Positions 1 through 32,737 of a stretch of 32,737 nt of DNA are shown here, piece by piece. The notes under the pieces are model-generated. The model was not told the origin of the DNA. It saw only the letters and a program-made list of their open reading frames with translations, and did no database searches. Source of the stretch: a virus. The stretch covers positions 466-33,202 of the IMG/VR virus record IMGVR_UViG_3300030390_001096; one strand, given 5' to 3'. Positions within the stretch are counted from its first letter, which is position 1; every line of letters starts with the position of its first letter. Made by a program: the position numbers and the translations under genes.

Positions 1-1677
1 ATATCTTTTAATATTTCTAATTATGTAAAAGGTAGTGTTAGAATTGGTGTTGGTAATGCCTTTAGTAGTGATGTTTCAAGTAATGGAGACTACACATTTA
101 TTTTAACAGCAGTTAACACAAATGCTTTTAAGGTACAAACTAGAAGCGGTGGAAGTGGAACAAGTTTATCTATAACAAACATATCAGTTATAGAAATAAC
201 AGAGGATACTAACCTACCTAGAATAAATTACGAGGGTTTCAGTTATCAAGATGCTTTAGGTAGTGAGTTGGTTACTAACGGAGATTTTTCAAATGGAACA
301 AACAATTGGCAAGTAGAGGGGTTTGCCAATATTACAATTGGAGATTTTAAAGGTAAAACAGATGTTGCTAAAATAAACATACTTAACACAGCTACCGCCT
401 CAAGAATAAGACAACCATTTAATTATGTTAACGGAAAAACTTACAAAGTAAATATTGAAGTCTATGTTGAAAATGGTAATTTTAGAGCAGATAGTCCAGA
501 TAGTTTTGTTTCTGGAGATTTTGTCAGTACATCTACTTTAGGCTCTTGGCAAACTTTAACCGCTAATATAATTGCGATAGCTACTGGCTCAAATTATATT
601 TGGTTAAGGTCAAATGTTGCTATATCTGAATTTTATATATCAAAAATATCTGTAAAAGAAGTAACAGGGCAAGAAGTAGTTCCAGATAGTGGCTGCGGAA
701 GTTGGTTGTGGGAAAATCAGAGTACAAACCTAGTAACTAATAGTTCTCAAGGGGAATATGGAAATGCCCCTGGATCTGAAATATTAGCAACCGCACCAGA
801 CGGAAGCAATGATGCAATTAGACCTGTTCCAAATAGCAATTCAGATAGGTATCAATACACTATAGGAGGTGGTTCATACGCAACAGATAGTAAGCTAACA
901 TACTCGTGGTATAAAAGAAGAATTAGCACACCTGTAAATGATACATATGTAGGTGATTTATATCCAAATGTATTAGTTAATTGTACTCAAGTAGGAAGCA
1001 CAACACAAGTCCAATCGGGTATAAATAACTTTGATAGATTTGAAGCTATTTTTAATATTACTGACGGGTCTTTAAGTACTATAGTTAGAATGTATTTTGG
1101 TCCTGTTATAGGAGTAGGTAATTCATCTGTAGCTTATTGGGGGCATCAATTGGAAGCACAAAGCTTTAGTACTAGCCTAATTCCCACAGATGGAACATCA
1201 GTAACACGAAACCAAGATGTATGTACCAATGGAGGTAGTTTAGCATCTATAAACTCAACAGAGGGTGTTTTATATGCACAAATAGCATCTTTAACAAATA
1301 ATGATACTAGCGCCAGATATTTAGGCACGAGCGATGGAACAAGTCAAAACAGAGTTGTTATATTATATTATAGCGCAATCAATAAGGTTAGAGCAATCGT
1401 GTCAAGCGGTGGTACTAAGTTTGTTGATGTTAATTTCGCTGTTACTTCATTGTCAGACTTTCACAAGGTAGCAATTAAGTACAAGGCAAATGATTTTGCG
1501 TTTTGGGTTGATGGAGTAGAAGTTGCGACAGATACAACTGGAAATGCACCTATAGGATTAGATAGATTGTCTTTTAATCTCGCAAATGCTAATGATTTCT
1601 TCGGAAAAACAAAAGCAGTAGCAGTTTGGAAAGAGGCTTTAAGCGATACAGAACTACAAGAACTTACAACGATATGA
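1..1677 (+). CDS. Tail fibre / receptor-binding protein, C-terminal part (5' end outside window)
   Basis: The frame is open from base 1 with no start, so only the C-terminal 558 residues are present. It begins inside a beta-rich module ending in NISVIEI. A phrase resembling NLPRINYEGFSYQDALGSE follows, then a second module (TNGDFSNGTNNW to SKISVKEV), a short linker with CGSWLWENQSTNLV, and a lectin/LamG-like C-terminal region (about the last 140 residues, with FWVDGVEVATDT and VAVWKEALSDTELQ). This is the layout of flavobacterial phage tail fibre proteins built from carbohydrate-binding modules, which I infer bind host surface glycans. Codons are more A/T-rich than in most neighbours. The N-terminal half is very probably the gene cut at 31785-32737. 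The stop overlaps the next start in an ATGA. Function by family type; exact ligand unknown. Confidence 0.75.
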   Translation: MSFNISNYVKGSVRIGVGNAFSSDVSSNGDYTFILTAVNTNAFKVQTRSGGSGTSLSITNISVIEITEDTNLPRINYEGFSYQDALGSELVTNGDFSNGTNNWQVEGFANITIGDFKGKTDVAKINILNTATASRIRQPFNYVNGKTYKVNIEVYVENGNFRADSPDSFVSGDFVSTSTLGSWQTLTANIIAIATGSNYIWLRSNVAISEFYISKISVKEVTGQEVVPDSGCGSWLWENQSTNLVTNSSQGEYGNAPGSEILATAPDGSNDAIRPVPNSNSDRYQYTIGGGSYATDSKLTYSWYKRRISTPVNDTYVGDLYPNVLVNCTQVGSTTQVQSGINNFDRFEAIFNITDGSLSTIVRMYFGPVIGVGNSSVAYWGHQLEAQSFSTSLIPTDGTSVTRNQDVCTNGGSLASINSTEGVLYAQIASLTNNDTSARYLGTSDGTSQNRVVILYYSAINKVRAIVSSGGTKFVDVNFAVTSLSDFHKVAIKYKANDFAFWVDGVEVATDTTGNAPIGLDRLSFNLANANDFFGKTKAVAVWKEALSDTELQELTTI

Positions 1678-2009
1678 TGCAAATATATAAAACGAATTTT
1701 CCAACAGAACAACAAGGAAAAGACTACCTATTAAATTTAGGGGTAATATTAGAAGTAGAGGGCGAAATAGTCTTTGCTAAAAATACAGCAGCGGTTGTAT
1801 ATATCGGTAAGGTGGTAAAGATACCTGCTACCTATGATGCAGATGGTAATATTTTAACACCTGCAATTTTCTACTCGGGTTTTGCCATTGATATAATGAG
1901 CAGCGACTTATTAAGTTTCGGAACTTTTGAGGTATTTCCTGCGGACAAGGCAGCACATAGCTTTTATGGGTGGGCAAAGAATGCAGAAGTACCACCTACG
2001 GAGGAGTGA
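1674..2009 (+). CDS. Small tail-fibre-associated protein, unknown function
   Basis: A 111-residue protein. I choose the ATG at 1674 because it overlaps the tail fibre stop in an ATGA, the coupling used throughout this genome; a further-upstream in-frame ATG at 1626 would lie deep inside the fibre gene. The protein has mixed alpha/beta character, with no membrane segment and no motif I recognise. Its position between fibre and lysis genes suggests a chaperone, accessory virion protein or fibre-attachment factor, but that is inference from location only. The odd feature is downstream: after its TGA stop the same frame continues with 22 codons that encode almost only Arg and Lys before a TAA (see the separate entry). 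Confidence 0.6.
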   Translation: MMQIYKTNFPTEQQGKDYLLNLGVILEVEGEIVFAKNTAAVVYIGKVVKIPATYDADGNILTPAIFYSGFAIDIMSSDLLSFGTFEVFPADKAAHSFYGWAKNAEVPPTEE

Positions 2010-2078
2010 ACTAGGCGCAAAAAGCGCAAAAAACGTAAAAAACGCAGAAAACGCAAAAGACGTAAAAAGAAAAAATAA
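2010..2078 (+). other. In-frame polybasic (Arg/Lys) extension after the TGA stop of the 1674 gene
   Basis: Read in the frame of the upstream gene, 2010-2078 encodes Thr-Arg followed by an unbroken run of 20 Arg/Lys residues (2016-2075) and a TAA. The run mixes CGC, CGT, AGA, AAA and AAG codons, so it is not a simple DNA repeat, and synonymous variation of this kind suggests it has been under coding selection. No start codon exists between the TGA and the run. It could be reached by stop readthrough, or could be a former C-terminal tail cut off by a recent stop mutation. TGA is used as a normal stop elsewhere in this genome. Confidence 0.4.
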
Positions 2079-2080
2079 CT

Positions 2081-2320
2081 ATGTACAAAATAATCGCAGA
2101 CTATATGGCTCTTGGACTTTGGGGTATGAGCATGGCTAATACAATTACCTCTTTTGATATTGCGAGCGCCTCTAGTATTGCGCAGTTAATACTATCTGTT
2201 TTAGGTATTGTATATCTAGGCGTTAAAATTGTAAATGAAACGCTAAACGGCAGGGTAGAGCGAGAGGGTAAAAGAATTGCAAACGAAATTAACAATCGAG
2301 AGTTAGATGAGGAACTTTAA
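2081..2320 (+). CDS. Small single-pass membrane protein, lysis cassette
   Basis: A 79-residue protein with one clear hydrophobic segment at about residues 33-51, followed by a charged tail rich in Glu, Arg and Asn (residues 52-79). Alternative in-frame Met codons at residues 9, 16 and 18 would still keep the membrane segment. It lies directly upstream of, and overlaps by 14 bp, the M15-type endolysin at 2307, with a second membrane protein after that. The context points to lysis: a holin, antiholin or inner-membrane spanin-like component. I cannot assign it to a named family. The charged tail after the membrane segment is compatible with an N-out/C-in or N-in/C-out topology; the sequence alone does not decide. 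Confidence 0.6.
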   Translation: MYKIIADYMALGLWGMSMANTITSFDIASASSIAQLILSVLGIVYLGVKIVNETLNGRVEREGKRIANEINNRELDEEL

Positions 2321-2660
2321 TATTAACGAGTTTGATAGTCCAGACGTTAAAGGATCGGGCGCAAAAATGAATAATTGTTTTTTGGAAATGCTAGACAACG
2401 CTAGAGATATAGCAGGCATACCTTTTAAAATAAATTCGGGTTACAGAACGCTTGAGCATAACGCAAAGGTCGGAGGTGTTAACTCTAGCAGCCATACGAG
2501 AGGCTTAGCCGTCGATATAGCTTGTAAAGACTCTAGAGCTAGGTTTGTAATAGTTTCGGCGTTAAAAGACGCAGGATTTACTCGTATGGGTATATCTAAC
2601 TCTTTTATTCACGTCGATAGTGATAGCGATAAGGCTCAAGATGTAATTTGGACGTATTAA
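2307..2660 (+). CDS. Endolysin, M15-type zinc peptidase (peptidoglycan L,D/D,D-peptidase)
   Basis: A 117-residue single-domain protein of the peptidase M15 (M15A/M15_3) type, which cleaves peptide stems of peptidoglycan. The zinc-site motifs are visible: SGYRT at 44-48, SSHTRGLAVD at 61-70 (family pattern SxHxxGxAxD, ligands H63 and D70), and IHVD at 101-104 supplying the third ligand H102. No signal peptide is present, so export to the cell wall would depend on a holin. The gene overlaps the upstream membrane protein by 14 bp, and its TAA shares a base with the ATG of the holin-like gene at 2660. The length is normal for this family, and all key residues are present. Confidence 0.88.
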   Translation: MRNFNINEFDSPDVKGSGAKMNNCFLEMLDNARDIAGIPFKINSGYRTLEHNAKVGGVNSSSHTRGLAVDIACKDSRARFVIVSALKDAGFTRMGISNSFIHVDSDSDKAQDVIWTY

Positions 2661-3142
2661 TGGAAACAGGAAAGTACAAAGATAAGAACGGCACGACTAG
2701 AGTAGGCGACGCTTTGAGGTTTTTAGCTAAACAGGGCAAGGCTTTTGCGCCCGAATTGCTAGAGCTTGCTGCAAATGTTACGGGAGTCAAGGCTTTGGAT
2801 AAGATAGGCAACGCTATACGAGGGGATAAGTCGCTCACGCAGACAGATAAGGACTTGCTACTAGCAGAGTTAAACAAAGATATAGTAATAGAGCAGGAAA
2901 TCACAAAGCGTTGGGAGGCGGACGCAAATAGCGATAACTACGCTAGCAAGAATATACGTCCTTTTACGCTCGCCTTTTTGCTTGTATGTATGTTTGTGTT
3001 CATTATGCTAGATAGTGCGCTAGACGGCTTTAAAATAGCTCCAGAGTGGATAGGATTACTCAAGGGTTTACTTATGACTGCGGTCGGTGGTTATTTTGTA
3101 ATTAGAGGAGCGGAAAAAATAACAAAGAATATTAAAAAGTAA
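2660..3142 (+). CDS. Holin, 3TM (GTA-type) family
   Basis: A 160-residue protein. I start it at the ATG at 2660, which overlaps the endolysin TAA (TAATG); an upstream ATG at 2648 lies inside the endolysin. Residues 84-101 read RWEADANSDNYASKNIRP, matching the conserved RWxAD...SDxxxxKxxRP signature I associate with 3TM holins first described in gene transfer agents. Two membrane segments follow, at about 101-119 and 130-149, then a basic tail. The N-terminal part has an amphipathic helix (residues 27-40) in place of an obvious third segment. The expected role is to form membrane lesions that release the adjacent endolysin. It is the last plus-strand gene before a convergent minus-strand operon. 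Confidence 0.75.
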   Translation: METGKYKDKNGTTRVGDALRFLAKQGKAFAPELLELAANVTGVKALDKIGNAIRGDKSLTQTDKDLLLAELNKDIVIEQEITKRWEADANSDNYASKNIRPFTLAFLLVCMFVFIMLDSALDGFKIAPEWIGLLKGLLMTAVGGYFVIRGAEKITKNIKK

Positions 3143-3169
3143 ACCCCTGCATTTCTGTAAGGGTGTATC

Positions 3170-3373
3170 CTAGTTGTGCCGTTGGTCGTATTTCCAATTT
3201 TCAAGCGCTTTTTTAGCATCTCGATAGGCTTTGTTTAAAGCCTTAAAACTAGAATCGTCTTTATACAGCTCGTAGTCGTTATAATAAACTACAGACCGCT
3301 CTCTAAGAGCTTGAGGCAGGTCGAAGTACTCTGCCTCTTTTACTCTTAAAAAATACTCTTTTGATCCTTGCAT
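3170..3373 (-). CDS. Small hypothetical protein, last gene of minus-strand operon
   Basis: A 67-residue soluble protein, rich in Lys, Glu, Tyr and Asp, that looks mostly helical (residues 40-62 are a strongly charged helix). I do not recognise the family. Its ATG shares one base with the stop of the upstream gene (TAATG arrangement on the minus strand), so it is almost certainly translated as part of the operon. It ends 27 bp from the convergent holin gene. Confidence 0.6.
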   Translation of the reverse strand: MQGSKEYFLRVKEAEYFDLPQALRERSVVYYNDYELYKDDSSFKALNKAYRDAKKALENWKYDQRHN

Positions 3374-3768
3374 TATTTGCGTTTAAATTCGTCCGACTCG
3401 TCCTCTCCAAAAATTCCTAATTGATACGCGCCTACTAACTTGAGTATGGCTCGCGATAAAGCTCTTTTTTCGGCAAGCTCTGTAACATACCACGAATTTG
3501 TCGATCCGTCTTGATAGTTTGCTCCTTTCAATGCAGAGCCGTAAGTCTCTATTTTTATATCTGGAGCATCTCTTTTAAAAGCTACAGCTTTAACGACTGC
3601 AAAGTTATGCTCGCATTTCTCTAGGTTAAAATTAACCTCAATATTTGACTTGCTTTGTATACGCTCTACGCCAGAGCGTGTAATAATTAAATAATGTTTA
3701 TGTTTAAATACGTCGTCTTTCGTTAATTCAAATGTGCGGTAAAGCTCTGTAATTTTTTCTTTATTCAT
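3373..3768 (-). CDS. Conserved phage protein, possible Rad52/ERF-like single-strand annealing protein
   Basis: A 131-residue protein with an N-terminal alpha/beta region and a C-terminal helix, AEKRALSRAILKLVGAYQLGIFGEDESDEF (from about residue 99). This A-x-x-RA-x-x-RAI pattern followed by an acidic tail resembles the end of the conserved fold in Rad52-like and related phage single-strand annealing proteins. There, the preceding strands carry aromatic and glycine positions much like IETYGSALKGANYQDG...SWYV here. If correct, it would pair complementary ssDNA during phage recombination and work with the SSB-like protein and nucleases encoded elsewhere. I recall similar proteins in flavobacterial phages only as conserved hypotheticals, so the function is a hypothesis. 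It overlaps its upstream neighbour by 8 bp. Confidence 0.4.
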   Translation of the reverse strand: MNKEKITELYRTFELTKDDVFKHKHYLIITRSGVERIQSKSNIEVNFNLEKCEHNFAVVKAVAFKRDAPDIKIETYGSALKGANYQDGSTNSWYVTELAEKRALSRAILKLVGAYQLGIFGEDESDEFKRK

Positions 3769-3976
3769 TGTTTTTGTTTTGCGTGCTTTTGCACAGGTTA
3801 TTAATTTGTATTCTTTTTAATCTTCTTAAAACTTTAATTTGCCAATAAGCATCTAAAAGCCTCTCGCTCTCCGTTCCAAAGGTACGATAATTAGGGTTAT
3901 CTTTATTCATTATATAATCATATCTGGCTTGAACTTGTTTAATGCGAAACCTTATAGCCTTATCTTTATTATTCAT
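3761..3976 (-). CDS. Small basic hypothetical protein
   Basis: A 71-residue protein, strongly basic and helix-forming, with Arg/Lys-rich stretches near both ends (residues 7-20 and 48-60) and no Cys cluster or membrane segment. The family is not recognised. It overlaps the genes on both sides by 8 bp, as expected for a compact phage operon. Its charge would fit nucleic-acid binding, but no defined motif supports that. Confidence 0.6.
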   Translation of the reverse strand: MNNKDKAIRFRIKQVQARYDYIMNKDNPNYRTFGTESERLLDAYWQIKVLRRLKRIQINNLCKSTQNKNNE

Positions 3977-4286
3977 AATTTGCAGCTATCACATTAACGA
4001 GTAAATCGTTCTCCTCGTCTGTTGTATCTATATCGTCAAAGTCTTGATCAAATACAGCTAATATCTCAATATCAAAATGAGCATCGCCTAGCGTTACGTC
4101 CTCAGTCTCGAAGTGTGTACCATGCGAGTAAGATACATCTCTACTAGCGTAAATACTAAACTCTACACCATAAGCGCCGAGCTGCGCCTCTACAAAATCC
4201 TGCTGTAGTACCTCGTTATCGTGGTCGCTTTCCCATTCTATAATCGGAGCGGCAAACTCCTGTATACTATCTTTTAATGTTTTCAT
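3969..4286 (-). CDS. Acidic hypothetical protein
   Basis: A 105-residue, very acidic protein (clusters of Asp and Glu, for example around residues 84-95, DIDTTDEEND). It probably has an alpha/beta fold, and it has no membrane segment. The family is not recognised. The high negative charge is reminiscent of DNA-mimic inhibitors and of many small early phage proteins that bind host enzymes, but this is only a resemblance in composition. It overlaps a small basic gene by 8 bp downstream, and a 43-codon gene upstream overlaps its start by 20 bp. Confidence 0.6.
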   Translation of the reverse strand: MKTLKDSIQEFAAPIIEWESDHDNEVLQQDFVEAQLGAYGVEFSIYASRDVSYSHGTHFETEDVTLGDAHFDIEILAVFDQDFDDIDTTDEENDLLVNVIAANYE

Positions 4287-4398
4287 TCTTTATTTTTAAA
4301 TTTAATATTCTTTTTTTGATTGCCTTGCGTTTTTCACAAAGTGGCAAGCTGTCGGCTAGTTGCTGTAGCTTTTGGATAATTTTCTTTTTTGTTCTCAT
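4267..4398 (-). CDS. 43-residue basic protein
   Basis: A short gene that closes an otherwise empty gap in the minus-strand operon. Its ATG is at 4398 and its stop (TAG) at 4267-4269. The product starts MRTKKKIIQKLQQLADSL and is lysine-rich, predicted as one or two amphipathic helices. The start lies 4 bp after the stop of the upstream gene, and its end overlaps the next gene start by 20 bp, the packing seen for the rest of the operon. There is no recognised family. I support it from spacing and from an uninterrupted frame; its small size leaves real doubt. Confidence 0.5.
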   Translation of the reverse strand: MRTKKKIIQKLQQLADSLPLCEKRKAIKKRILNLKIKNENIKR

Positions 4399-4402
4399 GG
4401 TT

Positions 4403-4639
4403 TTATCTGTCGTCTTCTACAATGTTATTTGCTTGAAAATTAAACTCATCTACAATAGCGTAGACAAAGCCTCTAGTTGTTATCAAAGAAGATTGTTCAT
4501 ATTCAAAAATATACCCCTCTTTTAATGATAGCCAAAACACCTCGTCGCAATCGTCGTATTGATTGTCTTGTCCCTCTTTCCAAACCTCGTCCACTAAAGG
4601 GTGGTTTTTTAATTGTAATAATGTTTTTACTTTTTTCAT
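4403..4639 (-). CDS. Hypothetical protein, first gene of minus-strand operon
   Basis: A 78-residue acidic protein with an aromatic-rich central part (VFWLSLKEGYIFEYEQSS, about residues 34-51). I do not recognise its family. The start is set by the ATTATG context at the end of an A/C-rich leader (plus-strand 4639-4660), which also precedes the 12790 and 15227 genes, so translation start is well supported. It is the promoter-proximal gene of the six-gene operon running to 3170 and is probably expressed early. Confidence 0.65.
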   Translation of the reverse strand: MKKVKTLLQLKNHPLVDEVWKEGQDNQYDDCDEVFWLSLKEGYIFEYEQSSLITTRGFVYAIVDEFNFQANNIVEDDR

Positions 4640-4700
4640 AATGTTTTAGTTTTGTTTCACAATATTACAACTTTTTTTTAATAAAAAAAAATGTTAATAA
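4637..4700 (-). promoter_or_regulatory. Early promoter and A/C-rich leader of the minus-strand operon
   Basis: On the minus strand the sequence reads TAATATTG (plus 4660-4667), one mismatch from the Bacteroidota -7 consensus TAnnTTTG. It is followed by the leader GAAACAAAACTAAAACATT leading directly into the start codon. Nearly the same leader (AACAAAACAACTAAA...ATTATG) follows the promoters at 12752 and 15191. The upstream DNA is a run of A and T tracts. Confidence 0.5.
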
Positions 4701-4760
4701 AAAAATGCAAAAAAATGCAACAAAATACATATATTATAATACTAACAGATTAAAATAATA

Positions 4761-5249
4761 ATGTTAGAAAAATTAGTACAAAGAAATAAAGATTGGCTTG
4801 CGATTGCTAAAAGCATTTGCGGAGATTACCATAAGGCTCAAGATATTGTACAGGATATGTACTTAAAACTCCAAAATTCTAAATTTCAAAGCGATTGGTT
4901 TGTGATTCATACAATGCGAAACCTTTACATCGACCAGATAAGAAAAAACAAAGAGGACTTATTTATCGAGGATATAGACCTAAAAGATTATAAAAATACT
5001 TTTGAGCCAAGCGACAAACAACAGATGTACCTAGATAGGTTTAATGACCTGCCTATGGTGCAACAGGAATTAATACAAGAGAGTTTCGATAAATCTACAA
5101 GACAGATAGGACGAGAGTTTAATATTAATTATTGTTATGTACATCGTCAAATACATAAAGGATTAAAAAAGATTTTAAAAGAGGATTACAAAAAATATAA
5201 AAATAGTAATCTAAAACACTTAAAAAAGCGTAAAAATGAAAGTAACTAA
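4761..5249 (+). CDS. Phage-encoded ECF-like sigma factor
   Basis: A 162-residue protein with the two-domain layout of extracytoplasmic-function sigma factors. Region 2 lies at about residues 10-65: DYHKAQDIVQDMYLKL at 22-37 matches the core-binding helix, usually DAEDLVQETFL, and MRNLYIDQIRKNK at 52-64 matches the -10 recognition helix. Region 4 lies at about 97-140: LPMVQQELIQESF, then a helix-turn-helix TRQIGREFNINYCYVHRQIHKGLKKIL. Regions 1, 3 and a long linker are absent, as in ECF sigmas. A basic tail (141-162) follows. It would direct host RNA polymerase to new promoters. The four GAAAC-N17-CGTC sites before structural genes fit the ECF promoter format, making this the likely late-gene switch. 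The end overlaps the next gene by 14 bp. Confidence 0.72.
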   Translation: MLEKLVQRNKDWLAIAKSICGDYHKAQDIVQDMYLKLQNSKFQSDWFVIHTMRNLYIDQIRKNKEDLFIEDIDLKDYKNTFEPSDKQQMYLDRFNDLPMVQQELIQESFDKSTRQIGREFNINYCYVHRQIHKGLKKILKEDYKKYKNSNLKHLKKRKNESN

Positions 5250-5727
5250 AAAAGACCTTAAAAATTTTAAAGGAGACAAAAGAGGTAAAAAATACAAAAA
5301 AATGAAACTTGCCTACGATAAATCTATCGAGACTAAAAATGTGGACGATGTAGGGATCGGTACAACAATCGAGAAAGTGCTTAAAGCTACGGGGGTTTCT
5401 AAACTTGTAGAGGTATTTACTCCAGAGGGCAAAGATTGCGGCTGTGACGAACGCAAAAGACTCTTAAACAACTCGCCAACTTTTAACGTATCGCAGAAAC
5501 CTAAGCGCTGCATGGATAAGGCTATGTTTGAGGCTTACGATAATTTTGTGCAATCTAGAGAGGTAGATAAATGGAGCGCAGAACAGGCAAAATTAGTTTT
5601 TAATACTTACGAGTGGGTATTCGCTTTAAGATACGATACAAAGCGTATGTGTGCAAACTGCAACGGAACGGCTAACATCTTAAAAATGATTACAGCGAGT
5701 TTAGATAAAGTATACGATAGTTATTAA
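5236..5727 (+). CDS. Conserved phage protein with Cys motifs, unknown function
   Basis: A 163-residue protein. The first 35 residues are very basic. A segment IGTTIEKVLKATGVSKLVEVFTPEGKDCGCDERKRLLN (about residues 41-78) follows, and a C-terminal helical part holds CANCNG (about 139-144). I recall a conserved Bacteroidota phage family with the same phrase types (TIEKxTKATG...DCGCDERKxxLN, ending in SSC...VYxxY) but with no assigned function. The Cys positions (CGC, CMDK, CANC) could bind zinc. It overlaps the sigma factor gene by 14 bp and is followed by a strong terminator, so the two form one operon. In related phages such proteins sit near packaging genes, but that is recollection, not seen here. 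Confidence 0.55.
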   Translation: MKVTKKDLKNFKGDKRGKKYKKMKLAYDKSIETKNVDDVGIGTTIEKVLKATGVSKLVEVFTPEGKDCGCDERKRLLNNSPTFNVSQKPKRCMDKAMFEAYDNFVQSREVDKWSAEQAKLVFNTYEWVFALRYDTKRMCANCNGTANILKMITASLDKVYDSY

Positions 5728-5747
5728 CAATATAATATATTAGTTTT

Positions 5748-5779
5748 AAAAAGCCTGTAATTTGATTTATAGGCTTTTT
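5748..5779 (+). terminator. Rho-independent terminator after the sigma operon
   Basis: A 13-bp stem (5748-5760 with 5767-5779; core AAAAAGCCT/AGGCTTTTT, one G-T pair) with a 6-nt loop, ending in a run of T. It lies 20 bp after the stop at 5727. The A-run before the stem would also make it work on the opposite strand. Confidence 0.85.
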
Positions 5780-5797
5780 TTGGTTTTATAGGCGACA

Positions 5798-6043
5798 AAC
5801 ACGACATAATTTTTTAGCGTGTCGTGTGCCTTAACCTAATGATAGTACAAGTTTACAGGGAAACACGACAAATGTCATGTCGTGTTGTGTATTTTGAAAC
5901 TGAAAAAATAAATCGATAGGATTTATAAAAAAGACAACACGACATAATTTTGTCGTGTTTTGGTAATAAAGTCAGTACTACGTTGGGCGCAGGAGGCGAC
6001 ATCGCGTTTTTATTTTGTCGTGTTTGTCGTGTTTTGTCGTGTT
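5798..6043. repeat. Iteron array: nine copies of TGTCGTGTT; candidate replication origin or operator
   Basis: The gene-free stretch 5728-6225 contains nine copies of a 9-bp unit. They lie at 5798-5806 (-), 5820-5828 (+, last base differs), 5862-5870 (-), 5878-5886 (+), 5936-5944 (-), 5951-5959 (+), 6016-6024 (+), 6025-6033 (+) and 6035-6043 (+). The first six form three inverted pairs with 13-, 7- and 6-nt spacers; the last three are near-tandem. They sit directly before the primase/helicase gene and its promoter. Such arrays are typical of initiator-bound origins or of autoregulatory operators. The binding protein is unknown; the DnaA domain IV-like protein at 13665 is one candidate. Confidence 0.7.
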
Positions 6044-6086
6044 TGTATTGTTTATAACTATAGGGATTAATTTAAAACAAAGTCTT

Positions 6087-6094
6087 TATATTTG
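6087..6094 (+). promoter_or_regulatory. Promoter -7 box for the structured RNA / replication operon
   Basis: TATATTTG is a perfect match to the Bacteroidota TAnnTTTG -7 element. Transcription would begin near 6100, just before the first RNA stem at 6107. No clear TTTG -33 box is seen at the usual distance, so activation by a protein bound to the adjacent TGTCGTGTT sites is possible. Confidence 0.6.
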
Positions 6095-6099
6095 TAGTG

Positions 6100-6217
6100 A
6101 TTGTCCGCTCAAGTATAATCGCTAACAGCAAATCGTAGGAGGTTAGCTTTCATATTACAAAACTCTTATTTTTTAAGCTCCTCCTACCTTGAGCTTATTT
6201 AATAGGAGTTTTTTTAT
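6100..6217 (+). ncRNA. Structured leader or small RNA with kissing-loop and terminator hairpin
   Basis: Hairpin 1: GCTAAC 6121-6126 pairs with GTTAGC 6142-6147, loop 6127-6141. Hairpin 2: 6159-6170 pairs with 6201-6212 (12 bp, one G-T), then a 3x3 internal loop, then TAAGCTC 6174-6180 with GAGCTTA 6191-6197, loop 6181-6190; it ends in seven T (6209-6215) and has terminator form. The loops are complementary over seven bases: GTAGGAG 6135-6141 and CTCCTAC 6181-6187. A competing fold uses GCTCAAG 6107-6113 with CTTGAGC 6188-6194, GTAGGAGG 6135-6142 with CCTCCTAC 6180-6187, and AGCTT 6145-6149 with AAGCT 6175-6179, which would destroy the terminator. It ends 10 nt before the primase ATG, so it is either an attenuator of replication gene expression or a terminated ~115-nt RNA. 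Confidence 0.65.
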
Positions 6218-6225
6218 ACAAGCAA

Positions 6226-8472
6226 ATGATAAAACTGGATATACAAAAATGTAATAACTTAATCGAGAGAGGTTTCTCCCTTATTACGGCGACGGCGGAT
6301 AAAATACCTGTAGGAAGTTGGAAACAAGCGCAGGAAACCGCTACAGATATAGAGGGTTTTAGAGTAAAGTATCTTAAAACAAAAGCTAAGGCGGTCGGGA
6401 TTGTTACAGGATTTAACGACTTGGAATGTTTAGACGTAGATTTAAAAGTGTTCTCTACCGCTAGAGAAAAAAAAGAGTTTTGGGCGGAGTATATTAGCTT
6501 TTTAGAGGATAACATCTTTAATTTTAAAGATAAGTTTGTTATAGCTAAAACTATTAACGACGGATTTCACATTTTATATAAGTCTAAAAGAGCGGAGGGA
6601 AACCTAAAGGTCGCTAAACTTAAAGGTCATAAGCAGCAGATACTAGAGACTAGAGGAGTAGGCGGCTATATTGTGGCTTATGCCGACATATTAAACGGCA
6701 AAGAGTACACAGATATTGATTATATAAGCGACGAGGATCGCGAGGTTTTATTTTCTATTTCCAAGACATACGACCACAAAGAGGAGGCTATAGAGGTAAT
6801 CGAGAAACCTAAAAAAAACAAGGCTATAACTACAGGCTTGAGCGCTTGGGAGGATTACAACAATAAAACAAGTATACTAGACCTAATAGGCGCAGACTTT
6901 GACGTAGTAAGAAACCTAAAAGACAAATATATAATAAGACGCAAAGGCGCAGATTCCGCACATAGTGGATATATCTATAAGGATAACGGATTAATGTATC
7001 TCTTTACCTCTGGAACGTCTTTCGAGGCAGAGAAAGGATATAACCCCTTTATGGTTTACGCACACTACATACATAACGGCGACGCGAGCCTTGCAGCTAA
7101 GGAGTTATACTCTCAAGGCTTTGGCTCTCGTATTGCAATAGATGCTCCTATAAGCGTTGCTATAGAGGAGAAAGAGGTTTGCGTTAATACAGAGTTTCCA
7201 TTAGAGATATTTCCTGTCGATTTACAATATTATATATTAGAAAGACATCGAACGCTAAAGCAGTCTATTGACTACATGGGTTGTAGCTTGTTATTTTTAA
7301 CCTCTATTATAGTAGGTAACTCACAACAGATAAAAATAAAAAACGGGTGGAAAGAAACGCCTAGTATTTGGCTCTCTTTAGTAGGAAAGGCAGGGGTAGG
7401 AAAAACGCCGTCTATTAAAGGTATTACGTTCCCTTTAGATAAAGCAAATAGCACAGAAATAAAAAAGTATATTGTAGCGGAGGCTAAATTTGAGGAGTTT
7501 AACAATATGGAGGCTAAACAAAAAGTTTTAAAAGAGCCTGTTTTTAAGCCAAAGAAAACGCAATTTTTAGTTAACGACGTAACTCTTGAGGCGCTTGTAG
7601 AATTACACAACGAAAATACAAACGGCATAGGAGTCCTAAAAGACGAGCTTGCAGGTTTCTTTAAGGATATGAATAAATACAGAGAGGGCGGAGATATGGA
7701 GCATTGGCTATCCTCTTGGAGTGGTGGAGAAATTAACCTAAACAGAAAGACCGCAAAGAGTAGCTTTGTAGAGAGAGCTTTTTTACCAATTATGGGCGGT
7801 ATACAGCCGAGTATATTAGACGGATTCCAAACAGAGGAGAACAAAAGCAACGGATTTATTGACCGAATGCTATTTAGTTATCCAGAGCTTGAGGTCGAGG
7901 ACTATGTAGACGAGGAAATTAAGCAGGATTTGCTAGATTGGTACGAGAATTTTATTATTAAATTTTACGAATCCACAAAAAGAAATCTAAATTTAAACGA
8001 GAGTAACGTAGTGGAGGCAGTGACGGCAGAGTTTACTCCAGAGGCTAAAATAGAATACAAGAGGATACACAAGGAAATAACATATATGCAAAAGTCTGAG
8101 GATATAGCAGAGGGTAACAAGTCGATGCTGCCTAAAATGAAAGCCTACGTCGCTAGATTTGCCCTGCTAATTAATACGCTAGAGTCTCAAAAAAATAAAG
8201 AGATACACAAAGACGAAGTCTGTAAGTCAAGCATTTTAAAAGCTGAAAAGTTAGCACATTATTTCATAGATATGGCTAATAAAATTAAAATCGAGAGCGC
8301 CGAGCGTACTAAAATTAAAAGTAGTTTCGACAACAAAAAAGACGCCTATACTAATTTTAAAAGTATCTACACAAAAAACCCCGACGTATCTCAAAAAGAT
8401 ATTGCGGATATGCTAGGCAAATCTATACGAACAACGCAGAGATATATTACTAAATTTAACAGCGAGAAATGA
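6226..8472 (+). CDS. Replication protein: prim-pol domain plus DUF3987-type helicase/ATPase
   Basis: A 748-residue multidomain replication protein. Residues 1-185 form a primase-polymerase (AEP) domain: GIVTGFNDLECLDVDLK at 58-74 with the metal-binding D70-x-D72, GFHILYK at 113-119, and ETRGVGGYIVAY at 141-152. Residues 205-300 match the linker domain common in these proteins (from AWEDYN to GFG). From about 325 there is a DUF3987-like ATPase: Walker A GKAGVGKT at 387-394 and Walker B-like IGVLKDELAGF at 468-478, then SSWSGGEINLNRKT. The last 30 residues form a helix-turn-helix (DVSQKDIADMLGKSIRTTQRYI). It should synthesise primers and unwind DNA at the origin; no DNA polymerase gene is present, so host polymerase is probably used. 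The ATG is 10 nt after the terminator-like hairpin, suggesting RNA control. Confidence 0.82.
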   Translation: MIKLDIQKCNNLIERGFSLITATADKIPVGSWKQAQETATDIEGFRVKYLKTKAKAVGIVTGFNDLECLDVDLKVFSTAREKKEFWAEYISFLEDNIFNFKDKFVIAKTINDGFHILYKSKRAEGNLKVAKLKGHKQQILETRGVGGYIVAYADILNGKEYTDIDYISDEDREVLFSISKTYDHKEEAIEVIEKPKKNKAITTGLSAWEDYNNKTSILDLIGADFDVVRNLKDKYIIRRKGADSAHSGYIYKDNGLMYLFTSGTSFEAEKGYNPFMVYAHYIHNGDASLAAKELYSQGFGSRIAIDAPISVAIEEKEVCVNTEFPLEIFPVDLQYYILERHRTLKQSIDYMGCSLLFLTSIIVGNSQQIKIKNGWKETPSIWLSLVGKAGVGKTPSIKGITFPLDKANSTEIKKYIVAEAKFEEFNNMEAKQKVLKEPVFKPKKTQFLVNDVTLEALVELHNENTNGIGVLKDELAGFFKDMNKYREGGDMEHWLSSWSGGEINLNRKTAKSSFVERAFLPIMGGIQPSILDGFQTEENKSNGFIDRMLFSYPELEVEDYVDEEIKQDLLDWYENFIIKFYESTKRNLNLNESNVVEAVTAEFTPEAKIEYKRIHKEITYMQKSEDIAEGNKSMLPKMKAYVARFALLINTLESQKNKEIHKDEVCKSSILKAEKLAHYFIDMANKIKIESAERTKIKSSFDNKKDAYTNFKSIYTKNPDVSQKDIADMLGKSIRTTQRYITKFNSEK

Positions 8473-9545
8473 TAAAAATAGGGAGTGATTTTAGCGGAGT
8501 GGGTGCTTTTGACCAAGCATTAAGAAAGTTAGGTATTGATTATAAAACTGTTTATGCTTGTGATTTGGATAAATACGCAAGGCAAACCTATATTGAAAAC
8601 TATGGCGATCCTAAATATTTCCCTAAAAATGTTTATGAGAGAGAAATACCAAAAGAGAGTTTAGATATATATATGACATCTCCGCCTTGTCAAGCCTTTA
8701 GTCTCGCAGGTAATCGTAAAGGCGAAGATGACGAGAGAGGTATTTTATTTTATAACTCTCACGAGTTTATAAAAAAAAACAAACCTAGATATTTCATATT
8801 TGAAAATGTTAAAGGTTTACTAAGTGATGACTCTGGAAAAACATTTAAAAGGTGGCTGAATTATTTAGGTAAATCGATAAACGGGAATCCTGTTATATTT
8901 CCATTAAAGCATTGCGCTAACTATCACGTTTATTATAAAGTTTTAAATAGTAAAGATTTTAGCGTACCACAAAATAGAGAAAGGGTTTTTATAATTGGTA
9001 TACGAGACGACGCAGATAATACTTTTAGGTTTCCAAAAAAACAACACCTAACTAAAAAACTAAAAGATGTACTTAAGGATAATGTAGATAATAAATATTT
9101 TTTAAGTGAAAAAATGGTAAAGCATTTAAAACACTACGATAGAAGTCAAAAACCTATTACAGAAAACACAAAAATAGTAAATTGTATTACTGCAAATTAT
9201 GCAAAGCAATCAAGTGATTTACAATATTTAAAAATAAAATCTGCAACAAACAAAGGTTATGAAATAGCAACCAATCAAGATAGTATAAATTTTAGTGTAC
9301 TTAACTCTAAAACACGGAGAGGTAGAGTTGGAAAAGGTGTAGCACAAACATTAGATACTGCTTGTAATCAAGGTGTGATAAATAGCAACAATATAAGACG
9401 ACTAACTCCAAGAGAATGTTTTAGGCTAATGGATTTTCCAGAAGATTTTAAATGGTCAGTATCAGATACACAAGCATACAAACAAGCAGGCAATTCTATA
9501 GTGGTAAACGTACTCGCAGAAATAATAAAAAAACTAAAGCTATAA
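8469..9545 (+). CDS. DNA (cytosine-5)-methyltransferase
   Basis: A 358-residue C5 cytosine methyltransferase with all main motifs. Motif I (SAM binding) is SDFSGVGAF at 6-14. Motif IV is SPPCQAFSLAG at 71-81 with catalytic C74. Motif VI is FENVKGL at 111-117, motif VIII is QNRERVFIIG at 168-177, and motif X is QAGNSIVVNVL near the C-terminus. The stretch before motif X carries the target recognition domain, so the sequence specificity cannot be read. No restriction enzyme lies beside it, so its likely role is protecting phage DNA from host restriction. It is coupled to the replication gene by ATGA overlap, but its codons are visibly richer in A/T (GAT, AAT, TAT) than those of its neighbours, which suggests recent acquisition. 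The gene looks intact. Confidence 0.93.
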   Translation: MIKIGSDFSGVGAFDQALRKLGIDYKTVYACDLDKYARQTYIENYGDPKYFPKNVYEREIPKESLDIYMTSPPCQAFSLAGNRKGEDDERGILFYNSHEFIKKNKPRYFIFENVKGLLSDDSGKTFKRWLNYLGKSINGNPVIFPLKHCANYHVYYKVLNSKDFSVPQNRERVFIIGIRDDADNTFRFPKKQHLTKKLKDVLKDNVDNKYFLSEKMVKHLKHYDRSQKPITENTKIVNCITANYAKQSSDLQYLKIKSATNKGYEIATNQDSINFSVLNSKTRRGRVGKGVAQTLDTACNQGVINSNNIRRLTPRECFRLMDFPEDFKWSVSDTQAYKQAGNSIVVNVLAEIIKKLKL

Positions 9546-9592
9546 TAAAAAACAACAATAGCATTTTATGCTGAAACCCAAATTTATAAATC

Positions 9593-10339
9593 ATGAAAAA
9601 CCAAACCAACCGCTACAGGTTAAACCAAAAAGAGGAAAGCGCTCTGTTAGAAATGAGAGCAAAAGCCGACAAGTCGAGAGTCCTAGTAATCGGAGATGTA
9701 CATTTGCCTTTTGAGCGCAAAGACTATTTGCAATTTTGTAAGGATACATACAAAGAGTATCAATGTAATAGAGTCGTTTTTATTGGCGATATAATAGATT
9801 CTCACTGGAGTAGTTTTCATACTACCGATCCCGACGGACTAGGAGGAGGCGCAGAGCTAGACCTTTGCGTAGAGAGAGTTAAAGATTGGTATAAAGCCTT
9901 TCCAGACGCTGAGGTTTGCATAGGTAATCACGACGCTATAATAATGCGCAAGGCTTTCGATAGTGGCGTTCCTAGAGTTTGGATAAAAGAGTTTAACGAC
10001 GTGCTAGGGACTCCGACTTGGCAATGGGTTACGGATACATATATCGACGGCGTGAGATATGTGCATGGGCATAAAAGCTCTAAAGCAAGGACGGCAGCTC
10101 GTAGAGACATGGTCTCCACAATTACGGGGCATTTTCACACCGATTTTTATATCGAGTATATGTTTGGAAAGACTAGAGCTATTTTTGCTATGGCTGTCGG
10201 GTGTGGTATTGACGACTCGCAGTATGCTTTTGCTTACGCCGCAGGAGGTAAAAAGAACGCCATAGGCTGCGGAGTAGTATTAAACGGAGGGCAGACTCCT
10301 ATACTCGTTAAAATGAATCTAGAGAAATATAAGAATTAA
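9593..10339 (+). CDS. Calcineurin-like metallophosphoesterase
   Basis: A 248-residue protein with the full set of metallophosphoesterase motifs: GDVH at 34-37, GDIID at 65-69, GNHD at 111-114, HGH at 158-160 and GHFH at 179-182. These supply the Asp, Asn and His ligands for a two-metal centre that hydrolyses phosphodiesters. In phage replication modules such enzymes (compare SbcD/Mre11-like and lambda PP folds) may act as nucleases or phosphatases on DNA or nucleotides; the true substrate is not evident. It lies 47 bp after the methyltransferase, and a small AGCAT/ATGCT hairpin at 9560-9572 precedes the start. Codon use returns to the phage norm. Confidence 0.85.
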   Translation: MKNQTNRYRLNQKEESALLEMRAKADKSRVLVIGDVHLPFERKDYLQFCKDTYKEYQCNRVVFIGDIIDSHWSSFHTTDPDGLGGGAELDLCVERVKDWYKAFPDAEVCIGNHDAIIMRKAFDSGVPRVWIKEFNDVLGTPTWQWVTDTYIDGVRYVHGHKSSKARTAARRDMVSTITGHFHTDFYIEYMFGKTRAIFAMAVGCGIDDSQYAFAYAAGGKKNAIGCGVVLNGGQTPILVKMNLEKYKN

Positions 10340-10366
10340 TTTTAAACCAAATCAAATATAATAATT

Positions 10367-10702
10367 ATGAAAGTAACAGGAAAGATTACCAAAGTTTTAG
10401 AAACGCAAAAAGGAACGTCCGCAGCAGGGAAAGATTGGCAAAAGCTATCTTTTACTTTAGAGACTACAGAGGACTATAACAACCTCTATTGTTTTGATGT
10501 ATTCGGAGACGAGAAAGTAGAGCAGTTTTTGAAATACAACAAAGTCGGTCAAGAGGTAGACGTAAACTTTAACGTACAAACAAACGAGTACAAAGGAAAG
10601 TATTACACGAGCTTACAATCTTGGAAGATATTCAAGGCAGAGGCAGCAAGGGAAACTCCAGAGGCAGCTCAAGAAGAGGCAAGCGACGATTTGCCATTTT
10701 AA
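10367..10702 (+). CDS. DUF3127-like OB-fold protein, probable ssDNA-binding protein
   Basis: A 111-residue protein. Residues 1-90 resemble DUF3127 proteins of Bacteroidota: a beta-barrel pattern beginning MKVTGKITKVLETQKGTSAAGKDWQKLSFTLET, with FDVFGDEKVEQFLKYNKVGQEVDV next, consistent with an OB fold. The tail is acidic and ends DDLPF, closely like the DDDIPF tip by which bacterial SSB recruits replication and repair proteins. I infer it coats ssDNA and may recruit host partners through this tip. The neighbours are a nuclease-like phosphoesterase and an SF2 helicase, which fits. It is followed 6 bp later by a terminator hairpin. Confidence 0.72.
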   Translation: MKVTGKITKVLETQKGTSAAGKDWQKLSFTLETTEDYNNLYCFDVFGDEKVEQFLKYNKVGQEVDVNFNVQTNEYKGKYYTSLQSWKIFKAEAARETPEAAQEEASDDLPF

Positions 10703-10708
10703 TAATTC

Positions 10709-10736
10709 GGGGAGTTAGCGCTCCCCTTTATTTTTT
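10709..10736 (+). terminator. Rho-independent terminator after the SSB-like gene
   Basis: GGGGAG (10709-10714) pairs with CTCCCC (10721-10726) around a 6-nt loop, followed by TTTATTTTTT. The next gene begins only 7 bp later, so it may act as a partial terminator setting expression levels within the early region. Confidence 0.78.
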
Positions 10737-10742
10737 ACACAA

Positions 10743-10961
10743 ATGAAAGACCAAATACTAGAGGATTTAAAAGCAGAGTTTAACGCTCGCTCGGAGGCAG
10801 GCATAAAAAAATATAATACTACTCTGGAGGATAACAACAAAGACGATTTTTTACAACACTTAAAGGAGGAGCTTATGGACGCCGCTTTATATATCCAAAA
10901 GCTGCAATCTGTAGAGCCTAATTACTGCGGTTGTAATATAACCTATACACTTAATGAATGA
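10743..10961 (+). CDS. MazG-like / nucleotide pyrophosphohydrolase-type small protein
   Basis: A 72-residue protein with the pattern LKAEFNARSEAGIKKYNTTLEDNNKDDFLQHLKEELMDAALYIQKL (residues 9-54). The EELMDAALY helix resembles the metal-binding ExxD helix of MazG-like all-alpha NTP pyrophosphohydrolases. I recall phage proteins of this length with the same G-x-x-KY and EELxDA elements. It is much shorter than a full MazG, so it may act as an oligomer. A possible role is clearing (d)NTPs or lowering ppGpp. The C-terminal NYCGCN is unexplained. Its stop overlaps the next start as ATGA. Confidence 0.45.
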   Translation: MKDQILEDLKAEFNARSEAGIKKYNTTLEDNNKDDFLQHLKEELMDAALYIQKLQSVEPNYCGCNITYTLNE

Positions 10962-11293
10962 TAGCGGAGATATTACAGCAAAGTTTACAGCTTCAGAGCA
11001 AGCTATCGACAAGCTACAACAGCCGACTATTGAAATCGAGAGAACTCGCAACGCAATACGAGAGACTGAGAAACGAAACGAGGGAGTTAGAGCAGAGCTT
11101 GAAATTATCCAAAAAAGAATTAAAAAAGGTTATAAGGCAATACGAGAAAGCTCAAACGGGGTGCAAGGAATTGCAGAGGCTCAAAAAGAAATCTCAAGAC
11201 TTGGCGGACTTATTGCGTGGCAAGACAACCGCAGCAAACAATTTAAAACGATTATCGAGCGAGGTTATTAATAATAAACATATTTTGCAATGA
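10958..11293 (+). CDS. Coiled-coil hypothetical protein
   Basis: A 111-residue protein, almost entirely charged helix with heptad-like leucines (for example ERLRNETRELEQSLKLSKKELKKVIRQYEKA), so a coiled coil is likely. I choose this frame because both ends use ATGA overlaps with the neighbours (10958-10961 and 11290-11293), which is how genes are joined here. A second frame, 10954-11271, is also open for 105 codons but lacks coupling at its end. The function is unknown; its position before the SF2 helicase suggests a helicase partner or accessory factor, by context only. Confidence 0.6.
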   Translation: MIAEILQQSLQLQSKLSTSYNSRLLKSRELATQYERLRNETRELEQSLKLSKKELKKVIRQYEKAQTGCKELQRLKKKSQDLADLLRGKTTAANNLKRLSSEVINNKHILQ

Positions 11294-12687
11294 TTAAACT
11301 GCGCCCATATCAAGAGCAAATAGTAGAGGGATTGCGTAACTCTTTTAAAAGAAACCGCAGGGCTATACTTTGCGCTCCTACGGGAGCAGGTAAAACGATA
11401 ATGTTTACCTACTTAATATCGGAGCATTTAAAACGCGGAGGGAACGTCCTAGTATTAACTCATAGGAGCGAGCTACTAAAACAAGCAGGCAGCTCTTTCG
11501 AGAAGTTTGGACTCACTCCCGAATATATAACGAGCGGATCAAATCCAGAGCTACAGGCAAGGCTACACGTTGGTATGGTCGAAACAATAGACAGGCGCAA
11601 AGAAACCTATACAGATTTTATAGCCTCAAAGAGCTTAATAGTAATCGACGAGGCTCACTTGAACGTATTTACAAAGCTACTCCCTTTAATTAACCCCCTT
11701 GCCTACGTAATAGGTGCGACGGCTACTCCAGAGCGAAAGGGAAAGGCTGCCGTATCTCTCGACGAGTTTTATACCGCTATAGTACAACGAATAGATACAC
11801 CCGAACTTATTAAAATGGGTTTCCTATCCTCTTCAAATAGCTACGGCGTGCCAATAGATACCAAAGGATTAAAGCGCACAGGAGCGGATTTTGATACCGC
11901 AAGCTATTACGAGGATAACAAAACATATATCGGAGTCGTAGATAATTGGGTGCGGTTAACAGAGAATACAAAGACCTTATTGTTTGCATCGAATGTAAAC
12001 AGCTCTAAGGTCGTATGTGAGCAATTTAACGCAAGAGGATACGAGGCAAAACATATCGACGGAAACACACCCAAGAATGAGCGAGCGGCGATACTACAAT
12101 GGTACAACGAAACCCCGAAAGCTATAATCTGTAACTGCGGTATTTTAAACGCAGGATTTGACCAACCAGACATAGAGACTATAATATTATACAGAGCTAC
12201 AACCTCGCTCCCTTTGTTTCTGCAAATGTGCGGACGAGGCTCAAGGATTACCGCAGACCTAAAGAGCTTTAATATCCTAGACTTTGGTAATAATATTAAA
12301 CGGCTAGGGCATTGGGAGAATCCTAGAGAGTGGAGTCTTAAAAAGAAACTTACAAGAGAGCAACCTGCGCCCGTAAAAGATTGCCCGAAATGTAAGGCGA
12401 TCCTGTTAGCATCTACAAAAGTCTGTCCTTATTGCTCTCATAAATTTATAAATAAAAAAGAGGCAGAGATTGCTAGGCTTGAGCTAATCAAAAACGAGGT
12501 AATTAAAAACTACAGCGAGATGTCAAACAAAGAGCTAGCGCAGGCAGTAAAGGATAAGTATATAACTGCGGCGTGGGTATTGCATCGTAAAACTTGCCGA
12601 CAAGACGCTAGAGATTTCCTTGAGGCTGTGGGGTATAAAAAGAGTTTTGAGTATGTAAATAAAAACAGATTTAAAGTTTTTAGTTAA
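11290..12687 (+). CDS. SF2 DEAH-box helicase with C-terminal zinc ribbon
   Basis: A 465-residue superfamily 2 helicase. RecA-like domain 1 has the Q-motif region RPYQEQ at 5-10, Walker A APTGAGKT at 29-36, DEAH at 120-123 and motif III GATATP at 142-147. Domain 2 has LLFASNV near 230 and motif VI QMCGRGSR at 312-319. A four-Cys zinc ribbon CPKCKAILLASTKVCPYC follows, with ligands C365, C368, C379 and C382, then a helical tail. The arrangement matches phage helicases of the RecG/UvsW-related class that remodel branched DNA or aid origin-independent replication. All ATPase motifs are intact. It is the last gene of the replication block; no terminator is seen, and a new promoter follows. Confidence 0.9.
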   Translation: MIKLRPYQEQIVEGLRNSFKRNRRAILCAPTGAGKTIMFTYLISEHLKRGGNVLVLTHRSELLKQAGSSFEKFGLTPEYITSGSNPELQARLHVGMVETIDRRKETYTDFIASKSLIVIDEAHLNVFTKLLPLINPLAYVIGATATPERKGKAAVSLDEFYTAIVQRIDTPELIKMGFLSSSNSYGVPIDTKGLKRTGADFDTASYYEDNKTYIGVVDNWVRLTENTKTLLFASNVNSSKVVCEQFNARGYEAKHIDGNTPKNERAAILQWYNETPKAIICNCGILNAGFDQPDIETIILYRATTSLPLFLQMCGRGSRITADLKSFNILDFGNNIKRLGHWENPREWSLKKKLTREQPAPVKDCPKCKAILLASTKVCPYCSHKFINKKEAEIARLELIKNEVIKNYSEMSNKELAQAVKDKYITAAWVLHRKTCRQDARDFLEAVGYKKSFEYVNKNRFKVFS

Positions 12688-12693
12688 AAAGTC

Positions 12694-12789
12694 AAATGTT
12701 AAAGTTTTGTTAAAATTACAAATTTGTGTGTTTGTAAGTTATAAACATTTGTATATTTGTATCAAACAAAACAACTAAAACAAAACATT
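12694..12789 (+). promoter_or_regulatory. Early promoter module A (TATATTTG) with conserved leader
   Basis: The module starts AAATGTTAAAGTTTTG (from 12694), has a TTTG at 12731-12734, a perfect -7 box TATATTTG at 12752-12759, and the leader AACAAAACAACTAAAAC running into ATTATG. Upstream tract and leader are nearly identical to those before the 15227 gene, so this is a duplicated regulatory unit. The gene start at 12790 follows from it. Confidence 0.7.
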
Positions 12790-13002
12790 ATGTACTTAGC
12801 TCAAATATTAAATGACTACAGAATTATAGGGTATGACGTAGAGACTTTTCACGGAGAAGATGACGTTTATCTTTTTTACCTAAATAGCGATTATATATCC
12901 ACTTGGGAAAACGGAAATACCATAACAGACGAAACGCCTTTAAAGTATATCAGTGATATGTTAAAAACCAAAGGAGCTATAATAAAAATTAATAACATAT
13001 AA
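12790..13002 (+). CDS. Small hypothetical protein, first gene of early unit
   Basis: A 70-residue protein. The start is the ATG at 12790 because the promoter -7 box lies at 12752-12759; an in-frame ATG at 12757 would overlap the promoter. The sequence MYLAQILNDYRIIGYDVETFHGEDDVYLFYLNSD is alpha/beta and acidic, without a motif I recognise. Being first behind a strong early-type promoter suggests early expression, perhaps a host-takeover protein; this is inference from position. Confidence 0.6.
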   Translation: MYLAQILNDYRIIGYDVETFHGEDDVYLFYLNSDYISTWENGNTITDETPLKYISDMLKTKGAIIKINNI

Positions 13003-13014
13003 AACAAAAACATC

Positions 13015-13140
13015 ATGACGATAAGCAATTCAATTTTTGAGCATTACAGGATTAAACAAAGAGAAATCGAGAAAGCTGTTAATCTTTTAAGACGCAACGG
13101 CTACTCTGTTAAGAAACCTTTAAAAACTAAAACAAAATGA
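13015..13140 (+). CDS. 41-residue basic protein
   Basis: A short frame starting MTISNSIFEHYRIKQREIEKA and ending in a Lys/Thr-rich tail. The middle (KQREIEKAVNLLRRNGYSV) looks like two short helices and could be a small helix-turn-helix, though it is too short to be sure. Its stop overlaps the next ATG as ATGA (13137-13140), and it follows the upstream stop by 12 bp, so its place in the operon supports it. The family is unknown. Confidence 0.55.
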   Translation: MTISNSIFEHYRIKQREIEKAVNLLRRNGYSVKKPLKTKTK

Positions 13141-13358
13141 AAAATTTACTACAAAGATTAAACTCAGATGTTAAAACAAAGCTCGACCTACTTATAGAGG
13201 AGTTTCCTCATACTGCGAAGAGAATCGTTAAAGAGCTAGAGACTAACAATAACGTCTTTGACCTTAATTTTATGACCATGTCTTTAATGCAGAAATTTCT
13301 ATCCGTTAACCTAGACGATTTTTACTTTATATTTGAGCATGATGTTAAGCGAGGTTAA
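13137..13358 (+). CDS. Small helical hypothetical protein
   Basis: A 73-residue protein, mostly helical, with alternating hydrophobic and charged residues (LNSDVKTKLDLLIEEFPHTAKRIVKELE). It has no membrane segment and no recognised family. It is translationally coupled at its start (ATGA) and overlaps the nuclease gene by about 20 bp at its end, so it is a firm member of the operon despite its unknown role. Confidence 0.6.
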   Translation: MKNLLQRLNSDVKTKLDLLIEEFPHTAKRIVKELETNNNVFDLNFMTMSLMQKFLSVNLDDFYFIFEHDVKRG

Positions 13359-13671
13359 AATACAGAGCCAGATATTCCAATGGCATTGGAACAACTACCC
13401 CAAAGAGCGAGGTTTACTTTGCTATAACCTAAACAACTCCGCTAACAAAATAGACGGCAACAGAAATAAGGCGCTTGGATTAATTAAAGGGCGCGCCGAT
13501 ATGGTTTATTATTACAATAGCTCTGCCGTAATGATTGAGTTAAAAAACGCCAAAGGAAAGCAAAGTAAAGAGCAGATACTATGGCAGGAACTACTAGAGT
13601 CTCAAGGATTCACATATATAGTTATCCGTAGCCTAGAAGAGTTTAAACATTTTAAAGAACAACTATGTTAA
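13339..13671 (+). CDS. VRR-NUC domain nuclease
   Basis: A 110-residue single-domain PD-(D/E)xK nuclease of the VRR-NUC type. The catalytic elements are GRADMVYYY at 51-59 (D54), the strand VMIELKNAKG at 64-73 (E67 and K69), and the later helix with SKEQILWQELLESQG, in the family order. I take ATG 13339 as start (13342 is also possible; a TTG lies at 13333); the catalytic core is unaffected. Stand-alone phage VRR-NUC proteins probably act as structure-specific nucleases, for instance resolving junctions in replicating DNA. The neighbour at 13665 carries a DnaA-like DNA-binding domain, and the end of this gene overlaps its start by 7 bp. Confidence 0.78.
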   Translation: MMLSEVKIQSQIFQWHWNNYPKERGLLCYNLNNSANKIDGNRNKALGLIKGRADMVYYYNSSAVMIELKNAKGKQSKEQILWQELLESQGFTYIVIRSLEEFKHFKEQLC

Positions 13672-14291
13672 AAAAGATTAAAAAAGCAGTCGAGAAAGTA
13701 ACCGACTTAAAAATAGATAAGAATACAAGGCAAAGGGAGTATGTAATGGCGAGATGCCTATACTTTCATTTTGCTAGAGAGCTAACAGGTAAACCATTCG
13801 CAGAGATAGGATCGACTACAGGACATCATCACTCCTCAGTATTGCACGCTTTAAATTGTTTCGATGTACATTACAAATACAGCGATTTTTTCAAACAAAG
13901 CTATCAATCCCTCGCCATTATTCTACAGCCTACAAAATCCAAAGAGTCTATAGTCGAGGAGCATATATCTCTCGACGAGGCAAAGGATAAGATTAAGACT
14001 TTAGTAAATGTTAACATAAAACTCCATGCACAGATAAAAGAGCTTAAAAATAACCTGCCCGATTTCGATAAGTATTTCGACGGCATACCAAAAGAGAGAG
14101 TACAATTTTTTATTAATAATCAAATGAGCGCTTTCTTAAATATGGAACGCGCTACAATTAAAAAGCAACAAAGTTATGAAAGAGAAAACGCCAAGATTAG
14201 AGAAACAAAGCAAACCATTAAACAAGCAAGTCTTGAGGAAACGGGTATCCGAACTAGAAACAAGGCTGTCAAATCTTCACTCCCTAGTTAA
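13665..14291 (+). CDS. Protein with DnaA domain IV-like DNA-binding region and coiled-coil tail
   Basis: A 208-residue protein. Residues 20-65 (TRQREYVMARCLYFHFARELTGKPFAEIGSTTGHHHSSVLHALN) match the pattern of DnaA domain IV, whose helix-turn-helix binds DnaA boxes. The usual signature GxRDHTTVxHA appears here as GHHHSSVLHAL at 53-63. No AAA+ domain precedes it. After about residue 90 the protein is helical and charged, compatible with a coiled coil. It might bind host DnaA boxes, or the phage iterons at 5798-6043, to start or block replication. The last 116 bp overlap another frame (14176-14382), so its exact C-terminal end deserves caution. Confidence 0.68.
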   Translation: MLKKIKKAVEKVTDLKIDKNTRQREYVMARCLYFHFARELTGKPFAEIGSTTGHHHSSVLHALNCFDVHYKYSDFFKQSYQSLAIILQPTKSKESIVEEHISLDEAKDKIKTLVNVNIKLHAQIKELKNNLPDFDKYFDGIPKERVQFFINNQMSAFLNMERATIKKQQSYERENAKIRETKQTIKQASLEETGIRTRNKAVKSSLPS

Positions 14292-14382
14292 AGATATTGC
14301 ACACAATCAAGAGGCAATAGTAACCGCTTTATCGTCTAACGAAATCAAAGACGTAGACGAGGCTCAAAGCTCTGGAGTATGA
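14176..14382 (+). CDS. Small coiled-coil protein overlapping the DnaA-like gene
   Basis: A 68-residue protein with a leucine-zipper-like helix (VLRKRVSELETRLSNLHSLVKDIAHNQEAIVTAL). It ends in an ATGA overlap with the next gene, supporting translation of its 3' part. With the ATG at 14176 it shares 116 bp with the preceding gene in another frame, unusually long for this genome. A TTG at 14233 is a possible shorter start. The function is unknown. Confidence 0.5.
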   Translation: MKEKTPRLEKQSKPLNKQVLRKRVSELETRLSNLHSLVKDIAHNQEAIVTALSSNEIKDVDEAQSSGV

Positions 14383-14564
14383 ATTACGACCTAATAAACA
14401 ACATAGAGATTGACGGGATAGATACAAACGACTATCCCGACTTTTGCGACGCTTTTATAGTCTCAGCAGATTACGACGGCGAGGCAATGACAGACGCCCA
14501 AATAGATACCTTAAATGAGGACTACGACTTTGTACATCACTGCGTATATAACGAACTATTTTAA
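14379..14564 (+). CDS. Conserved acidic phage protein (NDYPDFCDAFI type)
   Basis: A 61-residue acidic protein. The core, TNDYPDFCDAFIVSADYDGEAMTDAQIDTLNEDYDFVHHCVYNEL, matches a small family common in phages, with the pattern NDYPDFxDAxIxxAxxxGxxLTxxELdxLNEDxxFV, known to me only as conserved hypothetical. It probably folds as compact helices. Start and stop are coupled to both neighbours (ATGA at 14379; TAATG at the end). An early role is likely from position. Confidence 0.65.
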   Translation: MNYDLINNIEIDGIDTNDYPDFCDAFIVSADYDGEAMTDAQIDTLNEDYDFVHHCVYNELF

Positions 14565-14818
14565 TGGCAAATAATATGATTGAAAAAATAAATGAAAGAT
14601 ATAACGACGATTCTTTTTTGGGACTATCAGAGGTTTTCGATTCTGCTATAATTGGAGTAGAAGAAAACGAAATGAGATTAATATATTCTGTAAGTAAATG
14701 TTTGAAAGTATTTGAAGAGGATATGACTAAATTAGAGGCTATTGAATATTTTAAATTTAATGTAGGTAGCGCTTATGTTGGAGAAAAAACCCCAATTTGG
14801 TGTTGGGATAATTTCTAA
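14564..14818 (+). CDS. Conserved small phage protein (YVGEKTPIWC type)
   Basis: An 84-residue protein. The pattern AIIGVEENEMRLIYSVSKCLKVF...EAIEYFKFNVGSAYVGEKTPIWCWD resembles a small protein found in many phages, which I recall only as a conserved hypothetical. It is more A/T-rich in codon choice than the genes around it, like the methyltransferase and tail fibre genes, which may mean it was acquired separately. It shares one base with the upstream stop (TAATG). Confidence 0.62.
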   Translation: MANNMIEKINERYNDDSFLGLSEVFDSAIIGVEENEMRLIYSVSKCLKVFEEDMTKLEAIEYFKFNVGSAYVGEKTPIWCWDNF

Positions 14819-14839
14819 TAACATTAACAATTATTTTAA

Positions 14840-15127
14840 ATGAGCATACCCGTAATATTTAACAACCCTCACGATTTTTTTGAGGAGGCTACAAATCAAA
14901 ACTATACAGACGCGCACGATTTATTTTATAGGTCTATGGTCGAGTATTTATTAGACGAGTCGATCCAGTATGTATGTACTTTTATTTATAACGAATACGA
15001 CAATTATAATTTTGAGCCGCTATCAGACGAGGACGAGCATATTCTCTCAAGAGACGCCCTGCTTTACTTTGAATATATCGAGGAGTACGAAACCTGTCAA
15101 TTAATATTTGAGGTTTTAAACGAGTAG
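14840..15127 (+). CDS. Acidic hypothetical protein
   Basis: A 95-residue strongly acidic, aromatic-rich protein (FNNPHDFFEEATNQNYTDAHDLFYR; later EDEHILSRDALLYFEYIEEYE). It is probably helical. I do not recognise the family. Like the acidic protein at 3969, its composition is that of small early phage proteins that often bind host enzymes, but no evidence identifies a target. It closes the unit that starts at 12790; a second copy of the early promoter begins 5 bp after its stop. Confidence 0.58.
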   Translation: MSIPVIFNNPHDFFEEATNQNYTDAHDLFYRSMVEYLLDESIQYVCTFIYNEYDNYNFEPLSDEDEHILSRDALLYFEYIEEYETCQLIFEVLNE

Positions 15128-15132
15128 TATTG

Positions 15133-15226
15133 AAATGTTAAAGTTTTGTTAAAATTTGTATTTAGTGTGTTTATAACTAATAAACATATGTATCTTTACA
15201 AAAACAAAACAACTAAACTAAATATT
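15133..15226 (+). promoter_or_regulatory. Early promoter module B, copy of module A
   Basis: It begins AAATGTTAAAGTTTTG (from 15133), as at 12694, continues with GTGTGTTTATAA, a -7 box TATCTTTA (15191-15198, one mismatch from TAnnTTTG), and the leader AACAAAACAACTAAAC before ATTATG. The conserved blocks, separated by diverged DNA, suggest duplication with retained function. Confidence 0.65.
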
Positions 15227-15376
15227 ATGACTTACTTACAAGCAACAGAGATGGCAAACAAAGAGCAAGAGAGAAGCCTAAAACTTCTTAACAGCGGTCA
15301 ACTATCAAAATACGTAGAATCTTACAAATTGGTAACAGAGCTTAACAAAACGGCTGAGTGCTTAAAAGGAGAATAA
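15227..15376 (+). CDS. 49-residue hypothetical protein
   Basis: The start is placed at the ATG at 15227 because the promoter -7 box is at 15191-15198; earlier in-frame codons fall inside the promoter. The product, MTYLQATEMANKEQERSLKLLNSGQLSKY..., is a charged helical protein without a known family. The start context ATTATG after an A/C-rich leader is the same as for the 12790 and 4639 genes, which supports the choice. Confidence 0.58.
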   Translation: MTYLQATEMANKEQERSLKLLNSGQLSKYVESYKLVTELNKTAECLKGE

Positions 15377-15393
15377 TAAAACTAATAACCAAC

Positions 15394-15412
15394 GGGGAGC
15401 TAACTACTCCCC
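15394..15412 (+). terminator. GC-rich hairpin after the 15227 gene
   Basis: GGGGAG (15394-15399) pairs with CTCCCC (15407-15412) around a 7-nt loop. The stem is identical to the terminator at 10709, but an A-rich sequence follows instead of a T run. It may be a weak terminator or an mRNA-stabilising hairpin. Confidence 0.45.
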
Positions 15413-15421
15413 ATTAAAAAC

Positions 15422-15495
15422 AAAAGACGGGAGTTATCCGCTAACTATAATACTTGGTCGTTGCGCGGTTACATAGGAGGCTACTCGTCTTTTTT
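15422..15495 (+). ncRNA. Possible structured RNA ending in a terminator
   Basis: AAAAGACGGG (15422-15431) pairs with CTCGTCTTTT (15484-15493, one G-T pair), closing a 52-nt interior. This interior holds a hairpin AGTTA/TAACT (15432-15446), whose CCGC loop could pair with GCGG at 15465-15468. The outer stem ends in a T run (15490-15495), as in a terminator with a large loop. It shares short phrases (TCCGCT, TATAAT, TAGGAGG) with the RNA at 6100-6217. It has no coding potential and precedes the 15510 gene by 14 nt. Confidence 0.4.
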
Positions 15496-15509
15496 AAAAT
15501 AACAAAATT

Positions 15510-15656
15510 ATGGATTTAAAAACAGCACTAAAAAAATTATTCGATAAAGACCTAGATTTAACTACTAATCAAATAGACAAGTTAATCACTATTATAGGAG
15601 ACCATTCAAAGCACGAATTTAACGCAGGATTTCAAGCTGCAAAAAAGCCAATATAA
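15510..15656 (+). CDS. 48-residue hypothetical protein
   Basis: The frame encodes MDLKTALKKLFDKDLDLTTNQ... and ends AAKKPI. It is helical and amphipathic, with no known family. Its TAA shares a base with the ATG of the next gene, supporting real translation. It begins 14 nt after the T run of the structured element at 15422-15495, so its expression may depend on read-through of that element. Confidence 0.5.
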   Translation: MDLKTALKKLFDKDLDLTTNQIDKLITIIGDHSKHEFNAGFQAAKKPI

Positions 15657-15799
15657 TGAATTGGACTCTCGAAATACAATTTCATTTCCCACACGATCGC
15701 TTTTTGTTTGGTTGGGAGTTTATGGCTAAAACCAAAGAATACAATTACAAAACTATAAAGCTGTATTTATTTATAGCAACATTAACCCTAGATTATTAA
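15656..15799 (+). CDS. 47-residue small phage protein
   Basis: The product starts MNWTLEIQFHFPHDRFLFGWEF and ends KTIKLYLFIATLTLDY. I recall similarly built small proteins in Bacteroidota phages, with a W...IYF...GFE start and a YxTIKLYLFIxTxTxDF end. Alternating hydrophobic residues suggest a small beta protein rather than a membrane helix. The start is coupled to the preceding stop (TAATG). The function is unknown. Confidence 0.55.
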   Translation: MNWTLEIQFHFPHDRFLFGWEFMAKTKEYNYKTIKLYLFIATLTLDY

Positions 15800-15802
15800 A
15801 CC

Positions 15803-15919
15803 ATGACAAAATTAATAAATAGAATACTCGTAAATTACTCAATAGTACCTTATAAGACAATCACATTAAAAACGGGCGTAGTTGTAGACCACTACAGAAA
15901 CGGACTCGTTAAAGTTTAA
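15803..15919 (+). CDS. 38-residue hypothetical protein
   Basis: The product MTKLINRILVNYSIVPYKTI... is basic and probably beta-rich. It begins 3 bp after the preceding stop and is followed by a terminator, so it would be the last early gene before the late region. There is no family assignment, and the small size keeps confidence low. Confidence 0.42.
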   Translation: MTKLINRILVNYSIVPYKTITLKTGVVVDHYRNGLVKV

Positions 15920-15948
15920 TTTTGTTTAGTTTTGTTTAGTTTTGTTAG

Positions 15949-15975
15949 CCCTGCCTTAATCGGTGGGGTTTTTTT
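15949..15975 (+). terminator. Terminator between early and late regions
   Basis: CCCTGCC (15949-15955) pairs with GGTGGGG (15962-15968; two G-T pairs), loop of 6, then seven T. It lies just before the first GAAAC-N17-CGTC promoter and separates early transcription from the packaging genes. Tandem TTTGTTTAGT units (15921-15940) precede it; their complement resembles the early leader sequence. Confidence 0.75.
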
Positions 15976-15981
15976 ATATAA

Positions 15982-16007
15982 GAAACAATAGTATATATAT
16001 TTACGTC
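15982..16007 (+). promoter_or_regulatory. Late promoter P1, ECF type (GAAAC-N17-CGTC)
   Basis: GAAACAA starts at 15982 and TACGTC ends at 16007, with exactly 17 bases between GAAAC and CGTC; TTATATATA follows. The same arrangement is found at three other sites. The predicted start of transcription near 16015 would give a leader of about 35 nt for terS. Confidence 0.7.
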
Positions 16008-16050
16008 TTATATATAGGGTTAATACTAATAGTTAACGCCTATTAATAAT

Positions 16051-16347
16051 ATGACAAAAGGAGCAGGCAACATCGGGTGGTCTACAAAGACAAAAGGCAT
16101 CGATCGCCGCAAGAATCAATTTAAGCAGCTTATAACGGAGGCAACCTCTCAAGAGAACTTTATAGCTGTCTTTCAAACTTTAGAGGCGTCAGCTATGACG
16201 GGAGACGTTCAGAGCGCTAAGCTCTACCTAGAGTATACAATCGGTAAACCTATGCAAAGCGTAGATATAACCTCGGAGGGTAATAGCGTAAACATTCCTA
16301 CTATATCCTTTACCTCAACAATCGACGTAACTCCAGAGAATGAGTAA
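16051..16347 (+). CDS. terS: Terminase small subunit
   Basis: A 98-residue protein just before terL, overlapping it by 8 bp. The first half is basic (WSTKTKGIDRRKNQFKQLITEATSQENF), suitable for binding packaging sites. Residues 46-80 (TLEASAMTGDVQSAKLYLEYTIGKPMQSVDITSEGN) carry the LYLEYTIGKPxQSVDxTS phrase that I recognise from terminase small subunits of Bacteroidota phages. It would form a ring that binds viral DNA and recruits TerL. It is shorter than many TerS proteins and lacks a classical N-terminal helix-turn-helix that I can see, so DNA binding may use the basic segment. Confidence 0.72.
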   Translation: MTKGAGNIGWSTKTKGIDRRKNQFKQLITEATSQENFIAVFQTLEASAMTGDVQSAKLYLEYTIGKPMQSVDITSEGNSVNIPTISFTSTIDVTPENE

Positions 16348-17566
16348 CATAAACCTCAGCGAAAAATTTGCGCCATTGTTCGATATACCGCAGGGCGTGG
16401 ATACGTTTATTATAACAGGCGGAAGATTCTCACAGAAATCATTTGCGACGTCTCTAAGCGCTTTAAATAGTTGCACGAAGTATGAGCATCGAATTTTATA
16501 TTCAAGGTATACAAACGCCTCTCTCAAGGATTCCATCTTTGCTGAGGTCGAGGAGAAAATCGAAATCATGAATCTGGAGGACTCTTTCGAGTCGCAACAA
16601 AACAGGATTGTATCAAAATTCAATAAGAGCAAAATAGTCTTTAAAGGATTAAAGGCAGGTAGTGCTGTGCAATCTGCAAACCTCAAGGGGTTAAAAGATT
16701 TCTCTATGCTCATACTTGACGAGGCGGAGGAAATGCAAGACGAGGCAATATACGATAAGATAGTGCTATCAATTAGAGGAAACGACGCAAGCAATCCAAA
16801 CCGAAATATAAAGGTCTTAATCTTAAACCCTACGAGTAAGGAGCATTTTATCTATATGAAGTACTACGAGAGTAGAGGCGTGCAAGAGGGTTTTAATGGA
16901 GTAAAGGATAACGTCTGTTATATACATACCTCCTACCTCGATTGTTTGGAATTTGTACCCGATGAGATACTAGACTATTTCGAGGATATGAAAGTAAGCA
17001 ATCCAATCAAATACAATCACGTCGTGCTAGGCTCTTGGCTGTCAAAAGCGGAGGGCGTCGTATATAGTAATTGGAGATTTGGAGAGTTTAACCCCGACGG
17101 CTTACAGGTTATCTTTGGACAGGATTACGGCTTTACCGATCCGACAACCTTAGTAAAAATTGCCATAGATAAAAAGAACAAAATAATCTACGCAAAGGAG
17201 GAGCTATACAAATCGAAGTTAACCATCTCCGAAATATACGCAATCAATAGACAGAGAGCAGGGCGCAATCTAATCATAGGAGACAGCGCAAGCGCAGGAA
17301 CTATCGCAGAGATGCAAAAGCTAGGTCTTAATATTAGAGGCGCTAAGAAAGGGGCAGGGAGTATCGCGGCAGGTGTGGCATTGATTCAAGACTACGAGCT
17401 TGTCGTACACCCAGACTCTAACAATATGGCAAAGGAATTAAACAACTATATCTATTCAGATAAGGGAGCTAATTTATTTTGTGATTTGTACAATCATAGT
17501 CTCGATGCGCTGAGGTACGGCGTTTCTCATTTGCTTGCGAATCGTGGAAAGGTAGAGATAAGGTAA
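16340..17566 (+). CDS. terL: Terminase large subunit (PBSX/Terminase_3 type)
   Basis: A 408-residue packaging motor. The ATPase domain has a Walker A-like GGRFSQKS at 27-34 (Gln replaces the usual Gly before K33), a Walker B LILDEAEE at 124-131 with D127 and E128, and a coupling motif ILNPTS at 161-166. The nuclease domain has QDYGFTDPTT at 261-270 (D262), IGDSA at 313-317 (D315) and HSLDALRY at 386-393 (D389), the three metal-binding acids of RNase H-like terminase nucleases. It translocates DNA into proheads and cuts it. Its neighbours here are unusual: no portal follows, and the next gene is the tail assembly chaperone. A late promoter lies right after its stop. Confidence 0.93.
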   Translation: MSNINLSEKFAPLFDIPQGVDTFIITGGRFSQKSFATSLSALNSCTKYEHRILYSRYTNASLKDSIFAEVEEKIEIMNLEDSFESQQNRIVSKFNKSKIVFKGLKAGSAVQSANLKGLKDFSMLILDEAEEMQDEAIYDKIVLSIRGNDASNPNRNIKVLILNPTSKEHFIYMKYYESRGVQEGFNGVKDNVCYIHTSYLDCLEFVPDEILDYFEDMKVSNPIKYNHVVLGSWLSKAEGVVYSNWRFGEFNPDGLQVIFGQDYGFTDPTTLVKIAIDKKNKIIYAKEELYKSKLTISEIYAINRQRAGRNLIIGDSASAGTIAEMQKLGLNIRGAKKGAGSIAAGVALIQDYELVVHPDSNNMAKELNNYIYSDKGANLFCDLYNHSLDALRYGVSHLLANRGKVEIR

Positions 17567-17567
17567 A

Positions 17568-17593
17568 GAAACAAAACCCCCTTAAATTACGTC
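17568..17593 (+). promoter_or_regulatory. Late promoter P2, ECF type (GAAAC-N17-CGTC)
   Basis: GAAAC at 17568-17572 and CGTC at 17590-17593 are separated by exactly 17 bases, followed by TTATATAT and then the ATG at 17602. If transcription starts 7-8 bases after CGTC, the mRNA would have almost no leader. This would drive the tail chaperone to tape measure genes. Confidence 0.7.
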
Positions 17594-17601
17594 TTATATA
17601 T

Positions 17602-18210
17602 ATGACAGAGACTCTTAGCATTTTAGTACCCGAAAACATCTCAGATATTACTCTGGATCAATACGTCAAGTTTGAGGCATTGAGAGCAAGAGAGGATACT
17701 CTAACAGAGCAGGGAATGATTGAGAGAGTTATATCTCTGTTTACAGGAATCAAAAAACAAGACGTTAAAAAATTAGTACACAAAGACTATGAGGGTTTAA
17801 TGGCTCAGATAATTGCAGCCTGTGAGCAAGAGGTAGGATTCGAGCAGCGCTTTATGCTTGACGGCGTAGAGTACGGCTTTATCCCAAACCTAGACGAGAT
17901 AACGACGGCGGAGTATGTAGACCTCAGCACTATAGGAATGAAGCTCGAGGATATGCACAAAATAATGGCTATACTATTTCGCAGGATTACAGAGGAGGAC
18001 TCTTTCGGAAACTACGAGATACTACCCTACAGCCATAATAAAGAAAATGACGAGGTCATGAGAGCCTGCCCTATGAATATAGTTAACGGCGCTCTGGTTT
18101 TTTTTTGGAGTTTATCGAGGGAATTAAAGGAGGCTATCCAGAAATCTACGAAAGCTCTGGAGGAGAGAAACAAGCCTCAAGCTATTTTTCCAAATGGGGT
18201 TGGTATGTAA
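17602..18210 (+). CDS. Tail assembly chaperone, short (gpG-like) form
   Basis: A 202-residue protein. It opens with ILVPENISDITLDQYVKFEALRA, a phrase typical of tail assembly chaperones in Bacteroidota phages. It lies a few genes before the tape measure gene, as such proteins do, and is thought to coat the tape measure protein while the tube is built. Near its end the frame runs through nine T (18098-18106), and a second frame, open from 18087 to 18359, continues without its own start. This is the G/GT arrangement of lambda: ribosomes that stay in frame make this 202-residue form, while those slipping back by one make a longer form. The short form ends at 18210. Confidence 0.75.
   Translation: MTETLSILVPENISDITLDQYVKFEALRAREDTLTEQGMIERVISLFTGIKKQDVKKLVHKDYEGLMAQIIAACEQEVGFEQRFMLDGVEYGFIPNLDEITTAEYVDLSTIGMKLEDMHKIMAILFRRITEEDSFGNYEILPYSHNKENDEVMRACPMNIVNGALVFFWSLSRELKEAIQKSTKALEERNKPQAIFPNGVGM
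18098..18106 (+). promoter_or_regulatory. Slippery T9 site for programmed -1 frameshift
   Basis: Nine T residues are read as GTT TTT TTT TGG in the upstream frame. Slipping one base back on TTT TTT gives TTG GAG TTT and enters the frame that ends at 18359. The alternate frame has a stop at 18084-18086, so slippage must happen between 18087 and 18210; this is the only homopolymer of that length there. Confidence 0.7.
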
Positions 18211-18359
18211 GTATTGAAATGTTAGCGAATAACGATATACTAAAAATTGATAAAGTACTAGCGACAAAGGTACATGAATTTCATACGTTCCTAGCTCACA
18301 AATTAGACAGGCAGAAAATGGAGGCGCAACTAAGAAAACCAAACGTAACACAATTATAA
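18105..18359 (+). CDS. Frameshift extension of the tail assembly chaperone (gpGT-like T domain)
   Basis: 84 codons in the -1 frame relative to the chaperone gene, with no ATG at its beginning, so it should be made only as a fusion: 168 residues of the upstream frame plus these 84, about 252 in total. The content, FSKWGWYVSIEMLANNDILKIDKVLATKVHEFHTFLAHKLDRQK, resembles the C-terminal part (KWGWYxxLxxLAxxDILKxDxVLxxxxHExLTFL) I associate with chaperone fusions of Bacteroidota phages. In lambda the T domain recruits the tail tube protein to the chaperone-coated tape measure; the same role is inferred here. The TAA shares a base with the next ATG (TAATG). Confidence 0.72.
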   Translation: MEFIEGIKGGYPEIYESSGGEKQASSYFSKWGWYVSIEMLANNDILKIDKVLATKVHEFHTFLAHKLDRQKMEAQLRKPNVTQL

Positions 18360-18823
18360 TGAACGCATACAGCACACTACTAAGATATATAAGAACTCTT
18401 GCAGAACAGGACGAATATGTCAAGACCATAACGACGGGCGAGGATATAGACCTCAACAAAGGAAACTTATTTCCGCTTTTTAACATTGATATAACAGACG
18501 CGACTTTTACCTCAACAGCGACAATCTCGTTTAGTCTAAATATACAATGCCTAGATATAAGAGAGATTAATAACGAAAATGTAAACGACAAATTTTATCT
18601 AAACGATAACTCGACGGATAACTTTAACTCGACGCTAACGTGCCTAAATGCGCTATGGGTAAAAATGTATAGAGACTTTGCAAAAAACAATATAACGGCG
18701 TCAGAGAGTCCGACGTTGCAACAGATAACATACTCGGATAAGAATTTGCTAGACGGGTGGGATATGTCTTTCGATGTTGAAATGCCTATCTCAGAAACAA
18801 ACCTCTGCTTTTGGATAACTTAA
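18359..18823 (+). CDS. Tail/neck structural protein, unknown
   Basis: A 154-residue protein with a helical start (LLRYIRTLAEQDEYVKTITTG) followed by a beta-rich body (ITDATFTSTATISFSLNIQCLDIRE), reminiscent of tail terminator or completion proteins that cap the tube. It follows the chaperone with a one-base overlap. No firm family assignment is possible. Its position before a gp10-like gene agrees with a head-tail joining role. Confidence 0.55.
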   Translation: MNAYSTLLRYIRTLAEQDEYVKTITTGEDIDLNKGNLFPLFNIDITDATFTSTATISFSLNIQCLDIREINNENVNDKFYLNDNSTDNFNSTLTCLNALWVKMYRDFAKNNITASESPTLQQITYSDKNLLDGWDMSFDVEMPISETNLCFWIT

Positions 18824-19368
18824 AGAAAATATTTGACAAGCTAGGGAGCAATGTAGTAGCTCAAGCAAGAGTCAATCTAAAGAAAAAAAAGAAAGGCGAT
18901 AGCAACCTATCTAAAAACCTATCCTATAAAGTAAAGCGTAACTCTATAGAGTTTACTCTAGCGGAGTATTGGGAGTATGTAGACGCAGGGGTTAAAGGTG
19001 TAGGAGGTAGCAAAGCGTCTGAGATGGGGGTAAAGCTAAAAAGTCCTAAGCCTTGGAAACTAAAAAAGGTAACAAATAACAAGTTTAAGTACACAGATAA
19101 AAAGCCGCCGTTTATGGCTTTTAACGGGTGGACTATCCGAAAGGGTATAGCGCCTAGAAATAAGAAAGGGCAGTTAATGAAACGCAAGAGCTTGCTTTAT
19201 GCTATCGCTAATAGCGTATATCACACAGGTATTGAAACGACGCATTTCTTTACCGACGCCCTAGACAATGAAGTGTTAAAACTAGGCGACGAAATAGGCG
19301 AGGCTTTCGCTTTAGACCTTATCGACGGAATGAATATAAAAAGTAATAACGTAACAATAACAAAATGA
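18811..19368 (+). CDS. HK97 gp10-like head-tail joining / minor tail protein, TTG start
   Basis: A 185-residue basic protein. The pattern, with an N-terminal helix (IFDKLGSNVVAQARVNLKKKKKGDSNLSKNLSYKV), then a strand and the YWEYVDAGVKG phrase, then a loop with KPPFMAFNGWTIRKGIAPR and a C-terminal helix, matches gp10-like connector or minor tail proteins. No ATG exists near the beginning; the likely start is TTG at 18811, overlapping the upstream gene by 13 bp. The next in-frame Met is over 70 residues downstream and would remove the conserved helix. Its end overlaps the next gene by 4 bp (ATGA). Confidence 0.65.
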   Translation: MDNLKKIFDKLGSNVVAQARVNLKKKKKGDSNLSKNLSYKVKRNSIEFTLAEYWEYVDAGVKGVGGSKASEMGVKLKSPKPWKLKKVTNNKFKYTDKKPPFMAFNGWTIRKGIAPRNKKGQLMKRKSLLYAIANSVYHTGIETTHFFTDALDNEVLKLGDEIGEAFALDLIDGMNIKSNNVTITK

Positions 19369-20426
19369 TAAGAGCATTAAGTCCGTTTTATATAGATACT
19401 CCTTTGGTGTATGGAGGTGTAACCTGCGCAAAATATATCCTAAATGTTTGGGTATGGAATGGCGACAAGTCTACTCCAGACTCTACTAATAGCTACCAAA
19501 TAACCTATGAAAACACAACGGCATCGACGGGAACGCATAGCATAAATATAAACGCAATTATACAAGACTATATTGAGTTTAAAGAGCCTACTCCGTCGCT
19601 AGTTGCAGGGGTGCAAGTTATAGACGGAAACAATCAGCAATGGGTATATAGCTATGTAACCTATGACGCTGTCGCTACTATACAAAATGAGGCAACGGAT
19701 ATAATGGTATTAGGATATGCGTACGGAAACGAGGGTAAAAATGTTACATCGGTTAAAAACAATACCTTGCTTATACCTCAACAATATAAAGTTAACAGAC
19801 AAGGAAGTTTTGTCTTTCCTATTTTTGTACCTACGGGATTTACTCCGCAAGCTATTAGCGTAAAGTCTTATCCTGCGTTAACTATCAATTTCACGAATAC
19901 ACCTGCGCAGTCAGACCTTAGTAACAAGGTTGTAAAATACCTCTGGATCGATGTATCCGTAGCTACTAACGAGTCGTATATAGAAATAATCTGGAACGGC
20001 AAAACGACGACGTTAGACATTACAAGAGAATGTAAATATACTCCCTTGGATACATTTTTTCAAAATAAGGACGGCGCTTTGCAGAGCTTTACATTATTTA
20101 AAAAGCAAGAGGAAAGCATAAACGTAACGGATAGTAATTTCGAGACTAACAGAGGGCAAGCCTCAGCAGGATTCCATCAGTTTGTAAGGTACGGCGTTCA
20201 AGCTAGGACTACATTAACAGCGGAAACGGGTTGGCTTGACGAGGATATGAACGAGATTGTTAAACAGATACTACTAACAGAGCGAATCTGGAGCTTTGCG
20301 AGTGGTGTATACACACCTTTAAACCTAAAAATGACCTCGCAGAAATTCAAGACAAGGCAAAACGATAGGCTTATTAACTATACAATGACGTTCGAGAAGA
20401 GTTACAACGAAATAAACAACATATAA
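19365..20426 (+). CDS. Conserved tail structural protein
   Basis: A 353-residue beta-rich protein starting MIRALSPFYIDTPLVYGGVTCAKYILNVWVWNGD and ending with TGWLDEDMNEIVKQILLTERIWSF...KMTSQKFKTRQNDRLINYTMTFEKSYNEINN. I associate these phrases, especially the xNExIKQxLLSExVW and LINYTxxFExA parts, with a tail protein widespread in Bacteroidota phages. It may lie in the tail tip or baseplate. It is coupled to the gp10-like gene by ATGA and lies 2 bp before a large tail protein. No enzymatic motifs are visible. Confidence 0.65.
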   Translation: MIRALSPFYIDTPLVYGGVTCAKYILNVWVWNGDKSTPDSTNSYQITYENTTASTGTHSININAIIQDYIEFKEPTPSLVAGVQVIDGNNQQWVYSYVTYDAVATIQNEATDIMVLGYAYGNEGKNVTSVKNNTLLIPQQYKVNRQGSFVFPIFVPTGFTPQAISVKSYPALTINFTNTPAQSDLSNKVVKYLWIDVSVATNESYIEIIWNGKTTTLDITRECKYTPLDTFFQNKDGALQSFTLFKKQEESINVTDSNFETNRGQASAGFHQFVRYGVQARTTLTAETGWLDEDMNEIVKQILLTERIWSFASGVYTPLNLKMTSQKFKTRQNDRLINYTMTFEKSYNEINNI

Positions 20427-20428
20427 GT

Positions 20429-22792
20429 ATGGTTAACCTATTTATTAACGGCGAATTACTAGACCAATACAAGGACGAGAGCGTGGATATAGTTAGCTCT
20501 GTTTTAGATGTGAGCGATATTACAAAAAATACAGGCGATTACTCTAAATCTTTTACGATTCCTGCGTCTAAAAATAACAATCGTATCTTTAAACATTGGT
20601 ATAACGCATCTATAGATAACGGATTCGATGCTAGGAGTAAGGTAGAGGGTAGTATAGATATTGACGGCGTACCTTTCAAGCTTGGAACTTTTAAGTTAAA
20701 CAAGTGTAATATTGTAAAGGGTAGGCTTGAGAGTTATACGATTAATTTCTTTGGAAACCTTCCGAATATTAAGGATACAATAGGCGAGGATATGTTAAGT
20801 GATTTATCCTTTCCTGCCCTAGACCATGACTGGACGAGCGACAACGTAAAAAGCGGACTGCAAAATGGCTTAGTAAATAAAGATATTGTTTATACCTTAA
20901 TGGCAAACAAGCGCTATTTTTATAACTCAAATACCGCAGCGCCCGACGTAAATGCTACAACTATAAACATAGCAAACGGAGCAAATCCTGCAAACGCTAC
21001 AGGCGTAGTGTGGAGCGACCTAAGACCTAGCGTACGACTATCTAAAATAATCGAGGCAATCGAGACGAGATACAACGCTGCAACCTATGAGAATCCTATA
21101 GTATTTTCAAGGGATTTTTTTGGTACGACTGAATTTAAAGAGCAGTATCTTTGGCTAAAGGCAGACGACGAGGTAGCGATAGGCGGCGGCGAGGCGATTG
21201 TAGATTTTACAAGCGGAGACGGAACTTATATAAATTTAGGTACTAATAAAGGAACTTTTACTACTATACAATCTGGAATATCAAGGCAAAATTTTGCAAT
21301 ATCTAATATTATAACCCCTGCGTCTGGTTACGAAAATGTACCCTATACTTTTATAGTTAGAAACGCAGATACAAACGAAGACGTCTACGCTTGGGATAGT
21401 GAGCAATGGGCTAACGGCGACGGCGTTATCTCAATAGGTACTAGCTTATTCTCTCCAAGCGGTACGACTATTTTTAACTTTACTTGGCACGTAAAGAGTA
21501 ACGCAAAAATCGAGTTTACGTCCTCTGTTAGTGTCTTAAAATATATAGCAAATTTCCCAATACCACCATTTAATACAACGATCGGAGCAAGTCAAACCCT
21601 AGTAAATAAGGTAATAATAGGCGACGAGATGCCAGAGCTAAAAATCGTTGACTTTATAAAGGGCATTTTCAATATGTATAAACTTGTAGCGATTCCAAAA
21701 TCCGACGGCAGTATATACATAAACTCTCTAGATTCTTACTACTCTCAAGGTAAAAGATACGACGCTACAAAATACGTTGACTTTTCAAAGTTTGACGTTG
21801 ACAGAGGCGAGCTTTTAAAGCGCATATCGTTTGAGTTTGAAGAGCCTAGCACTATTTTAAATATGGAATTTAAAAAGAGAGCGGCGGACGGGCAAGGTTA
21901 CGGAGCATCGCTTGTAAATGTATACGAAAGCCTAACGCCAAAGAAACTAATTGACGGCGATACGCTAGAGGTAAAACTGCCGTTTGAGCAAATATACTTT
22001 GAGAAATTAACAGACCAAAATACAGCGGTTGCAGACGCAAATACAAATATACAAACGGGCGTAATACTAGACGACAATTTAAATCAAGTTGTACCTAAGG
22101 CGGTTTTGCATTATGTAACTAGACAGGATATATCTAGCACGCCCATACGTTTTGTTAATGACCTAGCGGCGGACGTTGTTTTAAATACGGAGCTAAATTC
22201 TCCTATACATCATTTTGGAGTTAATAATCCAATGTACTCAAATGTATTTGAGGCAGAGGCTAGTAATTTTACAGGCGAGGCTTTAGTTAATAATTTATAT
22301 AGTATACATTACAAAGATTATGTAACCGCAATTTTTGAGCTAAAGAGACGGACTTTTAAGTACGTTGCAAACCTGCCTATACAGATAGTTACAAGGCTAG
22401 ATTTAAACGATGTAATCGCAATCAATGAAATAGACTACAGGATAAATAAGTACTCTTATAACCTCTTAAACGGCTTGACAAAATTAGAGCTAATAAATGG
22501 CTTTGATACTACTCTAAAAAATAAAGTATACATTCCGTCTACTATAAATACTGGGCGATTAGCTCAAGACTTTACATTTAACGTCGAGGGTATTTCTACG
22601 GATTACGTTGTTACAAAAGTAGACACAGGCGACGGCACAACTTGGGCGACTACATCTGTAGTAGGAGCGGATAACAATTTGGCAGGTATTAATATTGCAA
22701 CTATGGGCAGCGGCACAATTACGCGGACTATGATAATAAGATACACAGGTAACGGATTAACAACGGATATAATAATACTACAAAATGAGTAA
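20429..22792 (+). CDS. Large tail tip / baseplate protein
   Basis: A 787-residue protein. The N-terminus (LFINGELLDQYKDESVDIVSSVLDVSDITKNTGDYSKSFTIPASKNNNRIFKHW) is a recognisable start of large tail proteins in Bacteroidota phages, with the SKxFxIPASKxNNxxF phrase. The middle is beta-rich. The region around residues 620-690 (HYKDYVTAIFELKRRTFKYVANLPIQIVTRLDLNDVIAINEIDYRINKYSYNLLNGLTKLELI) resembles the barrel at the end of gp27/gpD-like hub proteins. The last ~80 residues may be an added domain. I infer a hub or tail tip component. It lies upstream of the tape measure gene, not downstream as in most siphoviruses. Confidence 0.65.
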   Translation: MVNLFINGELLDQYKDESVDIVSSVLDVSDITKNTGDYSKSFTIPASKNNNRIFKHWYNASIDNGFDARSKVEGSIDIDGVPFKLGTFKLNKCNIVKGRLESYTINFFGNLPNIKDTIGEDMLSDLSFPALDHDWTSDNVKSGLQNGLVNKDIVYTLMANKRYFYNSNTAAPDVNATTINIANGANPANATGVVWSDLRPSVRLSKIIEAIETRYNAATYENPIVFSRDFFGTTEFKEQYLWLKADDEVAIGGGEAIVDFTSGDGTYINLGTNKGTFTTIQSGISRQNFAISNIITPASGYENVPYTFIVRNADTNEDVYAWDSEQWANGDGVISIGTSLFSPSGTTIFNFTWHVKSNAKIEFTSSVSVLKYIANFPIPPFNTTIGASQTLVNKVIIGDEMPELKIVDFIKGIFNMYKLVAIPKSDGSIYINSLDSYYSQGKRYDATKYVDFSKFDVDRGELLKRISFEFEEPSTILNMEFKKRAADGQGYGASLVNVYESLTPKKLIDGDTLEVKLPFEQIYFEKLTDQNTAVADANTNIQTGVILDDNLNQVVPKAVLHYVTRQDISSTPIRFVNDLAADVVLNTELNSPIHHFGVNNPMYSNVFEAEASNFTGEALVNNLYSIHYKDYVTAIFELKRRTFKYVANLPIQIVTRLDLNDVIAINEIDYRINKYSYNLLNGLTKLELINGFDTTLKNKVYIPSTINTGRLAQDFTFNVEGISTDYVVTKVDTGDGTTWATTSVVGADNNLAGINIATMGSGTITRTMIIRYTGNGLTTDIIILQNE

Positions 22793-22943
22793 CGATATAA
22801 CAGAGGTAATCGATATACTAAGGCGATCGGATTTTTACGGCGCAGGCGACTGCGTAGAGATAGCAAAGGGCAAAAGGGAAATCTTAGCCTCTTGGAGTGG
22901 ATTAAAAAGGAAAGTTAAACGTACTATAAAAGCAAAAAAATGA
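22785..22943 (+). CDS. 52-residue basic protein between tail genes
   Basis: The product starts MSNDITEVIDILRRSDFYGAG and ends in a Lys/Arg-rich tail (LKRKVKRTIKAKK). It overlaps the tail tip gene by 8 bp and its stop overlaps the tape measure ATG (ATGA at 22940-22943), so translation is well supported although the gene is short. It is probably a small structural or assembly factor; the family is unknown. Confidence 0.6.
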   Translation: MSNDITEVIDILRRSDFYGAGDCVEIAKGKREILASWSGLKRKVKRTIKAKK

Positions 22944-24700
22944 AAGAGGTTAAGATTAAAATTGTAGCGGATACAGGGCAAGCAAAAAAAGGGATTGACG
23001 GATTAACAGGCTCGACCGAAGAGCTAGGAAATGAAGTAAACAAAACCTCAAAAAAAACATCTGGACTAGGAGACTCTGTCGATAAAATGACAGGCGGAGC
23101 GTTAACAGGATTAAAAAAATTCGCAGGAGGATTAAAAGCTATTGCAATGGGTTTCCGTACTATTGGAGGAGCTATCGCTGCTAGTGGTATCGGTTTAATT
23201 GTTATAACTATCGCAGCGCTTACAGCAGCCTTTCAAGGCTCTGAAGAGGGGCAGAATAAGTTTGCTAAAATAATGGGAGTCATAGGAGCGGTAACGGGAA
23301 ACCTAGTCGACCTATTAGCCGATTTCGGGGAGCTTGTTATCTCAGCTTTTGAAAATCCAAAAAAGGCTATAAGTAGCTTTGCAAAACTTATAAAAGAAAA
23401 TATTGTTAACAGGTTTGAGGGAATGGTTGAGCTTATACCACAACTAGGCAAAGCAATAACTTTACTTTTTAAAGGAGAATTTTCTGAGGCGGGTAAAGTG
23501 GCAGGAGACGCAGTCGCAAAAGTTACTCTAGGAATCGACGATATGTCTGGCAAAATAAAAGCAGCGACAGAGGCGACAAAAGGCTTTATAGACCAAAACT
23601 TAAAAGAGGGAGCTGCGGCTGCAAAGGTCGCAGACCAAAGAGCAAAAGCCGACAAAATAGAGAGAGGTTTATTAGTAAGAAGAGCAAAAGCAGAGAGGGA
23701 AATCGCGGAGCTACGACTTAAAGCTAAAGACCTAAACAATGTAAGCGCAGAGGAGCGAGAGGCGGCGCTTATGAAAGTGCTTGAAATTCAAGACGGACTT
23801 GCTGTTTCAGAGGTCGAAATTGCACAACTTAGAAGTGATGCGCAAACAGCAGAGAATACCTTTGCTAGAAGTACAAAAGAAAATTTGCTCGAAGAGGAAA
23901 GATTAAAGGCGGCAGTTATAGCGGTAGAAACTCGTAGAATAGACCAAAAACGAGCAATACAGAGAGAGCTAACGGCGGCAGAAAACGAAATAAACAGAGC
24001 AGCAAAAGAGGCGCAAAAGATTTTAGACGACGAGAAAAAAGTTAAAGATGCAAAAGATATTTCCGACGCTAAAATAAAGGCAGCCGAATTAAAAAAAATA
24101 CAAGAGCAAGCAGACAAGGACGCCGCAGACTTAGCGGCTCAAAAATTAGCAGCTCAAAAAGCTGTAGCAGCCGCAGAGTTGGAAGTAAGAAACGCAACTT
24201 TAAATAATATAAGTAGTGGTATTGGCTTGCTTGCATCTCTCGGCGAAGAGTCTAAGGGGTTACAAGCCGCGGCATTAATTGGCGAGTCAGCGGTAAATAT
24301 TGCTAAAACAATAGTAAATACTCAAGCATCAAATGTCGCAACGACTGCGCAAGGTGCTTCGCTTGCGTTCGCTAGTGGAGGTACATCTGTTGCAGCGGCT
24401 ACCGCGCTTGTTTTACAAAACAATATTGCCGCAGGTATTGGGATAGCTACAAATATAGCGGCTACAGCTAAAGGACTCGCAGCTTTAGGCAAAGGAGGAG
24501 CGCCGTCCAAAGGAGACGCAGGAGGCGCAGACGCAGGCGCAACCGCTCCTGCCTTTAATCTAGTAGAGGGAACGGAAAGCAACGCAATACAGGACAGCAT
24601 AACAGGGCAAGACAACGCCGTCAAGGCGATAGTTGTTAGCGGAGACGTTACCACAGCTCAAAGCGCCGACCGAAACGCTGTAGACTCAAGCGGATTTTAA
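22940..24700 (+). CDS. Tape measure protein
   Basis: A 586-residue protein with the typical tape measure profile. A charged N-terminus starts MKEVKIKIVADTGQAKKGIDGLTGSTEELGNEV. Hydrophobic segments lie near residues 75-100 (IGGAIAASGIGLIVITIAALTAAF) and 110-135. A long Ala/Glu/Lys helical region from about 195 to 420 is probably a coiled coil, then a Gly/Ala-rich hydrophobic stretch (450-530) and an Asp/Ser-rich end. It sets tail length and may enter the host membrane at ejection. With the usual rule of about 0.15 nm per residue, the tail would be close to 90 nm, short for a siphovirus; this is an estimate. No lytic domain is visible. Confidence 0.85.
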   Translation: MKEVKIKIVADTGQAKKGIDGLTGSTEELGNEVNKTSKKTSGLGDSVDKMTGGALTGLKKFAGGLKAIAMGFRTIGGAIAASGIGLIVITIAALTAAFQGSEEGQNKFAKIMGVIGAVTGNLVDLLADFGELVISAFENPKKAISSFAKLIKENIVNRFEGMVELIPQLGKAITLLFKGEFSEAGKVAGDAVAKVTLGIDDMSGKIKAATEATKGFIDQNLKEGAAAAKVADQRAKADKIERGLLVRRAKAEREIAELRLKAKDLNNVSAEEREAALMKVLEIQDGLAVSEVEIAQLRSDAQTAENTFARSTKENLLEEERLKAAVIAVETRRIDQKRAIQRELTAAENEINRAAKEAQKILDDEKKVKDAKDISDAKIKAAELKKIQEQADKDAADLAAQKLAAQKAVAAAELEVRNATLNNISSGIGLLASLGEESKGLQAAALIGESAVNIAKTIVNTQASNVATTAQGASLAFASGGTSVAAATALVLQNNIAAGIGIATNIAATAKGLAALGKGGAPSKGDAGGADAGATAPAFNLVEGTESNAIQDSITGQDNAVKAIVVSGDVTTAQSADRNAVDSSGF

Positions 24701-24708
24701 CAAATAGT

Positions 24709-24734
24709 GAAACAAAAACCGCTATAAATACGTC
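24709..24734 (+). promoter_or_regulatory. Late promoter P3, ECF type (GAAAC-N17-CGTC)
   Basis: GAAAC at 24709-24713 (here TGAAAC) and CGTC at 24731-24734 with exactly 17 bases between, then TATATAATATA. The gene start at 24750 follows after 15 nt. It would drive the protease/scaffold and major capsid genes, needing high late expression. Confidence 0.7.
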
Positions 24735-24749
24735 TATATAATATAGCCT

Positions 24750-25901
24750 ATGAAAAGATACGAGGGGAAATACAATAAAAAGAGCAAAGGAGTCTTTGCA
24801 ATATCATTGGTAAACGCACCTGCCACAGGCGAGCATTATATCGCAATGGCTAAACAAGACAAAATTGTTAAGTTTGCAAAAGTAGACGAGGAGCAGCGTA
24901 TTTTAATGGGCTTAGTATTACAGCCCGACCAGTTAATCTACAGAGTAGACGAAAACGGCGACGAGTTTGAGATGTTTTTTAGTGCTGAAACTATAAAAGA
25001 TTTTTCTCAAAACTTTTTTCAGTCTGGATTCCAATTAAACTCTAAACTAGAGCATGACGAGACTATCGAAAATGTTACGTTTGTAGAGTCGTGGCTAGTA
25101 GCCGATCCAAAGAAAGATAAAAGCGCAGCCTACGGACTTAGTTATCCTGTTGGCTCTTGGCTCGTTTCTATGAAAGTAGATAATGACGATATTTGGAACA
25201 ACTACATTAAGACGGGCGAATTAAAGGGTTTCTCTATCGACGGGATGGTAGAGCTTGAGGAAGTAAATTTTAAATCTAATATACAAATGAGTAAAAGTAA
25301 CAAGAATATCATTGCTTTGCTAAAACAGATAGTATCTGGAGCAGAGCAGGACGTAGAGGTAACTCTAGGAAGTGTAAAATCTGGCGAGCTAGATATACAA
25401 TTTGACGGCGAAACTTTAGAGGTTGGAACGGCTGTATTTTTAATAGCAGACGACGAGGAGAAAGTGCAACTAGCCGACGGAACGTATAAAATCGACGACG
25501 CAGGCGAAATCGTTGTAAAAGACGGACTTGTAGAGTCTATGTCTGAGGGCGAGGAAGTAGTAGACGAGGAAGTAGTCGAAGAGGTAGAGCCAGAGGCAGA
25601 GCTTGCCGAAGAGGACGAAGTAATCGAAGAGGTTAACGCAGACGAGGAGTCTATGAGAGTAATTAAAGAGATTTTAGACGATATGTTTAAGGCTTACGCC
25701 GAGAGTATGGAGATTAAAATGAGCGCTTTAGATGCTAAACTAGAAACTTTAACGTCTGAAAACGTAGAGTTAAAAGAGCAGGTCGTAACACTTTCGGCGC
25801 AGCCGTCAGTTAAGCCTATAAGCTCACAGCCTAAGCAAGTGGCAATGACAAAGCAAGGGCGAATCCTTGAGACTATTAAACAAGCAAACCAAAACAAGTA
25901 A
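24750..25901 (+). CDS. Prohead protease-scaffold fusion (XkdF-type)
   Basis: A 383-residue protein. Residues 45-170 resemble the XkdF-like serine protease domain: ILMGLVLQPDQLIYR, then SKLEHDETIENVTFVESWLVADP (candidate catalytic H102), then YPVGSWLVSMKVDNDDIWNNYIKTGELKGFSIDGMVE (candidate nucleophile S162 in GFSIDG). After a linker, residues about 255-305 are extremely acidic (EEVVDEEVVEEVEPEAELAEEDEVIEEVNADEE) and 305-350 form a coiled coil, the profile of a capsid scaffold. A basic, Gln-rich C-terminus ends it. Such fusions scaffold the prohead, then cleave it. It is directly followed by the major capsid gene, agreeing with this role. It is behind late promoter P3. Confidence 0.8.
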   Translation: MKRYEGKYNKKSKGVFAISLVNAPATGEHYIAMAKQDKIVKFAKVDEEQRILMGLVLQPDQLIYRVDENGDEFEMFFSAETIKDFSQNFFQSGFQLNSKLEHDETIENVTFVESWLVADPKKDKSAAYGLSYPVGSWLVSMKVDNDDIWNNYIKTGELKGFSIDGMVELEEVNFKSNIQMSKSNKNIIALLKQIVSGAEQDVEVTLGSVKSGELDIQFDGETLEVGTAVFLIADDEEKVQLADGTYKIDDAGEIVVKDGLVESMSEGEEVVDEEVVEEVEPEAELAEEDEVIEEVNADEESMRVIKEILDDMFKAYAESMEIKMSALDAKLETLTSENVELKEQVVTLSAQPSVKPISSQPKQVAMTKQGRILETIKQANQNK

Positions 25902-25929
25902 ATTAATTAATTTAAAAATAGATAAAAGA

Positions 25930-26847
25930 ATGGCAATTACATCAAATTATGCAGGAATCCCCGCAGTGGACATAATGCTAAAAGCAATCAAGGAAGAGGA
26001 TACTTTAAGACTTGGACTTATCAATGTTGTACCTAACGTAGGATACAAATTAAACTTAAGAAACCTAGACGTTACTCTAGGAGTAGTAGACTACGCTTGT
26101 GGAACTACACCTGCAACAGGAGCAGTAGCTTACGCAGAGAAAGTTTTAACACTTTCAAAGTTTAAAAATGAGTTTACAATCTGTAAAGAAGATTTCCGCC
26201 CAACATGGAGCGGCGAGTCTATGGGCGCGTCTGCTTTTAACGACCAAACACCTCAAGAGATTGCAGACGCAATCGTAGCAGATACATCTGCAAGGCTTGC
26301 GGAATGGTTTGAAGACCAAATCTGGAACGGATCGGGAGCAGCAGGAAACATGAGCGGACTAATCCCTCAGTTTTTAGCAGACGGAGACGTTATCCAAGCA
26401 AACGGAGGAATTACTGCAATCGGTGCGGCTGTAACTACAGCGAATGTACTAGCAGTATTTGACGCGGCTACGGCAGCATTGCCTTACGCACTAAGACGTA
26501 AAGCGGTAAACTTTATCGTATCTCCAGACGTTGCGGATTCTTACATGAAGTTACTTATCCAAAACGGAGCAGCTAACGGATTAGGTGGAGACGCTAACAC
26601 AGGAATGGTATACGGACGTTACAATGTGCAAGTTGTAAATGCCCTCCCAGACAACACTATCGTTTTATTTCAGAAAGAAAATATAACTATGGGTACAGGA
26701 TTAGCCTCAGATGCGACCTCTATTAGAGTGAAAGACCTAGACGAGGTAGATTTGAGCGGAAACGTTTTGTATAAGTCTGTATTCGGTGGAGCTGTAGGAT
26801 ATTCTTACGGAACGGAAATAGTTTGGTTACTTACTACAATAGCCTAA
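25930..26847 (+). CDS. Major capsid protein (HK97-fold type)
   Basis: A 305-residue protein. The start is the ATG at 25930 (MAITSNYAGIPAVDIMLKAIKEEDTLRLGLINVVPNVGYKLNL); an earlier in-frame codon lies in the protease gene. The order protease/scaffold then this gene, the length, the N-terminal helical arm and the late part (PYALRRKAVNFIVSPDVADSYMKLLIQNG...TGMVYGRYNVQVVNALPDNTIVLFQKENITMGTGLASD) fit a major capsid protein with the HK97 fold, including P-domain and A-domain-like phrases. Codon choice is strongly biased and GC at third positions is higher than average, as for a highly expressed gene. A strong terminator follows 6 bp downstream. Confidence 0.85.
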   Translation: MAITSNYAGIPAVDIMLKAIKEEDTLRLGLINVVPNVGYKLNLRNLDVTLGVVDYACGTTPATGAVAYAEKVLTLSKFKNEFTICKEDFRPTWSGESMGASAFNDQTPQEIADAIVADTSARLAEWFEDQIWNGSGAAGNMSGLIPQFLADGDVIQANGGITAIGAAVTTANVLAVFDAATAALPYALRRKAVNFIVSPDVADSYMKLLIQNGAANGLGGDANTGMVYGRYNVQVVNALPDNTIVLFQKENITMGTGLASDATSIRVKDLDEVDLSGNVLYKSVFGGAVGYSYGTEIVWLLTTIA

Positions 26848-26852
26848 ATATT

Positions 26853-26877
26853 AGGGGGTGTAAAAACCCCCTTTTTT
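26853..26877 (+). terminator. Strong terminator after the major capsid gene
   Basis: AGGGGGT (26853-26859) pairs with ACCCCCT (26866-26872) around a 6-nt loop, followed by a T run to 26877. It would end capsid transcription from P3, so genes beyond get less of this message. Confidence 0.88.
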
Positions 26878-26929
26878 AAAAGCATTAATAATCGGTTACA
26901 TAAAGTAACTATCTAATATACAATAACTT

Positions 26930-27442
26930 ATGGCGTGTTTAATCACATCGGGGAGAGCTAAAGTGTGTAAGGACGGGCTTGGCGGTCAGTCTACACTATA
27001 CCTCTTTAACAGCCTACCAGATGCTTTCACTATTTTAAACGGAGAAGCTACTGCAATGAATGCAGCATTAACTGCGGCGTTTGCTTATCCTTTAGAGGGA
27101 GACGGCAATACACTAGAGCAGTCAATGGTAGGAGACAGAAATACAAGCAGTCGAGTAAATACTCAGACGCTTACTACTATTTTGAAATCAATGGACGCTG
27201 CAACAAATGCAGAGTTTAATCTATTAGCGGCAGGGTATCCGTCTGCGGTAGTAGTTGACAGAAACGGCAACTATATAGCTATCGGTCTTGACGACGGAAT
27301 CGACTTTACAATCGTTGCCTCGACGGGCGGCGCTAAAACGGACGGAAATATGTACACATTGACAGGTGTATCCACAACCAAAAATTTAGCTCCATTTTTA
27401 GACTCGGCTACTCAAACCTCTTTTTTAGCGGTAGTATCTTAA
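26930..27442 (+). CDS. Major tail tube protein
   Basis: A 170-residue protein starting MACLITSGRAKVCKDGLGGQSTLYLFN, with a beta-sandwich-like body and SAVVVDRNGNYIAIGLDDGIDFTIVASTGG near residue 105. It is related to the N-terminal part of the protein at 30097: both begin MAxxxxxGxxxxCKDxxGGxxxxYLF and share the DRNGNYxxIGLxxGxxxTIxAxTGGxK block, so they are paralogues. Length, position after the capsid gene and the strand pattern suggest the tail tube protein. It lies between two terminators; the region 26878-26929 contains an inverted repeat GTTAC/GTAAC and an AT-rich TAATATAC, which may be its own promoter. Confidence 0.7.
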   Translation: MACLITSGRAKVCKDGLGGQSTLYLFNSLPDAFTILNGEATAMNAALTAAFAYPLEGDGNTLEQSMVGDRNTSSRVNTQTLTTILKSMDAATNAEFNLLAAGYPSAVVVDRNGNYIAIGLDDGIDFTIVASTGGAKTDGNMYTLTGVSTTKNLAPFLDSATQTSFLAVVS

Positions 27443-27460
27443 TCTAATTTTTTACTATAA

Positions 27461-27495
27461 AAAAAGCCTTGCATTAATTTGTAAGGTTTTTTTTT
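27461..27495 (+). terminator. Terminator after the tail tube gene
   Basis: CCTTGCA (27467-27473) pairs with TGTAAGG (27480-27486; one G-T pair), loop of 6, with an A run before and nine T after (27487-27495). It directly precedes late promoter P4. Confidence 0.85.
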
Positions 27496-27504
27496 GCCTT
27501 AATA

Positions 27505-27530
27505 GAAACAAAAAAGCACATTTTTACGTC
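27505..27530 (+). promoter_or_regulatory. Late promoter P4, ECF type (GAAAC-N17-CGTC)
   Basis: GAAAC at 27505-27509 and CGTC at 27527-27530, again exactly 17 bases apart, then TTAATAATATA. It lies 10 nt after the T run of the previous terminator and 23 nt before the ATG at 27554. It would drive the portal, connector, tail fibre and perhaps lysis genes. Confidence 0.7.
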
Positions 27531-27553
27531 TTAATAATATACGAGCTTGTTTT

Positions 27554-27862
27554 ATGATAGTTAACCCTAATTTAAGTATACATACAATAAATATAGTGCC
27601 TAGATATATTGCGTCTAACGCATTAACTTTGACCATTACAGATAGTACTCTAGGAACGACTACAGACGTAACGCCTGCTTATACAATGGGCGGAGATTAC
27701 AAGCTATCTCTAGTGTTTAGTTATACATTTGTTGACGAGAGCAGTTATCAATTAAGGCTAACCGACGACGTAACTACAGAAATAGTATACAGAGGTCTAG
27801 TTATAGCTACAACGCAGACAGCACAGAAATACAAGCAAACAGCTAACCGCTATACATGGTAA
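27554..27862 (+). CDS. Small structural protein, beta-rich
   Basis: A 102-residue protein with an immunoglobulin- or tail-like beta pattern (VPRYIASNALTLTITDSTLGTTTDVTPAYTMGGDYKLSLVFSYTFVDESSYQLRLTDDVTTEIVYRGLVIAT). It has no known name, but proteins of this size and pattern precede portal genes in related phages, as I remember them. It may be a capsid decoration or head-closure protein. It is first in the unit behind P4 and lies 4 bp before the portal. Confidence 0.5.
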   Translation: MIVNPNLSIHTINIVPRYIASNALTLTITDSTLGTTTDVTPAYTMGGDYKLSLVFSYTFVDESSYQLRLTDDVTTEIVYRGLVIATTQTAQKYKQTANRYTW

Positions 27863-27866
27863 AAAT

Positions 27867-29534
27867 ATGAGTGATATTAAACTAATAACATTAACTAGCT
27901 ACTCCAGACCGCCTCTTGTAGAGGATAAGTCTAAGGATTGGGTAATGAATGGGCGTAATAATGACTATTATAATTACATTATTTCGCGAAATAACGGGAG
28001 TCCTACAAACTCAAGTATTAATCAGTCTTATAGTACCCTAATTTATGGTAAAGGATTGCGCACATCTAGCGGATCGTTAGGCGCAGAGAATTGGGGTAGA
28101 TTACAAACGATATTAAGACCTAGAGAACTGCGTAAAATGGTCGCAGATTTTCAAGTTTTTGGCGAGTTTAGCTTTGAGGTTATAGAAACCAAAGGCGGAG
28201 AGTTGCATTCTTTGACGCATATACCTAAACAAATGGTTATCCCGTCTATTGCAAACGAAAAAAACGAAATAGAGCATTATTGGTTTTCTAAAAATTGGCG
28301 TAAATATACCGACGTAGAAAATACGCCCGTACTTTTTAACGCTTACGGCGCTGCGAAAGGCAACTCTGTTTATGTAGCAAAGCCTTATGTCGTTGGTGCT
28401 GAATATTTTGGCGCTCCAAGCTATACGGCGGCTTTAGTATATGCCGAAATGGAGGAGGAAATAGCCAACGTACAAATATCGTCTATTAAAAACGGATTAA
28501 GCGCAGGGTATATAATACAGATACCAAACGGAACAAATTACACTCCAGAGGAGAAAGAGGAGTTTGAAAGACAAGTTAAACGTAAACTAGTTTCTAGCTC
28601 GAACGCGTCGAACTTTATTATTAGCTTTAACGACCAAGAGGTAGCTATAGAGGTAACTCCGTTTCCTGTAAATGCTAACGTACATAAGCAATGGGAAACG
28701 CTAACCAAAGAGGCAAAAAATCAAATAATGACAGCGCACAAAGTAATTAGTCCGTCGTTAGTAGGTTTATCGTCTGCAAGTGGTTTTAGCTCTGTAGCCG
28801 ACGAGATGGATATGAGCGAGCGCCAAACTATAAAAAGAGTTATAAAGCCAAAGCAAGACTTTATCCTAGACTCAATCGAGGAGGTTTTAATTAACTACGG
28901 CATTAACCTAGATTTACACTTTGCGCCGCTTACAGAGGAAATTATAGAGGTAAAAGAGGAAACCGCAGAGTTAAGCTCTCACGTTTGCATGAGTGAGGAT
29001 ATTCAAATGTTTGCAATACTTGAAAAATACGCTCTTGACTCTCCAGAGGGTTACGAATTAACAGACGGCAAAGAGTATGACGTTAAAATGTCGGCAAATC
29101 AAACAAGCGAGCAGGATACAAAGCTATGGAAAACTCGCTACGCATTTACTAAAGGTACTAGCAAAACTCCAAAAGGTCAATCTAGGTCTTTCTGTAATAA
29201 AATGGTTTCACTATCGGACGCAGGTAAAGTTTACCGCAAAGAGGACATCGAATTAATGAGCCAACAGGGTGTAAATGGCAAGTTTGCGCATAGTGGAGGG
29301 AAATACGACATTTTTCTTTATGGCGGCGGAGTTAATTGTTACCATCGCTTTGAAAGGAGAGTCTTTAAAAAGAAATTAAAGGAGGACGGAAAGCCTAAAG
29401 GCGGCGGAGCGATGCAACAGACAATACCTGTAAACGTAAACGAGGCAAAAAGACAAGGATATAAGCCTGTAAAAAACTCTCCAGACGTTGCAATCGCAGA
29501 AATAGACAAACCAAATAACGGCAGATTTAAATAA
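27867..29534 (+). CDS. Portal protein with fused C-terminal minor head-like domain
   Basis: A 555-residue protein. Residues 1-330 show portal features: an N-terminal stretch, AELRKM-like helices (PRELRKMVADFQVFGEFSFEVIETKGG), YGAAKGNSVYVAKPYV, a helical stem region (YTPEEKEEFERQVKRKLVSSSNASNFIISF), and QIMTAHKVISPSLVGLSSASGFSSVADEMDMSERQTIKRVIKPKQDFILDSIEEVLI, which is the conserved portal end. Residues about 390-510 add another domain (LWKTRYAFTKGTSKTPKGQSRSFCNKMVSLSDAGKVYRKEDIELMSQQGVNGKF...YGGGVNCYHRFERRVF), similar to a part usually found at the end of separate minor head proteins. The dodecameric portal is the DNA gate. It lies far from the terminase genes, unusually. Confidence 0.78.
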   Translation: MSDIKLITLTSYSRPPLVEDKSKDWVMNGRNNDYYNYIISRNNGSPTNSSINQSYSTLIYGKGLRTSSGSLGAENWGRLQTILRPRELRKMVADFQVFGEFSFEVIETKGGELHSLTHIPKQMVIPSIANEKNEIEHYWFSKNWRKYTDVENTPVLFNAYGAAKGNSVYVAKPYVVGAEYFGAPSYTAALVYAEMEEEIANVQISSIKNGLSAGYIIQIPNGTNYTPEEKEEFERQVKRKLVSSSNASNFIISFNDQEVAIEVTPFPVNANVHKQWETLTKEAKNQIMTAHKVISPSLVGLSSASGFSSVADEMDMSERQTIKRVIKPKQDFILDSIEEVLINYGINLDLHFAPLTEEIIEVKEETAELSSHVCMSEDIQMFAILEKYALDSPEGYELTDGKEYDVKMSANQTSEQDTKLWKTRYAFTKGTSKTPKGQSRSFCNKMVSLSDAGKVYRKEDIELMSQQGVNGKFAHSGGKYDIFLYGGGVNCYHRFERRVFKKKLKEDGKPKGGGAMQQTIPVNVNEAKRQGYKPVKNSPDVAIAEIDKPNNGRFK

Positions 29535-29535
29535 T

Positions 29536-30093
29536 ATGGCAGATTTTCTCTTTATATCCCCGACAGAAATTAAACAAACTACTATTGTAGGCGGTAACGT
29601 AGACGACGACAGGTTTGTGTTTGTGATTTCGGACGTAATGAATACAACAATACTCCCGTTATTAGGGCAGCAATTATATGACGTTATATTAGCAGGCGCT
29701 ACAGCTAGCACTTTAACAGGATTATACCTTGAATTATATACAAAATATGTACAACCTATAACCAAGTTCCAATCTGTTGCTAACTTTGTGCTAATAAGTA
29801 ACTATATGGTCGCTAATGGAGGCAGCGTTTCGCATACGGCAGATAACGCGCAATTAATGACTGCGGAGGAGTTGACTAGGTTGTCGAATACTTACGCAGG
29901 ATATGCAGATACGTTTGTAGACAGGTTTAACGATTGGATTTTATTAAACCATTTAACAGAGTACAAAACATCTCAGAACGGCGTAGACGCATCGACGCAT
30001 GTATCAAATCGCAGCGGTTGGTTTTTTGGTAATCCGTCAAATAGAATACAAAACCCATACCCACAGAGTCCAGAGGATATAATTAAGTTTTAA
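29536..30093 (+). CDS. Head-tail connector (adaptor) protein
   Basis: A 185-residue protein with a helical pattern typical of gp6/gp15-like adaptors. FLFISPTEIKQTTIVGGNVDDDRFVFVISDVMNTTILPLLGQQLYDVIL at the start, then helices up to residue 150, and a flexible Asn/Pro-rich tail. I recall the phrase SPTxIKxxTxVxGNVDDDKFxxxIxxxQxxxIxxxLGxxLYxxI from connectors of Bacteroidota phages. It would join the portal to the tail. It begins 1 bp after the portal stop and ends 3 bp before the next gene. Confidence 0.72.
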   Translation: MADFLFISPTEIKQTTIVGGNVDDDRFVFVISDVMNTTILPLLGQQLYDVILAGATASTLTGLYLELYTKYVQPITKFQSVANFVLISNYMVANGGSVSHTADNAQLMTAEELTRLSNTYAGYADTFVDRFNDWILLNHLTEYKTSQNGVDASTHVSNRSGWFFGNPSNRIQNPYPQSPEDIIKF

Positions 30094-30096
30094 TAT

Positions 30097-31380
30097 ATGG
30101 CAAATTGTACTATACAGAGAGGATATACAGAGTCTTGTAAGGATTTTCAAGGCGGCATCGATAAGGTGTATCTATTTCCATACGTAAAATATGGGGTAAG
30201 CGATATTACCTTTGGAGGTAGCTCAAAAGTAAACAATCCCGACGCGCAAAATATTACGAGCTTTCCTAGTACTACGATTTACGAGTATGAGGCTGTAAAT
30301 ATTACCTTTACCGAAAACGCTACAATTACAAACGGCGGTATAGAATGGTCTCAAGACTTGTCTTTTACATTGCCTCGTAGCTTTGAGACTTTGAACGCGT
30401 TTAAATTAATGTATCAAGACTATAGCGCTATCATTTTAGACAGAAACGGCAACTATAGAATAATAGGTCTTTGGAATGGCGGCGAGGTTACAATAAACGC
30501 AGGAACGGGCGGAGAAAAAAACGCAATGAACGGATCGACTATATCGTTAAAAGCGAAAGAGGATAATCAAGCGTATTTTTTAAATAACTTTGCGACAGAT
30601 TTTACAATATTTAATAACGAAAGCGTCAACTTTTTAGAGTTTAATGTAACGGGTACAACTTTCCAAATCACAAAGGGCGGCGGAACTTACTTATACAATA
30701 TAAAAACAGACGACGGATATAGCGCTACAGGATTAACAGGCGACCATACAATTACGTTCCCTACAACTTTAGCAAAGCATAAGGTTAGTATTTCGGGAGT
30801 ATTTCCTGCTTTTGATTTTACAGGGAACACAGATAAAACTAATATAATAGAGTTATTAAATTTCGGTATATACGGACTAGGCTCTACGAGTCAAGAGGAC
30901 GCTTTCGGCGGTTGCACAAATTTAACTATTAGCGCTACAGACGGAGGTAACTTTTTAAATGTAACAAATTTCGAGCAAGCTTTTGACGGCTGCGAGGCTT
31001 TAACAAGTTTTCCTTTCATAAATACAGGCAAAGGCGAGGATTTTGATAGCGCTTGGAAAGACTGCGCAGTATTAACAGAGTTTCCTTTGTTAGATTTTAG
31101 TAGCGGTACGTCTTTTGTTAGCACTTGGAAAAGTTGCGTATCATTAAAGTCATTTCCTGCTCATGCTTTTGATAGTTGCACAGCAACAAATTTCACAGAG
31201 GCGTTTAGAGATACCTCTTTAAATACGCAGTCAATAGACGGCATACTTGAGAGCTTAGATTTTGCAGGACAGATAAATGGAACATTTTTTCAATCTGGAG
31301 GGCAAACACCTAGCTCCGCAGGTCTAGCCTCAAAGACAAGCCTAGAGGCTAAAGGGTGGAGTATAACAATAACAACTTAA
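30097..31380 (+). CDS. Tail tube paralogue with BspA/DUF285-like adhesin extension
   Basis: A 427-residue protein. Residues 1-165 match the tail tube protein at 26930 in start and core (CKDFQGGIDKVYLF; DRNGNYRIIGLWNGGEVTINAGTGGEK). The rest is new: from about 175 a beta-rich region, then residues 270-380 contain four or five 24-26-residue repeats with the pattern FxxxWxxCxxLxxFPxxDxSxxTS. These resemble BspA-like leucine-rich or DUF285 repeats used as surface adhesins. It is probably a minor tail tube or tail-tip ring protein whose extra domain projects to bind host surface. It lies after the connector, near the fibre gene. Confidence 0.65.
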   Translation: MANCTIQRGYTESCKDFQGGIDKVYLFPYVKYGVSDITFGGSSKVNNPDAQNITSFPSTTIYEYEAVNITFTENATITNGGIEWSQDLSFTLPRSFETLNAFKLMYQDYSAIILDRNGNYRIIGLWNGGEVTINAGTGGEKNAMNGSTISLKAKEDNQAYFLNNFATDFTIFNNESVNFLEFNVTGTTFQITKGGGTYLYNIKTDDGYSATGLTGDHTITFPTTLAKHKVSISGVFPAFDFTGNTDKTNIIELLNFGIYGLGSTSQEDAFGGCTNLTISATDGGNFLNVTNFEQAFDGCEALTSFPFINTGKGEDFDSAWKDCAVLTEFPLLDFSSGTSFVSTWKSCVSLKSFPAHAFDSCTATNFTEAFRDTSLNTQSIDGILESLDFAGQINGTFFQSGGQTPSSAGLASKTSLEAKGWSITITT

Positions 31381-31394
31381 TAAATATATAAAAA

Positions 31395-31643
31395 ATGAAA
31401 ATTTACGTCGATTCAGTAACAAAAGAGCTAGTACTATTAAATGGTATCGAATACCGATACCCTGCATATTGCGAAATACAAAGACAAAAGCAAGGAGATT
31501 TTATTATTATTAAAACAACCAATAACGTGGCTGTTTTAGATAAAACTATCTTCTCGGATTTACAAAATGAGGCAGGCACAGCTTACGCAAGTTTTGCAGC
31601 TTTAAAAACGGCTTTAGATTCTTACTTTGATTCTACCCTGTAA
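31395..31643 (+). CDS. Small hypothetical protein before tail fibre
   Basis: An 82-residue protein, beta-rich first (MKIYVDSVTKELVLLNGIEYRYPAYCEIQRQKQGDFIIIKTTNNVAVLDK), then a helical end. The family is not recognised. It lies between the tail tube paralogue and the fibre gene and shares a base with the next start (TAATG), so it is likely a small virion or assembly protein. Confidence 0.55.
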   Translation: MKIYVDSVTKELVLLNGIEYRYPAYCEIQRQKQGDFIIIKTTNNVAVLDKTIFSDLQNEAGTAYASFAALKTALDSYFDSTL

Positions 31644-31783
31644 TGAGTAGGCGCAGGGTAATGATGATGTTATTTGGGAGTGGTATCCCGACTTTGCTCA
31701 CGAGCTTAAAAGCGCGTGCAACATATTACGAAAATGAAACTTGTACCACAGAAATTTTAGATAAAATAGAAAAAATACAATAA
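31643..31783 (+). CDS. 46-residue protein with signal-like N-terminus
   Basis: The product starts MSRRRVMMMLFGSGIPTLLTS and continues KARATYYENETC. The three Arg followed by a hydrophobic stretch and small residues look like a short export signal or membrane anchor. The ATG overlaps the previous stop (TAATG), and the tail fibre ATG follows 1 bp after its TAA, supporting translation. The function is unknown. Confidence 0.5.
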   Translation: MSRRRVMMMLFGSGIPTLLTSLKARATYYENETCTTEILDKIEKIQ

Positions 31784-31784
31784 T

Positions 31785-32737
31785 ATGAGTAACCTTTTAG
31801 ACCGCAGTAGTATTGTTCTAACTCCGACCGCCTACAAAAATGGCGAGGCACTATGTGTTAAACCAGACGACGGAAGCGGAGACTTTCAATTCAGCAGGAA
31901 TTCTGCGGCGACGCGTGTTAATGCTCAAGGGTTGGTAGAAGATGTACAAATTCTATCTAGTAATTTGGTGCAGAACGGCTCTTTTAGTGAGCAAGGTGCA
32001 GAGGAAGTAACTAACGGAAATTTTTCGCAGCAAGGCTCACAATTAATTACAAACGGGGATTTTGCTACAGATAGTGACTGGACAAAAGGTACTGGTTGGA
32101 GTATTAGTGGGGGTTCTGCTAATTGTGATGGTAGTCAATCGGGTAATGCAGATTTAATTCAAGGAATTTCAACAATTGCTGGTAAACAATACAAAATATC
32201 ATACACTATATCTAATTATTCAGATGGAAATATAAAAGTTCGTTTAAGTTCGGGAAATACTACATCTACACAATCAAGTAATGGTACTTTTACAGAAATA
32301 ATAACAGCAGCAATAAGTGGTGGATTTAGGTTAAGAGGTAATGATACTTTCATTGGCTCAATAGACAATTGTTCAGTCGTTGAGGTTGGGCAAGATTGGA
32401 CATTTACAAGCGGTGCAACTTTAACCGCTTTAGGAGCAAAAATAACACATACACCAACGGCAGGTCAAATATCACAAGTCAATAGTTTAGTAATAGGTAA
32501 AAACTATAAATTTACCTATGAAATAACTCAAAGTGTTTCGGGGGGTTTAAAATTAAATTCTGCCGTCAATACACCAATGGTTACAAGCATAGGAGTACAC
32601 ACAAAATATTTTGAAGCAGACCTTACTGGTTTTACTATTGCAAGATTAAGTGCAATTAACAACGATGTAACTATAACAAATATTAGTGTTAAGGAAGTAG
32701 GGCAAGATTGGACGTTGGGTACTGGCTGGAGCATTGG
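31785..32737 (+). CDS. Tail fibre / receptor-binding protein, N-terminal part (3' end outside window)
   Basis: The first 317 codons of a gene cut by the window end. It starts MSNLLDRSSIVLTPTAYKNGEALCVKPDDGSGDFQFSRNSAATRVN; the FSRNSAATRVNxxGLVEDV part is a common virion attachment motif of flavobacterial phage fibres. Then come short units (LVQNGSF, EVTNGNF, LITNGDF) and two beta modules, each ending NCSVVEVGQDW or NISVKEVGQDW. A third module has just begun (GTGWSIG) when the sequence stops. The start of the window continues from inside just such a module, so both parts are probably one protein of roughly 900 residues. Later codons are A/T-rich, like the other half. Confidence 0.75.
   Translation, partial: MSNLLDRSSIVLTPTAYKNGEALCVKPDDGSGDFQFSRNSAATRVNAQGLVEDVQILSSNLVQNGSFSEQGAEEVTNGNFSQQGSQLITNGDFATDSDWTKGTGWSISGGSANCDGSQSGNADLIQGISTIAGKQYKISYTISNYSDGNIKVRLSSGNTTSTQSSNGTFTEIITAAISGGFRLRGNDTFIGSIDNCSVVEVGQDWTFTSGATLTALGAKITHTPTAGQISQVNSLVIGKNYKFTYEITQSVSGGLKLNSAVNTPMVTSIGVHTKYFEADLTGFTIARLSAINNDVTITNISVKEVGQDWTLGTGWSI

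Follow-up and report, generated by a model that had tools for sequence, protein, structure and literature searches.

The question raised by this locus is whether four identically spaced elements between its gene units are promoters, and whether a small sigma-like protein encoded on the same DNA is the protein that reads them. The window, meaning the whole stretch of 32,737 nucleotides that was analysed, covers nearly the entire 33,202-base viral record. Judged by gene content, the phage is a marine-type Bacteroidota siphophage and a relative of the Nonlabens phages P12024L and P12024S. Its terminase large subunit (TerL) is 46% identical to the P12024L/S counterpart and its capsid-region protein is 37% identical. 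When the sigma and the capsid-region protein were searched against phage collections, only these two phages matched. The elements and the genes around them are as follows.

15947..15970, + strand: terminator-like hairpin with a T run, directly upstream of P1
15982..16007, + strand: P1, predicted late promoter, GAAAC-N17-CGTC, 43 nt before the ATG of the TerS-position gene at 16051
16051..16347, + strand: TerS-position gene, inferred from its location ahead of terL
16340..17566, + strand: terminase large subunit (PHROG phrog_2 and others)
17568..17593, + strand: P2, predicted late promoter, GAAAC-N17-CGTC, 8 nt before the ATG at 17602
17602..18210, + strand: unidentified structural-region protein, first in the P2 unit
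24709..24734, + strand: P3, predicted late promoter, GAAAC-N17-CGTC, 15 nt before the ATG at 24750 (protease/capsid unit)
24750..25901, + strand: head maturation protease-like gene, first gene behind P3
25867..26847, + strand: capsid-region virion protein, likely the major capsid protein
about 27465..27497, + strand: terminator-like hairpin with a T run upstream of P4, read from the sequence
27505..27530, + strand: P4, predicted late promoter, GAAAC-N17-CGTC, 23 nt before the ATG at 27554 (portal/tail unit)
27867..29534, + strand: portal protein, inferred from position and kinship (the P12024L gene in the same place is annotated as portal)

An earlier note on this DNA had described four GAAAC-N17-CGTC elements with a spacing of exactly 17, each sharing GAAACAA and TACGTC, each intergenic ahead of a structural unit and each of ECF promoter form. 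All of this is borne out. The extended form, GAAACAA-N13-TACGTC, occurs in the window only at P1 to P4, even with one mismatch allowed. In the scan against chance that the note had suggested, these four occurrences compare with 0.03 expected, and the short form occurs five times against 0.18 expected. The note had also held that many equally good matches inside genes would refute its reading. One genic match to the short form is present (21360-21385, within the ORF at 20429-22792). It lacks both GAAACAA and TACGTC, and no genic match scores equally in the extended form or by weight matrix. Scored with a weight matrix derived from 11 distinct sites in the window and in related contigs, P1 to P4 reach 36.9-50.4 bits and the next best site in the window, on the opposite strand over P4, scores 10.1 bits.

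All four elements lie between ORFs. P2 is right behind the terL stop at 17566, P3 is behind the tape-measure stop at 24700, and P1 and P4 are right behind the terminator-like hairpins. The units downstream are TerS/TerL (P1), the second structural unit (P2), protease/capsid (P3) and portal/tail (P4). Sites that are only four in number and stand ahead of virion genes, not replication genes, are in keeping with the regulon of a phage late sigma. In the window and its relatives, the -35 AAC core, the -10 GTC/GTT and the 16-17 nt spacing have the layout of ECF-type promoters. The label "late" is inferred from gene content, without transcription data.

The candidate reader is encoded far upstream of the four elements.

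4761..5249, + strand: ECF-class sigma factor gene, 162 aa, with region 2 at about residues 5-64 and region 4 at about residues 86-145

The note's description of this product as an ECF-like sigma with regions 2 and 4 is supported by profile and structure comparisons. The protein matches Pfam Sigma70_r2 (PF04542) with 28.3 bits (cut-off 24) and narrowly passes TIGR02937 (sigma70-ECF) with 43.1 bits (cut-off 42.9) over residues 3-140. Among 15 members of the sigma family, PF04542 is matched in 13 and TIGR02937 in 14 at E<=0.01. The Pfam region 4 models match in only a few relatives; region 4 of the 4761 protein is covered by TIGR02937 and by Foldseek matches. With 162 aa and an AF2 model that shows two helical domains, the protein has region 4 and lacks regions 1 and 3, as an ECF sigma does. 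The model was built from a 55-sequence alignment (pLDDT 84.8, pTM 0.48) and replaced an earlier 5-sequence version with pLDDT 60. Its best PDB matches in Foldseek are all ECF sigmas with probability 1.00, at low TM-scores and high rmsd. The low TM-scores are taken here to be due to differing domain placement in the model, given the pTM of 0.48, with a fold match that would be domain-wise. By profile and predicted fold the protein is an ECF-class sigma; core binding and transcription are inferred only.

Relatives of this sigma are present in at least 470 stretches of viral contigs. In bacterial species genomes, a search that used one short peptide pattern found a single relative, on a contig that also holds phage portal and protease homologues. 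The near-absence of the family from bacterial genomes in this single-pattern search is suggestive only.

Related viral contigs were gathered through kinship of TerL, the capsid-region protein or the portal. Their sites fall into three dialects: D1 (GAAAC-N17-CGTC), D2 (GAAAC-N16-CGTT) and D3 (TAAC-N16-TGTT). Upstream of the four homologous genes, all 225 usable sites are in D1, D2 or D3; 226 were counted, and one at a distance of 4506, from a truncated hit, was dropped as an artefact. Some loci overlap on one contig and the sites are therefore not all independent, so contigs were merged for the single-dialect test. At least two sites are present in 78 contigs, of which 74 use a single dialect and four are mixed. 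When dialects were reshuffled among contigs (5000 shuffles), the number of single-dialect contigs had a mean of 28.8 and a maximum of 44. A loose count of same-dialect dyads per genome did not separate sigma-positive phages from sigma-negative phages or from shuffles, and it is not used as evidence.

Position is retained across the dialects. The P1 position is kept, in D1, D2 or D3, in the 57 loci of relatives that have the TerS-position gene and its flank. The gap from -10 to ATG is constant at 43/44, 8, 15/16 and 23/24 nt for P1, P2, P3 and P4, respectively, and the P2-type gap is 8 nt in 56 of 56 sites. In relatives where extra sequence separates terL from the first gene of the P2 unit, the P2 site stays before that gene. 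The last base of the -10 element is -9 in Mycobacterium tuberculosis (Mtb) SigH. Because a gap of 8 after -9 puts the A of the ATG at +1, the P2 transcript is predicted to be leaderless, with start sites inferred from sequence.

The types of sigma generally follow the dialects. S1 sigmas (the window and contigs L001, L002 and L003) pair with D1, S2 sigmas (L007 and L137) pair with D2, and the S3 sigma (on the L018 contig) pairs with D3. Region 4 is near-identical between S1 and S2, whose promoters have the same -35 GAAAC; region 2 and the -10 set them apart. In S3 the recognition helix is altered from NYCYVHRQ to NYGYVHKK, and the -35 is altered too. Such differences would be expected of sigmas whose region 4 recognises the -35 and whose region 2 recognises the -10. 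Among near-clade contigs that have both sigma and promoters, seven agree and three disagree. The three mosaic contigs G004, L005 and L231 have a sigma of one type and late promoters of another. G004 and L231 change type somewhere between their structural region and their sigma region, in G004 inside a stretch that is >85-90% alike in both types. Either chimeric assembly or true recombination may lie behind these two contigs.

At the level of single residues, the -10 tetramer was compared with sigma columns in 38 contigs that have promoters and a complete sigma; 37 of them are in the tree. The covariation test used 24 divergent representative sigma-promoter pairs and 141 sigma columns, with family-wise p values. 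Promoters of distant contigs were partly assigned by eye, which could favour tidy assignments. The top column for base -11 is residue 58 (D58 in the window sigma; family-wise p 0.005), and the same residue is the top column for base -12 (family-wise p 0.029). For base -9 the top column is residue 44 in the specificity loop (p 0.083). Covariation with the -35 falls in the expected place, at residues 124 and 125, where the recognition helix begins, and is not significant after correction (best p 0.09-0.12). In the crystal structure of the SigH open complex, N92 hydrogen-bonds the -11 pair and T76/N77 of the specificity loop hold the -9 base (PMC6411747). Residue 58 corresponds to SigH N92 by alignment of the motif W81-x6-N88-x3-N92. 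The equivalence of residue 44 with N77 hangs on a gap in the loop.

At residue 58, N is found with TGTT in 6 of 6 cases, A or S with xATT in 5 of 5, and K with ACTC. D is found with CGT and AGT and, in one clade (G101, G102, G106, G113 and G119), with both AGTT and TGTT sites. With that column left out of the tree, residue 58 is seen to have changed at least eight times. Well-supported branches supply just two independent pairs for each trait, and nearly all of these agree with expectation (sign test p 0.5). Supported independent changes are too few for significance, and the covariation is phylogenetically thin. S5 sigmas, examined through G004 for the pairing of N with TGTT, have D; G004 is a mosaic and neither confirms nor refutes that pairing. 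The S5-type contig L419 has TTAC-N18-CGTT with D, in line with the residue code.

The cultured relatives P12024L and P12024S (Inhavirus; Nonlabens = Persicivirga) share related TerL, capsid-region and protease proteins with the window. In P12024L, gp35 is annotated as sigma-70 region 2, and gp33 is its counterpart in P12024S. These sigmas are only about 24-30% identical to the window sigma and sit just upstream of terminase. Unlike the window, these phages use AAAAC-N16/17-CGTT. P12024L has nine such matches against 1.18 expected. Seven are forward-strand sites, beginning at 145, 2997, 5378, 22057, 24738, 25977 and 27578, and each ends 7-8 nt short of an annotated gene start (gp01, gp05, gp08, gp37, gp42, gp45 and gp46). 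The equivalent of residue 58 in gp35 is D, which fits the forecast of the residue code for CGTT.

Phage late sigmas that redirect host polymerase to late genes include T4 gp55 and SPO1 gp28 and gp33-34. These are not of the ECF class, and T4 relies on one TATAAATA element together with clamp coupling. The earlier note's remark that late use of an ECF sigma by a phage is not commonly described calls for correction, as phiEco32 gp36 and 7-11 gp47 are phage ECF-type sigmas used for late promoters (PMC8948821). The late promoters of gp47 from Salmonella phage 7-11, GTAAtg-(16)-aCTA, have been shown in vitro (PMC8948821). Like the window, 7-11 has a phage-encoded ECF-type sigma and bipartite promoters upstream of late genes, with a 16-nt spacer. 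It differs in being a gammaproteobacterial Grimontviridae podophage with eight promoters, other -35/-10 sequences and no described dialect series; by eye, its N92 equivalent reads as G, with C at -11. phiEco32 also uses a phage ECF-type sigma with host core for middle and late genes, but its gp36 promoters (tAATGTAtA) are single-element (PMC8948821, PMC4281155), the sigma has no region 4 homology, and gp79 inhibits host sigma70. Mtb SigH, SigE and SigL and B. subtilis SigW share with the window sigma the two-domain fold, the -35 AAC core, the -10 GTC/GTT and the alignment of reader residues. They differ in being chromosomal, usually with an anti-sigma. By analogy, the window case would work like 7-11, with a protein of the ECF class by sequence and a phage that groups with P12024 by its genes. 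In the open-licence literature, no paper was found on an ECF-sigma late regulon in Bacteroidota phages. Late use of a phage ECF sigma is already known; the Bacteroidota family, the dialect switching and the residue code appear to be new.

Three other readings of the elements were weighed. They could be promoters for a host ECF sigma, with the phage sigma acting elsewhere. The ECF -35/-10 form is generic, Flavobacteriia encode many ECF sigmas, and a single genome would look alike under this reading. It is nevertheless improbable, because each contig generally uses one dialect that differs between near-identical phages, the -10 covaries with residue 58 of the phage sigma, and the window has no other matching group of sites. 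Even less is to be said for operators or activator sites of another phage protein, with initiation by the host housekeeping sigma. Direct proof of -35/-10 function is absent and host-type promoters are unmapped, which leaves some room for it. However, the fixed 16/17 spacing and fixed short distance to the ATG fit -35/-10 geometry, and there is residue-level agreement with ECF contacts. The Bacteroidota housekeeping consensus TTTG-N18-22-TANNTTTG was not found at P1 to P4, and host housekeeping promoters were dropped as their identity.

Chance repeats or conserved non-promoter DNA, such as packaging or recombination signals between modules, are scarcely credible. The sites do lie between modules, as recombination signals can. 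Their counts are far above chance, though, and their sequence shifts in concert while position is kept, behaviour not expected of a passive joint. The P2 site also holds its place before its gene despite inserted sequence after terL. Packaging or recombination repeats were dropped as the identity of P1 to P4.

The best overall explanation, and a highly probable one, is that the phage ECF sigma reads four late promoters. The four elements would supply the -35 and -10 of these promoters, and the host core RNA polymerase, joined to the gene 4761 sigma, would be the holoenzyme that reads them; the sigma itself would be made from the early region. Region 4 would read GAAAC and region 2 would read CGTC, and the holoenzyme would turn on the terminase, second structural, protease/capsid and portal/tail units. 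The same layout, in varying dialects, is common to a large phage group related to Nonlabens P12024. Presence, position, conservation and covariation are observed; direct binding, start sites and late timing are inferred. The earlier note's late-regulon reading thus gains support from placement before virion genes, conservation at homologous positions and covariation with the sigma, with timing inferred from gene content only.

A broader proposal has about an even chance of being right. In Bacteroidota phages, late transcription would be driven by a large virus-specific ECF family, and each regulon would switch dialect as a whole with one or two DNA-reading residues of the sigma, under a readable code in which D/N goes with G at -11, A/S with A and K with C, and N goes with T at -12. 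Sigma type would then be a recombination compatibility type, and some messages would be leaderless, starting at the ATG. Switching in concert and the residue code are the more interesting part and rest on sequence covariation alone.

The finding provides a mechanism by which late genes would be controlled in a Bacteroidota phage group that is large and mostly uncultured and whose promoters are little known, and late-gene switching in this group becomes directly testable. The late-gene class of such phages can be found by sequence alone in metagenomes. Sigma-promoter pairs whose specificity has shifted several times form a natural series that is useful for learning how ECF sigmas read the -10 and as a source of orthogonal expression parts. 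A barrier to recombination between phages is suggested as well, and it can be tested.

Downstream of the gene for the ECF-class sigma factor, the following gene is present in the window:

5236-5727, gene overlapping the 3' end of the sigma gene

Its product contains the cysteine pairs CGC and CANC, and no family match was found for it. The same gene also adjoins the S2 sigma genes (the type paired with GAAAC-N16-CGTT promoters) and apparently the S3 sigma genes (paired with TAAC-N16-TGTT). The product is a candidate sigma partner or anti-sigma factor.

Approximately 250 noncoding bases precede the primase gene (5795-6050) and contain AAACACGACA / TGTCGTGTTT in many copies and in both orientations. 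These repeats look like replication origin iterons. An inverted repeat, GTAGGAGG...CTCCTCCTAC, lies immediately upstream of the primase gene (6130-6215) and is also present in the related contig L234. A 208-aa protein encoded at 13665-14291 contains only the C-terminal DNA-binding domain of DnaA.

In the related contigs L015, L024 and L029, the gap between terL and the gene behind the second predicted late promoter (P2) holds additional small ORFs or noncoding inserts; the promoter remains 8 nt upstream of that gene. In L014, a phage with TAAC-N16-TGTT promoters, a 258-aa ORF (4337-5113, minus strand) is inserted between these genes. It is a fusion of a GIY-YIG-endonuclease-like N-terminal part, named by eye from the sequence, and the C-terminal half of the sigma factor (region 4).

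Sigma type and late-promoter type are mismatched in the mosaic contigs G004 (L143/L370), L005 and L231, which are either recombinants or chimeric assemblies. Sigma factors of the window family are also encoded in G074-G078 (L305-L309), whose TerL proteins are more distantly related.
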